In this document: piece by piece, positions 1 through 58,579 of the stretch
Position numbering within the stretch: position 1 is the first letter of the stretch
Layout: each line of letters starts with the position of its first letter
From: an uncultured Opitutia bacterium
Lineage (GTDB): Bacteria > Verrucomicrobiota > Verrucomicrobiia > Opitutales > Opitutaceae
DNA: 58,579 nt
Reading direction: 5' to 3'
Assembly (NCBI GenBank): GCA_903859715.1
Contig: CAIONS010000004.1
Coordinates: 1-58,579 of the forward strand
Position numbers and translations under genes: made by a program
The notes under the pieces: model-generated
What the model saw: the letters and a program-made list of their open reading frames with translations, nothing else
Database searches by the model: none
What the model was told of the DNA's origin: nothing

Positions 1-48
1 CGCGTTCCGACTCAACCGCGGCGGGGCGCCGCGGCTCCAGTTCAAAGC

Positions 49-339
49 TCAAACTGTCGCCTTCGGACGACGGCGGCAGAGCGAGACCAGTCCGACGATC
101 ACCAGCACCGGCAGCCAGATCGGCGCCAGCGCCGCGACCACTACCAGCGCCACCGCCAGCAGCCCGGCCAGCAGGGCGAGCCCCACGCCGGCGACCGCGG
201 CCACCCCGCCCAACATCAGCGCCCCGATGACCAGCATCGCGACGACGCCGAGCATCGTCGGCAAGAGCAACACGGGAAAGAGGTGGATGACGACCAAGCC
301 CACCACCACGAAGAGCAGGATTTTAAGGAAGGTTTTCAT
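49..339 (-). CDS. Small multi-spanning membrane protein of unknown function
   Basis: The protein is about 96 residues and almost wholly hydrophobic, with three probable membrane segments rich in Val, Leu, Ala and Gly, and a basic C-terminus (CRRRPKATV). The open frame extends 16 codons further upstream. I prefer the Met at 339 because it begins a typical MKTFLKILLF start and the upstream extension (MHTIAATFCGQPCFQD) looks non-coding. An AGGA lies just before this ATG but very close. No family is recognised. It is followed by a palindromic repeat on its upstream side (391-505), so it is probably a single-gene unit. Confidence 0.55.
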   Translation of the reverse strand: MKTFLKILLFVVVGLVVIHLFPVLLLPTMLGVVAMLVIGALMLGGVAAVAGVGLALLAGLLAVALVVVAALAPIWLPVLVIVGLVSLCRRRPKATV

Positions 340-390
340 ATCCTGAAAACACGGCTGCCCGCAGAAAGTCGCAGCGATCGTATGCATTTA

Positions 391-505
391 ATGTAGGGCG
401 GGGTCGCTGACCCCGCCGAACCTCCGCAAACTTTTCGCGGATTATGCCGAAGGACGCGGTTATGTATTTCTGGGACTTGGCGGGGTCAGCGACCCCGCAC
501 TACAT
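391..505. repeat. GTAGGGCGGG palindromic element (two-hairpin copy)
   Basis: The sequence TGTAGGGCGGGGTCGCTGA at 392 is itself palindromic around GGGGTC/GACCCC and is repeated in reverse orientation at 479-505, giving a two-hairpin element. Related copies are at 2487, 10348, 16666, 19261, 24548, 25495, 34274 and 58501. The rest of the 340-630 gap shows nothing else I can name. Confidence 0.8.
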
Positions 506-630
506 CGCAGACAAAAGGACGCCCCACCCCGCTTGCACCCGCCCTAAATCGACATAGCTATTGCCACATGGCCCCTTCCCGCCAAAGGCTGCCCAAAGTG
601 TAACTTTCCCCCACCGAACCTGACTTTCCC

Positions 631-1545
631 ATGGTTACCTCGTTCCCCCTGCTTTCCTACCAGCACGAACTCGACACCTCGCCCGAGGCGTTCGGCGAAC
701 TGCGCCCGTCGGCCGACTGCCTCGGCCAGCCCGGGCTGCTCAACCAGCGGCTGGAGGAAGACGGTTACCTTTTCATCCCCGGCTTCTTCGACCGCGAGCT
801 GATCCAGAACGCCCGGGCGTCCGTGACGGATCGCCTCGCCGCCGAGGGCGTGCTCGATCCCGCCTTCCCCGCCATCGAGGGTCGCTGCCAGCCCGGCAAG
901 GCGCTGGGCTTTCGTGGTGACTTGGCCAAGCAAAACCCCGCCATCGACCGCGTGGTCTACGGGCCGGAACTCATCGGCTTCTATGCCGAACTCTTCGGCG
1001 AATCCGTCCGTCACTTCGACCACACGTGGTTCCGCGCCCTCAGCCGCGGTCAGGGTACGCCGCCGCATTGCGATCTCGTCTACATGAGCCGCGGCACCCA
1101 CCAGCTGCTCAGCTGCTGGATTCCGTATGGCGAGGTGCCGCTCGAGATCGGCGGCCTGATGGTGCTCGAAGGTTCGCACCTGCAATCCGAGCGCCTGAAG
1201 AACTACCTCGAGGTCGATGTCGACCTGTACTGCGAGAATCGCCCGAAGGAGATCGAGAAGGTGAAGGAAAAGGGCGGCTGGAGCCATCCGGGCTGGCTGA
1301 CCAACAATCCCGTTTCCCTGCGCGAGAAAATGGGCGGCCGCTGGCTCACCACTCACTGGCAGCCCGGCGATTTTCTCACGTTCTCGATGACGCTCATCCA
1401 CGCGAGCCTCGACAACCAGACTGACTTCGTCCGCCTCTCGTCCGACACGCGCTACCAGCGCGCCAGTCAACCCGCCGATCCGCGCTGGGTCGGGCAAAAC
1501 GTCGCCGGCCACGGCCCGCGCGCCAAGCAGGGCATGATTTGCTGA
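631..1545 (+). CDS. Phytanoyl-CoA dioxygenase (PhyH) family protein, copy 1
   Basis: A 304-residue Fe(II)/2-oxoglutarate dioxygenase-like protein. The iron-binding HxD is seen as PPHCD (His146, Asp148), the distal His is in TLIHASLDN (His257), and the probable 2-oxoglutarate-binding Arg follows at about 268 (VRLSSDTR). The pattern DGYLFIPGFFD near residue 44-54 is the usual PhyH N-terminal strand-turn. Members hydroxylate small molecules in the cytoplasm; the substrate cannot be read from sequence. The next gene is a close paralogue 20 bases downstream, so the two are probably one transcript formed by tandem duplication. No signal peptide is visible. Confidence 0.85.
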   Translation: MVTSFPLLSYQHELDTSPEAFGELRPSADCLGQPGLLNQRLEEDGYLFIPGFFDRELIQNARASVTDRLAAEGVLDPAFPAIEGRCQPGKALGFRGDLAKQNPAIDRVVYGPELIGFYAELFGESVRHFDHTWFRALSRGQGTPPHCDLVYMSRGTHQLLSCWIPYGEVPLEIGGLMVLEGSHLQSERLKNYLEVDVDLYCENRPKEIEKVKEKGGWSHPGWLTNNPVSLREKMGGRWLTTHWQPGDFLTFSMTLIHASLDNQTDFVRLSSDTRYQRASQPADPRWVGQNVAGHGPRAKQGMIC

Positions 1546-1565
1546 GCACGGCCGCTTGCTCCGCC

Positions 1566-2486
1566 ATGGCTGTCTCGACCCGATTGCTGTCCCTGGGCCG
1601 CGAGCTCGACACCGGGCCTGACGCCTTCGGTGAGCCTGTCCGGTCGGACGACTGCGTCGACCAACCCGATGTGCTGCGGGCGCGCCTCGAAACCGACGGC
1701 TATCTTTTCATCCCCGGGTTTTTCGACCGCGAGCTGATCTCGGCCGCCCGCGGCTCCCTGACGGATCGCCTCGCCGCCGCCGGCCTGCTCGATCCAGAGT
1801 CTCCCGCCATCGAGGCCCGGGCCCGGGCCGGCAAACTTCCCGCCGTTCCTGCTGACATCGCCCAGCACAATCCGGCCCTCGATCGCGTCATCTATGGACC
1901 GGAGCTGATCGGCTTTTACGAGAATCTCTTCGGCGAATCCGTCCGGCACTTCGATCACACGTGGGTGCGTGTCGTCCCCCACGGCCACGGCTCTCCCCCG
2001 CATTGCGACATCGTTTACATGGGCCGCGGCACGCATCAGCTGCTCACTTGCTGGATTCCCTATGGCGAGGTACCGCTCGAGGTTGGCGGTCTCATGGTGC
2101 TGGAGGGTTCGCACCGGCAATCCGACCGGTTGAAAAACTACCTCGAGCTCGACGTGGACCAGTACTGCGAGAACCGCTCACGCGACGTGGAAAAAGTCCG
2201 GGTGCAGGGCGGCTGGAGCCACCGCCAGAACGGCTCGCTGACCAACAACCCTGTCTCCCTGCGGGAGAAAATGGGCGGCCGCTGGCTCACGACCCACTGG
2301 CAGCCGGGTGATTTCATCACGTTCCGGATGACGCTCATTCACGCGAGCCTGGACAACCAGACCGACTGCATCCGCCTCTCGACCGACACGCGCTACCAGC
2401 GCGCCAGCCAGCCCGCCGATGCGCGCTGGGTCGGCGTGAATCCCGCCGGCCACGGTCCGCGCGCGAAACAGGGCCTGATCTGCTGA
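1566..2486 (+). CDS. Phytanoyl-CoA dioxygenase (PhyH) family protein, copy 2
   Basis: A 306-residue paralogue of the preceding gene, colinear over its whole length, with the same HxD (His146, Asp148, in PPHCD) and distal His/Arg (LIHASLDN, CIRLSTDTR). The start was set at ATG 1566 because MAVSTRLLSLGREL then aligns residue for residue with MVTSFPLLSYQHEL of copy 1; a TTG at 1539 overlapping the previous stop is possible but gives an unmatched extension. Copy 2 has a small insertion (HRQNGSLTNN) where copy 1 has HPGWLTNN. Both copies keep all catalytic residues, so both are probably active. A GTAGGGCGGG repeat begins immediately after the stop. Confidence 0.85.
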   Translation: MAVSTRLLSLGRELDTGPDAFGEPVRSDDCVDQPDVLRARLETDGYLFIPGFFDRELISAARGSLTDRLAAAGLLDPESPAIEARARAGKLPAVPADIAQHNPALDRVIYGPELIGFYENLFGESVRHFDHTWVRVVPHGHGSPPHCDIVYMGRGTHQLLTCWIPYGEVPLEVGGLMVLEGSHRQSDRLKNYLELDVDQYCENRSRDVEKVRVQGGWSHRQNGSLTNNPVSLREKMGGRWLTTHWQPGDFITFRMTLIHASLDNQTDCIRLSTDTRYQRASQPADARWVGVNPAGHGPRAKQGLIC

Positions 2487-2513
2487 TGTAGGGCGGGATC
2501 GCTGATCCCGCCT
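2487..2513. repeat. GTAGGGCGGG palindromic repeat, single hairpin
   Basis: TGTAGGGCGGGATCGCTGA followed by its complement begins directly after the stop codon of the second PhyH gene. Both arms carry a compensating change (GGGATC/GATCCC) compared with other copies (GGGGTC/GACCCC), which keeps the hairpin. It lies between convergent genes and could serve as a terminator-like stem, although no T-run follows. Confidence 0.75.
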
Positions 2514-2543
2514 TCTTCTTCCAGTGCGGCAGAACCGCCCGCG

Positions 2544-4151
2544 CTACTTTTTCCCGGCGGTCTTCTCCAGCTCCAGCTGCATCTGGAAGGCCAGTCCCTC
2601 GGACATCGTTTGCCCGGCCTCCATCCCGTGCTGCCGGACGCTTTGCGCTTCGTCGGCGGGCGGCCCGGCCGCGAGCTCGGCGGTGGCGACGATGATGGAA
2701 TCCTGCGGCCGCACGAGCAAGAGCGTGTTGCGCATTTCATTCTGGAGATCCTTGCGGATCGCCACGGGCATGGCCTGGTCCAGGGCGTCGGCGAACTGCC
2801 CGACACTGCCGTGCTCGCCCATGAGCCGGTAGAAATTCTGGTTCCAGACGAGGTTCATCTCCGACCCGATGATGTCGAAGGGCGCCTGGCCCAGGGTGTA
2901 GCCCAGCTGGTACTCGCGGAAATTCTTGATCTCGTCCGGCACTCGCACGCCGTTGACCGAGGGCAGCCAGCCGCTGTTGTCGGTGAAGAGCTGGTTGCCC
3001 GGCACGCTGGTCAGGAAACGGAGAAAATCGAGCGCCTCCGCCTTGTGCGCGCTGTTCCGGTTGAGGTAGATCGCCACCCCGGTTTCGCCCGAACCTTCGC
3101 CCCCGATGCCGATGACATAGCGCCCCACCACCGGATCGTCCGGCGTCACGCTCGGCAGGCGCATGGGCACCACCTTGAAGGTCGACATCCGGCGCAGGGT
3201 CGTCGCGTCGTAGGTGCCGGTATAGATGAAAACCGCCTCGCCCCGGAAAAACTCGAGCATCGCGTCATTGCGGAGCAGCTGGAGAAAGCCCGGCTTCATG
3301 GCCTTCGCCATCTCCTGGATGAGGGTCATGCCGGCCTCGACGGCCGGCGTATGATAGTTCCAGCGCCCTTCCAGGTACGCGGCCAGCGCGTTTCGGTCGT
3401 AAAGATAGAGATAGCCCGGATCATCGAGTTCGCGGGTCACCCCGAGCAGCGGGCCGCTGAAGACATTCTCGGCCACCCACAGGCCGTTGTCCCGGCTGCC
3501 CGCGAGTCCATAGATCAGACGCCCGGTCCGCCGGGCATAATCCTGCACCTTGGCGAGGATCTGGCGGAAATCGTCGTAGGTCTTGGGCGCCGCCACCGAC
3601 CCGGTGATCGTTTTCAGGAGCTCGATGTTGCAGAACAGCCGGACACTGGTCTCGGAGATCGTCACGGCATAGATCTGCCCCGGATCGGGCGAATCCCGGC
3701 GGGGGCCGAGCAGCTGGTCATGAAAGGTTTTCTCCCACGGGATTTTTTCCTGGGAGGTGCCGCGGTTGTAGGGGTTGGGCTGGGCCAGCTCCGCGGTCAG
3801 CGGCTCAAAATAGCGCGCCGGAATATCCTTCGTTCCGGACATCCACATGCCCCACTCCATGAGGTCCGGGCCCATGCCGCCGGCGAGGTTCGACCGCATC
3901 CACTGGGGATAGATCGTCGCGCCCGGGACGAGCAGTTGCTCCACCTTCACCCGCGGGTTCAATTCCTCGTAGCGCTTGATCGCCGCCGCCACGCCGTCGG
4001 GCGGGCCGCGCTCGATCTGCCAGTGGGCAAACCGGATCGTGACCGGGCGCTCGTTGATGACCGGGGTCGAGCGCGTGAAGACCCAGTAGGAGGCCACGCC
4101 ATAGGCCAGCAGCAGCAGCCAGAAACCAAACCGTCGCGTGCGCCGCCTCAT
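2544..4151 (-). CDS. Membrane-anchored ABC-type extracellular solute-binding protein (pair 1)
   Basis: A 535-residue protein resembling family 1 sugar-binding proteins. Residues about 8-26 form one hydrophobic segment with no clear cleavage site, suggesting a signal anchor that tethers the binding domain to the inner membrane. Conserved stretches shared with the three paralogues are FAHWQIERGPPDG (about 41), QPNPYNRGT (about 124), AGSRDN, and FLRFLTSVPGNQLFTDNSGW late in the protein, the last being typical of type 1 sugar-binding proteins. The start ATG overlaps the stop of the upstream TPR-like gene (ATGA, 4148-4151), indicating translational coupling. No permease or ATPase gene lies nearby, so the transporter partner is unknown. 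The ligand is inferred to be an oligosaccharide. Confidence 0.8.
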   Translation of the reverse strand: MRRRTRRFGFWLLLLAYGVASYWVFTRSTPVINERPVTIRFAHWQIERGPPDGVAAAIKRYEELNPRVKVEQLLVPGATIYPQWMRSNLAGGMGPDLMEWGMWMSGTKDIPARYFEPLTAELAQPNPYNRGTSQEKIPWEKTFHDQLLGPRRDSPDPGQIYAVTISETSVRLFCNIELLKTITGSVAAPKTYDDFRQILAKVQDYARRTGRLIYGLAGSRDNGLWVAENVFSGPLLGVTRELDDPGYLYLYDRNALAAYLEGRWNYHTPAVEAGMTLIQEMAKAMKPGFLQLLRNDAMLEFFRGEAVFIYTGTYDATTLRRMSTFKVVPMRLPSVTPDDPVVGRYVIGIGGEGSGETGVAIYLNRNSAHKAEALDFLRFLTSVPGNQLFTDNSGWLPSVNGVRVPDEIKNFREYQLGYTLGQAPFDIIGSEMNLVWNQNFYRLMGEHGSVGQFADALDQAMPVAIRKDLQNEMRNTLLLVRPQDSIIVATAELAAGPPADEAQSVRQHGMEAGQTMSEGLAFQMQLELEKTAGKK

Positions 4152-4981
4152 GGGGCCGCCTCCTTCGCCAGCTGCTGCTCGGCCTCCTTTAGTTTGAGCC
4201 GGATGGTGAACGCGCGGGCGTTATCCGGATACTCCGCCAGGTACCGCTCGCAGTAGAACTTCGCCTGGGCCGGCAGGCCGGCCCGCAGTGAGAGCACGCT
4301 GAGTTGCACGACCAGGTCCTCATGCGCCGTGCCCGAAATCCCGCCGATCCGGTCGGCGGCAACCAAGTGCGGCAGCAATCGCGCCAGCGGCTGCTTCAGC
4401 GCAATGCCCGCCTGGCCGATCTGGAGGTGCAGGTCGCGCTGCAGCAGCGGCTCATGGATCCCGGCCAGCAAAGCCTCTGCTGGGGCCAGACGGTCGGTCC
4501 CGGGCGCCGCCGAGTCCGGCACAACGTAAAGTTTCAACATCGCCAGTTTCACGAGGCCGAGCTGCGCCCAATGACTCTCCGGCCGCCGCGCCGCCAGCGC
4601 CCGGTACAGCTCCGCCGCCTTCGCATAATCCGGCTGCGCATAATACAGCTGGTAAAGCCGGGCCTGCAGGTACGCGGCCTCGGCCGCGAGCTCATCGTCG
4701 CCCCCGGCCAGCCCCGTGAGGACTTTTCCCGCCGCCTGCAGGTTGGCGTCCGTGGTCGGCTGCACACTCAGCTGCGCCGTCGCCCAGGCCAGCTGCTCCG
4801 GCCGCGACGTCCGGTCAGCATCCCACTTCCGCAGCACGTCCTGTGGACGGCTGTTGGCGATCGACGTCCAGGCCTGGGTGAGTTCGGCCGGCGCGGGAGC
4901 GCCCACCGCCAAGGCGGGCAGCAGAATCAAACCGGGCAGGGTGAACCATCGTAACCGTGGGGCGGCAAAAACCGAAAGCAC
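4148..4981 (-). CDS. Exported TPR-like helical protein (pair 1)
   Basis: A 277-residue protein starting with GTG. Residues 1-28 look like a signal peptide (RLRWFTLPGLILLPALAVGAPA). The rest is helical, with repeats of the tetratricopeptide type, for example YAKAAELYRALAARRPESHW and AQAKFYCERYLAEYPDNARA. Such proteins act as scaffolds. It is always the first gene of a pair with a solute-binding protein here, so a role in assembling or presenting that protein is the simplest inference. A leader sequence upstream (4982-5062) is conserved in front of the next two pairs, which supports the GTG start. Its closest relative in the window is the gene at 6712-7545. Confidence 0.7.
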   Translation of the reverse strand: MLSVFAAPRLRWFTLPGLILLPALAVGAPAPAELTQAWTSIANSRPQDVLRKWDADRTSRPEQLAWATAQLSVQPTTDANLQAAGKVLTGLAGGDDELAAEAAYLQARLYQLYYAQPDYAKAAELYRALAARRPESHWAQLGLVKLAMLKLYVVPDSAAPGTDRLAPAEALLAGIHEPLLQRDLHLQIGQAGIALKQPLARLLPHLVAADRIGGISGTAHEDLVVQLSVLSLRAGLPAQAKFYCERYLAEYPDNARAFTIRLKLKEAEQQLAKEAAP

Positions 4982-5062
4982 CCTTCTATCGTGGAAGTTT
5001 GTACGCCGCCGACAAGTCCTTCGCGCAGAAATATCTCCTCAAATTTTGTGTCATCCGGATAG
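4982..5062 (-). promoter_or_regulatory. Conserved leader upstream of TPR/solute-binding pair 1
   Basis: Read on the minus strand, this stretch and 7546-7626 share AAATTT, CTTGTCG, CGGCG and CTTCCACGAT in the same order and spacing, ending at the GTG start. The conservation beyond the coding region suggests a promoter or 5' leader copied with the gene pair. No clear -35/-10 pair or known riboswitch fold was recognised. Confidence 0.4.
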
Positions 5063-5107
5063 CCGATCGGAGAAGGCGCGGGCCGCCGCCGGGCAACGTG
5101 GCTGGCC

Positions 5108-6715
5108 CTACTTTTTCTCCGCCGTCAGCTCCAGCACCCGCTTCATCTGCAGGGCGAGGCCCTCGGACATCGTTTGCCCCATTTCCAGCTCGTGCTGACG
5201 CGCGCGCGGCAGCGCGTCGCCCGGAGCCTCGGCCGCGCGCCCGGCCCAGCCCTGGATCATCGCATCCTGCGGCTTCACCAGCAGCAGGGAGTTGCGCATC
5301 TCAGACTGCAGGTCGGCGCGGATCGCCGCCGGCATGTACTGGTCCAGCGCCGCGGCATATTTGTCCGCACTGCCCTGGTCGCCGATCAGGTAATGGAAAT
5401 GCCGGTCCCACTGCATGGTGACCTCGGAGCCGATGACGTTATACGGCGCCTGGCCCAGCGCGTAGCCTTTCCGGTAGTCGCGGAAGCCCCGGATTTCCAC
5501 CGGCACATCGACACCGTTGACCGATGGCAGCCAGCCGCTGTGGTCGGTGAAGAGCTGGTTGCCAGGGACGCTGGTGAGGAACTGCAGGAAATCGAGCGCC
5601 TCCGCCGGGTGTGCGCTGGTCTTGTTGAGGTACATCGCCATGGAGGTCTCCCCGATGCCCTCGCCGGCCGGGCCGATGACATAGCGGCCAACCTCGGGAT
5701 CATCCGGCATCACCTGGGGCAACTGCATCGGCACGATCTTGAACGTAGCCTGCCGGGCCAGGCTCGTCGCATCCCACGTGCCGTAGAAGAAAAATACCGA
5801 TTCGCCGCGCAGAAATTCCAGCATCGCGTCGTCGCGCCTCAGCTGGAAAAAGCCCGGCTTCATGGACTGCGTGACTTCCCGCACCACCTGCAGGCCCGCC
5901 TTCACCGCCGGATCGCTGTAGTTCCACTTGCCTTCGAGGTAGGCGGCCAGCACCTGCCGGTTGTGGAGGTAGAGGATGCCGCTGTCATCGATCCGCTGGC
6001 TCACGCCTAGCAGGGTGCCGCTGAACAGGGGCTCCGCGATCGCCCGCGCGTTGTCGCGGCTGCCGGCAATACCCGTGATCGGCAGCTCGGTGCGCCGGCC
6101 GTATGCCTGGATCCTCGCGAGGATCTGGCGGAGATCATCGAAGGTCTTGGGCGCCGTGACCGAACCCGTGGCCTGGCGCAGCAGCTCGATGTTGCAGAAC
6201 AGCCGGAGCGTCGTTTCCGCGATGTTCACGGCATAAATCTGGCCCGGGTCGGGCGAGTCGCGCCGCGGCGCGAGCAACTTGTCGTGGAAGGTGTCCTGCC
6301 ACAGCACGTGCTCCTGCGAGGTGCCGCGGTTGTAGGGGTTGGGCTGGGCGAGCTCGGACGTCAGCGGCGCGAAATAACGCGCCGGGATGTCCTTCTGTCC
6401 GTCCAGCCATGAGCCCCACTCCATGATGTCCGGCCCTGTGTCGCCGGCCAAATTTGCCCGCATCCACTGCCGGTAGATCGTGCCGCCCGGGATGAGCAGC
6501 TGCACGACCCGGACACGCGGATGCAGCTCCTCGTAACGCTTGATCGCCGCCGCAATTCCGTCCGGCGGGCCGCGCTCAATCTGCCAGTGGGCGAACCGGA
6601 TCGTGACTGGGCGCTGGTAAATCACCGGCGTGGAGCGCGTGAAGACCCAGTAGGAGGCCAGCCCATAGGCCAGAATGAACAGCACCAGACCGAGCTGTTT
6701 GGAATATTTTTTCAC
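5108..6715 (-). CDS. Membrane-anchored ABC-type extracellular solute-binding protein (pair 2)
   Basis: A 535-residue close paralogue of the protein at 2544-4151: same length, same N-terminal membrane anchor (about residues 8-26), same FAHWQIERGPPDG, QPNPYNRGT and FLQFLTSVPGNQLFTDHSGW blocks. The ATG overlaps the stop of the upstream TPR-like gene as ATGA (6712-6715). Differences are concentrated in the middle of the binding domain, for example FFFYGTWDATS where pair 1 has FIYTGTYDATT, which may reflect different ligand preference. Function as an oligosaccharide-binding component is inferred from the family; no permease gene is nearby. Confidence 0.8.
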   Translation of the reverse strand: MKKYSKQLGLVLFILAYGLASYWVFTRSTPVIYQRPVTIRFAHWQIERGPPDGIAAAIKRYEELHPRVRVVQLLIPGGTIYRQWMRANLAGDTGPDIMEWGSWLDGQKDIPARYFAPLTSELAQPNPYNRGTSQEHVLWQDTFHDKLLAPRRDSPDPGQIYAVNIAETTLRLFCNIELLRQATGSVTAPKTFDDLRQILARIQAYGRRTELPITGIAGSRDNARAIAEPLFSGTLLGVSQRIDDSGILYLHNRQVLAAYLEGKWNYSDPAVKAGLQVVREVTQSMKPGFFQLRRDDAMLEFLRGESVFFFYGTWDATSLARQATFKIVPMQLPQVMPDDPEVGRYVIGPAGEGIGETSMAMYLNKTSAHPAEALDFLQFLTSVPGNQLFTDHSGWLPSVNGVDVPVEIRGFRDYRKGYALGQAPYNVIGSEVTMQWDRHFHYLIGDQGSADKYAAALDQYMPAAIRADLQSEMRNSLLLVKPQDAMIQGWAGRAAEAPGDALPRARQHELEMGQTMSEGLALQMKRVLELTAEKK

Positions 6716-7545
6716 CGGCTGTCCTCCGCTTTCAATTGTTGTTCCGCGTCGGCCAATTGCCGCTTGATCGTCCAGGCCCGGACGTTGTCCGGATACTCGG
6801 CCAGGTAGCGTTCGAAGTAGTCCTTGGCCTGGGCCGGCAGGCCGGCGCGCAGCGAGAGCACGCCAATCTGGACGATCAGGTCCTCATGCGCCGTGCCCGA
6901 GATCCCACCGACCCGGTCCGCCGCCACCAGATGTGGCAGCAGCCGCTTCAGCGGCTGTTTCAGCTCAATGCCCGCCTGGCCGATCTGGAGGTGCAGGTCG
7001 CGCTGCAGCAGCGGCTCGTGGATTTGTGTCAACAACGCCTCCGCCGGAGCCAGCAGGTCCGCGCCGGCCACCGTCGTATCCGGCAGGACGTAAAGTTTCA
7101 GCATCGCCAGTTTGACGAGGCCGAGCTGCGCCCAATGGCTCTCCGGCCGCCGTGCCGCCAGCGCCTGATAAAGCTCCGCCGCCTTCGCGTAATCCGGCTG
7201 GGCATAATGCAGCTGGTAGAGCCGCGCCTGTAGGTAGGCCGCCTCGGCGGCGATCTCGTCGTCTCCTCCGGCCAGCTCCGTGAATACACTCTCCGCCGAC
7301 CTCATGTTGTCATCCGTGGCCGGCTGCACGCTCATCTGCGCCACCGCCCACGCGAGCCGCTCCGGCCGGGACGTCCGGTCATGGTCGAGTACCCGCAGCA
7401 CGTCCTTCGGCCGGCTGTTGACGAGCGCCGTCCAGGCCTGGTCCAGGCCGGGCGACGCCGAAGCTGCCGCGGTCAACACGGGCAGAAGGATCAAAATGGG
7501 CAGCGTGAACCACCGTAAACGAGGGGCGGGGAAAACCGAAAGCAC
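6712..7545 (-). CDS. Exported TPR-like helical protein (pair 2)
   Basis: A 277-residue paralogue of the protein at 4148-4981, equal in length and nearly colinear, with signal peptide (RLRWFTLPILILLPVLTAAASA) and TPR-like helices (YAKAAELYQALAARRPESHW, AQAKDYFERYLAEYPDNVRA). The GTG start lies at the same place relative to the conserved leader as in pair 1. It is translationally coupled to the following solute-binding gene. The first two pairs look like the most recent duplication in the array. Confidence 0.7.
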   Translation of the reverse strand: MLSVFPAPRLRWFTLPILILLPVLTAAASASPGLDQAWTALVNSRPKDVLRVLDHDRTSRPERLAWAVAQMSVQPATDDNMRSAESVFTELAGGDDEIAAEAAYLQARLYQLHYAQPDYAKAAELYQALAARRPESHWAQLGLVKLAMLKLYVLPDTTVAGADLLAPAEALLTQIHEPLLQRDLHLQIGQAGIELKQPLKRLLPHLVAADRVGGISGTAHEDLIVQIGVLSLRAGLPAQAKDYFERYLAEYPDNVRAWTIKRQLADAEQQLKAEDSR

Positions 7546-7626
7546 CCGTCCATCGTGGAAGTTTGCCCGCCGTCGACAAGACCTCCGTGCAGGAATGTCT
7601 CCCTAAATTTTGTCGCCACCTTCGGA
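7546..7626 (-). promoter_or_regulatory. Conserved leader upstream of TPR/solute-binding pair 2
   Basis: Matches the leader at 4982-5062 in order and spacing of several blocks (AAATTT, CTTGTCG, CTTCCACGAT) on the minus strand, up to the GTG start. It probably carries the promoter of this pair. A repeat element of the ATCCTGAG/GAAGGAT family begins immediately beyond it. Confidence 0.4.
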
Positions 7627-7628
7627 TT

Positions 7629-7803
7629 GTCATCCTGAGAGAAGTCGAAGGATCGCTGTTATTATTCTCCTCGGACCGCGTTTTGACACAGACACTTGGC
7701 GACTTCGCCGGAGTGTCCGGATCAAATGCGGATAAACGGGAAATATAACAGCGATCCTTCGACTTCGCTCAGAGCCTGCCCTGAGTTCGCCGAAGGGATG
7801 ACG
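7629..7803. repeat. ATCCTGAGnGAAGnCGAAGGATC inverted repeat element
   Basis: GTCATCCTGAGAGAAGTCG at about 7629 and its inverted, longer counterpart at 7747-7803 (GATCCTTCGACTTCGCTCAG, then GCCTGCCCTGAG and CCGAAGGGATGAC) form a large imperfect inverted repeat. A second copy lies at 55749-55930. The roughly 90 bases between the arms show nothing recognisable. It separates pairs 2 and 3. Confidence 0.75.
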
Positions 7804-7822
7804 CAACGGGCAAGCCGTTGCG

Positions 7823-9433
7823 TCACTTCACCGGCCCGGCGCGCTCCAGCTGGAGCTTCATCTGCAGCAGCAGCGCCTCGGTCTGCGTCTGCGAACTCTC
7901 CAGCAGCTCGCGCGCCACCGGCAGGTCCGGGTCCGCTGGCCGGCGCAAGCTCAGCGCGCCCAGCGCCATGATCTGCACGTCCTGCGGGCGCACCGCGAGG
8001 AACCGGTTGCTGACCTCCTTCTGCAGGTCCGCGCGGACCGCCTCCGGCATCACCGCCTCCATCGCCTCGGCAAACTTGTCCACGCTCCCCTGCGGCCCGT
8101 CCAGCTCGTGCATGTTAAGCGCGACCTTGGAAATGATGGTCGAACCGATGGTGATGTACGCCCCGCCAAACGAGAAACCGTCATGCGGCGTCTCGTAGGC
8201 CTTGATCGCCTCCGGTGTCCGGGTGCCGATGATCGCGGGCAGCCAGCCGCTATTATCGGTGAACAGCTGGCTGCCTTCCTGGCTGCTCATGAAGCGCAGG
8301 AAATCAATCGCCTCCTTCGGGTGCGCACTCTGCTTGTTGAGATAAATTTCCACCATCGTCCCGGCCCCGCCGTCGGCAAACCGCCCGAAGTAGTACCGGC
8401 CGATGACCGGATCGCCCGGCGTCGGATGCGGATAGCGGATCACCTCGACCGGAAACGTCGCCAGGCTCCGCAGGCTCGTGCCGTCCCACGTGCCGGCAAA
8501 GATGAACAGCGCGTCGCCCCGCAGAAATTCCTGCGTGGCCGCGTCGCGCAGTGACTGCAGGAAACCGGGCTTCATGTCTCCGCCGACTTCCTTCATCAGC
8601 TCCAATCCCACCCGGACTTCCGGCGACCGGAAGCTCCAGCGCCCCTCAAGATAGTGCCCAAGCTCGTCCCAGTTGCTCAGCGCCAGGGTGCCGTTGCGGT
8701 CATTCCGCTGGCTCATTTGCATCGTGCCGCCCTGCATGAGGAATTCCGCCACCCACTCGGCATTGTCCCGGGAACCGGCCATCGGATACACGGGCCGGCC
8801 CGTCCGCGCCGCAAACGCCCGCACCTTCTCGGCCACCGCGCGCAACTCCTCCAGCGTCGCCGGCATTTTTTCCTCACCGGTAATTTCCCGCATGAGCGTC
8901 TTGTTGCAGAACAGCCGGAGCGACGCCTCGGTCAGCGTCGCCGCGTAAAACTGGCCGGGCACCGGGGCATTCACCTGCTGGCTGATCAGGCCGTCCTTGA
9001 ACGTCTGCACCCACGGCACGTGCTCCAGCGCGGTCCCGCGGTTGTACGGATTGGGCTCCAGCATCTCCTTCGTGATCGGCGCGAAATAGCGCGCCGGTAC
9101 GTCCGACATGCCGTCGAGCCAGATGCCGTACTCCACCAGGTCCACGCCCGTGCCGCCGACTAGGTTGGACCGCAACCACTGCCGGTAAATCGGCCCGCCG
9201 CCCGGCACGAGCACCTGCTCAACCTTCACCCGCGGATTCAGCTGTTCATAACGGCGGATGATGGCGGCGAGCCCGGCGGGCGGTCCCCGCTCGATCTGCC
9301 AGTGCGCCACGCGGATCGTGATCGGCCGGTCGCTGACGATCGGGGTCGAGCGGGTGAACACCCAGACCACCGCCAGCGCATAGCCCCCGAGAAATACGGC
9401 CCAGCCGAGTCGGTTGCGCAGGCGCCGGTTCAT
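7823..9433 (-). CDS. Membrane-anchored ABC-type extracellular solute-binding protein (pair 3)
   Basis: A 536-residue paralogue of the solute-binding proteins of pairs 1 and 2, more diverged from both than they are from each other. It keeps the N-terminal anchor (about residues 9-27), VAHWQIERGPPAG, EPNPYNRGT, AGSRDNAEWVAE and FLRFMSSQEGSQLFTDNSGW. The start ATG overlaps the upstream TPR-like stop as ATGA (9430-9433). The ligand-facing middle region differs markedly (for example MVEIYLNKQSAHPKEA in place of GVAIYLNRNSAHKAEA), consistent with a different substrate. An ABC importer role is inferred from family only. Confidence 0.8.
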   Translation of the reverse strand: MNRRLRNRLGWAVFLGGYALAVVWVFTRSTPIVSDRPITIRVAHWQIERGPPAGLAAIIRRYEQLNPRVKVEQVLVPGGGPIYRQWLRSNLVGGTGVDLVEYGIWLDGMSDVPARYFAPITKEMLEPNPYNRGTALEHVPWVQTFKDGLISQQVNAPVPGQFYAATLTEASLRLFCNKTLMREITGEEKMPATLEELRAVAEKVRAFAARTGRPVYPMAGSRDNAEWVAEFLMQGGTMQMSQRNDRNGTLALSNWDELGHYLEGRWSFRSPEVRVGLELMKEVGGDMKPGFLQSLRDAATQEFLRGDALFIFAGTWDGTSLRSLATFPVEVIRYPHPTPGDPVIGRYYFGRFADGGAGTMVEIYLNKQSAHPKEAIDFLRFMSSQEGSQLFTDNSGWLPAIIGTRTPEAIKAYETPHDGFSFGGAYITIGSTIISKVALNMHELDGPQGSVDKFAEAMEAVMPEAVRADLQKEVSNRFLAVRPQDVQIMALGALSLRRPADPDLPVARELLESSQTQTEALLLQMKLQLERAGPVK

Positions 9434-10272
9434 GGTTTCGCCTCCACGGCCTTTGCTTCCAGCTTCGCCAGATCCTCCAGCCGGCGCCGGACCGTCACCT
9501 GCCGCATATTGTAAGTGTCCTCGCGCAGGTACCGTTCGAAGTACGCACGCGCCTGCGCATAGTGCCCCGCCCGCAGTGAGAGCTCGCCGATCATCGTCAG
9601 CAGGTCCGCATTCACCTGTCCGATAAACCCGCCGACCTGATCGGCCGCGAGCAGGTGCGGCAGCACGGTATCGAGCGGCTGTTCATAAAACGTTCCCGCC
9701 CGGCCGAGCTGCAGTTGCAGGTCGCGCCAGAGTTTCCGGTCCTCGATCTGCGGCAGCAGTGCCGCGGCCGCCGCAATCCGATCCGCGGGTTTCGCCGGCT
9801 CCGGAAGCGCATAGAGCAGTAGCAAGCCGGTCTTCACCAGCCCGAGCTGCGCCCAATGGCTGTGGGGCTGACGCGCAGCCAGCGCCCGGTAAAGCGCCGC
9901 CGCCTTGGCATAATCCTGCTGCTGGTAATGAATCTGGTACATTCGCGCCTGCAGGTACGCCGACGCCGCGGCAATCTCGTCATCCCCGCGCGCCAATTGT
10001 TCAAATATCGCCTCCGTCTCGTGCAGCCGCGACTGCGTCACCGGCTGGTAATCGATGGCGATAACCGCCTGCGCAAAGGTCCGTTCCCGCGTCGGTGGAC
10101 CCGCGATCTCGTCCAGCTTCCCATAGGCATCGCGCCCCAGGTGGTTGGCCACGAGTTGCCAGGCTTCGGTCACCTCATCCGACGGCGGTGTCGCCGCACG
10201 CGCCGCCGCCAGCAGCACAAAGCAGGAACAGACGGCGGCCCAGCGGCGCATCCTCGGGGTAAGGGTAAGCAC
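9430..10272 (-). CDS. Exported TPR-like helical protein (pair 3)
   Basis: A 280-residue relative of the other TPR-like proteins: a GTG start, an N-terminal hydrophobic signal (RWAAVCSCFVLLAAARA), then helical repeats such as YAKAAALYRALAARQPHSHW and AQARAYFERYLREDTYN. The Cys in the signal (CSCFVLLAAARA) is not in a good lipobox position, so signal peptidase I cleavage after ARA is more likely. It is coupled to the downstream solute-binding gene and preceded by a partial copy of the leader found before pairs 1 and 2. Confidence 0.7.
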   Translation of the reverse strand: MLTLTPRMRRWAAVCSCFVLLAAARAATPPSDEVTEAWQLVANHLGRDAYGKLDEIAGPPTRERTFAQAVIAIDYQPVTQSRLHETEAIFEQLARGDDEIAAASAYLQARMYQIHYQQQDYAKAAALYRALAARQPHSHWAQLGLVKTGLLLLYALPEPAKPADRIAAAAALLPQIEDRKLWRDLQLQLGRAGTFYEQPLDTVLPHLLAADQVGGFIGQVNADLLTMIGELSLRAGHYAQARAYFERYLREDTYNMRQVTVRRRLEDLAKLEAKAVEAKP

Positions 10273-10325
10273 CCCGCCATCGTGGAAGCTGGCTTCGCCG
10301 CGACAAGAATTACCGGCGCCCTTCG
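10273..10325 (-). promoter_or_regulatory. Partial conserved leader upstream of pair 3
   Basis: On the minus strand the block CTTGTCGCGG followed by CTTCCACGATGG ends just before the GTG start, matching the start-proximal half of the leaders of pairs 1 and 2. The distal half is not conserved and runs into repeats. Confidence 0.35.
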
Positions 10326-10347
10326 TCGAAATTCAGCCGGTGTCCGT

Positions 10348-10561
10348 TGTAGGGCGGGGGTCGCTGACCCCGCCTTGCATAGCGCAGGCATCCTGCCTGC
10401 CAGCTTCCGGATGCAGGCTGGAAGCCTGCGCTACTCTGAGGTGAAACGCGTTGCCCCAACGCGTTGGCTTGCCCGCCCTAGGCTCAGCGAAGGCGGGTTG
10501 GCTCCGCCAACATTCAGCCTCCCGCAGAGCCCCTCAGCGCGTTAGGGGCAACGCGCTCCAC
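10348..10561. repeat. Composite intergenic repeat cluster (three palindrome families)
   Basis: This 342-base gap holds a GTAGGGCGGG palindrome (10348-10374), a second palindrome with arms TAGCGCAGGC and GCCTGCGCTA (10380-10433), and two hairpins built on GCGTTGCCCC/AACGC (10444-10467 and 10534-10561). The last, read on the minus strand as GTGGAGCGCGTTGCCCCT, nearly matches the element found inside the coding region at 57553. No gene is seen here. Confidence 0.7.
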
Positions 10562-10614
10562 CCGAGTTTCGATCTTCCATCTCCCAACTTCCATCTCCGC
10601 AGCGTCCGCGCTGC

Positions 10615-12507
10615 TCACAAAATTCCCCGCTCGAGCCAGATGTGCTCCCCCGCGATGATCTGCTGTGCGAGATCGTAGCCGTGCTGGTCTGAGTTCTGTC
10701 CAACGCCGGTGAAATTCTGCGCGATCCGCAGGTCTGCCTGCGCCGCGAAATCATCCACCAGCGCGAACACCTTCGCCTCGGGCTCGCCGTCCTTGAGCAG
10801 CTTCTGCGCGAGCACGCAGCTGGCCGACAACGCAAAGAGGTCCGACCCGATGTCCGCCAGCCGGCCCAGCAGCACCTGCCGCTTCTCCAGCTTCGGCCCG
10901 AACTTCACCATCTGGTGGAACAGAGTGCGCGCCAGCTTCCGGCTCAACGCCGCGACCCGGTTGAAATGCCCCGCCAGGTGCGGATGCATGTCCGCCGGCG
11001 CGCCACCGTTGAACGGCAGCCACTGCGCGGGATACCACCACGAGTAAAACTTCGCCGCCGCCCACGCGCTCTTCAGCCGCTCGCCCCATGGCCGCTCCGA
11101 GTTCAGCGCCACTCCGGCGATCTTCAGGTGCGGATCGAGCGCCTCGCGCATGATGAAGAGCCGCATGATTTCCGAGGAACCCTCGAAGATCATCGTCACG
11201 CGGTTGTCGCGCATCAGTCGCTCCACCGGATGTGGCTTTTCCCCGCGCGCCTTCAGCGACGACACGTTCTCATAGCCGCGCCCACCGCGGATCTGCATTA
11301 CGTCGTCGAGACACATCCATGCCTTTTCCGTGCCCCAGAGCTTGCACATCGACGCCTCCAGGCGGATGTCCGCCTTTTTATCCCGGTCCACGATCCGCGA
11401 AGTGACGATCAGCATCGCCTCCATCGCAAACGCGTGCGCCGCGATCCGGCGGATCTTCTCCGCCACGGCCGCGTGCCGCCCGATGGGCACGCCCCATTGG
11501 ATGCGCTCGGCGCCCCACTCGCGCGCGATCGCGAGGGCCCGTTTCGACACCCCAATGCTGCAGGCAGGAATCGAGAGCCGGCCGGCGTTGAGCGTGCTCA
11601 GCGCGACCTTCAATCCACGGCCCTCGCCGCCCACGATGTTCGCCTTGGGCACGCGGACATTCGTGAAGCCGATCACCCCATTATAGAGCGCATGCAGGCC
11701 CATGAACTGGCAGCGGTGCCGGACCTCAAGGCCCGGTGAATTCGCCTCGACGATAAAGGCCGTCAGCTGCGTACGCGGCTTGCCGTCCACGAGCTTCGGC
11801 GGCGTCCGCGCGATCACGATGTAGAGCCCGGCGCGCGTGCCATTGGAACACCAGAGTTTTTCGCCGGTGATGAGATAGTCATCCCCATCCGGCTTGGCCT
11901 CGGTCGTTAGCCGCGCGGGATCGGACCCGACCCCCGGCTCGGTCAGCGCAAACGCCGACAGTTCGCCGCCCGCCACGCGCGGCAGGAATTGTTTCTTCTG
12001 CTCGGGCGTGCCGAAGAGCATGAGCGGCTGCGGCACGCCGACCGACTGATGCACCGAGACGTGCGCAAACACGTTCATGCAGTGGCTCGCGATCAGCATG
12101 CAGGCGCGGCAGTAGGTGGTCTGCGAAAATCCCAGCCCGCCATATTCGCGCGGCACCTTGATGCCGTAGGCGCCCAGGCGCGCCAGCCCCGCCATCACCT
12201 CGGCGGAAATCTCGCCGGTGCGGTCGATCAGGTCCGGATCGACCTGATCGCGGAGAAACGCGCCGAGCTCGGCAAGAAACACATCGGCCCGGGCCTTTTC
12301 CTCGGCGGCGATTTCTGTGACGGGATAAAGTTTGCCGGGCCGGAAGCGGCCCATGAACAGGTTCGCGACAAAGCTGATGTCGTCGTGGGACTCGCGGGCG
12401 GCCTCGGTGACCTGAAGGGCGGCGCGCTGCCCTTCGTTCATCTTGGACATGTCGATGACGGAGCGGTCGCCATCGGTTTTCTGGGGTGGGGTTTCAATCG
12501 CAGACAT
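10615..12507 (-). CDS. Acyl-CoA dehydrogenase, long-chain (VLCAD/ACAD9-like)
   Basis: A 630-residue FAD enzyme that would carry out the first oxidation of fatty acyl-CoA. The family signatures are visible: FALTEPGVGSDPAR in the middle domain, GEKLWCSNGTRA, RCQFMGLHALYNGVIGFTNV, and MIFEGSSEIMRLFI, whose Glu occupies the catalytic base position of the family. The length exceeds the usual 380-residue short form and fits the long form with an extra C-terminal helical domain (about residues 460-630), as in very-long-chain enzymes. It is cytoplasmic, with no adjacent beta-oxidation partner. The GC-rich tail of the C-terminus (SCVLAQKLLKDGEPEAKVF) is normal for the long form. Confidence 0.9.
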   Translation of the reverse strand: MSAIETPPQKTDGDRSVIDMSKMNEGQRAALQVTEAARESHDDISFVANLFMGRFRPGKLYPVTEIAAEEKARADVFLAELGAFLRDQVDPDLIDRTGEISAEVMAGLARLGAYGIKVPREYGGLGFSQTTYCRACMLIASHCMNVFAHVSVHQSVGVPQPLMLFGTPEQKKQFLPRVAGGELSAFALTEPGVGSDPARLTTEAKPDGDDYLITGEKLWCSNGTRAGLYIVIARTPPKLVDGKPRTQLTAFIVEANSPGLEVRHRCQFMGLHALYNGVIGFTNVRVPKANIVGGEGRGLKVALSTLNAGRLSIPACSIGVSKRALAIAREWGAERIQWGVPIGRHAAVAEKIRRIAAHAFAMEAMLIVTSRIVDRDKKADIRLEASMCKLWGTEKAWMCLDDVMQIRGGRGYENVSSLKARGEKPHPVERLMRDNRVTMIFEGSSEIMRLFIMREALDPHLKIAGVALNSERPWGERLKSAWAAAKFYSWWYPAQWLPFNGGAPADMHPHLAGHFNRVAALSRKLARTLFHQMVKFGPKLEKRQVLLGRLADIGSDLFALSASCVLAQKLLKDGEPEAKVFALVDDFAAQADLRIAQNFTGVGQNSDQHGYDLAQQIIAGEHIWLERGIL

Positions 12508-12646
12508 GGGGTGGGCGGCTCGCAGGGCCGCGGTTGATTTTCCCCACTCAACTACGGGTTTATGACACGGTCAACGACCCCGCGGCCTGCCCGCCAGTCT
12601 TCACCTTTACGACTTCGGTGAGTGAGCCGGGCTTATCGGACCGAAT

Positions 12647-12871
12647 TTTTCACCACGAAGGGCACGAAGTTCACGAAGGCCGAGCCATCGGAAGTTAGCC
12701 GCAAAGAGGCCCAAAATTTCCTGGGCTCCGGCTCGAATCCCCCGCGCGCCTATAGGCGCAACGGAGACTCCTTCGCAGCCCCAATACCCTTGTGCCTTTT
12801 TGTGGCCAACCTTCCGAGATCGGAATCCCGGGTCCGGCCTTCGTGAACTTCGTGCCCTTCGTGGTGAAACT
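12647..12871. repeat. CACGAAG inverted-pair repeat element
   Basis: TTTCACCACGAAGGGCACG at 12649 and its inverted copy ending GGTGAAAC at about 12871 enclose roughly 150 bases containing GGCGCAACGGAGACTCC-like sequence. The right arm abuts the stop codon of the next gene. The remainder of the 12508-12870 gap shows no gene. Confidence 0.7.
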
Positions 12872-15027
12872 CATTCTCGCGCCGCCGCCTCGATCGCCGC
12901 GCGCATCGTCTCCACCTGACGGATGACCGACTCGTTGTCCCCGATTTTTTTCGGATCGCGGAACGCGTCGAGCGCGGCCGCCACCGTCGCCGGCAGCTGG
13001 CCGCCATGGTGCTCGCGCAGCCAACGCAGTTTTTCGAACTCCTCGGCGCCGTCGCGCATCATCTCCCAGTGAACCGCGGAGCGCGGCCCCGGATAGAGCA
13101 GGAATTCATCGCCCGGCGGTAGGTCCCGCCGCCACGGGTTGCAGGAGTAAAGTGTCTCGTTCAGCGGATTCGCCGGCCAGGTCGAGAGCGCCCACCGGGC
13201 CATGCCGTCGTAGCCGTTCACGAACGCATAATAGCCCACCCACACCGCCTCGGCCGGCGGGCTCGTCACGAAGGTGTTCGGACGCTTCGGATCGAGGCAG
13301 ATATAGAACGTCGTGACCTTCCCCTCGCTCTTGCGCTGGGCGATGTCGCGCAGCAGGTCGTCGCCCGCATGGTCGAGGATGATCGTAAAGTCCGCCAGAT
13401 CGAGGCCGGTGTAGTGCGACGCGGTCTGGTTGCCCGCCAGCGCCGCCTTCAGCCGCGGGGCGTTGGCGTGCAGCACTTCCACCATCGCCTGCATCATCGC
13501 CGCCGGCGCTTCGTCCACGCCGATCCGCGTGCGCTCCAGCCAGCCCTTCGCCACGAGGTGCTTTTCAAAATCCTTTAAAAACGGCCCCCAGTAATCCGCA
13601 TAACTCACCGTGCCCGGCTCGCACATCGCCGTCCGCCGGTCACCCGTGGCGGCGTCGGTGTACTCCAGGCTGCCCGACCAGGTCAGCATGGAGTAGCAGT
13701 TGATCTGCTGGGAGATCCCACAGCTCATCGCGAACTCCACGTAGCGGTCGAACACCGTGTAATCGAATTTCCACGATCCGTCCGGCAGCTTCAGGTGCGT
13801 GACCATCGTGTCGTAGTCGTCGTAGTCGCGCTTGCCCCACGGTCGCGCTGTGATCGTCGCCGTGATCACCTTCTGTCCTGCGTGGGCCAGCTCCAGCAGA
13901 TACGGTCGCATCACCGCGAAATGCGCGTCGCTCCACGGCTTCACGCCGTGCCAGCGCGCGATCGACCACGGGTGCTGGAAGACATCGAGATGGTACTTCC
14001 AATCCGCCGGCGCCGGCAGCGTCGCCGGCAAAATCTCTAACGACAGCGGAAACACCTTCGGATCAGTCGCATCCGCTCGCACCGTGAGTGTGCCCGTGTA
14101 GGTGCCCGGCACCGCGTCGCGCGGTGTCTCCACCATCAGCCACACCGCCCGGTAGGAACCCGCCGGCATGTCCACGCGGTCCGCGTCGTCGAGCACGTCA
14201 CCGACCAGTTTCCCGTCCGCCAGCACGTGGCGGACAAACCGCGCGGTCGCCGCGCCCGCCGGCAACTCGTGCCCTTGCGCGTCGTGCAGCACCGACACCT
14301 CCGTCCGCAACCCCGGCCGCTCCGCCGAGGTCCAGACCACAAATTGCCCCGAGATCCGCTCGCCGCGCCACGCCGTGCCGCGCCACGACTGCGTCCCGTC
14401 GGCGAGCGGCACGTTGGCCGCACTGTACTGATGGTCGAGGTCGCCCACTGCGCCGTCCAGCACGCGCGTCGTCGGCACCGCAAAAGCCGAGAGCTTGGAA
14501 ATCATCGGGCCTTCGCCCGGTTTCGAGCTGCCCGTCACCGTCAGCCGCACCGCCCGCACGCGCATCGGCGACGGCAACACGACCACCAGCCCGCTCGCCG
14601 GGATCAGCGCGGAACCCGTGCGCTGGTCATGCAGTAGCTGCCAGTTCGTGCCGTCCACGGAGCCTTCGATGAAGAAGTGAAACACCCGCGTGTTGGGTGC
14701 GCGCAGGTTGAGGTTGAGCTGCGCGATCTCGCGCACTTCCGGGAGATCAAACCGGAGCCACGATGGCAACAGCTTCGAGGTCCAGTACATCACCGTGTCG
14801 TCATGAACATCGTGGTTATGCGCGAGGCCCGGCCGCTGCTCGTCGTCGTAGGCCGACGCCGTCACCGTCGCCCCACTCAGCACATCGCCGTAACCCGGAC
14901 GGTTCAGCAGGGGCGGCTGCGGCTCGTAGGGGAAATGCAGCGGACTGAACGGAACGGTCACGGGCGCGGCCACCGCCGCCGCCATCAACCCCAGGAACCA
15001 CACCAGACAAGAGGCCGGCTTGAGCAT
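12871..15027 (-). CDS. Exported glycoside hydrolase, GH123/DUF4091-like, with discoidin-type domain
   Basis: A 718-residue protein with a signal peptide (SCLVWFLGLMAAAVAA). Residues about 50-180 resemble an F5/8 type C (discoidin) carbohydrate-binding domain (SWLRFDLPEVREIAQLNL, HFFIEGSVDGTNWQLL). A beta-sandwich follows (about 185-335) and then a TIM-barrel-like part with the Asp-Glu pair at about 505-506 (RIGVDEAPAAM), the position used for substrate-assisted catalysis in GH123. Known GH123 enzymes are beta-N-acetylgalactosaminidases; DUF4091 relatives are less well characterised, so the substrate is an inference. The stop codon touches a repeat arm. It is probably a single-gene unit acting in the periplasm or outside. 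Confidence 0.75.
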   Translation of the reverse strand: MLKPASCLVWFLGLMAAAVAAPVTVPFSPLHFPYEPQPPLLNRPGYGDVLSGATVTASAYDDEQRPGLAHNHDVHDDTVMYWTSKLLPSWLRFDLPEVREIAQLNLNLRAPNTRVFHFFIEGSVDGTNWQLLHDQRTGSALIPASGLVVVLPSPMRVRAVRLTVTGSSKPGEGPMISKLSAFAVPTTRVLDGAVGDLDHQYSAANVPLADGTQSWRGTAWRGERISGQFVVWTSAERPGLRTEVSVLHDAQGHELPAGAATARFVRHVLADGKLVGDVLDDADRVDMPAGSYRAVWLMVETPRDAVPGTYTGTLTVRADATDPKVFPLSLEILPATLPAPADWKYHLDVFQHPWSIARWHGVKPWSDAHFAVMRPYLLELAHAGQKVITATITARPWGKRDYDDYDTMVTHLKLPDGSWKFDYTVFDRYVEFAMSCGISQQINCYSMLTWSGSLEYTDAATGDRRTAMCEPGTVSYADYWGPFLKDFEKHLVAKGWLERTRIGVDEAPAAMMQAMVEVLHANAPRLKAALAGNQTASHYTGLDLADFTIILDHAGDDLLRDIAQRKSEGKVTTFYICLDPKRPNTFVTSPPAEAVWVGYYAFVNGYDGMARWALSTWPANPLNETLYSCNPWRRDLPPGDEFLLYPGPRSAVHWEMMRDGAEEFEKLRWLREHHGGQLPATVAAALDAFRDPKKIGDNESVIRQVETMRAAIEAAARE

Positions 15028-15089
15028 AGTGCGGTGAAGCTGGTGGCCGTGCCCGGGGTCTTCAACGCGTTTCCCGCTCCACGAATCAA

Positions 15090-15348
15090 TTAACCACCAA
15101 GATCACGAAGGACACGAAGCCCAAGCCTCCGGAATTTTAACCACGGATTTCACGGATCACACGGATGGGAATCCCGAACCCAGCCTGTTTTTACAGGAGA
15201 TAACTGAGAAAACGGAGAACCGTCGCGCCCCACAGCAAACCAAGCCGGGAACTCAGGATCAGATCCTCCGTTCTCTCTGTTTCCTCCTGTAAAATGGTTT
15301 GGATGGCTCGGCCTTCGTGTGCTTCGTGACCTTCGTGGTGAAAAATCC
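15090..15348. repeat. Nested intergenic repeats (CACGAAG, ACGGAT and CAGGAG families)
   Basis: This gap between divergent genes contains, from left to right, a CACGAAG arm (about 15090-15118), TTTTAACCACGGATTTCACG (15136), TTTTTACAGGAGATAACTG (about 15187), its inverted partner TTTCCTCCTGTAAAA (15279-15293), and the opposite CACGAAG arm (15306-15346). The arms pair in a nested order. Nothing else is recognisable between 15028 and 15466, although the promoters of both flanking genes must lie here. Confidence 0.7.
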
Positions 15349-15466
15349 GCTCCGAGCCCGGACTTTCGCCGCCTTCCACGGTCCCTAATAGCCGCGGCCA
15401 CCGGCGCATTCGCGGTCGCCAACCGGCCGGCCTTTTCAAACATCGGGCCAACCCCAACCCTACCCC

Positions 15467-16549
15467 ATGTCCCCCGCCCACTCCGAACCCTACCTCAGTG
15501 CCAACGAGCGCCACCCCGAGCGCTCCCTGCAGTTTGATTTCGTCCGCGCCACCGAAAACGCCGCGCTCAGCGCCATCGACTGGCTCGGCCGCGGCGACAA
15601 GGAATCGGCGGACGCCGCCGCCAGCGACGCCATCCGCGGCACGCTCGAGCAGAGCGATTTCTGCGGCGAGGTCGTCATCGGCGAGGGCATCAAGGACAAC
15701 GCCCCCGGCATCTTCCTCGGCGAGAAGATCGGCTCGTGGAAATTCCCCTCCCCGCGCTTCAACATCGCCGTCGATCCCATCGACGGCACCACGAACATCT
15801 CCAAGGGCCTCCCCAATTCCATCTCCGTCATGGCCGCCGCGCACGTTCCGCACGGCGCGAAGGCCGCCATGCTCAACATCCCGACCTTCTACTCCGAGAA
15901 ACTCGCCTATGGCCCCGAGGTCGTCGCCGCGATGGCCCGGGATCCCGCCCTGCGTTTCACCCTCGATACGCCTGTCGCGCAGATCCTGGAACACGTCGCC
16001 GCCGCCCTCGGGAAACAGGTCCGCCAGGTCTACGTCGTCGTGCTCGACCGGCCGCGGCATGCGAAACTCATCGCCGACATCCGCACTGCCGGCGCCGCCC
16101 TCCGGCTCATCTCCGACGGCGACGTGACCGCCGCCGTCGCGCCCTCGCTCCACGACAGCGGCATGGACCTCTACATGGGCATCGGCGGTTCACCCGAAGG
16201 CGTGCTGACTGCAGCCGGCGTGCTCGCGCTCGGCGGCGACCAGCAACTGCGCATGTGGCCGCGCGACGACGCCGAGCGCGCGGAAATCGCCGCCACGCCA
16301 GCCAACGCCGACCTAGGCCGGATCTTTTACGCCAAGGATCTCGTCACCAGCCCGAGCGCAATCTTCTGCGCCACCGGCATCAGCGACAGCGCGCTGCTGC
16401 CCGGCGTGCGGCTGATCGGCCGCAAGGTCATCACGCACTCCATCCTGATGCGCTCCCAAAGCCGCTCCGTGCGCTACATCCGGACCGTCCACGACCTCGA
16501 TTTCAAAACCATCCGCCGCTCGCCGGATCGGAAGGATCATTACGTCTGA
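15467..16549 (+). CDS. glpX: Class II fructose-1,6-bisphosphatase
   Basis: A 360-residue GlpX-type enzyme that converts fructose 1,6-bisphosphate to fructose 6-phosphate in gluconeogenesis. Metal- and phosphate-binding motifs are clear: GDKESADAAASDAIR (from about 43), VIGEGIKDNAPG (about 70), and VDPIDGTTNISKGLPNSIS (about 102). GIGGSPEGVLTAAG later in the protein is also typical. The length is slightly above the usual 320-340 residues because of a short N-terminal extension. It is cytoplasmic. The gene stands alone between repeats and runs divergently from the glycosidase gene. Confidence 0.93.
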   Translation: MSPAHSEPYLSANERHPERSLQFDFVRATENAALSAIDWLGRGDKESADAAASDAIRGTLEQSDFCGEVVIGEGIKDNAPGIFLGEKIGSWKFPSPRFNIAVDPIDGTTNISKGLPNSISVMAAAHVPHGAKAAMLNIPTFYSEKLAYGPEVVAAMARDPALRFTLDTPVAQILEHVAAALGKQVRQVYVVVLDRPRHAKLIADIRTAGAALRLISDGDVTAAVAPSLHDSGMDLYMGIGGSPEGVLTAAGVLALGGDQQLRMWPRDDAERAEIAATPANADLGRIFYAKDLVTSPSAIFCATGISDSALLPGVRLIGRKVITHSILMRSQSRSVRYIRTVHDLDFKTIRRSPDRKDHYV

Positions 16550-16580
16550 GCGGTCAGCCATCAGCCTTTCGTGACTGCCC

Positions 16581-16652
16581 AGTAGCAGCCGACGTGAGGA
16601 GGCTGGGTTTTCCACGCTCGACTCAGACCAGCCTCCTCACGTCGGCTGCTAC
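16581..16652. repeat. Long palindrome of the AGTAGCAGCCGACGTGAGG family
   Basis: AGTAGCAGCCGACGTGAGGA and its inverted copy flank a loop of about 20 bases (TTTTCCACGCTCGACTCAG), giving arms of about 25 bases. Other copies are at 18839 (one arm), 21775-21842 and 25407-25477. Confidence 0.85.
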
Positions 16653-16665
16653 AAGTCGTCACGAG

Positions 16666-16730
16666 GTAGGGCGGGTCTCTGACCCGCCTTTCTGAACGCA
16701 ATAGAAGGCAGGTCAAAGACCTGCCCTACC
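16666..16730. repeat. GTAGGGCGGGTCTCTGACCC paired element
   Basis: GTAGGGCGGGTCTCTGACCC is followed after about 15 bases by GGCAGGTCAAAGACCTGCCC and TAC, so each half is a small palindrome and the whole is an inverted pair. The same two-part arrangement occurs at 24548-24610 and 25495-25556. Confidence 0.8.
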
Positions 16731-16839
16731 CTCAGACCTTCAATCCGACCTTCGCCCCTTCGCGTCTTCGCGTTTCAACTCCGATTCCGTCTCCGGGAAG
16801 CCCACCGCCTACTGCTTAAAACTTACCGCCTATAGCTTA

Positions 16840-18699
16840 TCACGCCGGCCGGAGGACAGCCTTCACCGTCGCCTTCAGCACCTCGCCCCCACAGCGCAGC
16901 GCGATCCGCTTGGGGTTCGGCGGCTGGTCGATGGTCTCCGTGCTGATTTCCAGCGGGGCTCCGTCGATGCTCACTTCCGCCATCAGCACGGCCGGCCCAT
17001 CGCTCAGACGGATCTTGGAGCCTTGGACGTCGATCTGCCCGAGCGTGATCAGCGCGGATTCAAACGCTGACGGCGTGGCAAACTCCACGCGGTCGATGAC
17101 CGTGACGGATCCATCACCCCGCCGGTCGAAAATAAACTCCCGCTCCAGCCGTCGCAGCGCTGGCACGTCGTAGGCCGGCTTCAGGTCGAACACGACCCGG
17201 TCGGTGTCGTCAGTGAACTCCTTCGCCAGCAGCTTCGTGCGCCATTCGGGACCGGCCTCCTGCAGGCGTCCCGCCACCTTCGGCACCGGGTGGCCGTAGG
17301 AATTCAGCAGCGGGCTGTCGTACCGGTGGATGCTGAAGGTGCGGAAACTATAGATCTCCATCCCGGGATCCAGCACGAGCGTGCGGCCATCGAGCACGAC
17401 CGTGAACGTGCCGAGGTCGTTGTGATTGTGGTTCACGCCGTTGTGGCCGCCGAGCAGCGAGGCCGAGAGCTTCCGCTTCGTGGCCGGGCTCGGCCGGCAG
17501 ACCAGCAGCGAGGAGGCTTCAAACCAGGAGCGCAGTCCCGGTGCGAGGACCGGACGCTGCGGCCGGCGCGGATCGTTCGTGCGAAACATCCAGAGCAGCG
17601 GCTCGACCGCAAACTGCAGGATCATGCCGGCAAAGGGGTCGGTGCCGGCGGCGGCGGGCTCGACCGCGTGGGCCGGCGTGCCCCGGCGGTTGTGCGGCCA
17701 CAGCCGGGTCCATGTCACCGGCTGCACGTCGAGGACACAGTCGGCGTAGGTCGGGAAAACTCCGGGCTGGAGTTCCATCTCGTCGGCAAACCGGGAGGCC
17801 CGCGCCATCTTCGGCTCGTCGAGCAGGTCGATCACCCCGCCGGTCGCCATCCGCAGCGATTCGGACAGCGCGATGTAGTTCGTGAAGCTGTAGCTCCAGT
17901 AGCTCACGCCTTCCACGCAGACCCCGTCGTCGTTGTACCCGTCGCGGGAATTTCTCACCAGGGATTCGGCGAACGCCAGCCAGTAGGCGCGGTCGGCGGC
18001 CGAGGGCAGCAGCGCCGTGGCGGCCTCGGCGCAGCACGCGAGGTAGGCCGCGTTCCAGTTGTGCTTCACGCCGATGCACCAGAACACGTCGCGCCCCGTC
18101 TCGAGCCGCTGGCGCAGCGGTTGAAAGACCCGGAGGTTCGCCTGCTCGAGGATCAGCGCCCGCACGTCGGCCGGCAGCCGCGCACCGAGGATGAAGTCGG
18201 TCTCCGCCAGGTTGGCCAGGTAGTGCACGACGCCGAGGTCGGGCTCGACCGTCTTCAGGTCGAAGTTGAGGCGCTTGAGATCGTTGCCCGGATGAATCCA
18301 CGTGCGCAGCGCGGCGAGCTTGCGGAGGTCGTCGCCGATGACCGCGATAAACTCGCCCGTGTCGTGGATGGCCTCGGCCAGCAGGAACGCCACCTGGCGC
18401 TTCCGCACGACTTGCACGACCACGTTGATGTGCGTCACGTCTTCCTTCGCGAGACAGTCGAGGAACGCGGCGTCGGTCAAATCGGGGTAGGGCTGGGCCG
18501 CGAGTTCGCGCGCGGCCTTCAGGATCGATTGACTGAAAGGATGCGTCTGCCAAGGCGACCAGGCCGCCCGGTCGGTGACCGGTGGCGCGAAGGAGAAGGG
18601 CCCGGGCGGCATCAGGGCCTGCAGTGCCCGCACCCGATCAGGCGAGGGAGCGTACATGACGCCCGGTGGCAGATCGAAATTGAAATCGTAGGCGCCCAT
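16840..18699 (-). CDS. Heparinase II/III-like protein (MGAYDFNF type, copy 1)
   Basis: A 619-residue protein. The first 380 residues look like the alpha/alpha toroid of polysaccharide lyases (GVKHNWNAAYLACC, GVSYWSYSFTNY), and NHNHNDLGTFTVVLDGRTLV at about 430 begins the heparinase II/III-like beta-sandwich. No signal peptide is visible, so it would act in the cytoplasm, unlike classical lyases. The start was set at 18699 because the paralogue at 37719-39572 begins with the same MGAYDFNFD; an in-frame Met 10 codons upstream is less likely. The usual lyase residues Asn, His and Tyr have plausible counterparts (KHNWN, SYWSY, NHNHND). Cleavage of an unsaturated or uronate-containing oligosaccharide is an inference. 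Confidence 0.75.
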   Translation of the reverse strand: MGAYDFNFDLPPGVMYAPSPDRVRALQALMPPGPFSFAPPVTDRAAWSPWQTHPFSQSILKAARELAAQPYPDLTDAAFLDCLAKEDVTHINVVVQVVRKRQVAFLLAEAIHDTGEFIAVIGDDLRKLAALRTWIHPGNDLKRLNFDLKTVEPDLGVVHYLANLAETDFILGARLPADVRALILEQANLRVFQPLRQRLETGRDVFWCIGVKHNWNAAYLACCAEAATALLPSAADRAYWLAFAESLVRNSRDGYNDDGVCVEGVSYWSYSFTNYIALSESLRMATGGVIDLLDEPKMARASRFADEMELQPGVFPTYADCVLDVQPVTWTRLWPHNRRGTPAHAVEPAAAGTDPFAGMILQFAVEPLLWMFRTNDPRRPQRPVLAPGLRSWFEASSLLVCRPSPATKRKLSASLLGGHNGVNHNHNDLGTFTVVLDGRTLVLDPGMEIYSFRTFSIHRYDSPLLNSYGHPVPKVAGRLQEAGPEWRTKLLAKEFTDDTDRVVFDLKPAYDVPALRRLEREFIFDRRGDGSVTVIDRVEFATPSAFESALITLGQIDVQGSKIRLSDGPAVLMAEVSIDGAPLEISTETIDQPPNPKRIALRCGGEVLKATVKAVLRPA

Positions 18700-18780
18700 A
18701 GTGGGCGGAGTCTCCGGTGTCCGATCCAACTGGCAAGAACAGGAAGTGTCCTAATGCGGGAGCATGGAAATCAAACCGTG

Positions 18781-19320
18781 ATCGCGGAAGCGCGGAGAAG
18801 CGGAAACACGGAATTTCAGCCCGTAACAGCCACCGCCCAGTAGCAGCCGACGTGAGAAGGCTGGGTCGACCCCCGGCCCGGAACGCCGGATTATTTTCAC
18901 AGGAGGAAACGGAGAGAACGGAGGGGAGCTTTTAACCACGGATTACACGGATAGCACGGATGCAGAATCCGGATTCGGAATTCCGGTTCTGGAGATCTTA
19001 TCCGGATCGAAATCCGTGCAATCCGTGGTTAGAACGCCTTGGGCCTGCTGATCAGGCCTCTTCCGATCCGTTTTACACGAAGGCCGCAAAGTGCCGCAAA
19101 GATCCGAGCCAACCCCACGTCTTTCGCTCCCTTGGCGGCCCTGGTGTTCAACTCCGAAGCCCTTATCTTCTCCGTTCCCTCCGTTTCCTCCTGTTAAAAA
19201 CAGACCCATTGTTCCGCGCTTCAGTCCCTCCGCGCTTCCGCGATCCTTCAGAAAATGAAATAGGGCAGGTCAAAGACCTGCCCTACCCAAAGCCTTCGCG
19301 TCTTCGCGTTTCAACCCCGG
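18781..19320. repeat. Dense mosaic of intergenic repeats
   Basis: The 18700-19321 gap has no convincing gene. In order it contains TCGCGGAAGCGCGGAGAAGC (18782; also near 21720, 24485, 25382), one arm of the AGTAGCAGCC palindrome (18839), CAGGAGGAAACGGAGAGAAC (about 18899), AACCACGGATTACACGGATA (about 18934) with its inverse ATCCGTGCAATCCGTGGTTA (about 19012), the inverse of the CAGGAGG arm (about 19170-19197) and a GGCAGGTCAAAGACCTGCC palindrome (19264). The arms are again nested. Confidence 0.7.
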
Positions 19321-19321
19321 C

Positions 19322-21637
19322 TCAGAACTCCGCCGAGACCGTGAGGAAATAATTCCGACCCGGCAGGACGTTGAACGCATCCGTCGTGTATGCGGCGGCC
19401 ACATTGGAGCCGATGCTGTCCAGCACCTGGACCTTCTTGTCGAAGATATTGCTGACCTGCAGGCGCACCTTGTAGCTCTTGAACCACGCGCTGTGGTCGA
19501 ACTTCTGGCCGTAGCCGACCGAGAAGTCGCCCAGCCAGTAGCTCATGCTGTCGGCCTCGCGCGCCGCACCGGCACCCGGGATGTCGGGATTCGTGATGGT
19601 GTTGTAGACTGCCCAGCTGCCGACATACTTCTCCGTGAGCGAGCTGAAGAAACCGCCCTGGCTGTAGATGAAGCCCACCGCCGCGGTGGAGTTGGGCACC
19701 GTCGGCACATTCAGGCCGGAGCCCTTGAACACCGCCTGGTTGATCGAGCCGTTGACGTAGGCACTGAGGCCGCCGCCGAGGAAGTACGTGGCCTCGGCCT
19801 CGACGCCGCGGTAATAGGCACCCTTCGCGATGCCGTAGTACAGCGGATCACCGGAGGAATCGGCGGGGCCGTTGTACGCGTAATTCTTGAAGTCGATGTA
19901 GTACGCGTCGAAGTCGGCGTTGAAGCGGTCCTGCTTGAAGACGGTGCCGACCTGATAGTTCGTCGAGAGCTCGGGCTTGATGTTGATGCTGCCGAGATTG
20001 CTGTTGTTGACGTAGAAGGCGTTGGCCTCGCTGGGCGCCTGGAAGCCCTGCGCCACCTCGGCGTAGGCCGCCCAGTCCTTGTCGATCGTGTAATGCGCCG
20101 TCACGGAGGGCGTCGTGTCGGAGTCGGTCCGGGAATCGATGAGCGCCTGGCGGGCCGAGGTCTGGTTGACCACCGCATTCATGTCGCGCTTGAACGACTG
20201 GTACCGCACGCCGGCGTCGAGGTCGAAGGCCGGCGTCACGTGCCAGTCGTACTCGGCGAACGGCTGGAAGGAGGTGTCCTTGTCGACCAGCAGGTATTTG
20301 TAATCGTAGCCGGGAGCCCCGGGCAGCGTGGCCGGATTGCCGCCAGGCGCGGCGGCCTGGTAGAGGGCGGTCGCGGTCAGGTCGATCTGCTCGGCGCCGG
20401 TCGTGTCGTAATTGATGCCGTAGGTGTAGCGGTGGTTGGTGGTCGTATCGTACCAGAGGCCCGCCTTGAACGTGCCGACCGTGCTCTCGTTGGAAATCAT
20501 GAACGTGTCGCCGTAGGTGCGGTATTCGTTCAGCTTGACCGAGCCGAGCATCGTGCCGGCGGCTGCGCCGGAGCCGACCTTGGGTTTCTCGTGGCTCTCG
20601 TTGTCGTAATAGTAGGTGTAGACCTTGTTCTCCAGCCGCCAGCCGTTGCCCAGCAGGGAATCGAGCCCGATGTATTCGAAGTCGGCCTTCTTCTGCTGGT
20701 AGTTGTACTTGCGGTTCAGGGTGTCGAGGTGATTGGCCGCGTTGTTATCCTTCAGGCCGAAGTTGCGGCCAAAAAGATCGATCTGCTGCTGCGTGACGGT
20801 GCTGGGATTGCCGAAGGCGATTTTGTTGACGCTACTCAGCACGGTGAGCGTGGTGTTCTTCCCGATCGGCTGGAGATACTTCACATAGTAAGTGTCGCGC
20901 TGCAGGTCGGAATTCGTGCGATAGCCGTCCGTGGTCATGCGCTGGTAGCTGGCGATCACCGAGGCGTTGTTCAGCGAGGAAAGCAGACCCGAGTTCGCCT
21001 CGAAGTGGCCGAGCTCCGTGTGCCAGCTGCCGTAGCTGAGCGTTGGCACGAACGACATCTCCGTGCGCGGATCCTTGGAGAAGAGCATCATGGTGCCGCC
21101 GAAGGTGGCGTTGCCGATCGTGCTGGCCGTGCCGGGACCGCGGTCGACAATCACCTGGCCCAGCAGCTTCGCGGGAAAGTAACTCGTCGTGTGGTGGGTG
21201 AACGTGTTGTAGTCACCGAACGGGATGCCGTCGAAGGTGACGTTGTAGCCGCCGTCATCGATGCCGCGGATCGTGGTGTGCTTGGCCTCGCTGAGGCCCG
21301 GGCCGTTCGTCTCCACGTTGGCCACGCTCGGGGCGATGTTCGCGATGGTCGCATAATCCGCCGTGGGCGCGACCGCGTTTGAAATATACTCCAGGCCGAT
21401 GACCGACTGCGGCTGGGTGATGGTCAGCTTGCTGTCGGTGGGCGCGCTCGTGAGGGCCGACGTGCGCGGCGCGGCCACTTCGAATTCCTCGAGGCGGACG
21501 ACGCTCCCCTTGTCACCGGCATCCGGGGCCGGATCAGCGTGGAGCGGGACGAAAGCGGCGGCCAGCACGGCCGGGGCTAATTTAAACCAATGACGAAGAC
21601 GTGGTGCGGTTAGGTTCACGCCGCGGAATCTACGCAC
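19322..21637 (-). CDS. TonB-dependent outer-membrane receptor
   Basis: A 771-residue receptor. It has a basic N-terminus and signal peptide (LRHWFKLAPAVLAAAFVPLHA), a plug domain (about 50-190: SVIGLEYISNAVAPTADYAT, TTIRGIDDGGYNVTFDGIPF, VIVDRGPGTASTIGNATFGG), then a beta-barrel ending in the aromatic residue Phe (LTVSAEF), the usual outer-membrane insertion signal. A TonB-box-like EEFEV follows the signal region at about residue 50. The start is uncertain: GTG at 21637 is the longest, and GTG at 21619 is equally good. No SusD-like partner lies nearby. Many characterised relatives import siderophores, vitamins or sugars; the substrate cannot be told here. Confidence 0.9.
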   Translation of the reverse strand: MRRFRGVNLTAPRLRHWFKLAPAVLAAAFVPLHADPAPDAGDKGSVVRLEEFEVAAPRTSALTSAPTDSKLTITQPQSVIGLEYISNAVAPTADYATIANIAPSVANVETNGPGLSEAKHTTIRGIDDGGYNVTFDGIPFGDYNTFTHHTTSYFPAKLLGQVIVDRGPGTASTIGNATFGGTMMLFSKDPRTEMSFVPTLSYGSWHTELGHFEANSGLLSSLNNASVIASYQRMTTDGYRTNSDLQRDTYYVKYLQPIGKNTTLTVLSSVNKIAFGNPSTVTQQQIDLFGRNFGLKDNNAANHLDTLNRKYNYQQKKADFEYIGLDSLLGNGWRLENKVYTYYYDNESHEKPKVGSGAAAGTMLGSVKLNEYRTYGDTFMISNESTVGTFKAGLWYDTTTNHRYTYGINYDTTGAEQIDLTATALYQAAAPGGNPATLPGAPGYDYKYLLVDKDTSFQPFAEYDWHVTPAFDLDAGVRYQSFKRDMNAVVNQTSARQALIDSRTDSDTTPSVTAHYTIDKDWAAYAEVAQGFQAPSEANAFYVNNSNLGSINIKPELSTNYQVGTVFKQDRFNADFDAYYIDFKNYAYNGPADSSGDPLYYGIAKGAYYRGVEAEATYFLGGGLSAYVNGSINQAVFKGSGLNVPTVPNSTAAVGFIYSQGGFFSSLTEKYVGSWAVYNTITNPDIPGAGAAREADSMSYWLGDFSVGYGQKFDHSAWFKSYKVRLQVSNIFDKKVQVLDSIGSNVAAAYTTDAFNVLPGRNYFLTVSAEF

Positions 21638-21718
21638 CTTTTGTTACGGTCCCGTGGCACGATCGTCACGTTGCGGTAAACCCGGATCGCGGAGACGCCG
21701 GGGCGTTGGCCGTTTTAT

Positions 21719-21842
21719 CGCGGAAGCGCGGAGGAGCGGAAACACGGAATCCCGGCCCGTAGCAGCCTCCGCCTAGTAGCAGCCGACGTAAGGAGGCTGA
21801 TTCGACCCCCGACCCGGACCCAGCCTCCTCACGTCGGCTGCT
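21719..21842. repeat. GCGGAAGCGCGGAG unit followed by AGTAGCAGCC palindrome
   Basis: CGCGGAAGCGCGGAGGAGCG at about 21719 is followed at 21775-21842 by a two-arm copy of the AGTAGCAGCCGACGTRAGG palindrome with loop TTCGACCCCCGACCCGGAC. The same pair of units in the same order occurs at about 25382-25477. The 21638-21873 gap holds no gene. Confidence 0.8.
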
Positions 21843-21873
21843 TCGGACCGACAGGATCCGCGGCGAGCGCGCG

Positions 21874-24420
21874 TCAATCATCGTCATCGTCGTCGTCCGT
21901 CTTGGGGTGCGGCTTCAAGAATGCCGCGCGGACCGGCGCCGGCATGCGCGAGGCGGCGCCCTTGACGGAGCGCCAGACGATTTCGTTGAGCACGATGTCA
22001 TCGGCCCGGTCGGCTTCCCGAAAATCCATCCTGGCGGATTCCTTCGCGCCCCAGGCGTCGCGGGTGTTGCGCGCGTGCAAATCGACCTGCGCCGGCCGCG
22101 CAGTGTAGGGCGTCAGGTCCGGGGTCGCGGTAAACGTGGCGAACATGGGCGCGGCCGCGGCATCGAACTGCGACATCGGCTGCAGCCCGAGAATGAGCTC
22201 GATGGTGCGGAGCACGCTGGTCGTGGAATAGAGCGTGGAATCCACGGTGTGGCGCGCCGTGTAGGGGCTGATGACGAAGCAGGGCGTGCGGTGGGCGTCG
22301 ACGTGGTCCGGGCCGTTTTGCCCGTCGTCCTCCAGCACAAAGATGGCGGTGGTGGACCAGAATTTTGAATGGCTCACGGCGTCAACCAGCTGCCCAAGGG
22401 CAAGGTCGTTGTCGGCGACATCCGCGCGCGGCGTGAGGCGGCCCGGGGAGGTGCCGGACGTATGGTCGTTGGGCAGGCGCACCACCTGGAGCCGCGGCAT
22501 GTCGCCCTCGGCCTCGAAGCGTTTCAACTCGGCGGCGAAGCGCGCGGTGCGCTGCACATCCGGGTAATCGAGGTCGAAGCCGCGGTAGAGCGGGTCAATG
22601 TGGTCGCGCAGCACGGGCAGCGACGGCCGCGCGGGCGTGCCGGCGGTGCGGCCGTTGAAGACGAATTCGCCGTAGCTCCGGTAGCTGACGCCGGCCTGCG
22701 CGGCCTGGTTCCACAGGTAGCCGCGCGCCGGGGTCGCGAGGGCGTAGGCGCCCTCGCTGGGGTAGCCGATCTTTTTGCGCTCGTTGTGACCGTAGTTCAT
22801 GGGCCAGGTCTTCTCGACGAAATCGCTCGCATAGGCGCCCATCGTCCACTCGTGGCCGTCGGCACTCACCTCGCCATCGGTGTAGAAATTATCCAGCAAC
22901 ACGAACTCGCGGGCCAGCGCGTGATGGTTGGGCGTGACCGTTTCATCGAAGAGACAGAGCGACGGCGCACCGTTGCCCTCGGGGAGATCGCCGAGGACTT
23001 GGTCGTAAGTGCGGTTTTCCTTCACGACATAGATGACGTGCCGGATGGGCGAGGGATCGCCGAGAATGGCGGGCACCGGGTTGCCGGCGGGAGGCTGCGA
23101 CGCGGGGCGGAGCGATGCAGGCACCGGGCTGTTGGCGAGGACCTCCCTCGTCCAGGCCCCGAACCGCACCGGGCGGTCAGCCACGGCGGGAAGCTTGATC
23201 AGGCTCACCGTGCCCTTCAGGAGACCGCCGATGTAGTCCTGCAGGTCGCGCGGCCGCCGGTCACCGGGAAACGGGCCGGCGGGATTCGCGGCGGAGGTCA
23301 CCCCTTTGCCGTTGGCGACTACCAGTGTACGGCCGTCGGCGCTGACGCGTACCGACGTCGGGAACCAGCCCACGGGAATGAAGCCGAGCGAGACGGCGCG
23401 GCGCGGCGCCGAGATGTCAAAGACCGCGACACTGTTGGTGTTGGCATTCGCAATGAAAAGCAGCTGGCCGTCGGGCGAGAGCGCGAGGCTGTTGGGCATC
23501 GAGCCCGGCGGCGCCGCGGGCGAAAGTGCGGTGGAAAGCGTTTCGAGCCCGCGGCCGGTGGCGGAATCGAGGACGCTAACGGTGTTGGTGTTGGCCTCGG
23601 CGACGAAGAGGCGGCCGTCGCGCGCGAGGACCATTTCATTGGGGTGCGGACCGACCGGCCAGCGGGCGAGTTCCACGCCGGTCTTGGCGTCGAGCACGAG
23701 CACGGCGGCGCAGCCCCACAGGCTGACGTAGACCCGGCCGCGGGCCGGATCGGGCAGGCACGCATAGGGAAACGGCGCATCGGGCGCGTCGGATGGCTGC
23801 GCGCGCTGGCTCTCGGGGCCGGTCTCCGAACCGGTCTGCGCCGTGGCGAGCGCGGTCGACCAAAAGAATTTGCCGGTGGCGGGATCCAGTTTGTCTACGC
23901 GCTGGCCCCAGCCTTCGGCGGCAAAAAGCGCGCCGGAACCGGGCTCGATCGCCAGCCCGACGGGTACGCCGGTTTCCGTCACGGGACGCAATCGGAGCGT
24001 CGTGGGGGCGGAGAGAAAGCCCTGCGAGAAGGCAAAGGCCTGCACGACCTCGAGCGTGGCGCCGCTCACATAGAGGTGCGAGCCGTCCTGGGACCAGGCG
24101 AGTCCGTAGAACGATTCCTCAAGCGAGACCTGCGAAACCTGCCGGCCGGCCTGCAGGTCAATGATGCGGATCTCATGCTGCGAATAACCGCTGTGCAAGA
24201 CCGCGGCAAAGCGGCCGCCGGGATGCAGGGCGATGTTCACCGGGAAATCGCCGACGACCAGCTGGCGTCCCGCGGGACGCAGCGACCATTGGTTGGGCAG
24301 GAGCACGGAGCCATCGCGCTGCAGGCCCGGCAGCGTGACCGGCGGTTTGGCGCCGCCCGGGAGCACGAGCAGACCGAGTGCTGCGGCCCACGCCCAAGCC
24401 CGTCCTCCGTGAATCGTCAT
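21874..24420 (-). CDS. Exported YncE-like beta-propeller / phosphoesterase fusion
   Basis: An 848-residue protein with signal peptide (AWAWAAALGLLVLPGGAKP). Residues about 40-430 contain YVTN-type propeller repeats (GPHPNEMVLARDGRLFVAEA, MPNSLALSPDGQLLFIANAN, ISVGWFPTSVRV-like). From about 470 it resembles the phosphoesterase/phospholipase C-acid phosphatase family: IRHVIYVVKENRTYDQVLGD, then DGEVSADGHEWTMGAY and HRTPCFVISPYT. Metal-binding residues of that family (Glu-Asn near NRTYD; the Asp and His residues later) are present. It ends in seven consecutive Asp. The open frame runs 59 codons further upstream, but that extension translates an intergenic repeat, so the Met at 24420 is chosen. 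Confidence 0.8.
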   Translation of the reverse strand: MTIHGGRAWAWAAALGLLVLPGGAKPPVTLPGLQRDGSVLLPNQWSLRPAGRQLVVGDFPVNIALHPGGRFAAVLHSGYSQHEIRIIDLQAGRQVSQVSLEESFYGLAWSQDGSHLYVSGATLEVVQAFAFSQGFLSAPTTLRLRPVTETGVPVGLAIEPGSGALFAAEGWGQRVDKLDPATGKFFWSTALATAQTGSETGPESQRAQPSDAPDAPFPYACLPDPARGRVYVSLWGCAAVLVLDAKTGVELARWPVGPHPNEMVLARDGRLFVAEANTNTVSVLDSATGRGLETLSTALSPAAPPGSMPNSLALSPDGQLLFIANANTNSVAVFDISAPRRAVSLGFIPVGWFPTSVRVSADGRTLVVANGKGVTSAANPAGPFPGDRRPRDLQDYIGGLLKGTVSLIKLPAVADRPVRFGAWTREVLANSPVPASLRPASQPPAGNPVPAILGDPSPIRHVIYVVKENRTYDQVLGDLPEGNGAPSLCLFDETVTPNHHALAREFVLLDNFYTDGEVSADGHEWTMGAYASDFVEKTWPMNYGHNERKKIGYPSEGAYALATPARGYLWNQAAQAGVSYRSYGEFVFNGRTAGTPARPSLPVLRDHIDPLYRGFDLDYPDVQRTARFAAELKRFEAEGDMPRLQVVRLPNDHTSGTSPGRLTPRADVADNDLALGQLVDAVSHSKFWSTTAIFVLEDDGQNGPDHVDAHRTPCFVISPYTARHTVDSTLYSTTSVLRTIELILGLQPMSQFDAAAAPMFATFTATPDLTPYTARPAQVDLHARNTRDAWGAKESARMDFREADRADDIVLNEIVWRSVKGAASRMPAPVRAAFLKPHPKTDDDDDDD

Positions 24421-24483
24421 GTCCCGACCATGCGCGCTGTCCGGCCCGAGACAAGTGTCGGCCGGCGCCGCGCGAAAATCGTT

Positions 24484-24610
24484 ATCGCGGAAGCGCGGAG
24501 GAGCGGAAACGCGGAATTTCGTCCCGTAACAGCCGTCAGGATCCGAGGTAGGGCGGGTCTCTGACCCGCCTCTTGAGACCATCTGAAGGCAGGTCAAAGA
24601 CCTGCCCTAC
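24484..24610. repeat. GCGGAAGCGCGGAG unit and GTAGGGCGGG paired element
   Basis: TCGCGGAAGCGCGGAGGAGC at about 24484 is followed at 24548-24610 by the GTAGGGCGGGTCTCTGACCC / GGCAGGTCAAAGACCTGCCC pair. The rest of the 24421-24768 gap holds no visible gene; the two flanking genes diverge from it, so both promoters should be here. Confidence 0.75.
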
Positions 24611-24768
24611 TCCAATCCTTCAATCCGACCTTCGCGTCTTCGCGCTTCAACTCCGATTCCGTCTCCAGCAAGCCTAACGCCTATCGCTTATCGCCTAAAA
24701 CCTCCCGCAGCGGGACCTTTCAACGCTCGCCTCCCGGGCCGCGACCGGGCAATCATCCCGCCAACGCC

Positions 24769-25317
24769 ATGGGTAAAACCTTCGAGTCAATCGGCCCCGA
24801 ATTGCAGGACTGGCTCGTGCGGCAGAAGATCTTCTTCGTCGCGACCGCCCCGCTGTCCCTGAACGCCCACATCAATTGCTCGCCGAAGGGCGGCGATACG
24901 TTCCGGATCCTGGGCGAACGCGACGTCGCCTATCTCGATCTCACCGGCAGCGGCATCGAGACCGCCGCGCACGTGCAGGAAAACGGCCGGATCGTGATCA
25001 TGTTCTGCGCGTTTGAGGGCCCGCCGAAAATCGTCCGGCTCCATGGAGCCTCGCGGGTGATTTACCCGGACCAACCGGAGTTTTCCGAAGTGATCGGATT
25101 GTTTCCCGATCTGCCGGGGGCGCGGGCCATCATTCGCGTGGCCGTTTCGCGGGTGTCCGATTCCTGCGGCTATGCCGTGCCGTTCTTCGATTATGTCGGG
25201 GATCGCGACACCCTCGACAAGTGGGCCACGGCCAAGGGCCCCGAGGGCCTGCTGGCCTACCGCGGGCAAAAGAACCGCGTCAGCATTGATGGCATCGCCG
25301 GCTATCGGGACGCCTGA
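24769..25317 (+). CDS. Pyridoxamine 5'-phosphate oxidase (PPOX) family protein
   Basis: A 182-residue cytoplasmic protein with the split-barrel flavin-binding pattern: FFVATAPLSLNAHINCSPKG (about 22-41), VAYLDLTGSGIETAAHVQEN (about 52) and GRIVIMFCAFEGPPKIVRLH (about 74). These resemble the group of PPOX proteins with SPKG and AHVQEN motifs, whose members bind FMN or related cofactors. It is too short and too divergent to be the vitamin B6 enzyme PdxH. The substrate is unknown. It is a single gene flanked by repeats on both sides. Confidence 0.85.
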   Translation: MGKTFESIGPELQDWLVRQKIFFVATAPLSLNAHINCSPKGGDTFRILGERDVAYLDLTGSGIETAAHVQENGRIVIMFCAFEGPPKIVRLHGASRVIYPDQPEFSEVIGLFPDLPGARAIIRVAVSRVSDSCGYAVPFFDYVGDRDTLDKWATAKGPEGLLAYRGQKNRVSIDGIAGYRDA

Positions 25318-25381
25318 CCCGGCCGATGGCCGAATGGCCGAAAGCTTTGCTCCCTTTGCGTGCTTCGCGGTAAATACCGGA

Positions 25382-25556
25382 TCGCGGAAGCGCGGAATCT
25401 CCGGCCAGTAGCAGCCGACGTAAGGAGGCTGATTCGACCCCCGACCCGAAACCAGCCTCCTCACGTCGGCTGCTACTGGCCATCAGGATCCGAGGTAGGG
25501 CGGGTCTCCGACCCGCCTCTTGAGATTACCTGAAGGCAGGTCAAAGACCTGCCCTA
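25382..25556. repeat. Three-unit repeat block
   Basis: A short GCGGAAGCGCGGAA unit (25383), an AGTAGCAGCC palindrome with two arms (25407-25477) and a GTAGGGCGGGTCTCCGACCC pair (25495-25556) follow each other directly. The order resembles the arrangement at 21719 and 24484. The remaining part of the 25318-25757 gap has only a TTCGTGGTTAAAT half-unit near 25700 and no gene. Confidence 0.75.
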
Positions 25557-25757
25557 TCCCAACCCTTCGATCCGTCCTCCACCCCTCCGTGTTTTAATTG
25601 CGTCTCCAGAAAGCCTATCGCCTATCGCGACCCAACCTTTCGGCACTCGCATCCTGTCGTGGGCGTTGCCAACGATACCCTTTCGTGTGGTTCGTGTTTT
25701 TCGTGGTTAAATCCGTCTGTATGATTTCCCGCCGATCTTCCGTGATCCTTCTCCGCC

Positions 25758-27530
25758 ATGTGCGCTGCTAATCGTCCCGTCGTCACGTCTGCACGCCATC
25801 GTCGCGATGACCTCGCCTGGTGGCGCGAGGCGCGCTTCGGCCTCTTCATCCACTGGGGTCTCTACGCGATTCCCGCCGGCGTCTGGCGGGGCCAGCGCGT
25901 CTCCTACGCCGGCGAGTGGCTGATGTACCGCGAAAAAATCCCCGTCGCGACCTACGCGAAACTCGCCACGCAATTTCATCCACGTCACTGGGACGCCGCC
26001 GCCCTCGTCCGCCTCGCCCGGGACGCCGGCATGCGCTACCTCGTGATCACGGCCAAGCACCACGACGGCTTCGCGATGTACCGCTCGCCGGCCAGCTCCT
26101 ACAACATGGTCGACGCCACGCCGTGGCACCACGATCCGATGGCCGATCTGGCCCGCGAGTGCCGCCAGCAGGGCGTGCGCCTTTGCTTCTACTACTCCCA
26201 GGACCTCGACTGGCATCACCCCGATGGCGCCTGGAACAACTGGGACTTCGTGAAGGAGCGGAAAAATCCCGGCCGCTACCTCCGCGAAAAAGTCCTCCCC
26301 CAACTCACCGAGCTGCTCACGCAGTACGGTCCTGTCGGACTCCTCTGGTTCGACATGCCGTTCACACTCACGCGGGCCCAAAGCGCTGCGATCCGCCGCC
26401 ACGTGAAGCGCCTCCAGCCACGCTGTCTTATCTCCGGACGCATCGGCCATGGCCTCGGCGATTACCGGCAGCTACGCGACAACTTCCTGCCGCCCGGACA
26501 GCTCGCGGGCGACTGGGAAGCCTGCGCCACGCTCAACCACACCTGGGGTTTCAAGCGACACGACCACGAATGGAAATCCGCCGCCAACCTCATCACCACC
26601 CTCGTCGATCTTACCAGCAAGGGCGCCAATTACCTCCTCAATGTCGGCCCCGACGCCGATGGCGTGGTCCCGGCCCCGAGCGTCGCGCGTCTCCGCGCCA
26701 TCGGCGCGTGGCTGAAGGTCAACGGCGCCGCGATCCATGGCGCCGCGCCCAGCCCCTTCCGCTATGAATTTCCCTGGGGCAGCATCACCGCCAAAGGTCG
26801 CACGCTCTATTTTCATTTCTTCCAAAAGCCGGACCATCTCTTCCACCTGTATGGTCTCAGGTCCCGTGTCACCGCGATCTCCGCCCTCGCCCACCCGCTT
26901 TGGAAATTCAGTTTCCGCCAGACCATCGAGCCCGCCACCGGCACGCCGGTTCTCGCCATCGACTTTACGGGCGTGCACTTCGCAAAGCCTGTCACGGTGA
27001 TCGCCCTCAGACTGGCCGCCGCAGCAGAGGTTGAGCCGCTGACACTCCAGCAACCCGACCGCACGATCACGCTCATCGGTCCGATGGCCCGGGTCGGTAC
27101 GAGCGCGAAAAAACCGGAGCTGCGCATCGGCGGTAACGGCCTGAGTGAGAACTGGCGCAACACCCGCGACTGGCTCGAGTGGCAGTTCACTGTCCTCCAG
27201 CCCGGGACCTACGACATCGCCGTCGTCACGACCCACCAGCATCTCGAGCCATGGAGCGGCGGCCATACCCTGCGCCTCGACTGCGCCGGCCGCACCCTGA
27301 GGCGCATCACCCGGCGAGATGCCCTCCTCCCCGGGCTGCGCTCGGCCTACTATCCCCAAGTCGCCACGCGCTTCGGGCGGCTCACTTTCGGCCGCGCCGG
27401 CACTTATCCGCTGCGGTTGAAGGCCGATCGGCTCAAACTGTCCGATAAAAAACGGACGCTCTTCTCCGACGGCGGGATCCAGTTCTCCGGCGTCCGCCTG
27501 ACGCCGGTCCCTGCGCAGGCCGAGTCCTGA
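25758..27530 (+). CDS. GH29 alpha-L-fucosidase
   Basis: A 590-residue glycosidase that would release terminal L-fucose. Family features are clear: RFGLFIHWGLYAIPAG (about 26), YLVITAKHHDGFAMY (about 94), and GLLWFDMPF, whose Asp199 is the expected nucleophile. A C-terminal beta-sandwich follows (about 350-590). No signal peptide is present (MCAANRPVVTSARHRRDDL), so the enzyme is probably cytoplasmic and would act on imported oligosaccharides. The next gene starts 26 bases after the stop on the same strand, so the two are probably co-transcribed. Confidence 0.9.
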   Translation: MCAANRPVVTSARHRRDDLAWWREARFGLFIHWGLYAIPAGVWRGQRVSYAGEWLMYREKIPVATYAKLATQFHPRHWDAAALVRLARDAGMRYLVITAKHHDGFAMYRSPASSYNMVDATPWHHDPMADLARECRQQGVRLCFYYSQDLDWHHPDGAWNNWDFVKERKNPGRYLREKVLPQLTELLTQYGPVGLLWFDMPFTLTRAQSAAIRRHVKRLQPRCLISGRIGHGLGDYRQLRDNFLPPGQLAGDWEACATLNHTWGFKRHDHEWKSAANLITTLVDLTSKGANYLLNVGPDADGVVPAPSVARLRAIGAWLKVNGAAIHGAAPSPFRYEFPWGSITAKGRTLYFHFFQKPDHLFHLYGLRSRVTAISALAHPLWKFSFRQTIEPATGTPVLAIDFTGVHFAKPVTVIALRLAAAAEVEPLTLQQPDRTITLIGPMARVGTSAKKPELRIGGNGLSENWRNTRDWLEWQFTVLQPGTYDIAVVTTHQHLEPWSGGHTLRLDCAGRTLRRITRRDALLPGLRSAYYPQVATRFGRLTFGRAGTYPLRLKADRLKLSDKKRTLFSDGGIQFSGVRLTPVPAQAES

Positions 27531-27556
27531 TCGGCCACGTCATTTTCTCACCCGTC

Positions 27557-29650
27557 ATGAAACAATCCCGAAGAAACTTCCTGCGGACGGCCTCACTGGC
27601 CGCGGCCTCGCTGCCCTTCTACCGCCTGCTGGCCGCCACGCTCGAAACTGGCGCCCCGGTACCGCCGCCGTCCTCCAGTCAGCGTCGCGGCCTGTTGTTC
27701 GACGAGTCGGACCTGCCGCGGATCCGTGCCAACGTTGCGCTCCCGCGTTTCGCGGCCTTCTGGCAGAAGCTCGCCTCGAACGACCGTGCCGATGACTTCG
27801 ATTTCCTCGATCATCATGTGCACTTCAACCGTCACGGCGACGACATGGGCCGGGTCCGGCTCCTGTTTGAGCACGCGGCCTTCGTCTACGCCGTGAACCG
27901 GGATCCGCAACAGCTCGCGCTGGCCAAACTGGCGATGCGGCGGCTGCTGGATTATCCGCAATGGGACATGTTTCTCGAGGGCGGCAAGACCGTGATGGGC
28001 CTGTTGCGGTCGGCGGAAACGTCCATCGCGCTTTCCTTTGGGATCGACTGGCTCGGCGACAGCCTGACTCCGGCCGAGGTCGTGGAGGTCGAGCGCAACA
28101 TCGCCGAGAAGGGAGCGCCCGCCTGTTTCACCTCGTTGAACGGCATGAAGCATCCTGACCAAGTAAAAGGCTGGTCCTTCAATCCCACCGAGGAGCACGC
28201 CTTCACCGAGGTCGACCTGCGGCGCTGGCCGCTGATCCTGAACTCGACCAACCTCAAGACGGTGCCCGCCGCGGGCCTCGGCATCGCGGCGTGCCGGCTG
28301 TACGGACGCCATCCGCAGGCCGAGGCCTGGCTGCAGCTCGCGCGTTCCAGCATGGCGGAGTTCGCCACCATGTACGGCAGCGACGGCTCCTACGACGAGG
28401 GCGTGAGCTACTGGGTGCCCACCACGCTGGACATGGCCGTCTTCGCCGAAGTGCTGTGGCGGACGCGGGGCATCGATGATCGCCGGCTGATCAACTATCC
28501 CGGCACGATCCGCTACGCGGTCACGATGACGCTGCCGCGCCTCGAGGGCACAGCCGGCCCCGTCCTCGCGCCCAAGAACATGGGCGAACCCCTCGCGCTC
28601 ATCCCGCCGCGCTACGACATCGTGGACTTCGGCGATGCCAACGGCTCCGTGGAGATCTCGCTCGGCACCTGGGTGGGCCGCACCTTCGGCGACCCGGTCT
28701 CGCAGTACCTCGCGCAGGACCTGGGCGAGGTGAAGTATCACTACGGTCTCATCTGGTACGACGCGGCGGCACCGTCCGCACTGCCCGAGCCCGCGCTCCT
28801 CGACCAGCATCTGCTAAACGACTTGGTCGTGTCGCGCAGCGGCTGGGGACCGTCCGGCGGCATCGTCGCGCTCCGCAGCGGCGGCCCGGCCAACCATGAG
28901 CATGCCGACCGCAACAGCGTGATCTTCAAGGCGCATGGCGACCGGCTCCTGCACGATCCCTTCCGCGCCGGCTACTCCACGACGCTTCCGCGCTGGAAGC
29001 TCCGCCTGACGGAAGCCCACACGGCCATCCTGATCAACGGCCAGGGCCACCAATATCACGACGGCCACGAAGGCACCAACGCCTCCTTTGCCTTCGCCGA
29101 GGTCACCGCATTCCACACGGGCCCGGGCTGGATGACCGTGACGAGCGATGCGACCCAAGCTTACCAGCTGGTGAATCCTGATGTCCGCCGGGTCGAACGC
29201 ACCCTCGTCTTCCTCAAGCCCGACGTGCTCATTTTTCTCGACCGGGTCGATCTGGCCACCGCTGACGCCACCGTCCAGGCGCGCTTCCAAGTCTTCAACG
29301 AGGACGACCGCGGGACCTGCGCGGTGGCCGGGCCGACCTTCCGGATCGACCGGCCTTTCGCCACGCTGCACGCCGAGACCGCCGCCACCGGAGAGTTCGC
29401 GATTGGCGCCGGCCGCATCGCCATCGCCGAGAGCGAGGGCATCTTCCCGTTTGTGGAAGTCGCCTCCGCGTCAGCGCGCGAACACATGATTCTCACGCTC
29501 TGCACGGCCACGCCGGCCGGAGAAGCGCCCGGCGCGATGACTCTTTCCCGGCATGAAGGAACGTGGCAGGTGCAAGGTACGCACCGCGGACAAAAGGTGC
29601 GGGTGACACTTGCCGTGGAAAACAGCGGTCTGCCGAAAATCAGCTTCTGA
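27557..29650 (+). CDS. Tat-exported heparinase II/III family polysaccharide lyase
   Basis: A 697-residue protein. The N-terminus RRNFLRTASLAAASLPF is a twin-arginine signal. An alpha/alpha toroid follows (about 40-390; YDEGVSYWVPTTLDMAVFAE, SSMAEFATMYGSDG), then the lyase beta-sandwich with NHEHADRNSVIFKAHGDRLL at about 450 and LTEAHTAILINGQGHQYHDG. These resemble heparinase II/III and alginate or ulvan lyases of the same fold, which cleave uronate-containing chains by beta-elimination. Export by Tat suggests a folded, metal-bearing enzyme in the periplasm. It shares an operon with the upstream GH29 gene. Confidence 0.85.
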   Translation: MKQSRRNFLRTASLAAASLPFYRLLAATLETGAPVPPPSSSQRRGLLFDESDLPRIRANVALPRFAAFWQKLASNDRADDFDFLDHHVHFNRHGDDMGRVRLLFEHAAFVYAVNRDPQQLALAKLAMRRLLDYPQWDMFLEGGKTVMGLLRSAETSIALSFGIDWLGDSLTPAEVVEVERNIAEKGAPACFTSLNGMKHPDQVKGWSFNPTEEHAFTEVDLRRWPLILNSTNLKTVPAAGLGIAACRLYGRHPQAEAWLQLARSSMAEFATMYGSDGSYDEGVSYWVPTTLDMAVFAEVLWRTRGIDDRRLINYPGTIRYAVTMTLPRLEGTAGPVLAPKNMGEPLALIPPRYDIVDFGDANGSVEISLGTWVGRTFGDPVSQYLAQDLGEVKYHYGLIWYDAAAPSALPEPALLDQHLLNDLVVSRSGWGPSGGIVALRSGGPANHEHADRNSVIFKAHGDRLLHDPFRAGYSTTLPRWKLRLTEAHTAILINGQGHQYHDGHEGTNASFAFAEVTAFHTGPGWMTVTSDATQAYQLVNPDVRRVERTLVFLKPDVLIFLDRVDLATADATVQARFQVFNEDDRGTCAVAGPTFRIDRPFATLHAETAATGEFAIGAGRIAIAESEGIFPFVEVASASAREHMILTLCTATPAGEAPGAMTLSRHEGTWQVQGTHRGQKVRVTLAVENSGLPKISF

Positions 29651-29676
29651 GCCCGTCCACCCCGCAGAATTCCCCG

Positions 29677-30519
29677 TCAGAAAAAATGCCGGTGCTCGGG
29701 CGGGTCGAAGACGAAGCCGTGGAAATACGCGCGCTGCGCCGCCGACAGCCGGTGGTTGTAGAAGTCCTTGCTGTAGCCCCAGTGTCCTTCGGCGGCCAAC
29801 ATCCAGTGATGCTCGTACGCGTAGTACAGCATCGTGCGGTGATGCTGCGGCGACGCGTAGGGCGCAGCCGTGTGCCAGAGGGCGTTGTGAAACAGAATCA
29901 GGCTGCCGGCCGGAGCGCAGACCTGGATCGCGCCGGGAACGGATTCGCGCCGGCCCAGCTCCTCGCGCGAGGGCGGATGCGGCATCCGGTGGCTGCCAGG
30001 CACGACCATGAGGTTCGCGTTGCCCGGCTGCGTCATGTCGGTGAGGTAGTAACCCACCTTGAGCTGCAGCAGAGCGACCGGCGACGACAGGGTGCGGTAG
30101 CCTTCGTCATGACCGTCGATGTGCCACCCGCCCTTCCGGTTCATCAGTTCAGCGCCCTGCTCCACGATCGCGTCGGACGCGTGGTAATGGGCCTTGGGGC
30201 CGACAAACTCCCGCACGTAGGGCATCAACGCCGGCCAGTCGAGCAGCTCCAGGAAAAGCGGATCGTCCTCGAGGATGTAGAGGATCCGCGTGCTCTTCTC
30301 GCCGTTGACCAAAGTGAGGCGCGCCTCCGCGGGATCCGCCTCGCGCCGCACGCGGCGCCGGACCACGGCGCGATCCAGCGCACCCAGCAGCCGGGTGACA
30401 TGGTCGGGCTTCAGGAAATTCTCGATGACCAGGTAGCCGTTGGTGTCGAAGAGGAATTTCTCCTCCGGCGTGGGAACGGGGTTCGTCGGGTGGACGGCGG
30501 GTGCAGCAGGTGAGGCCAC
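29677..30519 (-). CDS. Phytanoyl-CoA dioxygenase (PhyH) family protein, copy 3
   Basis: A 280-residue dioxygenase-like protein distinct from the tandem pair at the left end. HxD is WHIDGH (His133, Asp135), the distal His is ALWHTAAPY (His216), and the Arg of HHRTMLYYAY (about 228) would bind 2-oxoglutarate. DTNGYLVIENFLKPDHV (about 25) is the family start. It ends convergently 26 bases from the lyase gene. A role in modifying a small molecule is all that can be said; the family also contains ectoine and halogenation enzymes. Confidence 0.85.
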   Translation of the reverse strand: MASPAAPAVHPTNPVPTPEEKFLFDTNGYLVIENFLKPDHVTRLLGALDRAVVRRRVRREADPAEARLTLVNGEKSTRILYILEDDPLFLELLDWPALMPYVREFVGPKAHYHASDAIVEQGAELMNRKGGWHIDGHDEGYRTLSSPVALLQLKVGYYLTDMTQPGNANLMVVPGSHRMPHPPSREELGRRESVPGAIQVCAPAGSLILFHNALWHTAAPYASPQHHRTMLYYAYEHHWMLAAEGHWGYSKDFYNHRLSAAQRAYFHGFVFDPPEHRHFF

Positions 30520-30623
30520 GGTGAAAAGGGTTCAGGCGAAATTGACTGGGCAACCGTGGCGCACGCTGGATTTTTCCTTCCGGCTCGGCAAGCGCTGAAC
30601 GGCTTCGGCCCTCGGCCGGTGGA

Positions 30624-31379
30624 TTATTTTTGCGATGCTGCGGTCCGCGCCTCACTCCGGGCCAGCGCAAATCCGGCCCGGGCGCTGAGCCCCAGCGGCG
30701 GGTGACCCAACGCCCGCGCCGCAGTGTCGCCGAACAGCGCACCGATCAGGGTGGACGCATCGGTCGCGTCGAGCTGCGGCCGGAGAACATCGCGCGTGTA
30801 GGCCAGGTCGTCCGGGCTCAATTCCTCTTCCGGCCGCAACTCACCCGACTGCGCCAGCACGGCACCTTCCTGGGCCAGCAGCTCGCGCAGCGTCCGGGCC
30901 GGACCATGCCGGCCGATATAGGCGGCCCGGTGAATCACCGCCCGGATCTCTGCTTGCACGGCACCGGCGGAGGGCGGCTCGCTGGTCCACAGAAATCCCA
31001 CCAGCCAGCCGCGTTGCCGGAGCGAAATCTCCCCGCGGCAATGTGCGAGCTCGGAGGTCGCCCGATTCGTCCAGCCACCCTTGGCATCGTCCACCAACAC
31101 CAAGGCGACCTTGAAATCACCTGGCGCGCCGGCCACTTCCGTCGCCGCCTCGACCGTGGCGCGATCCGCCACTGCATCCGCGTCGAGTCCCATGAGGGCA
31201 TCGAGCAAGGCGGGAACATGCTCCCGGCCCATGGGATTCATGCCGGCGAGCGGCAGCCGCAGATCATTGCCTGCGTCGTTGATCATCGTCCGGAGGTATT
31301 CCCGAAAACGCTCCGCCCCGGCCGGGATCGCGTAGATCTCCCGCTGGACCTTCAGCAAGGGCACGTAGGCAAGCTTCAT
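30624..31379 (-). CDS. Conserved protein of unknown function
   Basis: About 251 residues, cytoplasmic by appearance. The sequence begins MKLAYVPLLKVQREIYAIPA and has a distinctive block LRLPLAGMNPMGREHVPALL. A mostly helical C-terminal half follows (RTLRELLAQEGAVLAQSG, DDLAYTRDVLRPQLDA). I know of no function. The start at 31379 is preferred to the Met 15 codons upstream because the upstream residues (MTVHQPEPADKVSRV) look unlike a protein start. It is divergent from the large glycosidase gene downstream on the plus strand, with about 100 bases between. Confidence 0.7.
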   Translation of the reverse strand: MKLAYVPLLKVQREIYAIPAGAERFREYLRTMINDAGNDLRLPLAGMNPMGREHVPALLDALMGLDADAVADRATVEAATEVAGAPGDFKVALVLVDDAKGGWTNRATSELAHCRGEISLRQRGWLVGFLWTSEPPSAGAVQAEIRAVIHRAAYIGRHGPARTLRELLAQEGAVLAQSGELRPEEELSPDDLAYTRDVLRPQLDATDASTLIGALFGDTAARALGHPPLGLSARAGFALARSEARTAASQK

Positions 31380-31479
31380 GACACGGGAGACTTTGTCCGC
31401 TGGCTCCGGCTGATGCACGGTCATTTATGGTCTGTATGTCGGAAGCCCTTTCGTATGATGCTGCCGCCCTTGTTCGACC

Positions 31480-34278
31480 GTGAAACCATCGTCTGATCCC
31501 AAGAAATTTGTGAAGCCCTCCCCTGCCCACGCTGCGGTTGTCCCGTTCTTTTTTCTGAATCACCGGCTCGAGCCGGCGCGGCTGCGCGCCAAGATCCTGG
31601 AAATCCACGCGGCGGGCTCCGACGGGTTTTTCATCCACGCCCGCGAGGGCCTGGCGACGCCCTACCTCTCGGAAGAGTGGTTCGCCGCCGTGAAGTGCTG
31701 CCTCGGGGTGGCGCGCGAACTCGGGATGCAGGCGTGGTTCTACGACGAGATGCCCTATCCCAGCGGCGTGGCGGGCGGCGAGGTGCTGCGCCGGCGGCCC
31801 GAGTTCATCGAGCAATCCCTGCAGGTGCAGCAAAAGGTGGTGCAGGGTGGCGGGCGCGTCGAATGGCGCCTGGGCGGCGGCGAAGTGGTCGCTTGCTATG
31901 CGCGCCGGCGAACCGGCAAGCGGGATATCCTCGATCTCCGTCGCAACATCGGTCCGATCGCGAACACGTGGAGGAAAACCTACGAGGTAAACAGCAGCCT
32001 TTATTATCCCACGGGGCCGGCGGAGGTCTTCGAATGCCCGCGCGCGATTTGCGTGCTGCCGGAAAATGTCCTGGCCGCGCCGCTGCCGCCCGGGACGTGG
32101 GAGCTGGTGACGATCACCCTGAAAACCGGCGGCGACTTGCTGGAGCCGTTTGGGAACTACATCGATGTCTCCAACCCGGAGGCCACGCGGCTGTTTCTGG
32201 AACTGACGCATGAGGCGTACTGGAGCCGTTTCGCCAAGGACTTCGGACGGACGGCGCCCGGATTTTTCGCGGACGAACCCAAGTTCCGCAACCCGCTGCC
32301 GTGGGGCCAGGGCGTCGCGAAGAAAATCGGCAAGATCTCACCTACCCTCGCGTTTGCTCTCGCCGGCGATACCGGCCCGGCGGCAAACGAGGAGCGGAGG
32401 AATTATCGGCGCATCGCGTCGCGGGCGTTTCTCGAGCACTGGACCACACCCATCAGTGAGTGGTGCGAAAAGCACCGCGTGGCTCTCACCGGTCACATCA
32501 GCCCGGAGGAAGAGTGGTGGTACGAGTCGCGCCATGTCGGCAGCGTGCTGGCCAACCTGCGGAAATTCCAAGTGCCGGGCTGCGACGTGATCATCCCGGC
32601 GGCGGGCGACCGGAAAAATGCGATTCTCAACCTGACGGCGAGCCTCGCCGTCTCGGCCGCCGCACAGGCCGGCAAGCCGCGGGTGCTGTGCGAGACGTAT
32701 GGCGCCTGTGATTTCACCCTGGACCTGCGGACGTTGAAACGCATGAGCGACTGGCTCGCCGCCGCGGGCATCAACGTCATGGTGCCGCACGGTTTTCTTT
32801 ATTCGCTCGATGGTTACCGGAAGCTGGACGCACCGCCGGATTTTTCCCCACCAGCGTTTGCCAGCACAGATCTCGCGGCGTGGGCGGACGAATTTCGTCG
32901 CGCGGCGGACGTGCTCGGGCCCGGCGTGCCGCCGGATGTCCTCGCGATCCGGCCGATGGATTATCTGCGCGGCCTGCCCGACTCCGACAAACCCAAGGGC
33001 GACCGGCTGCTCACGCGCGCCGCCTACCTGGCGACGGAAATGGCCCGGCGTGGCTTGCGCCTGCACTGGATCGACGACGACGAACTGCCGTCGGTCAAGG
33101 CGGCGGGCGAGAGTTTCTCCTTCGGCGTCTGCCGCTACCGTCACCTGGTATTTTTCCGGGACTTCACCGAGGGCAAAACCGCCACGCGACTCGCGGCCCT
33201 CGGGAAAAAAGGCGCGGTCATGGACGACCAAAAGGCCTTCAAGTCATTGCGCGGTCCGCTTGAGACCAACGGCGACATCCATGCCACCCGCGGCCGGGAC
33301 GGACGCTGGTTCTGCGTGAATGTCGGGACCACGCCGGCGAAATTCTCCCTCGGGAACGTGCGCGACACGCTGCAGGGCGGCGAGAGCCGGTTCATCGACG
33401 GGCGCGCGTCTGCCGCGGCGCCCGCGAAACCATTTCGCACCGTGGTCGAGCTGCCTGACCGCTGGCAGGTGACGCTGCCCAAGCAGAATACCGTTTACCT
33501 CAATGACTGGACACTGAACGGCCGGAAGGTGGACCTCGTGCCGGCCTTTGATCTGAAGCCCAGCTGGTCGCCCGTCGTGGGCCAGACGCTGTTCGGGCCG
33601 GTGCCGCTGAATCCCGAACTGAAGGTCGCGCAGAACTGGATTTATCGTGCGCGCTTTTCCACCCGGGGCCGGCCGGCACTGAAGCTGGTGTGCGGCCAGG
33701 GTGACATGCGCGGGGAATGGACGGCGCGGCTCAATGGCCGCGCACTGGCCAAGTGGAGCGAGGAAGGCGATTTCACGCTGACCCATGCGCTGGACGAATT
33801 CCTGCGTCCGGGAGTGAACCAGCTCGAGTTCCACTTCACGCTCCGGCGCTCGACCGACGGGATGATCGGAGCCTGTCGTCTGGAAGGTGACGTGGTCGTT
33901 CTGCCGGATGGAAAAATCGAGCCATGCCCGGCGGGAGGAATCATCGCCACCTCCGCGACCACGCGGACCAAGCTGGGCCTGCCGTATTACTGCGGTGCGG
34001 TGCGCTATGCGCAGCGATTCAACGTGGGCGAGGCGGCAGGACAGCAGTTTCTGTTGCGCTGCGCAGGGATTTCCGGCCACGGCGCGGCCGTACGGATTAA
34101 CGGGATCGCCTGCGGTTCGATCCGCTGGGCGCCGGATGAAATCGACGTGACAGCCGCAATCCAACCCGGCTCCAATCTCGTCGAACTCGACGTACGAGGA
34201 TCGGCCGTCGGCCTCACCGGTCGCGTGGATCCCAGCCGGCTGGGCTGCCGCGTGCAGCTCGTGACCCGAAAAATGTAG
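31480..34278 (+). CDS. Large glycoside hydrolase-like protein (GH106-like), copy 1
   Basis: A 932-residue protein starting with GTG. An N-terminal TIM-barrel-like part carries GSDGFFIHAREGLATPYLSE (about 46) and AWFYDEMPYPSGVAGGEVLR (about 85), typical of GH106 alpha-L-rhamnosidases and their relatives, followed by APGFFADEPKF (about 262) with a likely acidic catalytic residue and ETYGACDFTLDLRTLKRM (about 407). The C-terminal third has beta-sandwich domains resembling a GH2-type sugar-binding region (WIYRARFSTRGRPALKLVCG; CAGISGHGAAVRINGIACGS). No signal peptide is seen. The gene at 56020-58476 is a shorter relative. The stop TAG lies inside a GTAGGGCGGG repeat. Rhamnosidase activity is not established for this branch. 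Confidence 0.75.
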   Translation: MKPSSDPKKFVKPSPAHAAVVPFFFLNHRLEPARLRAKILEIHAAGSDGFFIHAREGLATPYLSEEWFAAVKCCLGVARELGMQAWFYDEMPYPSGVAGGEVLRRRPEFIEQSLQVQQKVVQGGGRVEWRLGGGEVVACYARRRTGKRDILDLRRNIGPIANTWRKTYEVNSSLYYPTGPAEVFECPRAICVLPENVLAAPLPPGTWELVTITLKTGGDLLEPFGNYIDVSNPEATRLFLELTHEAYWSRFAKDFGRTAPGFFADEPKFRNPLPWGQGVAKKIGKISPTLAFALAGDTGPAANEERRNYRRIASRAFLEHWTTPISEWCEKHRVALTGHISPEEEWWYESRHVGSVLANLRKFQVPGCDVIIPAAGDRKNAILNLTASLAVSAAAQAGKPRVLCETYGACDFTLDLRTLKRMSDWLAAAGINVMVPHGFLYSLDGYRKLDAPPDFSPPAFASTDLAAWADEFRRAADVLGPGVPPDVLAIRPMDYLRGLPDSDKPKGDRLLTRAAYLATEMARRGLRLHWIDDDELPSVKAAGESFSFGVCRYRHLVFFRDFTEGKTATRLAALGKKGAVMDDQKAFKSLRGPLETNGDIHATRGRDGRWFCVNVGTTPAKFSLGNVRDTLQGGESRFIDGRASAAAPAKPFRTVVELPDRWQVTLPKQNTVYLNDWTLNGRKVDLVPAFDLKPSWSPVVGQTLFGPVPLNPELKVAQNWIYRARFSTRGRPALKLVCGQGDMRGEWTARLNGRALAKWSEEGDFTLTHALDEFLRPGVNQLEFHFTLRRSTDGMIGACRLEGDVVVLPDGKIEPCPAGGIIATSATTRTKLGLPYYCGAVRYAQRFNVGEAAGQQFLLRCAGISGHGAAVRINGIACGSIRWAPDEIDVTAAIQPGSNLVELDVRGSAVGLTGRVDPSRLGCRVQLVTRKM

Positions 34279-34374
34279 GGCGGGGTCGCCGAACCCCGCC
34301 ATGCCTTTTCCGAGGTAGGGCGAATCCTCCGGATGAGCCGTTCTCCAGGCGGGGTTCGGCAACCCCGCCCTACA
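34274..34374. repeat. GTAGGGCGGG two-hairpin element overlapping a stop codon
   Basis: TGTAGGGCGGGGTCGCCGAA at 34274 and its inverted copy ending at 34374 enclose CGAGGTAGGGCGAATCCTCC and GGATGAGCC. The first unit supplies the TAG stop of the upstream gene. A closely related arrangement starts at 58501. Confidence 0.8.
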
Positions 34375-34488
34375 ATCGGGCAGAATTTATCCCGTCGCGT
34401 TCGGCTGCACCGCTTTTCTGTTGTCACCCCCGGCGGTTGCCCGATGTTTCGCCCCGCGCCTCTGGTCTTCGTCCCGGTCATTCGATCC

Positions 34489-35274
34489 ATGGCTATGCCT
34501 CCCTCTCCCGCCCAATCCTTCCACGCGGACCAACTGCCGGTCCGGATTTTCGCCACGATTCCCGAGCTCGCCGCCGCTGCTGCCGATGATGCCGCCGCGA
34601 TCCTGATCGCGGCGATCGCCGCCCGCGGCCGCGCCCGGGCGATCATCGCCACGGGCAACTCGCAGGACCAATTCCTCGGGCAGCTGGTCCAGCGGCCCGG
34701 CATCGACTGGTCGAAGGTCGAGCTGTTTCACATGGACGAATACCTCGGCATGCCGATCACGCATCCCGCCTCGTTCCGCGGCTATCTCAAGCAACGCGTG
34801 TTCGACCGCGTGCATCCGGGCGCCGCCCACTACGTCGAAGGCGATGCGCTCGAGCCGCTCAAGGCCATGCGCGACTACGCAGCGCAGCTCGCTGCGGCAC
34901 CCGTGGATCTCTGCTGCCTGGGCATCGGCGAGAATGGACACCTGGCCTTCAATGACCCGCCGGTCGCAGATTTTTCCGATCCTGAAGTGATCAAGCTGGT
35001 GAAGCTCGACGAAAAATGCCGCCGTCAACAGGTGGGCGAAGGCCATTTCCCGAATCTCGACGCCGTGCCCGCCTACGCGATCACGCTGACCATCCCGACG
35101 CTCTGCCAAGTCGGCCGCATGATCGCGGTGGTGCCCGAGAAGCGCAAAGCCGAGGCTGTCAAAGCCTCGCTCGAGGGACCGATCTCGACCGCTTGTCCTG
35201 GCAGTTTCCTGCGGCGCCAAGCCCACGCGACGCTGTATCTCGACGCCGATTCGTCATCGCTGCTCGCCCGCTGA
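34489..35274 (+). CDS. nagB: Glucosamine-6-phosphate deaminase
   Basis: A 261-residue enzyme converting glucosamine 6-phosphate to fructose 6-phosphate and ammonia. HMDEYLGM (from His81, with Asp83 and Glu84) and LGIGENGHLAFNDPP (about 144) are the active-site signatures. IIATGNSQDQFL takes the place of the usual ATGxTP phosphate loop. The start was set at ATG 34489; the frame is open further upstream but that part overlaps repeat sequence and does not resemble the family. nagA follows after 17 bases, so both act in one amino-sugar catabolic operon. Cytoplasmic. Confidence 0.92.
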   Translation: MAMPPSPAQSFHADQLPVRIFATIPELAAAAADDAAAILIAAIAARGRARAIIATGNSQDQFLGQLVQRPGIDWSKVELFHMDEYLGMPITHPASFRGYLKQRVFDRVHPGAAHYVEGDALEPLKAMRDYAAQLAAAPVDLCCLGIGENGHLAFNDPPVADFSDPEVIKLVKLDEKCRRQQVGEGHFPNLDAVPAYAITLTIPTLCQVGRMIAVVPEKRKAEAVKASLEGPISTACPGSFLRRQAHATLYLDADSSSLLAR

Positions 35275-35291
35275 GCCAGCGTTGTCCGCCC

Positions 35292-36446
35292 ATGAGCACC
35301 ACGACCTGCGATGCCCTTGACCACCGCACCGGCGGGGCGGTGCGGCTCACCTGCGCGGACGACCGGATCAAATCGATCGAGCCCCTCAGCACCAGCACCG
35401 CCGGGCTGCCCGTACTGCTCCCGCCGCTCGTAGACATCCAGATCAACGGCTATGCCGGCGTGGATTTTCAAAACGACCGCTGCACCCGCGCGGATCTCGA
35501 GCAGGCAGCCAACGGACTCGCGGCCGCGGCGTGCAGCCGCTTTCTCCTCACGCTGATCACGGACCAATGGGACCGCCTGCTCGCCCGCCTGCAGCGCGAC
35601 CGCGCACTGCGCGCCTCATCGCCGCTGCTGTCACGCCGCATCGCCGGCTGGCACATGGAAGGACCGTTCATGAGCCCGATCCCGGGATTTCATGGCGCGC
35701 ATCCGCCGGAATTCATGGTGCCACCCACCCCGGAGCGCATGCGCGAACTCAAGGCCGTGACCGGCGACGATCCCGTGCTCATCACCCTCGCGCCGGAATG
35801 GCCCGAGGCGCCCGGCGCGATCCGCTGCGCGCGTGAACTCGGTTTTCGCGTGTGGGTCGGCCATACCAACGCCACCCCAGCACAACTCGCCGCCGCCGTC
35901 GCGGCGGGCGCCGAGGGGCTGACCCATCTCGGCAACGGCTGCCCGACGGAGTGGAACCGGCACGACAACATCACGTTTCGCGCCCTCGATGAGCCGGGCC
36001 TGCGCGTCAGCATCATCCCGGACCGCATTCACGTTTCACCGATGCTGTTCCGTTTGTTTCACCGCAGCCTCGACGAGGCGCGCATCTGCTACACCACCGA
36101 CGCGATCTCGGCCGGCGGCGCGGGTCCCGGGATCTATCCGCTCGCAGGCATGCAGGTGGAAGTTGGGACCGACGGCGTGGTGCGCCAGCCGGGCAAGTCG
36201 AACTACGCCGGCTCCAGCCTCGCTCCGCTCGAGGGCGTCCGTCGCGCCGCCGCGATGCTGAAGCGTTCACCGCAAAACGTGTGGCCGTTTTTCTCCACCC
36301 AGCCCGCGACGTTCGTCGGGCTCCCGCCGGCGCTCGTCGCCGGCGCTCCCGCTGACTATTGCCTGCTCCATGAAACCGGAACCGGCCCGCGAATCGAAAT
36401 CCGCTTCGCCGGCGAACCCGTCCGCGAGGTGCTGTGGACATCATGA
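35292..36446 (+). CDS. nagA: N-acetylglucosamine-6-phosphate deacetylase
   Basis: A 384-residue amidohydrolase that deacetylates N-acetylglucosamine 6-phosphate, feeding NagB. Motifs: LVDIQINGYAGVDF (about 46), GWHMEGPF with metal-binding Glu123, VGHTNATP (His191), THLGNG (His212) and YTTDAIS with the catalytic Asp270. The start is ATG 35292; the frame is open upstream through nagB but only the part from 35292 matches the family. The stop overlaps the start of the downstream hydrolase gene (ATGA), so the three genes are translationally linked. Confidence 0.9.
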   Translation: MSTTTCDALDHRTGGAVRLTCADDRIKSIEPLSTSTAGLPVLLPPLVDIQINGYAGVDFQNDRCTRADLEQAANGLAAAACSRFLLTLITDQWDRLLARLQRDRALRASSPLLSRRIAGWHMEGPFMSPIPGFHGAHPPEFMVPPTPERMRELKAVTGDDPVLITLAPEWPEAPGAIRCARELGFRVWVGHTNATPAQLAAAVAAGAEGLTHLGNGCPTEWNRHDNITFRALDEPGLRVSIIPDRIHVSPMLFRLFHRSLDEARICYTTDAISAGGAGPGIYPLAGMQVEVGTDGVVRQPGKSNYAGSSLAPLEGVRRAAAMLKRSPQNVWPFFSTQPATFVGLPPALVAGAPADYCLLHETGTGPRIEIRFAGEPVREVLWTS

Positions 36447-37594
36447 AACCTTCATCGCCGATCTCGATGATTGGCGCTTACGGCGCCTGGGCCGCCACGC
36501 TGCTGCCCGAAACGCCGGGGCCGCTTTCGTTGCAGTACTGTCCGCCGGGTGAATTCGCCGCCCGCCGGGCCGCCGCCCGCGCCCGGGTTACGGCGTGCAT
36601 GGCCCCACCGCCGACGCCCGGCGGAATCGTGGCCAAGGTCAGCCAGAGCTACGCGTACAACGGCCTGACCATCGAGGAAATCACGTGGCAACTGCCCTAC
36701 GGTCCGGCAACGCAAGGGGTGGTTTTGAAACCCGCCGGCGCCACCGGCCGGCTACCCGCGGTGCTGGCGCTGCACGACCACGGCCGGTTCAAGTTTTTCG
36801 GCAAGGAGAAGATCGCGCAGACCGGGTCCGCGGTGCACCCGCTCGTCGCGTCTCACCGCGCCGACGCCTACGAGGGCCTCGCCTGGGCCAATGAACTCGC
36901 GCACCGCGGCTACGTCGTGCTCGTGCATGATGCGTTTGCCTTCGGGAGCCGGAAGGTGCGCCTCGCCGAGGTGCCGCCGGAATTGCGCGGAAGCCTGCAG
37001 GACGACACCGACGATTCGCCTGCGGGTGTCGCCGCGTACAACGACTGGGCCGCCGAGCACGAGCACGTGATGGCGAAGTCGCTGTTCAGCGCCGGCACGA
37101 CGTGGCCCGGCGTGTTTGCGGTCGAGGACCGCGTGGCGCTCGACGTCCTGTGCGCACGGCCGGATGTCGATCCCGACCGCGTGGGTTGCGCAGGACTTTC
37201 CGGCGGCGGGCTGCGCACGGTGTTTCTTGCCGGGCTGGACGACCGCATCCGGTGTACCGTCTGCGTGGGGATGATGACGACGTGGCGCGACTACCTCCTC
37301 TACAAAAGTTATACGCACACGTGGATGTGCTATGTGCCGCTGCTCCCGCGCGACCTCGACTATCCGGAAATCCTCGGCCTGCGGGCGCCGTTGCCGACGC
37401 TGGTGATCAACGCCCGCGAAGACCCGTTCTTCACGCTCGCCGAAATGGAAAGCGCCGCCGCCATTCTCGCCAACGTTTATTCATCGAGCGGACAACCCGA
37501 AAAATTCGCCTGCTCCTGGCATCCCGGCCACCACCAGTTCAACCGCGCCATGCAGGCCGAGGCCTTCACGTGGTTTGGCCGCTGGCTGGGGTGA
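36443..37594 (+). CDS. Alpha/beta hydrolase of the dienelactone hydrolase type, probable esterase
   Basis: A 383-residue hydrolase. The nucleophile elbow is GLSGGG (Ser253), the oxyanion region LALHDHGRFKF (about 108), an acid residue is probable in NAREDPFFTLAEM (about 335), and the His is in WHPGHHQFN (about 363). The start overlaps the nagA stop as ATGA. Related proteins include sugar-ester hydrolases and dienelactone hydrolase-like proteins. Coupling with nagBA suggests that it removes acyl groups from amino-sugar-containing oligosaccharides, which is an inference. No signal peptide is visible. Confidence 0.8.
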   Translation: MKPSSPISMIGAYGAWAATLLPETPGPLSLQYCPPGEFAARRAAARARVTACMAPPPTPGGIVAKVSQSYAYNGLTIEEITWQLPYGPATQGVVLKPAGATGRLPAVLALHDHGRFKFFGKEKIAQTGSAVHPLVASHRADAYEGLAWANELAHRGYVVLVHDAFAFGSRKVRLAEVPPELRGSLQDDTDDSPAGVAAYNDWAAEHEHVMAKSLFSAGTTWPGVFAVEDRVALDVLCARPDVDPDRVGCAGLSGGGLRTVFLAGLDDRIRCTVCVGMMTTWRDYLLYKSYTHTWMCYVPLLPRDLDYPEILGLRAPLPTLVINAREDPFFTLAEMESAAAILANVYSSSGQPEKFACSWHPGHHQFNRAMQAEAFTWFGRWLG

Positions 37595-37718
37595 TCCGGG
37601 TTCAATCCGGTCGCCCGCCAATTTTCGCGAATGTCGGCGAATCCGAACTTCGATCAGGGGTTCGCGGACTGAAAGCCTACCGCTTATCGCTTAACGCCTA
37701 AAGCCGGCGGCCAAGCCC

Positions 37719-39572
37719 TCACGCCGGCCGGATCACCACGCGGATCGTCGCTGACCTGATTTCACCCCGGCAGCGCAGCGCGAGGCGCGTCGGATGCGGC
37801 GGCTGGTCGATCGTGTCGGTCACGATTTCCAACGCCGCGCCTTCGCAGCTCACTTTGGCCGTGAGCGCGGCATGGTCGTCGTAAATCCGGAGGTTCAGGC
37901 CGTCGGCCGTGAACTTACCCAACGTGATGAGCGCGGATTCGAACGCGGCCGGCTCGCCCAGTTCGACGTGATCGGTGATCGTGAGCGAACCAGCGCCCCG
38001 GCGGTCGTATAAAAATTCGCGCGTGAGCCGCTGCAGCGCGGGCACGTCGTAGGCGTTGCGCAGGTCCAGGACGAGCCGGTCGGTGTCATCGGTGAATTGC
38101 TTCGCCAGGACCCGCGTGCGCCAGTCGGGGCCGAACTCCTGCAGGCGGCCGGCGACGCGCGGCACGGGATGGCCGTACGAATTGAGCAGCTGGCTCTCGT
38201 AGCGCCGCTCGCTGAATGTGCGGAAACTCGACGGCTCCGGACCGGGATCGACGATCAGCGGGAGGCCATCGAGCACGACCGTAAAGGTGCCGAGGTCATT
38301 GTGATTGTGGTTCACGCCGTTGTTGCCGCCGAGCAGGGTCGCGGCGAAACGCCGGCCGGTCCGCGGGCCCGGCCGGCAGATGAGCAGGGTGGCCGCATCA
38401 AACCAGTTGCGCAGCGGGCGGTAGGGTATCCGCCGGACCGGATGCTGCGGGTCGCGCGTGCGGAACATCCACAGCAGCGGCTCGGAGGCGGCAGGCAGGC
38501 CGAGACCAGCCAGCACGTCGAGGCCGGCAGGCTCGAGCCCCGCCGGCGGCGTGCCGGCGCGATTCGCGAGCCAGAGTCCCACCCAGGGGATCGGCTGCCC
38601 GCCCACCCCGCTGTCGGCAAAGCTCGGGTAAACACCGGGCTCGATCTCGGTGCGGTCCGCGAAGAGCGCGACGCGGCGCATTTTCGCATCGGCCAGCAGG
38701 TCGAGGGCGTTGCCCGTCCCGCGGCGGAGCACCTCGGACAGCATGAGGTAATGCAGGGTCCCGTAACTCCAGTAACCGATGCCCTCGGTGCAGCAACCGT
38801 CGTCGGGAAATCCCTGGCGGAAACCTGCGATCTGCGACTCGGTGAAGGCGAGCCACCACGCGCGGTCCGCCGCGTCGGGCAGGATCGCAGCGGCGGCCTG
38901 GGCAATGGCGGCAAGGCAGACCGAGAGCCAGTTGTGCTTCACGCCCAGCCACCAGATCAGGTCGCGGCCGGTCTCGATATGCTGCCGCAGCGGAGTGAAG
39001 AGCCGGGCGTTGAGCTCGGCCCGCAGCGCGGCGCGAAAGTCGGCGGACAGCCGCGGGCCCAGGATGAAGCCGGTCAGGGCGAGATTTTCCGCATAGTGCG
39101 CGACTCCGAGGTCGGCCTCGACTGTCTCCCCGTTGAAGTTCCGCTTCTGGCGGTCCTCGTACGGATGCATCCACGTGCGCAGCGCGGCGAGCTGCCGGAA
39201 GTCGGAGGCGATGAGCGGGAGGAATTCGCCCGTGTCGTAAATCGCCTCGGCGAGAAGAAACATCCCCTGGCGCTGGCGGACGGCGAGCGTCACCTTCCAG
39301 AATTTGGAGACATCCCCGGTCTCCTGGGTCTCGAGAAAGAAGGCGTCCGTGTAACCGGGAAACGGCAGCGCCGCCTGCTCGCGGGCCGCGCGAAGGGCGC
39401 GCCGGCCGAAATCCGTGTCCCGCCACGGATCCCACGCCACGCGATCCGTGACGACGGGCGCGAGGGCGAAGGGTTCGTTCGGCAAAATCGCCTCCAAGCC
39501 CCGGACGCGGTCCGGATCGGGCGCGAGGGTTTCGTCCGGCGGCACGTCAAAGTTGAAATCGTAGGCGCCCAT
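37719..39572 (-). CDS. Heparinase II/III-like protein (MGAYDFNF type, copy 2)
   Basis: A 617-residue paralogue of the protein at 16840-18699, colinear throughout: MGAYDFNFDVPPDE start, LGVKHNWLSVCLAAIAQ, GIGYWSYGTLHYLMLSEV, and NHNHNDLGTFTVVLDGLPLI opening the beta-sandwich. No signal peptide, so probably cytoplasmic. It is last of an apparent four-gene operon with a dehydrogenase, a TPR-like protein and a solute-binding protein, which links this lyase-like group to the uptake proteins. About 125 bases separate it from the upstream gene. Confidence 0.75.
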   Translation of the reverse strand: MGAYDFNFDVPPDETLAPDPDRVRGLEAILPNEPFALAPVVTDRVAWDPWRDTDFGRRALRAAREQAALPFPGYTDAFFLETQETGDVSKFWKVTLAVRQRQGMFLLAEAIYDTGEFLPLIASDFRQLAALRTWMHPYEDRQKRNFNGETVEADLGVAHYAENLALTGFILGPRLSADFRAALRAELNARLFTPLRQHIETGRDLIWWLGVKHNWLSVCLAAIAQAAAAILPDAADRAWWLAFTESQIAGFRQGFPDDGCCTEGIGYWSYGTLHYLMLSEVLRRGTGNALDLLADAKMRRVALFADRTEIEPGVYPSFADSGVGGQPIPWVGLWLANRAGTPPAGLEPAGLDVLAGLGLPAASEPLLWMFRTRDPQHPVRRIPYRPLRNWFDAATLLICRPGPRTGRRFAATLLGGNNGVNHNHNDLGTFTVVLDGLPLIVDPGPEPSSFRTFSERRYESQLLNSYGHPVPRVAGRLQEFGPDWRTRVLAKQFTDDTDRLVLDLRNAYDVPALQRLTREFLYDRRGAGSLTITDHVELGEPAAFESALITLGKFTADGLNLRIYDDHAALTAKVSCEGAALEIVTDTIDQPPHPTRLALRCRGEIRSATIRVVIRPA

Positions 39573-39698
39573 GGATGGATCAGTGCGGCCGACGGTGGCG
39601 CCGCAGGATGGACGGACGGGACACGGAGCGGGGGTTCACAAGGCGCGGAAATTGGCGCAGCCGGGCATTCACTGCAAAGTCGAAGTGCGCAGTCATGC

Positions 39699-41282
39699 TC
39701 AGTGCGACAACGCCGCCTGGCGCAGCTTCAGCTCGACGTAGCAGGCGCTGGCTTCCTGTTCGTTCTGGGCCTCGACCATGGCCTGAAATTTGCGCTGCAG
39801 CGCGGACGCCTGCGGCTCGCCGCGCAGCAGCCGGTGCGTGGCCTCGATGCCGCTGTCGTTGAGCGCCACCTCCCGCCAGTCCCGGTGAACGCCATCCGCG
39901 AGGTCCGCACGCATGGCGCCGGCCAGGACCGGCCGGACCGAATCGAGGAAGGCGGCGCTGCTGCCATCCGGGCCGGAAAGCAGATGCATCCGGCTGACGA
40001 GCAGCTGGCCGGTCGAACCCAGCCACAGGGTCGGCCCCGGGGGATAACCACGGCTGTCCGGCGCGAAATGCTTCATGAACCCCTCGGGCTCGATGCCGAC
40101 GATGACCGGCAGCGTGCCGCTGAGGCGGGCGAATTTCCGGTCCTCCGCCTGGCTGGTGAGGAACCGGAGAAAATCCAGCGCAAGTTCGGGGTGCGGCGAC
40201 GAACGGACGATACCAAAGCCGCCGTAGACGTTCAGTACGCCATCCGCGCTGGGGCCCAGGAGATTGGCGCCGAAGCCGGACTTGCCCGGCTGGGGCGACG
40301 GGTCGCGGAAAACTCCGAATGGAAAACTGACCTGTTGCCGGATGCCGGTGGCATCCTGGCTGGAGGCCAGGAGCATCAGGGCGCGGCCCTGCGCAAAATA
40401 GAACAGCGCATCATCGCGTTCGAACTGGAGGAACCCCGGTGGCATCTCCCGGCAGATCAGGCTCATGAGTTCGGCCGCCCCGCGGATGCCGGGATGATCC
40501 AGCGTCCACTGGCCGCCCAGATAGCCCAGAAAAAGCTCCTTGGTGTCCACGGGGAACGTGCCGCCGGGATTCAACGCCGCCGCCAACCGCTGGGTCTGGC
40601 CCCGAAAGAGGTCGTCAAGGATGACCGACCCGGTGGTGCGTGAGCCGGCCAGCGGCACGATATCCCGGCCCGTGCGTGCGGAAAACGCCCGGACTTTCTC
40701 CCCCAGCCCGAGCAGATCCTCGAAGGTATGCGGCGGCTCGGTGCGGCCGGTGATCTCGCGCAGCAGGTCGAGATTGTAATAGATCCGCGTGGTGGTGGCG
40801 AAGACCGACGCGCTGTAGCGCTCGAATTGAAAGGGGAGATAGGGCTCGTCCATGCCATTGACGTAGGTGCTGCGCCAGGCGACATGCGCGAGCGGGGTGC
40901 CGGCGTTATAAGGATTGGGCTCCTCGATGTCGTCGGTGAGCGGCCGGAAGAGCGGCTGGTCCGTCGGGCCGCCCACGCCATGCACCATCTCGACCAGGTC
41001 GGGCCCCGATCCGCCGACAACCTGGGTTCGGCCCCAGCTGGTGTAGATGCGCTCCGGGATCAGCATCTGGCGGATGCGGATTCCCGGATGAAGGGCCTCG
41101 TAGTCGCGGGCGACCGCTTCCAGGCCCTCGCGGATCCCGCTCTCCAGCTGCAGGTGGGCTAACGTCAGGGTCACCTGCGCATGATTCCTGACGGACTGGC
41201 GGACGACGCGGCAGGTTGCCACGACGAAGCCGCCGAAGAACACCAGCAACGCCAGACTGCGAAAACCAAAGGAGCGGGTCAT
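39699..41282 (-). CDS. Membrane-anchored ABC-type extracellular solute-binding protein (pair 4)
   Basis: A 527-residue divergent relative of the three solute-binding proteins of the left array. The N-terminal anchor (about residues 8-26), EPNPYNAGT, LAGSRTTGS and LDFLRFLTSQAEDRKFARLS are shared with them, but FAHWQIERGPP has become LAHLQLESGIREG. The start overlaps the TPR-like stop as ATGA (41279-41282), the same arrangement as in the other three pairs. Function as an oligosaccharide-binding protein is inferred. No permease is near. Confidence 0.75.
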   Translation of the reverse strand: MTRSFGFRSLALLVFFGGFVVATCRVVRQSVRNHAQVTLTLAHLQLESGIREGLEAVARDYEALHPGIRIRQMLIPERIYTSWGRTQVVGGSGPDLVEMVHGVGGPTDQPLFRPLTDDIEEPNPYNAGTPLAHVAWRSTYVNGMDEPYLPFQFERYSASVFATTTRIYYNLDLLREITGRTEPPHTFEDLLGLGEKVRAFSARTGRDIVPLAGSRTTGSVILDDLFRGQTQRLAAALNPGGTFPVDTKELFLGYLGGQWTLDHPGIRGAAELMSLICREMPPGFLQFERDDALFYFAQGRALMLLASSQDATGIRQQVSFPFGVFRDPSPQPGKSGFGANLLGPSADGVLNVYGGFGIVRSSPHPELALDFLRFLTSQAEDRKFARLSGTLPVIVGIEPEGFMKHFAPDSRGYPPGPTLWLGSTGQLLVSRMHLLSGPDGSSAAFLDSVRPVLAGAMRADLADGVHRDWREVALNDSGIEATHRLLRGEPQASALQRKFQAMVEAQNEQEASACYVELKLRQAALSH

Positions 41283-42100
41283 GGACGTGCCTCCCGGTTC
41301 AGCGCGGCCATCCGGCGGCCGACTTCATCCGCCTTGGAGTCGTGGGGAAACTCCGTGAGAAAGCGGCCATAATAAACCGCGGCCTCGCCCGGGCGCCCCA
41401 GGGCCTCGGCGGACTCGGCGGCCTGCAGCAGGAGCCGGTTGAGGTGCGGTACGCGCACGACCAGATCGGATTCAAGGCACGCCACCATGAGCGGGTACGC
41501 CCGCGCGTGGTCGCGCCGCAGCTTGATCAGCGCCGAGGCGAGAATCAGCCGCGTGTCCCGCCGGGACTCGGGCGTGGCGAGGCGCCCGATCAGTGCCTCG
41601 ATTTCCGCCTCGCGCCGGTCCCATTCGTCGCGCGGGACATCATCGAACAGCAGGAGCAGCGCGAGTTTCGGGGCGGCCAGCTGGGCGTAAAAACTCTCCG
41701 GATGGACGGCCAGCAGCGCGCGATAGCCGGCGACCGCGGCCGGCCGGCCCGGGGGGCCATCCTGCAACTGATGGATCCGCGCCAGATAGTAGGCGGCGGC
41801 AATACCGGGGTCGTCTCCCGGCGCGGCCGCGCACAGTCCCTCGAGGATCTGTTCCGAGGCGGCGATTTTTCCCGAGGTTCCCGGCTGGGCGCTCAGCAGC
41901 GAAACCGCCTCGCCCAGCTGCGCTTCGCGGGTGGCGGGATCGTTGGGCGCCACGGCCGCAAACAACTCGCCGGCCCGGTTGGCATTGCGTTGGGCAAGCT
42001 CCTCCCACCCCGCCTGCACGGTCGCCGGCTCAGCACCCCGGGCTGCGACGGCCAGCAGGCAAAAGGCGAGCGGCCTGAAACCCGCGGTAGGTCCTGCCAT
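41279..42100 (-). CDS. Exported TPR-like helical protein (pair 4)
   Basis: A 273-residue relative of the other TPR-like partners. Signal peptide (GFRPLAFCLLAVAARGAEP), then helical repeats (AVAGYRALLAVHPESFYAQL; RPGEAAVYYGRFLTEFPHDSKA). It starts with ATG, unlike the other three, and does not carry the conserved leader. Its start lies 23 bases after the stop of the dehydrogenase gene, so it is probably the second gene of the operon 43128 to 37719. Confidence 0.65.
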   Translation of the reverse strand: MAGPTAGFRPLAFCLLAVAARGAEPATVQAGWEELAQRNANRAGELFAAVAPNDPATREAQLGEAVSLLSAQPGTSGKIAASEQILEGLCAAAPGDDPGIAAAYYLARIHQLQDGPPGRPAAVAGYRALLAVHPESFYAQLAAPKLALLLLFDDVPRDEWDRREAEIEALIGRLATPESRRDTRLILASALIKLRRDHARAYPLMVACLESDLVVRVPHLNRLLLQAAESAEALGRPGEAAVYYGRFLTEFPHDSKADEVGRRMAALNREARP

Positions 42101-42123
42101 GGGTCTGGTGGATTTCCTCCGCT

Positions 42124-43128
42124 TCAGCTCGAGCGCTCGTAAACCTCGGGCGTGATGACGGCCTCGAGCGGCTCGCCGGCGGCGTAGGCGCGCAGGTTAC
42201 GCAGGGCGAAGGTACCCGAGTCGACGCCGCGGTCCGGCGTGGGGCCGGCGATATGCGGAGTGAGGCCGACGTTCAACAGCCCGCGGAAACCGCTGTCCAC
42301 CGGCAGCGGCTCCTCCCAATAGACATCGAGCCCGATGGCAATCCGGCCTTCGCGCGCGACGCGCAACAGCGCCGCCTCGTCGACCAGGGCGGCGCGGCCG
42401 ACGTTCACGAAGACGCCGCCGGGGCGGATGAGCCGCAGGTGGCGTTCTGTGACAATCCCGATGGTCGCGGGAATCAGCGGGCCAAGTTCGATGATGACGT
42501 CGTTGTCGGCGAAGAGCGCGTCGAGCGAGGCGGCGCACGCCACGCCGTGCTGCCGCGCCACCGCGTCATCCACATCGGGCGCAAAGACCGAGACCGTGCA
42601 GTCGAACGGCCGCACCAGCTTGACGAATGCCCGGGCCGCCGGGCCGAATCCATGAATACCCACGCGGCGCTCGAAGAGCGAGCGGACCTGCTCACAGCCC
42701 TCGCGCCAGCCACCCTCCCGGTGCATCAGCAGGGTCCAGCGCGTGGCCATGCGCAGGCAGGCCAGCGTGTGGAAGAATGCGCACTCGGCGACCGTCCGGC
42801 TGATGGAATTGCCCCAGTTGGTGAGTAGCAGGCCGCGCTCAAGCTGCATGCGTGTGACCAGGTGTTTCACCGAGCCGGCCAGATAGCAGACGTAGCGCAG
42901 CCGCGGCGGAAAGGTGACGAGTGGCGCGGGGGTTCGCCAACAGATGACCAGCACCTCGGGATCGGTCGCAGTCAGCTCGCGGGCAAACGCCTCGGCGGTG
43001 AGCCCGGTGGGATCGAGCAGCCGAAATTCCGGCGCCACCGCGCGCAGCTCGGCGAACATGGCCTCCGAAAAAAACTTCGCCTGTTCCTCCGGCGTGAGAA
43101 CGGCGAGCAAAGCGGCAGGGCGTGGCAT
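42124..43128 (-). CDS. D-isomer-specific 2-hydroxyacid dehydrogenase
   Basis: A 334-residue NAD(P)-dependent enzyme of the D-2-hydroxyacid dehydrogenase family. The dinucleotide site is GIHGFGPAAR (about 157), the catalytic Arg is in NVGRAALVDEAAL (about 236), a conserved Glu in DVYWEEPLP and the His in LTPHIAGPTPD (about 285). The start was set at ATG 43128; the frame is open to 43608 but the upstream part does not resemble the family. It could reduce glyoxylate-type or sugar-derived 2-oxo acids; the substrate is unknown. It leads the operon with the fourth TPR/solute-binding pair and the heparinase-like gene. Confidence 0.85.
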   Translation of the reverse strand: MPRPAALLAVLTPEEQAKFFSEAMFAELRAVAPEFRLLDPTGLTAEAFARELTATDPEVLVICWRTPAPLVTFPPRLRYVCYLAGSVKHLVTRMQLERGLLLTNWGNSISRTVAECAFFHTLACLRMATRWTLLMHREGGWREGCEQVRSLFERRVGIHGFGPAARAFVKLVRPFDCTVSVFAPDVDDAVARQHGVACAASLDALFADNDVIIELGPLIPATIGIVTERHLRLIRPGGVFVNVGRAALVDEAALLRVAREGRIAIGLDVYWEEPLPVDSGFRGLLNVGLTPHIAGPTPDRGVDSGTFALRNLRAYAAGEPLEAVITPEVYERSS

Positions 43129-43422
43129 GGAAGTGGGCGGATTCCTCGTTCGAGCCAGCCTCGGAGCCGGACGAAAGTGGGGGCGACGTTGAGGCAGCTG
43201 ACACCGGCTGTCCATCCCCGGCCGCAGGTTGAATCCTGACCAATCCGGCGAACCGGGCGCGAAACCCTGCCCATTTCTTGCGCGAAGCGCTCGCGGCCAA
43301 CGGCATCCGCCTTGATCGCCAAATCGCCCTAGCCGATCCATGCCTGCGATGATAAAGTGAGGAACCCCCGAAGCCTTGGTGAAATCGATCGATCGCCCAG
43401 CAGTCGCAGAATTGCCTTCTCC

Positions 43423-43791
43423 ATGAAAACGAACCTCCGGCTCTTTCTTCCGACGTCGGCCGCCCTCTCCCTCCTCATCGGTGTCATCGCCCTGCTGCTC
43501 GCGAACACCGCCCGGGCCGATGACACCCGGGTGATTCTCTCGGTCGAGCTGACCCCGGCAGGGGAAAAAATCGCCGCCCCTACGCCCGGGCACCCGATCT
43601 ACTATCACCCGGTCTATCTCGGCTACAAGGAGATGGGGCCCGTGCTCGATTTTTATGAGCGGAAGCCCGCCTCCGAGGACGCAATCCGCCGATCGCTCAC
43701 CGACGCCCTAGCCAGGCAGGGCTACCCCCATCATTCAGCGTCGAACTTATCGAGCGCTGTATCAAATGTGTTACAGGCGCATGGCGGGTGA
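43423..43791 (+). CDS. Exported small protein of unknown function, possibly truncated at its C-terminus
   Basis: A 122-residue protein with a signal peptide (LRLFLPTSAALSLLIGVIALLLANTARA). The mature part starts DDTRVILSVELTPAGEKIAA and includes PIYYHPVYLGYKEMGPVLDF and a helical RSLTDALARQGY. The last 25 or so residues (PHHSASNLSSAVSNVLQA) are low in complexity and unlike the rest. Because the AT-richer island begins here, the natural end of the gene may have been replaced by island sequence. This is an inference from composition. The start was placed at Met 43423 rather than 22 codons upstream. Confidence 0.5.
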   Translation: MKTNLRLFLPTSAALSLLIGVIALLLANTARADDTRVILSVELTPAGEKIAAPTPGHPIYYHPVYLGYKEMGPVLDFYERKPASEDAIRRSLTDALARQGYPHHSASNLSSAVSNVLQAHGG

Positions 43792-43893
43792 TAAGCCTTG
43801 CAAGAGACTGGCAAGAAATGAACTGTCGAGGCTTCGGTCAGACTACCCCTCTGCTTGAACACTGCGCATATTAAAACCACCGTCGTTTTGCGC

Positions 43894-44997
43894 ATGCTTT
43901 TCGGGGTGATCCTGTCAGCAGCAATGTTTAGTCCTTCGACAGTGCTCGCTAGGCCGGAAGGGGTCGTCGTTTACGGTGGCTTCGCGTTTGCCGGCAACGC
44001 AGGTGACATAGCCAGCAGCTACCCTTACTCGCTTTTGGTGGACAGAAAGGGAGGAAGCGGCGCTTCGCTGTTTGAAACGCGGCTTAGCAGCTTTTTTCAT
44101 GCGAATGCCCATTCCATTCCGGGTATCACCATTTCATTTGATACTGTCCGCAAAGGGGAGCCTTCCTGCGTCCTGGCATTGGCGCTCACCAACGAGAAGG
44201 TTCTCAAGGAAACTCTTGGAGATATTCACAAGCTGGTTGTGCAACTCGACTTCGAGCTGTTGACGCTGGATTTCGAGGGAATGCAGATTGTTTCGTCCGC
44301 GCCCATCTGCCTTGAGCTCGTCGACGATCAGAAGAGCGAGTTTTCAGAGTCTGATATCGCGGATCGAATTTTCGGCATGATCGACGGTGACCAGTCACAG
44401 CTTATAGTGGCGTTGGTATCCAAAATCGGGCGCATTAGAGCTGAAAGCAGGAATGTCTGCACCCTGCAGGTCAGCTCCGTTATGATTGGCGACAAGGCGC
44501 TGCCCTTTATGCCGGCAAGCCTAAGAGGGCGGACTGATACCTATGGGCAAACGGTCGCTCAACTTTTCGGCAGTCTCCTGAGTGCGCAGGCAGGTGTTGC
44601 ACTGCTGCCCCACGTCAAGGATGGGCTAAACTCGAAAATGTCGCTGAGGTTTGCTGACGCCACCGCTCTGCAATTCAAGATCCCTTCTCCGACATTTGCC
44701 GTCAGCCTTGATTTGAAGGGATTCAAAAAAATTCTCAAGGAGCGCACAGATGCAGAGACACTATGGATTTATGGCGCGTTCTTGGGCGTGAAGGTTTACG
44801 AACCGGAATTCAAGACTGTGTATCTGGATACTACCGCAAAGTTCGGTGTGCCAAAGATCGTCCCTGCATCACAAGCCGCTTATGATGAGTTTCCTGTTGT
44901 TTCTGACGCATTAAAAGGTGCCGTTCTAAACGCCATCGAAGCGATGCAACGCGATCCAACCACGAAGACAAAAGTCTTAAATCGATGCCAATTATGA
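43894..44997 (+). CDS. Exported protein of unknown function (island operon gene 1)
   Basis: About 367 residues. The N-terminus MLFGVILSAAMFSPSTVLARPEG is a signal peptide. A TTG at 43855 in the same frame gives an alternative start with a longer leader (MNTAHIKTTVVLR). The mature protein has mixed alpha/beta character, with blocks GVVVYGGFAFAGNAGD, VQLDFELLTLDFEGMQIVSS and TLWIYGAFLGVKVYEPEFKT. No family was recognised. The stop overlaps the next gene start as ATGA, so it is the first gene of a seven-gene operon. It is more AT-rich than the left part of the window. Confidence 0.65.
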   Translation: MLFGVILSAAMFSPSTVLARPEGVVVYGGFAFAGNAGDIASSYPYSLLVDRKGGSGASLFETRLSSFFHANAHSIPGITISFDTVRKGEPSCVLALALTNEKVLKETLGDIHKLVVQLDFELLTLDFEGMQIVSSAPICLELVDDQKSEFSESDIADRIFGMIDGDQSQLIVALVSKIGRIRAESRNVCTLQVSSVMIGDKALPFMPASLRGRTDTYGQTVAQLFGSLLSAQAGVALLPHVKDGLNSKMSLRFADATALQFKIPSPTFAVSLDLKGFKKILKERTDAETLWIYGAFLGVKVYEPEFKTVYLDTTAKFGVPKIVPASQAAYDEFPVVSDALKGAVLNAIEAMQRDPTTKTKVLNRCQL

Positions 44998-46082
44998 GAC
45001 CCAAATTTACCGCCCTGATACTGTTTTTGCTGACCGCCATGCTTTGCCATGCGCAGATCGTCAAAGTCAAAGGCAAGGGTGAGGTTGTGTATCAGGGACT
45101 GTTCCGACAGGGTTCAGCGGATGAGCGCGCCGCTATAACGGAGGCCAAGAAGAGCGCTTTGGCGCGATACGCCGCCGGACTGGAATCTGCCCGTTACGAA
45201 CTCTACAAGTCGATTGAACCCGAAGTTTTAGCGCATCTCGACGACTTCGTTGTCGATTACGTGCAAATCGACCAGCAGGTCGACCAGCAGGTCGACAAGA
45301 CCTCGAAGAGATTTTCAGTGGTTATCGAGGCTTCCGTGAACACTTCTCTCATCGAAAGCACTATTCAAAAGTCGATGAAGGCCTCGCCCACCGGGAAGGA
45401 AGAGCCGTCATACATGACGTTTGTCTTTGTCGCGCGAGAATTGGCATCGCGCAAGGTCTTCGACGCGAAAAAAACCTCGGTTGAGATTCACGAAGGGTCC
45501 CAGTCCAGCGGCGAACAACAGGCTGCGTCGGCGGATGGTCAGGCCCTCGATAGCTCACTGAAATCAGGCTCAGTTACAAAGCAGACGGTCGGAGGAAACA
45601 CGGAACTCAAGGCGGATGCACTATCCTACCGGGTATCAACCTCGACCGAAGTGGACAACGCAGTTAACGCCATCCTAACCAAGGCAAAATATGAGACGGT
45701 AGATCCTACCGACGCAGGGCTGGATATTGAGCGCTTTAAGAATGATTTCAGCAGTGGCACAGACATAACTCCTGCAACCCGGACCGCAGCGATCAAGGCC
45801 CTTCGCGAGAAGGAAATCTCCTATCTGGCTATAGCCAATATGGACGTTGGTTTGCCGGAGAGGGACGATGTTTCTGGCATGATCAGGGTCTACGTCACAG
45901 TGACTGCCAAGGTGACGAACTTGACCGCCAAATTTCCCAGGACCGTAGCGTCCATTGCTGGAAGACCATTTGCGGGACTTGGCCCCAATCCCCAGGTCGC
46001 CAGGCAGAATGCCCTCAACGAAGCCGCTACCCAGTCTGCTTCGGAGCTAACCGACGAACTCCGTTCCAAGAATATCCACTAA
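44994..46082 (+). CDS. Exported protein of unknown function with FlgT/LPP20-like N-terminus (island operon gene 2)
   Basis: About 362 residues with a signal peptide (RPKFTALILFLLTAMLCHA). The mature start VKVKGKGEVVYQGLFRQGSA and following EAKKSALARYAAG resemble the N-terminal fold of FlgT and LPP20-like envelope proteins. A second region (SYRVSTSTEVDNAVNAILTK; EKEISYLAIANMDVGLPERD) resembles TolB/CsgG-type mixed alpha/beta folds. A near-perfect local repeat encodes DQQVDQQVDK. The start at ATG 44994 gives an ATGA overlap with the previous stop; an ATG 9 bases earlier is possible. The role is unknown, presumably in the periplasm. Confidence 0.65.
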   Translation: MRPKFTALILFLLTAMLCHAQIVKVKGKGEVVYQGLFRQGSADERAAITEAKKSALARYAAGLESARYELYKSIEPEVLAHLDDFVVDYVQIDQQVDQQVDKTSKRFSVVIEASVNTSLIESTIQKSMKASPTGKEEPSYMTFVFVARELASRKVFDAKKTSVEIHEGSQSSGEQQAASADGQALDSSLKSGSVTKQTVGGNTELKADALSYRVSTSTEVDNAVNAILTKAKYETVDPTDAGLDIERFKNDFSSGTDITPATRTAAIKALREKEISYLAIANMDVGLPERDDVSGMIRVYVTVTAKVTNLTAKFPRTVASIAGRPFAGLGPNPQVARQNALNEAATQSASELTDELRSKNIH

Positions 46083-46116
46083 GATTACACCTCAATAACC
46101 CCACCGTCCGAAACCT

Positions 46117-46818
46117 ATGAAAACACCTAAGATTCTCGTCCTCTCCGCGCTCACCTTGGTAGCAACGTTGCCTGTGGCCAGAGCGGGATTTGGTGACCTC
46201 CTCAAACAAGATTCAGCACCGGCCGTCGCCGCCCCGAGCGTAGGAGATTTCTCCAATCTACTGGATTCTACGACTGGAAATGTCCTCGCGGCCAGGATCC
46301 AGTTTCTCGACGCCCAGGCGGACTTGTCCAGCGCGCTGGGGCTGAGCACAGACTCCATTGTCAAAGCATCCGAAGGCCTGCGAGCAATGGAGGGGACCTC
46401 TTCCAGCTCCAGCGAGAAACTTAAAGCTATCAAGGACTCCAACAAAAAAACGGAGAACGCGAAAAAGGAATTCTCCGAGGCCCTCGCAAAATCACAAACT
46501 CTGTCCGAGGAATCGAAAGCCAAATTCGCAAAGGGCACGGTAAAGTTTCTGCAGGGAGTTATTCTGGAAAAACAGCAGATCGTAACCATCACGAGCTTGG
46601 TCGCCCAAGGGAAAGCCCTTGTTAGTTCGGCTGGAATTATGGGGAAAGTTAAAGCTATGGGTATGGTAAAGCCGGCGTCAGAGATGGCCTTTCTCGTGCC
46701 TGGTGACGTGAAAGAAGGATTCACCACGCTTGGGCAGATTACCTCCTTTGCTAATAAACAGAACATAACTGTGCCGAGCCAGGACGAGATCAACAAGGAC
46801 CTAGGCGACCAGGCTTGA
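46117..46818 (+). CDS. Exported helical protein of unknown function (island operon gene 3)
   Basis: A 233-residue protein with signal peptide (PKILVLSALTLVATLPVARA). The rest is predicted helical and polar, with a Lys/Glu-rich, coiled-coil-like region (SNKKTENAKKEFSEALAKSQ), then GTVKFLQGVILEKQQIVTIT and a C-terminal VPSQDEINKDLGDQA. No cysteine is left in the mature part. It begins 34 bases after the previous stop. I do not recognise the family; similar short periplasmic proteins are often chaperones or adaptors for a membrane complex, which is a guess. Confidence 0.6.
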   Translation: MKTPKILVLSALTLVATLPVARAGFGDLLKQDSAPAVAAPSVGDFSNLLDSTTGNVLAARIQFLDAQADLSSALGLSTDSIVKASEGLRAMEGTSSSSSEKLKAIKDSNKKTENAKKEFSEALAKSQTLSEESKAKFAKGTVKFLQGVILEKQQIVTITSLVAQGKALVSSAGIMGKVKAMGMVKPASEMAFLVPGDVKEGFTTLGQITSFANKQNITVPSQDEINKDLGDQA

Positions 46819-46910
46819 AAAGGAAGTAGCAAGGAAGACCTAACATTCGCGATTGAAGACCAGTTGTATCCAGAAAGTGTTCAGAAACATGCCGCCAAGC
46901 GGACACAGAA

Positions 46911-47915
46911 ATGAAGACGCTAAGTAACTCCCTAGTTAAGCTGCTTCTGGCGACTGTTTGGGTTACCTGCTCAACCCCGTCCTTTGGAGATGAGCCCAAG
47001 GCTAAACCTGTCGATATCCAGTCTGCGCCCTCATCGGAACCCCGCCAGAAGATGGTCGTCGTTGAGCCGATCAAGATAAGCGAGGACGCTGGTGTAAGCG
47101 GAACTCTTAGCGCTCGAGTGTTGGTAAACCTCCACAAGAACCTCGTTACTGATTTTGTGAAGTCCCGGAAGTTTGCCGTTCTCGATCGCGAATTCGGCGA
47201 CCAAATAAATGCGGAAAAACACAGTCGTGATACCGACCGGTCAGAAGCGAGCCGAACCGTCAAACTAGGCGGTGAAACAACGGCCGACTACTTGATCGCA
47301 TCCGAGGTCAAACGGTTTACCAACTCTCATTTCGACCAGGAAATGCAACTGAGCGGCCGGAAAATACCGCGCTTTGCTTATGATCTTAGCGTAGCGGTTC
47401 AAGTTATCGATGTCGCCACTCGCAGAGTCGTATTTGCCGATTCTTTTGACGAAAAAGCGTCGGGAATCCTACAGGCTGACCCTTATGGATTCGATCTGTG
47501 GGCTGATAATGCCACTGCTGCAGTCGCAACCAAGGTATGCCAATCCGTCCTTGAATTGATTTACCCGCTAAAGGTTGCCTCGGTATTGGAAAACGGGGAA
47601 GTCGTGCTGAACGAAGGCGCTGGTCGAGTAGTCGAGGGCGATGTATATGAGGTTTATGCGCTCGGTAAAGTTATGACTGATCCCGATTCCGGGGTCGAAA
47701 TTGGTCGTGAGGAGACCCTTCAAACGAAGATAAAAGTTTCCCGTGTCCTGCCAAAAGCGTCTTACGCCCAAGCCCTTTTGCCAACCCCAGCTGCTATTCG
47801 CCCGGGTTCCATTTGTCGCAAAGTTAAGGCCCCGAAATTAGTTCCAGAGACTAAACCCGAGGATTCGACCGAAGCCGAAAAGACCAAAAAAGTTAAAGTC
47901 GACGACGATCTCTAA
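46911..47915 (+). CDS. Exported CsgG/FlgT-like protein (island operon gene 4)
   Basis: A 334-residue protein with a signal peptide (LLLATVWVTCSTPSFGDEP). Residues about 45-220 resemble the CsgG/HfaB/TolB N-terminal fold: KMVVVEPIKISED, LVNLHKNLVTDFVKSRKFAV, and VAVQVIDVATRRVVFADSFD. Residues about 235-300 resemble the C-terminal domain of FlgT (GRVVEGDVYEVYALGKVMTD, then PDSGVEIGREE). The Cys of the leader is not in a canonical lipobox (VTC), so it may not be a lipoprotein as CsgG is. CsgG forms an outer-membrane secretion pore; whether this protein can form one is not shown. The C-terminal 30 residues are charged (EAEKTKKVKVDDDL). Confidence 0.7.
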   Translation: MKTLSNSLVKLLLATVWVTCSTPSFGDEPKAKPVDIQSAPSSEPRQKMVVVEPIKISEDAGVSGTLSARVLVNLHKNLVTDFVKSRKFAVLDREFGDQINAEKHSRDTDRSEASRTVKLGGETTADYLIASEVKRFTNSHFDQEMQLSGRKIPRFAYDLSVAVQVIDVATRRVVFADSFDEKASGILQADPYGFDLWADNATAAVATKVCQSVLELIYPLKVASVLENGEVVLNEGAGRVVEGDVYEVYALGKVMTDPDSGVEIGREETLQTKIKVSRVLPKASYAQALLPTPAAIRPGSICRKVKAPKLVPETKPEDSTEAEKTKKVKVDDDL

Positions 47916-47935
47916 CCATTATCGAAAGAGTTTAT

Positions 47936-49231
47936 ATGGCCGTTCTAAACGTAATCCGGTGTGACCTTCCGCAAAGCGAATATCTCGTTTGGAAATGGGC
48001 ACCTCCAGAGGGGTCCAGTGGCAGAGAAACCCAAATCCGGTGGGGCAGTAGCCTGCGCGTTCGTTCCGGCGAGACGGCGGCTTTCTTTTACTCCCGCGGA
48101 GGAGGTGAACCGGCCATTGATCTCATAGACGGACCCAAGGACCTGATTCTGGAAACCAAGAATTTTCCGGTTATATCGAACTTGATCGGATTAGCCTATG
48201 GTGGTGATTCCCCGTTCCAAGCAGAGCTCTTCTTCATCAACCGAGGGCAGGCGACGCAATTGCTTTGGGGAATCCCGTGGTTCGATGCGTTTGACCCAAG
48301 GTTTCCGGATTTCCCTGTGCCCATTGCTTTGAACGGAGCGATTACCATTCAGATCGAAGACGTAGCCAAATTTATCGGTATCCAGCGGCTGGAAGACTTC
48401 GATCCAGGCCAACTTACCCAGCAGATCCGACCCCAGCTGGCTTCTGCAATTAAGGCTAACGTGGTAACACTCGCAGCGGCCCGCGGCATCCCATTGGTGC
48501 AAATCGGTGGGAAGACCGACGAAATTGCAGCCGCCTTGATGCCGACTATAGTTAAGGTAATTGGACAATTCGGCGTTGCGGTCAGAAATTTCGCCGTCGA
48601 AGGGATCGAATTAGACAAGGAGAGCGAAGGGTTCGACAGCCTCATGTCCGTCACCAAGGACCTCCAAACTAGGCGCATGCAGACTCAGCTCGATGTTGAG
48701 CTGAAGATCTTGGAGCAAAGTGCCGAGGCAGCTAGGCTGCAGGTCCAAACGCAGTATTTACCCGCCCATCAAGTAAACTTGCAGGCCGACGTAGCGAAAA
48801 CTGCAGCCGAGAGCATTGGCATGATTGGTTCTGGCGGAGGTGGAGACGGAGGAGGAGGTGGTGGTGGACTCGGGGGTTTGGGCGCCGCTGCCATGATGAT
48901 CGGCGTCGGATTGCCCGTCGGTAGTGCCCTTGGGCAAAATCTTGCAGGCAATGTTGCGGGACTTGCGGGAGCAGGCGCACCCCGACCTCCTGCACCTCCG
49001 GTCTCAACCAGCCTGCAATTGCATGTGATGCAAAACGGTCAGGCCCTTGGAATTCTGCCGATTGAGGAAGTTAACAGGCGAATTGCTATAGGCTCATTAT
49101 TCCCAGCGGACATCGGATGGCACCAAGGACTTGCCGCGTGGCAGCCCTTGAGCGCAATTCAGGGCATTGTCTTTCCGCCGCCACCACCACCACCGCCGCC
49201 GCCGCCGCCAAGTCCTAGCGGTGGCAGGTAA
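47936..49231 (+). CDS. YdjI-like SPFH (Band_7_1) protein with GYF_2-like C-terminal domain (island operon gene 5)
   Basis: A 431-residue protein without signal peptide. Residues 1 to about 240 match the SPFH-like family that includes YdjI: YLVWKWAPP, WGSSLRVRSGETAAFFYSRG, LETKNFPVISNLIGLAYGGD, SPFQAELFFINRG and LNGAITIQIEDVAKF. A helical part follows, then a Gly-rich linker (about 297-312, GGGGDGGGGGGGLGGLG), a hydrophobic stretch, a GYF_2-like domain (about 347-395: LHVMQNGQALGILPIEEVNR, IGWHQGLAAW) and a Pro tract of twelve residues. YdjI relatives organise membrane-stress complexes with PspA and zinc-ribbon proteins. Here the zinc ribbon is encoded separately by the next gene. Membrane-scaffold role is inferred. 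Confidence 0.8.
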   Translation: MAVLNVIRCDLPQSEYLVWKWAPPEGSSGRETQIRWGSSLRVRSGETAAFFYSRGGGEPAIDLIDGPKDLILETKNFPVISNLIGLAYGGDSPFQAELFFINRGQATQLLWGIPWFDAFDPRFPDFPVPIALNGAITIQIEDVAKFIGIQRLEDFDPGQLTQQIRPQLASAIKANVVTLAAARGIPLVQIGGKTDEIAAALMPTIVKVIGQFGVAVRNFAVEGIELDKESEGFDSLMSVTKDLQTRRMQTQLDVELKILEQSAEAARLQVQTQYLPAHQVNLQADVAKTAAESIGMIGSGGGGDGGGGGGGLGGLGAAAMMIGVGLPVGSALGQNLAGNVAGLAGAGAPRPPAPPVSTSLQLHVMQNGQALGILPIEEVNRRIAIGSLFPADIGWHQGLAAWQPLSAIQGIVFPPPPPPPPPPPPSPSGGR

Positions 49232-49254
49232 GTGACAACCGGGAACCCACGGTC

Positions 49255-49518
49255 ATGGACGATCAAAACAAGCCCATCCCCCCTGGTCAGGCGCCATCGC
49301 CAGGGCAACCCAACGCCCCCCTGACGGCGATTTCAAAAGTTGCCAGGGAAGTATTGGCCAACTTTTCAACGCCCGGAAGCATGGAAGCCGCGGCAGTTAC
49401 CAGAGGCCAAAGACTTTGTCCGCAATGCCACGCTTTGGTCCGAGAAAACGCCAGCTTCTGCCAGAATTGCGGGGCCAAGGTTCTGCCTGCGGTTAATAAA
49501 GAAGCCCGAGGTTCCTGA
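49255..49518 (+). CDS. Small double-CxxC zinc-ribbon protein (island operon gene 6)
   Basis: An 87-residue protein. The C-terminal CPQCHALVRENASFCQNCGA is a typical zinc ribbon with two CxxC knuckles; the N-terminal half is Pro-rich and unstructured (NKPIPPGQAPSPGQP). In the YdjI-type family such a ribbon is usually fused to the SPFH domain, so this may be the detached ribbon of the preceding gene, 23 bases upstream. It is cytoplasmic. Confidence 0.7.
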   Translation: MDDQNKPIPPGQAPSPGQPNAPLTAISKVAREVLANFSTPGSMEAAAVTRGQRLCPQCHALVRENASFCQNCGAKVLPAVNKEARGS

Positions 49519-49557
49519 CTTAAAGAACCGAAACTCGTAGCCTTACACCCCACTCAA

Positions 49558-50583
49558 ATGAAATGCCCCAGCTGCTCAGCGACTATCGGTGCCTTGGATA
49601 AAATTTGCCCTTATTGCGGTGCCGAGGTTCCCACCGCTCCCCTTTCCGGAACATTTGCCCCGCCCGAGCAGGTGCCCGCCTCGGGCCTTACGGCTTTGTC
49701 GATTTGTGACCGCATTCAAGAGGACCTTGCCGCTTTGGCGCTCAAACCCCCGACTTCCCGGGCACGATCGTTCTTCGTGGGCCTAATTACACCGCCAACT
49801 TTCGGTTTGGCCTTCATCGTCAGCAAAGCACTCGAGGTCTTTGGCAGACAGGGTGAATCACCAAATCGGTTGGTTCTGTCCATCGATGAAAACATCCGAA
49901 AGGGCAAAACATCCTACAAAAACGACTCGGCCGTGGCTACCTCACTGAAAAAGTTTGAGGCCGAACTTGCTGGTTATCATGTCCGGAGGCATTCGTCGCA
50001 TAGAGCCTTCTGGCTGGGATTTGCCATAGGCGTAGTGGCAATTGTAGGGGTGCTCTTCGCTGCGGGTTTATCGTCGCGACAGAGTCACCACCGTAAATCG
50101 GAAAATCTACAGTCCACAATCAGCTTGGTCCAGGCAGGCGAGCTTTCCGGGGCCGTGGCGATTGTGGCAAGATTACCTGAAGACGAGCGCCGCGAATTGG
50201 CAGAGCGAGACTCCTTCGCGAGAATAGCGGTCGATATCCTAGACGGCCGAGACAAGGAGGCGTTGGAGCTGTCGAAAGGCATTCCTGACCTCGTCGCACG
50301 CGCGAAGGCGGAAAATTTTATAGCTCTGAGAATGCTCGATCGTGCTTTGCAATCCGCTGACTATGCCGGTGCCTTGGATGCTGCAAGGTGGGTCACTCCT
50401 GAAGAAGAGAAAGCAAAGGCTGAAGACAGGGTTAGGGCGAGTCAGGCGACTGCACTTATTTCGGCCGACAAGATGGATAAAGCCAAGGAGATCATGGCAA
50501 ACATTCACAGTGAATCTACCCGATCGCAGCTTGAGCGCCTGATCGAATCGAAACTACCCAATCCCAAGCTAAATGGTTTTTAA
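49558..50583 (+). CDS. Zinc-ribbon, single-span membrane protein with helical repeats (island operon gene 7)
   Basis: A 341-residue protein. Residues 1-22 are a zinc ribbon (CPSCSATIG...CPYCGAEV). A helical cytoplasmic region (about 45-145) precedes one membrane span (FWLGFAIGVVAIVGVLFAAG, about 150-169). The outside part (about 175-341) is made of TPR-like helices (SLVQAGELSGAVAIVARLPE, ALQSADYAGALDAARWV). The layout resembles YdjG of the Bacillus YdjFGHI membrane-stress complex: a ribbon inside, one span, an extracytoplasmic domain. It follows the SPFH and zinc-ribbon genes after 39 bases and is the last gene of the operon. Confidence 0.7.
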   Translation: MKCPSCSATIGALDKICPYCGAEVPTAPLSGTFAPPEQVPASGLTALSICDRIQEDLAALALKPPTSRARSFFVGLITPPTFGLAFIVSKALEVFGRQGESPNRLVLSIDENIRKGKTSYKNDSAVATSLKKFEAELAGYHVRRHSSHRAFWLGFAIGVVAIVGVLFAAGLSSRQSHHRKSENLQSTISLVQAGELSGAVAIVARLPEDERRELAERDSFARIAVDILDGRDKEALELSKGIPDLVARAKAENFIALRMLDRALQSADYAGALDAARWVTPEEEKAKAEDRVRASQATALISADKMDKAKEIMANIHSESTRSQLERLIESKLPNPKLNGF

Positions 50584-50785
50584 GGGGGTTGATCCGTCGA
50601 TAAGTCGAATCCTCTGGGTTACCTGCCGGAGAATCACCGCGCGCGCCATCATGCGGGTTTGACGAGGCTGATGATAGTCGGTCAAGCGGGATGGCAAGAC
50701 TCAACCGTCATCCAGGCCGGGCAGCGGGCAATGAGCTTCCCGCCCCGCCGGCAGCGCGGTCTTTCCAGTCGGTCGAGGTCGAGGC

Positions 50786-51616
50786 TCATGGAAACGAGAG
50801 ACTATATTTTGCCCGCCTTCGTTTCCTTGCCGGATGATGCGCGGTTTCCTTGGCTTCATAGGCGATTTGGTGAATGGGATCCCGGACTTGCTCTCCGGCT
50901 TTTGGGAAAGATTCGTTTCCTTGACGGTCCTTGAAGGGCCACGGGTGGCGCTGTTTGTACCATTCGACAAACTCTCTAGCCCAGGTGACGGGATTTCTTT
51001 CATTCTCCGGAAGCAAAAGACGCTGCCTCGCCTCAGGGTGAACCGCCACCGCGCCGTTATTCTCGATTAAGGCGCTAAGGACATCCCAATTGCCATCGAG
51101 AGAGGTTACCCGCTTATCTGCATTTGGAATGTTGTTCGCTGGAAAGTACACGGACTTAAGAAACCCGTCCATCGCGAGCCGTAGCCAGTCGAAATCGGTT
51201 TTGCCGGTAGATTTCATCCTCGCCTTCGCGTCCCTCAGATTCGCCAGACCGCGACGCATTTGGTCGCCTCGAGCTTCAACATTTCGCGGCACATCTCGGA
51301 GGGCTGACGGCAGACTCAAATCGAACAACGCTGGGAATACGTCCCGCACCCGGGCGACAGCCTCTACTGCTCGCCGGTGGTTTTCATCGAAGTAGAGCGC
51401 CTGGATGAACGCGCAAGCCTGGACGGCAACACTAACAAGATTGTTTACTGCTGCCGCTTGGCTTTTTGAACGTAAGAGGGCGCTCTCCTTTAACTTGGTG
51501 AGTAAGGCGTCCGACTCCACGCGGAGTTTTTGAACACTTATTGCACACGCCTCTTCATTGCGGCGCAGAAAATCCGCGAAGTTGGCATCGTCTTCCAGAT
51601 TCGGCTTTTTGGTCAC
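50786..51616 (-). CDS. Protein of unknown function coupled to the island recombinase
   Basis: A 276-residue, probably cytoplasmic, mostly helical and charged protein. Its ATG overlaps the stop of the upstream recombinase gene as ATGA (51613-51616), so the two are translated together. Visible blocks are NLEDDANFADFLRRNEEACA, SVAVQACAFIQALYFDENHR, PSALRDVPRNVEARGDQMRR, and PVTWAREFVEWYKQRHPWPF. The basic tail (PARKRRRAKYSLSF) might bind DNA. No helix-turn-helix or excisionase pattern is evident and it is larger than known excisionases. It converges on the seven-gene operon with about 200 bases between them, where I see nothing. Confidence 0.65.
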   Translation of the reverse strand: MTKKPNLEDDANFADFLRRNEEACAISVQKLRVESDALLTKLKESALLRSKSQAAAVNNLVSVAVQACAFIQALYFDENHRRAVEAVARVRDVFPALFDLSLPSALRDVPRNVEARGDQMRRGLANLRDAKARMKSTGKTDFDWLRLAMDGFLKSVYFPANNIPNADKRVTSLDGNWDVLSALIENNGAVAVHPEARQRLLLPENERNPVTWAREFVEWYKQRHPWPFKDRQGNESFPKAGEQVRDPIHQIAYEAKETAHHPARKRRRAKYSLSFP

Positions 51617-52881
51617 GCGAACCTCACTACTTGCTCTTTGTTCGCTGGCGGGGTAATTCCGAAATAAGCTTCGGCCTGTGCCTTCGTAGCCAGAGCGCGG
51701 TAGTGGTCAAAAAGCACTTGATCGCTGGCGCGATGGCCCAAAAGGCGGGACGTTTCAAGGGGGTTGCCGTGAAGCGCGTAGTGATAGGAGCCGAACGAAT
51801 GCCGCATGGCGTTCGCTTCCCATGTCGTGAACTTAGCGAATTTGAGCAGTTTTTTGAACCGCTTCTGGTGATCGTTGAAATGCAGGTTCGAGGTCACCGG
51901 CCCCTTGAGTTCGGGAAGTAGGGAGAGCCACCGGACAGCGTTCCCGGGAATCTCTACGTGACGGATGCGCCGCTTCTTGGCGATCTTCGCGCCAATGGTG
52001 ACCAATGCGGGCGTTTCGGAGAGTTTAACAGCTTCCCAGTCGAGGCGCTTGAGTTCTTCCGTCCTGAGCCCGCAGAACAGGGCAAGTGTGACCGCCCCGA
52101 GGAGTTCAAGCTCAGGATGGGCGAGGGCGGCAGTCAGCAAAGACTCTGCCTGCGTCGGCGTTAGAATACTTGGTTCGTTCGCCTCCCCTCCGCCTCCACA
52201 AAGCTCCTTCCGGTCAATGTCCGTCAGCTCCTCGATGGGCGAGAAGGCGATGTAGCGCCGCTGCGTCGCCAGCTTGAAAACCTCCCCGAGCACCGCGAGG
52301 TAGTTTTGATTTGAGCGAACGCCAAGCCTGAGCGTCCCGAGCCAGCTTTTGATTTCCGCCCCTGACACCTCGGAGGCAATCCGGCCTTCAAATGCCGTGG
52401 CAAAGCGCTCGGCACGGAGCCGGAAGTCCCGGTAACTCCGCTCCCGTAGGTCGCCGCGTTCAAACCGCTGCTCCTTACTCGTGACCAATTCTTTGACGAC
52501 CTCGCGCACGGTCTTGGTTCGGCCCTCGGGCCGGAGATGCTTCACGGCAAAGCGAACGGCCTCCGTGATCGAAACGCCGTGCTTCCGTAGTTCTGGCAGA
52601 TTGGCGGCAACCTCCCGGCGCTCATCGTCGGAGAGGGCGAAAAAGTCAGTCCCTTGCTTCCGGCAGCCGGCAAACGTGTCGTCAGCCCATTTCTCGGCGT
52701 CCTGACGGTCTTTGAACTGGCGACGCTCGCGAAGTTTCCCGGTGAGCTTGGACGGAATGGTGACGAGGTAGGACGCGCCGAACGCGCCGCCCCCGGTGGC
52801 GTTGAGCACTTCACGGATGCGGATGCCCGATTTCTTCGGGTAAATCCACGACTTGAGAGCGCTCGCCGTCGTCTCTGCCAT
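51613..52881 (-). CDS. Tyrosine recombinase (site-specific integrase) next to tmRNA
   Basis: A 422-residue integrase. An N-terminal arm-binding/core-binding region (about 1-225, ATGGGAFGASYLVTIPSKLT; ERSYRDFRLRAERFATAFEG) precedes the catalytic domain. The residues seen are Arg of LFCGLRTEELKRLDW, NAMRHSFGSYHYA (Arg-His of the second box, with Asn where the first His is common), LLGHRASD, and the nucleophile Tyr of FDHYRALAT near 405. The start lies 98 bases from the 3' end of tmRNA, the usual position for an integrase that inserts at ssrA. It is inferred to have moved the block of genes at about 43.8-52.9 kb. Confidence 0.9.
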   Translation of the reverse strand: MAETTASALKSWIYPKKSGIRIREVLNATGGGAFGASYLVTIPSKLTGKLRERRQFKDRQDAEKWADDTFAGCRKQGTDFFALSDDERREVAANLPELRKHGVSITEAVRFAVKHLRPEGRTKTVREVVKELVTSKEQRFERGDLRERSYRDFRLRAERFATAFEGRIASEVSGAEIKSWLGTLRLGVRSNQNYLAVLGEVFKLATQRRYIAFSPIEELTDIDRKELCGGGGEANEPSILTPTQAESLLTAALAHPELELLGAVTLALFCGLRTEELKRLDWEAVKLSETPALVTIGAKIAKKRRIRHVEIPGNAVRWLSLLPELKGPVTSNLHFNDHQKRFKKLLKFAKFTTWEANAMRHSFGSYHYALHGNPLETSRLLGHRASDQVLFDHYRALATKAQAEAYFGITPPANKEQVVRFA

Positions 52882-52979
52882 TGCCTGCCAAGAAAGGGCA
52901 AACGGCTGCCGGTTTCAATCAAATTCTGACAGGAATCGGACAGTAATTGCCTAACTGTTATGTAACTCGTTGACTAAAA

Positions 52980-53010
52980 TGGTGGAGGTGGCGGGAGTTG
53001 AACCCGCGTC
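52980..53010 (-). other. Probable attachment site at the tmRNA 3' end
   Basis: The 3' end of tmRNA (TCAACTCCCGCCACCTCCACCA is 22 bases; the core is the T-arm and acceptor at 52980-53010) directly faces the integrase. This is the usual attB of ssrA integrases. The matching second copy that should mark the far end of the island was not found by eye near 43.7 kb. Confidence 0.5.
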
Positions 53011-53334
53011 CCCCTGGCCTTTGCACACCGCGTCTACCATGCATAGCGTAAGTTTAATCTCACCAAGGCCAAGCGATCACGCGCGCTAAGACCCCGGCCA
53101 GTCCCCGGATGAAGATACGGCGCGCACACCGCGGACGGCTCCGCGCGCTATTCCTGCTGTCGTCGTTCACTCCGGCTAGCAGGTGTCGCCGGGCAAACGT
53201 GGGAGCTTAATTAAGCAGCCAGTAGCATTTCTTCGTTGTTGCCTATTATTTTTTTGAAGGAGGATTTACGAGAAACCTTCATTCTCGGCAGGCAGCGGCG
53301 CACTCCAACCAAGGGTAGAATCCGGAACACCCCC
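52980..53334 (-). ncRNA. ssrA: tmRNA (transfer-messenger RNA)
   Basis: On the minus strand the gene starts GGGGGTGTTCCGGATTC at 53334 and ends CGCCACCTCCACCA at 52980; the ends pair as an acceptor stem with one G-U pair. GCCGAGAATGAAGGTTTCTC near 53280 corresponds to the conserved region after the 5' arm. The tag reading frame (53243 to 53211) encodes GNNEEMLLAA followed by TAA, so it resumes with a Gly codon. The 3' T-arm GACGCGGGTTCAACTCCCGC is intact. It rescues stalled ribosomes with SmpB. A -10-like TGATACT lies 11 bases upstream of the start; no good -35 was seen. Confidence 0.95.
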
Positions 53335-53463
53335 AAAGCGGAAAAGTATCAGGTGAAAAGGAGTCGGTACGAAACGATTGGTGCGATCCAATCAAAGAAC
53401 AGGAGGGGCACCATGCGCCGATCCCCCCGGATTACAAGCCCGTGAACAAGCCCTGAAATCCCT

Positions 53464-53541
53464 ATGTGGAACTCAGGAATACTGGAACGGAGGCCCAAGG
53501 TTTGGTCCAAAGATCGTTTCCTGATTTCCTGAGTTCCACAT
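53464..53541. repeat. Perfect 16-base inverted repeat with 46-base loop
   Basis: ATGTGGAACTCAGGAA at 53464-53479 is exactly repeated in reverse at 53526-53541 (TTCCTGAGTTCCACAT). It sits in the 276-base gap between the tmRNA start and the amidohydrolase gene. No gene lies in the loop. It may be another repeat family with only one copy in this window. Confidence 0.75.
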
Positions 53542-53610
53542 AAAACAGTTCCCTTCCGTCCCCCATTTCGGCTTTGCCCCTTCCCTTCGCCGCAGCACGC
53601 TGGCCGCATC

Positions 53611-54516
53611 ATGCCCGCCCCTTCGCGCATCGTCGATTCCCACCAGCACGTCCGCTGGCATGGGCGCGATGAGCACGGTCTCGTCGCCGATCTCGATGCC
53701 CATGACATCGACTACGCCTGGCTGCTCACCTGGTGCCTCGGCCCCGCCGAGCAATCACCCGAACACGCCGCCTACCTCAACCCGGCCCTCACCCTGCCCG
53801 ATGGCTCGCATCCTGGCATCCCGCTCTCCGAACTGCTCGCGGTCCGAGAAAAATTTCCCCGCCGCTTCGTCGTCGGCTACTGCCCGCATCCCGCGTGGCC
53901 GGGCGCACCCGCCCTGCTCGAGGCGGCGCATCGCATGCACGGCGTGCGGGTGTGCGGCGAATGGAAGTTCCGGCTGAACTTCGACGACCCGCGCTGCCTC
54001 GCCGTCTTCGCCATGGCGGGAAAATTGAAAATGCCCGTTGTGCTGCACCTCGATGTGCCGTGGCTGCCGCATCCCGAGACCGGCGAGCGCACGTTCCAAT
54101 CCGCATGGTACGGCGGCACCGTGGAGCGGCTTGAGCGTGCGCTGCAGGCCTGTCCTGAGACGATCTTCATCGGCCACGCGCCGGGCTTCTGGCGCGAGAT
54201 CAGCGGCGACGCCGACACCTGCCCCGCCCAATATCCCTCCGGTCCCGTCACGCCCGGCGGCCGGCTGTTCCGGCTGTTCGACACGTACCCCAACCTGTAC
54301 GCCGACCTCTCCGCCGGCTCCGGCCGCACCGCGCTCGCGCGCGATCCGCAACACGCCGTGCAGTTTCTCACGCGTTACGCCGACCGCCTGATCTTCGGCC
54401 GCGACTACTACGAACGCGAGTTGCACGACTTCCTCCAGCCACTCCCGCTCCCGCTGGAGATCATCGAGAAAATCTACTGGGGCAACGCCGAGCGCATGGT
54501 GCCCAAGCCCGTATGA
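53611..54516 (+). CDS. Amidohydrolase-family protein (TIM-barrel metal-dependent hydrolase)
   Basis: A 301-residue cytoplasmic protein. The metal-binding HxH is at the N-terminus (DSHQHV, His11 and His13), a further His is in FIGHAPGFW, and an Asp in IFGRDYYE near the end completes the site. It belongs to the Amidohydrolase_2 group, which includes decarboxylases and lactonases. No carboxylated Lys is evident. A single gene on the plus strand; the substrate is unknown. Confidence 0.8.
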   Translation: MPAPSRIVDSHQHVRWHGRDEHGLVADLDAHDIDYAWLLTWCLGPAEQSPEHAAYLNPALTLPDGSHPGIPLSELLAVREKFPRRFVVGYCPHPAWPGAPALLEAAHRMHGVRVCGEWKFRLNFDDPRCLAVFAMAGKLKMPVVLHLDVPWLPHPETGERTFQSAWYGGTVERLERALQACPETIFIGHAPGFWREISGDADTCPAQYPSGPVTPGGRLFRLFDTYPNLYADLSAGSGRTALARDPQHAVQFLTRYADRLIFGRDYYERELHDFLQPLPLPLEIIEKIYWGNAERMVPKPV

Positions 54517-54659
54517 TTGGCCACAAAGAGGCGCAAAAAGTAGCCCACGACGGAAACGCTCGACCACTCTGGCGCCAAAGTTCGTAGCTGGCGTTACTCT
54601 CTGAATCCGCCTGCTTTTTTTGCGCCTTCTTGCGCCTCTTCGCGGCCAACCTTCCGCCC

Positions 54660-54705
54660 CGGCTCGGCCTTCGTGCGCTTCGCGACCTTCGTGGTTAAAT
54701 AACCG
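54660..54705. repeat. Single arm of the CACGAAG family
   Basis: GGCTCGGCCTTCGTGCGCTT followed by CGCGACCTTCGTGGTTAAAT resembles the right arms at 12829-12871 and 15306-15346. The opposite arm was not found in this 198-base gap, although CCACAAAGAGGCGCAAAAAG (about 54521) and TTTTTTTGCGCCTTCTTGCG (about 54612) form another inverted pair here. Confidence 0.6.
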
Positions 54706-54714
54706 CCCCAAGCC

Positions 54715-55665
54715 TCACGCCGTCAGCCCCGTGCCTTCATCGATCCCGAGGTGGAGATTCATGCACTGGATCGCCGAGCCGGAGGCTCCTTTGCCGAGAT
54801 TGTCCAGCCGCGCCATGATCACCGCCCGGTCGCCGTTGGCGAACACGGCGAGGTCGCACCGATTGGTATCGTTGCAGGCCTGCACATCGAAGTAGCCGCC
54901 ATCCAGGATCGCTTCATCCCCCAGCGGAAGCACCCGCAAGAATTTTTCACCCGCATAGGTTTTGGTCAGTACCTGATGGATTTCCGCGGCCGTGGGACGC
55001 GAGGGAAACTGCCGCAGCGGCAGAGGAATGGTCACGGCCAGGCCCTTGTAGAAATTCGCCACCACCGGAATGAAGATCGGGGCCGAGGTCAGGCCCGTGT
55101 GCACCTGCATCTCGGGCAGATGCTTGTGCATGAGGTTGAGCGCATAGGGCCGCGGATTTTCCAGCGGGGCGGGCAGCGGGGACTGGCGGTAGGCCGCGAT
55201 CAACTTCTTCCCGCCGCCGCTGTAGCCTGAGAGCGAAAAGCAGGAGAGCACATGGTCCGCGGGAATGATCCCCTGCTGGACCAGCGGACGCACCGCCAGG
55301 GCCAGCGCCGCCGCGTGGCAGCCGGGGTTGGCGATCCGTTTGCTGGTGCGCAGGGCGTTGCGGTAACTGGGCCCCAGTTCGGGGATGCCAAAGGCCCAGG
55401 CCGGATTAGTCCGGTGCGCCGTCGAGGCGTCGATCACGCAGGTCCGCGGATTTTCCACGAGCGCAGCGGACTCGATGGCCGCGGCCTCCGGCAGACACAG
55501 GAAAACCACGTCAGCGGCGTTGAGGCAGCTTTTCCGAGCCGCGGGATCCTTCCGCAGGGCCGGGTCGATCGTGAGGGTTTCGATATCGGCGCGCAGAGCC
55601 AGACGCTCGTGGATTTGTAATCCCGTCGTGCCCTCCTGCCCGTCGACAAACACCTTGGTTTTCAT
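54715..55665 (-). CDS. argC: N-acetyl-gamma-glutamyl-phosphate reductase, type 2
   Basis: A 316-residue enzyme of arginine biosynthesis that reduces N-acetylglutamyl phosphate to the semialdehyde with NADPH. The dinucleotide site FVDGQEGTTGL (about 6), STAHRT (81-86) and NPGCHA with the catalytic Cys116 are clear. The short form with this DGQEGTTGL motif is type 2 ArgC. SGYSGGGKKLIAAYR is a further signature. It is alone here without other arg genes. Cytoplasmic. Confidence 0.92.
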   Translation of the reverse strand: MKTKVFVDGQEGTTGLQIHERLALRADIETLTIDPALRKDPAARKSCLNAADVVFLCLPEAAAIESAALVENPRTCVIDASTAHRTNPAWAFGIPELGPSYRNALRTSKRIANPGCHAAALALAVRPLVQQGIIPADHVLSCFSLSGYSGGGKKLIAAYRQSPLPAPLENPRPYALNLMHKHLPEMQVHTGLTSAPIFIPVVANFYKGLAVTIPLPLRQFPSRPTAAEIHQVLTKTYAGEKFLRVLPLGDEAILDGGYFDVQACNDTNRCDLAVFANGDRAVIMARLDNLGKGASGSAIQCMNLHLGIDEGTGLTA

Positions 55666-55748
55666 GGAAGCCGGAACCTACGCAATAATCTCCGGCAATC
55701 CATAACGAAGTTGGGCCGTCGCCCAGTTTTCCACCTTCCCTTTTCTCC

Positions 55749-55930
55749 CGTCATCCTGAGCGAAGCCGAAGGATCGCTGTGATATTTCCCCACAAATCCA
55801 CCTTGGATCCAAGACACTCAAGCAGCGTCAGTGGCTGCAGAAGCGCAGCACAGGACAGTCAGCGGAACATAATAACAGAGATCCTTCGGCTTCGCTCAGA
55901 GCCTGCCCTGAGTTGACCGAAGGGATGACG
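55749..55930. repeat. ATCCTGAGCGAAGnCGAAGGATC inverted repeat element, second copy
   Basis: GTCATCCTGAGCGAAGCCGA at 55750 and the inverted partner GATCCTTCGGCTTCGCTCAG at about 55881, with GCCTGCCCTGAG and CCGAAGGGATGAC following, match the element at 7629-7803 in organisation. The two copies carry compensating changes (GTCGAAGG versus GCCGAAGG). The remainder of the 55666-56019 gap contains no gene. Confidence 0.8.
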
Positions 55931-56019
55931 GCTGAATTAGGCGACCCCCTGAACTTTCACACCCGTCCCGGCGTTTTCCATTTCCCTCCGCCCTCCCGGG
56001 CGTCGTAGCGTCCGCCTCC

Positions 56020-58476
56020 TTGAAGACCCCACCCGACCTCGCCCCGCGCTATTACACGTTCTGGTCCATCAATGGCGCCCTCGACCAAAAACGCCTCCAG
56101 CGCCAGCTCGCCGATTTCCGCGATGCCGGCCTGCATGGCGTCGTCTTTCATCCGCGCTTCTATCCCGGCACACCGCCGTACATGAGCCCGGCCTACCTCG
56201 CCGAGGTCTCCGCCTGCATCCTGCACGCGAAAAAACTCGGCCTGCGCTTCTGGCTCTACGACGAAAACGGCTGGCCCAGCGGCACCGGCGACGGCCAGGT
56301 CCTCGCCAAGTATCCCGACAGCGGCGCCATGCGGCTCGATCTCACGCCGCAGCCCGCCGCCGATTCCGTCGGCTCCTTCCAGGTCGATGCCGCCAACCGG
56401 ATCGCGCCCGCCGGCACACCGGGCGCAACGACGTGGTACCTTACCCCGCACCGGATCAACTACGTCGACTCGCTCGACCCCAAGGTCCTCGGCCATTTCC
56501 TTGAGCTCATCCACGAGCGCTACCGCACCGGGCTTGATCCGGAAGCGTTTGATTACGTCGAGGCCTTCTTCACCGACGAACCGGAGTCGGGCATCATCAA
56601 GGATCCGTTCCCCGTCGTCGCGGGCATTCCGTGGTCGCCCGTCATGCCGGCGCGCATGCGCGAGAAATTCGGCGCCGACTTTGCAACCAAGATTCCTCTG
56701 CTGTTCGCCCGCGGCGAGGGCTATCAGGAGGTCCGCACGACCTACTGGGAACTCGTCTCCGACGTCCTCATCGACGGCTTCTTCGCGCCCTACCTCGCGT
56801 GGTGCGAAAAGCAGGGCAAGCAGTTCATCGGCCACGTGAAGGGCGAGGAACATCCGCTCTTCCAGCTGCCGATGGTCGGCTCGCTCCACCGCATTTTCCG
56901 TCATCTCAGCATTCCGGGCATCGACTCGCTCGAGCGCTATCCCGCGCTCGATTTCTATCCGCGGCAGGCCGCCGCCGCCTCACGCCAGTTCAGCAACGGC
57001 CGCAGCATGGTCGAGTGCTTCGGCGGCGCCGGCTGGGGCGCGTCGCCCGAGGACGTCGAGCGGTACACCCTCTGGCTCGGCCGCAACGGGCTCACCGATT
57101 TCGTCTTCCATCTCAGCCAGTACCGCCTCGATACGCCCGCGCTCACCGACTGGCCGCCCTCCGAGCCGCTGCACCTCAGTTGGCGCGAGGCGTTTCCCGC
57201 GATGCTCGCCCGCGTGACGCGCGAACTCACCGCGAATCCGCCGCCCGTGCCCGACACCCTGGTCGTCGCGCCCTATCGCGGCCTCATGGCCGAGTACGAA
57301 CCGTGGGAGCTGTTCCAGACCAACCAGCACGTCGCGACCACCTTCCCCAACACGCCTGCCAGCCGGATGAACACCGCGTTCCTCGCCCGGCTCGAGGAGC
57401 TCAAGGCCGCCGGCATTCCCTACGACATCACCGACGAGCGCACGCTCGAGACGGATGGACGGCTCGAAAACGGCCGCATCCATCTCGGCCAGGCCACCTA
57501 CACGCACCTGATCGTTGATCCCGCCGCGATCCTCCGCGGCTCATGGTCGAAGGTGGAGCGCGTTGCCCCCAACGCGCTGAAAACCTCCGCCAAACCAATC
57601 AAACCTACCGCCGCCTCAATCCAGCGCGTTGAGAACAATACGCTCCATCCCGAGCTCCCCCTCACCTGGAAAATCCCCGCGCTTCCGGAAAATGCCTGGC
57701 TCATCGAGCCAGCCCGCCTCGCGCCACGCGACTACACCGCGACCTTCGTCACGGCCTTCGGTCCTGCCAATCCGCCCGCGCTCACGCTCCACTTCGCCGA
57801 CGACCTCGTCGACGCGAGCCTCGACGGCCAGCCGCTCGCGCTGACCCCCGGCTACGATGGCACTTTCGCCACGCCTCCTGCGCTCGGCGCGGGCGAACAC
57901 ACCCTCCGTTTCCGCACCATACGGGAGTTTTCCGCCAAGCCTTACCTTTGGCTCAAAGGTCCGTTCACGCTGAAAAGCCGCGCGCCCTACACGCCCGGCC
58001 CCAGCCACACCGTCCGCACCGCCGGACCCTTCGTCGCGGGCATCGAACCCGCAGCCGCCACGGGTGAACTCGCCGCCGCCGGCTTTCCGTTCCTCAACCG
58101 CCCGCTGGTCGCCGAAAGTACTTTCACCCTCGCCGCTCCCGCCCGCACGTTGCACCTCGGAAATGTGCTCGGCGACACCGTCCGCGTAACCGTCGACGAC
58201 GACATCGCCGGTTGGGTCTGGGGCCCCGACTGGGAAATCACGCTGACGTCACCCCTTGCACCGGGCCCTCATCGCCTGCGCCTCGAACTCGTGCCGAGCA
58301 CTTTCAACTTCTTCGGCCCGCATCATTATTACAACGGCGACTGGCACGTGGTCAGCCCGGGCCAGATCGTCGGCGACAAGAATTTCGCCGACCTGCCCGA
58401 CGCGCCCAACTTCACCCACGTTCCCGAGTGGCATTTCAAACCGTTCCAGCTCCCGCGCACCCTGGGCGTAAAGTAG
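56020..58476 (+). CDS. Glycoside hydrolase-like protein (GH106-like), copy 2, with in-frame repeat insertion
   Basis: An 818-residue protein with a probable TTG start and no signal peptide. The barrel region has DAGLHGVVFHPRFYPGTPPY (about 36), RFWLYDENGWPSGTGDGQVL (about 76), YVEAFFTDEPESG (about 179) and SMVECFGGAGWGASPEDVER (about 328), the same landmarks as the larger relative at 31480. C-terminal beta-sandwich domains follow (about 560-818; LHLGNVLGDTVRVTVDDDIA). At residues about 512-543 (VERVAPNALKTSAKPI and onwards) the DNA is a pair of hairpins matching an intergenic repeat, inserted without breaking the frame. Activity is inferred from family; the exact bond is unknown. Confidence 0.75.
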   Translation: MKTPPDLAPRYYTFWSINGALDQKRLQRQLADFRDAGLHGVVFHPRFYPGTPPYMSPAYLAEVSACILHAKKLGLRFWLYDENGWPSGTGDGQVLAKYPDSGAMRLDLTPQPAADSVGSFQVDAANRIAPAGTPGATTWYLTPHRINYVDSLDPKVLGHFLELIHERYRTGLDPEAFDYVEAFFTDEPESGIIKDPFPVVAGIPWSPVMPARMREKFGADFATKIPLLFARGEGYQEVRTTYWELVSDVLIDGFFAPYLAWCEKQGKQFIGHVKGEEHPLFQLPMVGSLHRIFRHLSIPGIDSLERYPALDFYPRQAAAASRQFSNGRSMVECFGGAGWGASPEDVERYTLWLGRNGLTDFVFHLSQYRLDTPALTDWPPSEPLHLSWREAFPAMLARVTRELTANPPPVPDTLVVAPYRGLMAEYEPWELFQTNQHVATTFPNTPASRMNTAFLARLEELKAAGIPYDITDERTLETDGRLENGRIHLGQATYTHLIVDPAAILRGSWSKVERVAPNALKTSAKPIKPTAASIQRVENNTLHPELPLTWKIPALPENAWLIEPARLAPRDYTATFVTAFGPANPPALTLHFADDLVDASLDGQPLALTPGYDGTFATPPALGAGEHTLRFRTIREFSAKPYLWLKGPFTLKSRAPYTPGPSHTVRTAGPFVAGIEPAAATGELAAAGFPFLNRPLVAESTFTLAAPARTLHLGNVLGDTVRVTVDDDIAGWVWGPDWEITLTSPLAPGPHRLRLELVPSTFNFFGPHHYYNGDWHVVSPGQIVGDKNFADLPDAPNFTHVPEWHFKPFQLPRTLGVK
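57553..57648. repeat. Two-hairpin palindromic element inside a coding region
   Basis: GTGGAGCGCGTTGCCCCC, completed by AACGCGCTGA (57553-57580), forms one hairpin. Its inverted partner CCAGCGCGTTGAGAACAAT, completed by ACGCTCC (57621-57648), forms the second. The first unit differs by one base from the intergenic copy at 10534-10561. The element adds about 32 codons to the host gene. Confidence 0.75.
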
Positions 58477-58500
58477 GTTGCGCGTTCGCCACGCAACAAA

Positions 58501-58579
58501 TGTAGGGCGGGGTCGCTGACCCCGCCGGTTTGACAGGTAGGGCGAATCCTCCGGATGAGCCGTAACGCCGAATCGACCA
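58501..58579. repeat. GTAGGGCGGG element, cut by the window end
   Basis: TGTAGGGCGGGGTCGCTGA followed by GGTAGGGCGAATCCTCCGG and ATGAGCCGT matches the arrangement at 34274-34345. The right arm is beyond the window. Confidence 0.75.

Follow-up and report, generated by a model that had tools for sequence, protein, structure and literature searches.

A stretch of 58,579 nucleotides from an uncultured Opitutia bacterium (the whole of the DNA analysed, hereafter the window) contains seven open reading frames, P1–P7, which are read one way on the + strand between 43894 and 50583, not far from ssrA, the gene for tmRNA, and from the gene of a tyrosine integrase. The question raised by this locus is whether the seven genes belong together, as had been supposed in a first-pass annotation, or whether some smaller part of them is the true unit, and what the products of that unit might build. 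The features concerned are the following.

43894–44997, + strand: P1, exported (hydropathy); N-terminal half modelled, with low confidence, as TolB-N/LptE/FlgT/CsgG envelope superfamily
44985–46082, + strand: P2, exported (hydropathy); residues 139–365 (C-domain) modelled as TolB-N/PelC/CsgG/FlgT, N-domain possibly FlgT_N/LPP20-like (weak)
46117–46818, + strand: P3, exported (hydropathy), without known relatives
46911–47915, + strand: P4, CsgG/FlgT_M-like domain followed by a TsaP-like C-terminal part
47936–49231, + strand: P5, SPFH protein (Band_7_1) with a GYF_2-like region and a polyproline C-terminus; outside the conserved module
49255–49518, + strand: P6, small free zinc ribbon with a proline-rich N-terminus; outside the conserved module
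49558–50583, + strand: P7, zinc ribbon, single membrane span and a C-terminal region without an assigned fold; outside the conserved module
50786–51616, − strand: ORF of 276 aa that shares 4 nt with the start of the integrase gene; without a Pfam match, a possible companion of the integrase
51613–52881, − strand: tyrosine integrase (Pfam Phage_integrase, 36.8 bits, cut-off 27.1), adjoining the tmRNA 3' end
52980–53334, − strand: tmRNA (ssrA, 146.1 bits), presumed attachment gene of the island

The arrangement of the genes is as it had been described, i.e. seven genes on the same strand separated by short gaps or by an ATGA overlap: the intergenic gaps from P2 onward are 34, 92, 20, 23, and 39 nt, while the P1/P2 junction (ATGCCAATTATGA) allows two starts for P2, one at 44985 (13-nt overlap with P1) and one at 44994, the latter giving the ATGA overlap; a TTG at 43855 is a possible upstream start of P1. 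Terminator-like sites number 13 in all, versus 9.3 ± 3.6 in shuffled sequence, and none was found on the + strand between the genes of P1–P7. Hydropathy alone assigns an N-terminal hydrophobic stretch to each of P1–P4 and no comparable stretch further along these proteins, which, together with the Pfam and profile matches of P4, agrees with the earlier description of four exported proteins, one of them CsgG/FlgT-like. The description of P5–P7 was correct as to the SPFH protein with its GYF_2-like tail, the zinc ribbons and the one membrane span; for the TPR-like part ascribed to P7, Pfam gave no more than a TPR_19 match of E 0.72.

All seven are genuine genes, and of foreign origin. Their third-position GC is 0.52–0.62, against 0.81 and 0.84 in one flanking gene per side, and GC per 500 bases is 0.49–0.58 over 44–52 kb, as compared with 0.63–0.71 over 40–43.5 kb and mostly more than 0.6 past 53.5 kb; composition does not separate P1–P4 (third-position GC 0.52–0.62) from P5–P7 (0.56–0.57). 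This composition, with the integrase adjoining the tmRNA, supports a foreign stretch next to an integrase and ssrA, putatively an island integrated at that gene, as had been claimed. Nowhere in the window does a direct repeat of at least 14 nt join the tmRNA end to another site; when 42.5–44.2 kb was searched without gaps, the best match was one of 9 nt, so that the ends of the island stay putative. Among genomes of the genus no clear empty site was made out: the relative of the left flank (42.1–43.1 kb) and the tmRNA lie on separate contigs in two (G060 and G603), and in a third (G606) the contig ends where the match begins, inside the tmRNA.

The first four genes recur far from this genome. 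P1–P4 are found together in 14 other loci, distributed among Verrucomicrobiota, Desulfobacteraceae, and Burkholderiales, with Cupriavidus metallidurans CH34, a laboratory strain in wide use, among the carriers; when linkage was assessed by blastp (ORFs of at least 80 aa, E 1e-4) over these loci and the window, P1, P2, and P4 were present in 15 of 15 and P3 in 14, the fifteenth offering a positional candidate (L058:8724–9362), and no other linked family occurs in more than four loci. Three loci lying outside the profiles (L059, L061, and L062) hold all four genes with E 4.4e-29 or better, and the P1 and P2 profiles match an identical set of 10 out of 384 genomes of the class. The trees of P1, P2, and P4, which were flagged with warnings of long branches meeting, each split the same six loci from the other nine with starred support; the gene order is P3-P1-P2-P4 in all six loci of the smaller group and P1-P2-P3-P4 in eight of the nine loci of the larger one, counting the positional P3 candidate and the loci with inserted genes. 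P1–P4 are thus a conserved four-gene unit, inherited as a block across three phyla. Only one of the 12 genomes of the genus has the module, and recombinase genes lie near it in three of the 15 loci (the window, L039, and L051), no recombinase relative having been found nearby in the other 12; mobility is the best reading of this pattern. A phage or viral origin of P2 was set aside: a search in phages gave no match, and none of 19 pattern matches in viral contigs was confirmed.

The foreign island and the patchy distribution could also fit an anti-phage defence cargo, and a phage-defence module was among the roles that had been suggested for the operon. Such a role is extremely unlikely: when P1–P7 and 10 relatives were compared with the PADLOC library of 2023, which covers the systems described by then, the matches were of only 11.9–14 bits (E 0.0056 or weaker), and none of the seven proteins has an enzyme domain over the Pfam cut-off.

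The block does not extend to the other three genes. In all 14 other loci P1–P4 occur with no detectable P5, P6, or P7, as searched by phmmer with the single window proteins, a procedure of poor sensitivity for P6 and P7. In three of these loci the contig or the stretch retrieved ends soon after P4 (2097 bases in L053, 1875 in L054, and 1679 in L056); of the corresponding genomes, two (G455 and G427) have no Band_7_1 protein, and in G364 the Band_7_1 gene is on a different contig. More generally, no Band_7_1 protein was found in seven of the 10 module-bearing genomes of the class. Conversely, relatives of P5 occur apart from P1–P4, since 99 of 288 genomes of the phylum, this one included, match P5 (some through the GYF tail alone) and four, again including this one, match P2. 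Because P1–P4 and relatives of P5 occur separately, the seven genes are, by the reckoning of the first-pass annotation itself, not one new conserved unit; its further remark that no described system with this set was known to it is in accordance with the searches made (literature, Pfam, and NCBIfam).

All seven products might nevertheless form one cross-envelope complex, as the first-pass annotation had it, in which the exported proteins act in the periplasm and the SPFH and zinc-ribbon proteins serve at the inner membrane as sensor or scaffold; the shared strand, the close spacing of P4 to P7 (no gap above 39 nt), the similar third-position GC and the lack of + strand terminator-like sites between the genes all speak for it, but with P5–P7 not found in the 14 other module loci, and Band_7_1 missing from most module-bearing genomes of the class, we regard such a complex as improbable. 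A narrower statement is that in this genome P1–P7 may be transcribed together and serve a single purpose, because they share one direction, short gaps and an undivided composition; a functional link between the two parts here, suggested by the same features, is possible. Probably the best description of the stretch is that a single foreign island beside ssrA bears two sets of genes, P1–P4 (43894–47915) and P5–P7, a description which forms part of the overall explanation given below.

In P4 of the window Pfam CsgG scores 20.0 bits, just under its cut-off of 20.8, with LpoB and FlgT_M weaker; among the 11 members of the family scanned, CsgG is over the cut-off in five, just under it in two and without a match in four, and a profile of the family matches solved chains of CsgG (E 6e-6) and TsaP (E 4e-6). 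The window P4 is about 100 residues shorter at its N-terminus than most of its relatives, and is without the N-terminal part; in the family LPP20 (20.9 bits) and FlgT_M (19.7 bits) appear under cut-off, as does FlgT_N (19.1 bits) in the additional P4-like gene that L055 carries, and no Pfam match to FlgT_C was found across the family. Judged by these similarities, the P4 family resembles CsgG and, in its tail, TsaP.

For P1–P3 sequence comparison gave little, PDB searches returning nothing meaningful and no Pfam or NCBIfam match coming near a cut-off; a FlgH label on a P2 relative (17.2 bits against a cut-off of 280) and a weak HTH_36 label on P3 were set aside. The model of P2 (mean pLDDT 67.7, moderate confidence) resembles PelC and TolB (both Z 8.7), FlgT (Z 8.3), and CsgG (Z 7.8), the alignment to FlgT (3w1e) spanning residues 28–365 with an rmsd of 10.9 over 218 residues; ribosome hibernation factors score up to Z 8.1 against the same model, and Foldseek gave no match reaching E 0.001, with Lpp20 (E 0.019) among its matches. 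One P2 relative shows a weak FlgT_N match (15.6 bits). From the model, P2 would have the fold of the TolB-N/CsgG/FlgT envelope superfamily (moderate confidence), and the N-terminal half of P1 may, with low confidence, belong to the same superfamily, its model being poor (pLDDT 46.8). P3 has a lipobox-like N-terminus in seven of 15 members, the window protein not being one of them. It should be noted that the TolB-N/CsgG/FlgT fold is common in envelope lipoproteins, and that sharing it gives no function.

Among the known systems of this kind, the H-ring of Vibrio flagella (FlgT/FlgO/FlgP) may be compared with the module through both P2 and P4: the weakly matching parts seen in relatives of P4 run from LPP20 or FlgT_N through CsgG/FlgT_M to a TsaP-like one, the C-domain of FlgT being of the TsaP-like kind, and the P2 model aligns to FlgT as given above. 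The context is different, the sole flagellar label among the neighbours scanned being FapA (15.0 bits against a cut-off of 31, in L058). In addition, FlgI of the P-ring, taken as the marker of a flagellum, is present in five of the 10 carriers of the class and absent from the other five, the window genome (97.8% complete) among these. It is possible, though less likely than not, that the P1–P4 products are an independent relative of the H-ring and CsgG machinery, horizontally mobile, ring-forming and periplasmic, which works with neither flagellum nor curli, is present in at least three phyla and is placed perhaps round an envelope-spanning structure.

The CsgG likeness may suggest, instead, that P1–P4 make up a secretion channel of the CsgG kind, curli-like or not, for a surface protein or polymer, whose cargo varies or is encoded elsewhere. 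The five P4 members with CsgG over its cut-off agree with this, and so does the place of PelC, which belongs to the Pel exopolysaccharide exporter, among the folds that fit P2 best. What makes a channel doubtful is that the CsgG alignment extends no further than residue 175 in the solved chain, short of the second membrane hairpin; that no cargo gene is common to the loci; and that three QxGxxN motifs within 100 residues, as a sign of clustered curli-type repeats, occur in none of 965 ORFs (of at least 80 aa, from the window and the 14 loci). CsgE and CsgF had no Pfam match among the selected neighbours scanned, and P4 differs from curli CsgG in its additional N- and C-terminal parts and in having three further exported partners. 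With the TolB N-domain, PelC, LptE, and PqiC the predicted likeness is one of fold, for the C-domain of P2 and, weakly, for the N-terminal half of P1; gene context differs, and P1 and P2 have no meaningful sequence match to solved structures.

A regulation of cell-wall synthesis from outside, as LpoB activates a penicillin-binding protein, deserves mention because LpoB is over its cut-off of 22.3 in two P4 relatives (L062, 27.2 bits; L052, 22.5 bits) and just under it in two more (L059, 21.9; L038, 21.6). It is a very improbable role for P1–P4: CsgG outscores LpoB in these relatives, with a tie in L062, the curated NCBIfam LpoB model gives 17 bits against a cut-off of 110, and P1–P3 are left unexplained.

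The explanation that best accommodates these observations, to which we would assign as a whole a probability of about 60%, is that P1–P4 form a mobile, flagellum-independent periplasmic or outer-membrane complex, co-loaded on the island with a YdjGHI-like SPFH set. The P1–P4 products would be exported and assemble in the periplasm or tethered to the outer membrane, P4, P2, and probably P1 being the TolB-N/CsgG/FlgT superfamily subunits and P3 their partner, likewise exported and in some of the carriers provided with a lipid anchor; subunits of the CsgG/FlgT type would oligomerise to a ring or scaffold beneath the outer membrane, with the TsaP-like tail of P4 as a candidate anchoring part, and the complex may, independently of a flagellum, support or gate some structure of the envelope. 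In diderm envelopes proteins of the FlgT/CsgG/TolB-N type make up rings, channels, and anchors; flagella, curli, and Tol-Pal are the settings from which they are chiefly known. No description of the P1–P4 module was found in the literature, searched by title and mostly outside subscription journals, on CsgG, FlgT, and LPP20, including Verrucomicrobia and Cupriavidus metallidurans, and no paper was found on DUF6844; the module is called undescribed on the strength of these searches and of the lack of any near-cut-off family match for P1–P3. A compact, unnamed set, inherited as a block across phyla and present in genomes without FlgI, suggests an overlooked envelope structure, and one encoded by a module small enough for testing.

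As to P5–P7, P5 matches Band_7_1 with 87.9 bits (cut-off 24) and GYF_2 with 22.2 bits, under the cut-off of 25.8; its sole PDB sequence match, to an antibody fragment over a glycine-rich stretch, was taken as chance. The nearest known arrangement is PspA-YdjGHI of Bacillus subtilis, where likewise an SPFH gene stands with small partner genes, one of them for a membrane protein, and YdjG bears a zinc ribbon. The differences are that no PspA match was found by Pfam among the seven proteins, that P5 has the GYF_2-like part and that the gene order is unlike. By analogy P5 might be a soluble SPFH protein recruited to the inner membrane by its zinc-ribbon partners. According to the main text of PMC8581546, from which the word 'zinc' is absent, the membrane localisation of YdjI depends on the membrane proteins YdjG and YdjH; the systems described in passages of PMC7159879 are other ones. 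P7 is matched in three of the 288 genomes of the phylum, namely this one and two others with weak, partial matches (E 4.5e-4 and 8e-4), and no plasmid relatives of it were found. P6 matches Zn_Ribbon_1 (31.3 bits, cut-off 25) and has no membrane span, while P7, whose zinc ribbons stay below the Pfam cut-off, has a CxxC...CxxC N-terminus and one strong span from about residue 155 (hydropathy 2.77).

All seven plus-strand genes P1–P7 (43894-50583), which the first-pass annotation had taken as one operon, were found as it described, and its observation of the gene stretch holds; a hydrophobic, signal-like N-terminal stretch is seen by hydropathy in P1 to P4, in keeping with the four exported proteins it listed, and none of these four has a comparable stretch further along. 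The ATGA overlap proposed for P1 and P2 stands if P2 starts at 44994 and is lost if it starts at 44985, the overlap then being 13 nt. The other three genes encode the following proteins:

P5: a Band_7_1 SPFH protein that carries a GYF_2-like region and ends in polyproline
P6: free zinc ribbon
P7: zinc ribbon, one membrane span and an extra region of unfamiliar fold

For P7 the ribbon and the span were borne out, the TPR-like label being weak (TPR_19, E 0.72). A polyproline run lies C-terminal of the GYF_2-like region of P5 (49180-49228), and the N-terminus of P6 (49255-49330) is proline-rich, with a PPG motif; since proline-rich peptides are ligands of GYF domains, the two proteins could be binding partners.

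P2 matches in 4/288 genomes of the phylum and, with a four-sequence profile, in 10/384 of the class; in the plasmid collection it turned up in three of 72,556 records, from one Caballeronia and two Cupriavidus metallidurans. Two short patterns run against genome contigs yielded five loci, namely two Desulfobacteraceae (Thermodesulfobacteriota), two near-identical Pandoraea and one Opitutales contig already counted. With each locus counted once, 15 are available including the window (ten from the class, one each from Caballeronia, Cupriavidus and Pandoraea, two from Desulfobacteraceae); blastp linkage recovers the families of P1, P2 and P4 in all 15 and that of P3 in 14, and no family besides these four is found in more than 4. 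In the fifteenth locus, L058, a short exported ORF (8724-9362), out of reach of the P3 profile, occupies the P3 position. The Desulfobacteraceae and Pandoraea loci, left out of profile building, match all four proteins with E 4.4e-29 or better. As judged from these comparisons, the real find is a mobile four-gene module, P1–P4, smaller than seven genes and spanning phyla.

The claim of a seven-gene unit fails by the test set for it beforehand, because the two sets occur separately: P5, P6 and P7 have no phmmer match in any of the 14 other module loci (three of which hold at most 2.1 kb past P4), and P5 relatives are far commoner than P2, with matches in 99/288 phylum genomes, many via the SPFH part and some via the GYF tail alone, vs four for P2. 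Band_7_1 is missing in 7/10 module-bearing class genomes. P7 was found in the window only, apart from two weak partial matches among the 288 phylum genomes, and had no match in the plasmid collection. By sequence distribution, P5–P7 are a set apart from P1–P4. Among 29 SPFH relatives whose loci were examined, 14 carry zinc-ribbon motifs, 11 a GYF-like tail (by eye) and 4 neither; in the window the GYF-like part lies inside P5 and the zinc ribbon in the following gene, an arrangement resembling YdjGHI of B. subtilis, where, according to a passage of PMC8581546, the localisation of the SPFH protein YdjI depends on two membrane proteins from its own operon. In 10/29 SPFH loci the SPFH gene has a zinc-ribbon tail and, 3-46 nt further on, an ORF of 224-232 aa begins, which may encode an unnamed partner for Band_7_1 proteins; two of these ORFs were scanned, with no Pfam match close to cut-off. 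The loci are:

L002, L009, L011, L012, L015, L016, L022, L024, L027, L029

The four genes of the module travel together. A 15-sequence P1 profile matches 10/384 class genomes, the very ten having P2, as expected since it was built with sequences from those genomes; what is telling is that no eleventh genome has P1 without P2. The three plasmid records matched by P2 are also the ones matched by P1. In each of the P1, P2 and P4 trees an identical set of six Verrucomicrobiota loci parts from the remaining nine, and the split has starred support; positions inside the group of nine are unsure, and the tree program warns that long branches meet, for P1 at G408, one of the searched genomes, and for P4 at the window and others. 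Gene order follows this split, being P3-P1-P2-P4 in 6/6 loci of the first group and P1-P2-P3-P4 in 8/9 of the second (the positional P3 of L058 counted), with the sole exception of Caballeronia, where P4 comes first; one extra gene is inserted in the module in L053 and two in L057.

As to the setting in the window, the proposal of an island beside ssrA is partly supported by a tyrosine integrase immediately past the 3' end of the tmRNA gene, by a foreign GC3 (0.52-0.62 in the seven genes vs 0.81 and 0.84 in one gene per flank) and by the presence of P2 in 1/12 genomes of the genus, the window's own.

52980-53334, minus strand: tmRNA gene

We infer both island ends, since no att repeat was found in the window and the left end may be marked by a gene (43357-43791) that appears cut short, possibly the junction. 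It matches in 19/41 family genomes searched, the window's counted, and among 29 matches listed outside the window all end at query residues 100-109 of 121; a relative in genome G610 (L086:3424-4449, 51% over 72 residues) has the tmRNA gene of that genome about 2.2 kb away. A 276-aa ORF (50786-51616) overlaps the integrase start by 4 nt and has no Pfam match and no relative near the other module loci. Short stretches at 53463-53546 and 54615-54699, repeated on many contigs of the window's genome and of same-genus genomes, are dispersed repeat families of the genus.

Recombinase genes lie close to the module in 3/15 loci (the window, L039, L051), and no relative of them was found near the module in the other 12; the L039 recombinase (381 aa) reaches 21.0 bits for Phage_integrase (cut-off 27.1) and E 1.3e-13 by phmmer against the window's integrase. 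Plasmid pSBC2-3 of Caballeronia sp. SBC2 (L051) is a further mobile setting, where an AIM24 family gene lies on one side of the module and four annotated integrase genes on the other, and the same 25 kb also contains transposases of the IS701 and IS91 families.

The P2 model has a mean pLDDT of 67.7, with both domains mostly at 65-88; Foldseek gave no match to E 0.001 (best 0.0038), and structural comparison gave the following.

Structural matches of the P2 model
CT253: Z 9.4, rmsd 4.2, 147 residues
PelC: Z 8.7, rmsd 3.3, 131 residues
TolB: Z 8.7, rmsd 3.0, 118 residues
FlgT: Z 8.3, rmsd 10.9, 218 residues
CsgG: Z 7.8, rmsd 4.0, 134 residues

The fold family is broad, since ribosome hibernation factors score up to Z 8.1. 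The P1 model is poor (pLDDT 46.8) and weakly suggests that the N-half belongs to the same envelope superfamily (Z 8-9); P3 had no match in a PDB sequence search. Lipobox-like motifs occur in P3 (7/15), P4 (4/15) and P2 (1/15), the window's P2–P4 having none.

The CsgG/FlgT-like exported protein noted earlier is P4: Pfam was run on 11/15 members, of which 5 exceed the CsgG cut-off, 2 (including the window's) fall just short of it and 4 have no CsgG match; LpoB exceeds its cut-off in 2. LPP20 is matched weakly by the N-terminal parts of two members, and FlgT_N, also weakly, by an additional P4-like gene of L055; with a seven-sequence profile, CsgG chains come up (E 6e-6), as does part of TsaP (E 4e-6, the best single stretch giving 3e-4). 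In sum these parts (LPP20 or FlgT_N, CsgG, TsaP-like) would correspond to the FlgT layout; the Pfam FlgT_C model has no match in the members scanned, and the P4 proteins of the window and of L053 fall some 70-140 residues short of the remaining members in length and are without the N-part.

Rings or multimers are the assembled form of CsgG, PelC and FlgT. The title of structure 5t10 names a PelC dodecamer. P1–P4, as three superfamily proteins and a fourth exported partner, are best read as a putative complex that would lie in the periplasm or be tethered to the outer membrane. In a passage of PMC6375700 the H-ring of Vibrio motors consists of FlgT, FlgO and FlgP; a stand-alone H-ring-like complex is a tentative and rather unlikely form of this reading. 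A flagellar part as the general role was rejected because the P-ring marker FlgI is missing in 5/10 carriers tested, the window's genome among these, and present in the other 5. Curli as known was ruled out because clustered QxGxxN repeats are absent from 965 ORFs of the window and the 14 loci; this suits a passage of a curli survey (PMC3521004) in which the CsgG Pfam model also picks up many non-curli proteins, likely paralogs.

The neighbours of the module differ between loci. A family of 448-454 aa adjoins it in three (L038:11260-12606, L059:13139-14503, L061:11272-12621), the L059 member matching DUF6844 (49.4 bits, cut-off 27) with linked relatives in the other two, and a small ORF family is linked with it in four. 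Near the module in genome G096 lie a GYF_2 protein (L040:12430-13554, 35.4 bits) and an apparent serine/threonine kinase (4714-6759), so labelled by reading of the sequence; second P4-like genes are found near it at L055:2635-3813 and L057:14996-15871.
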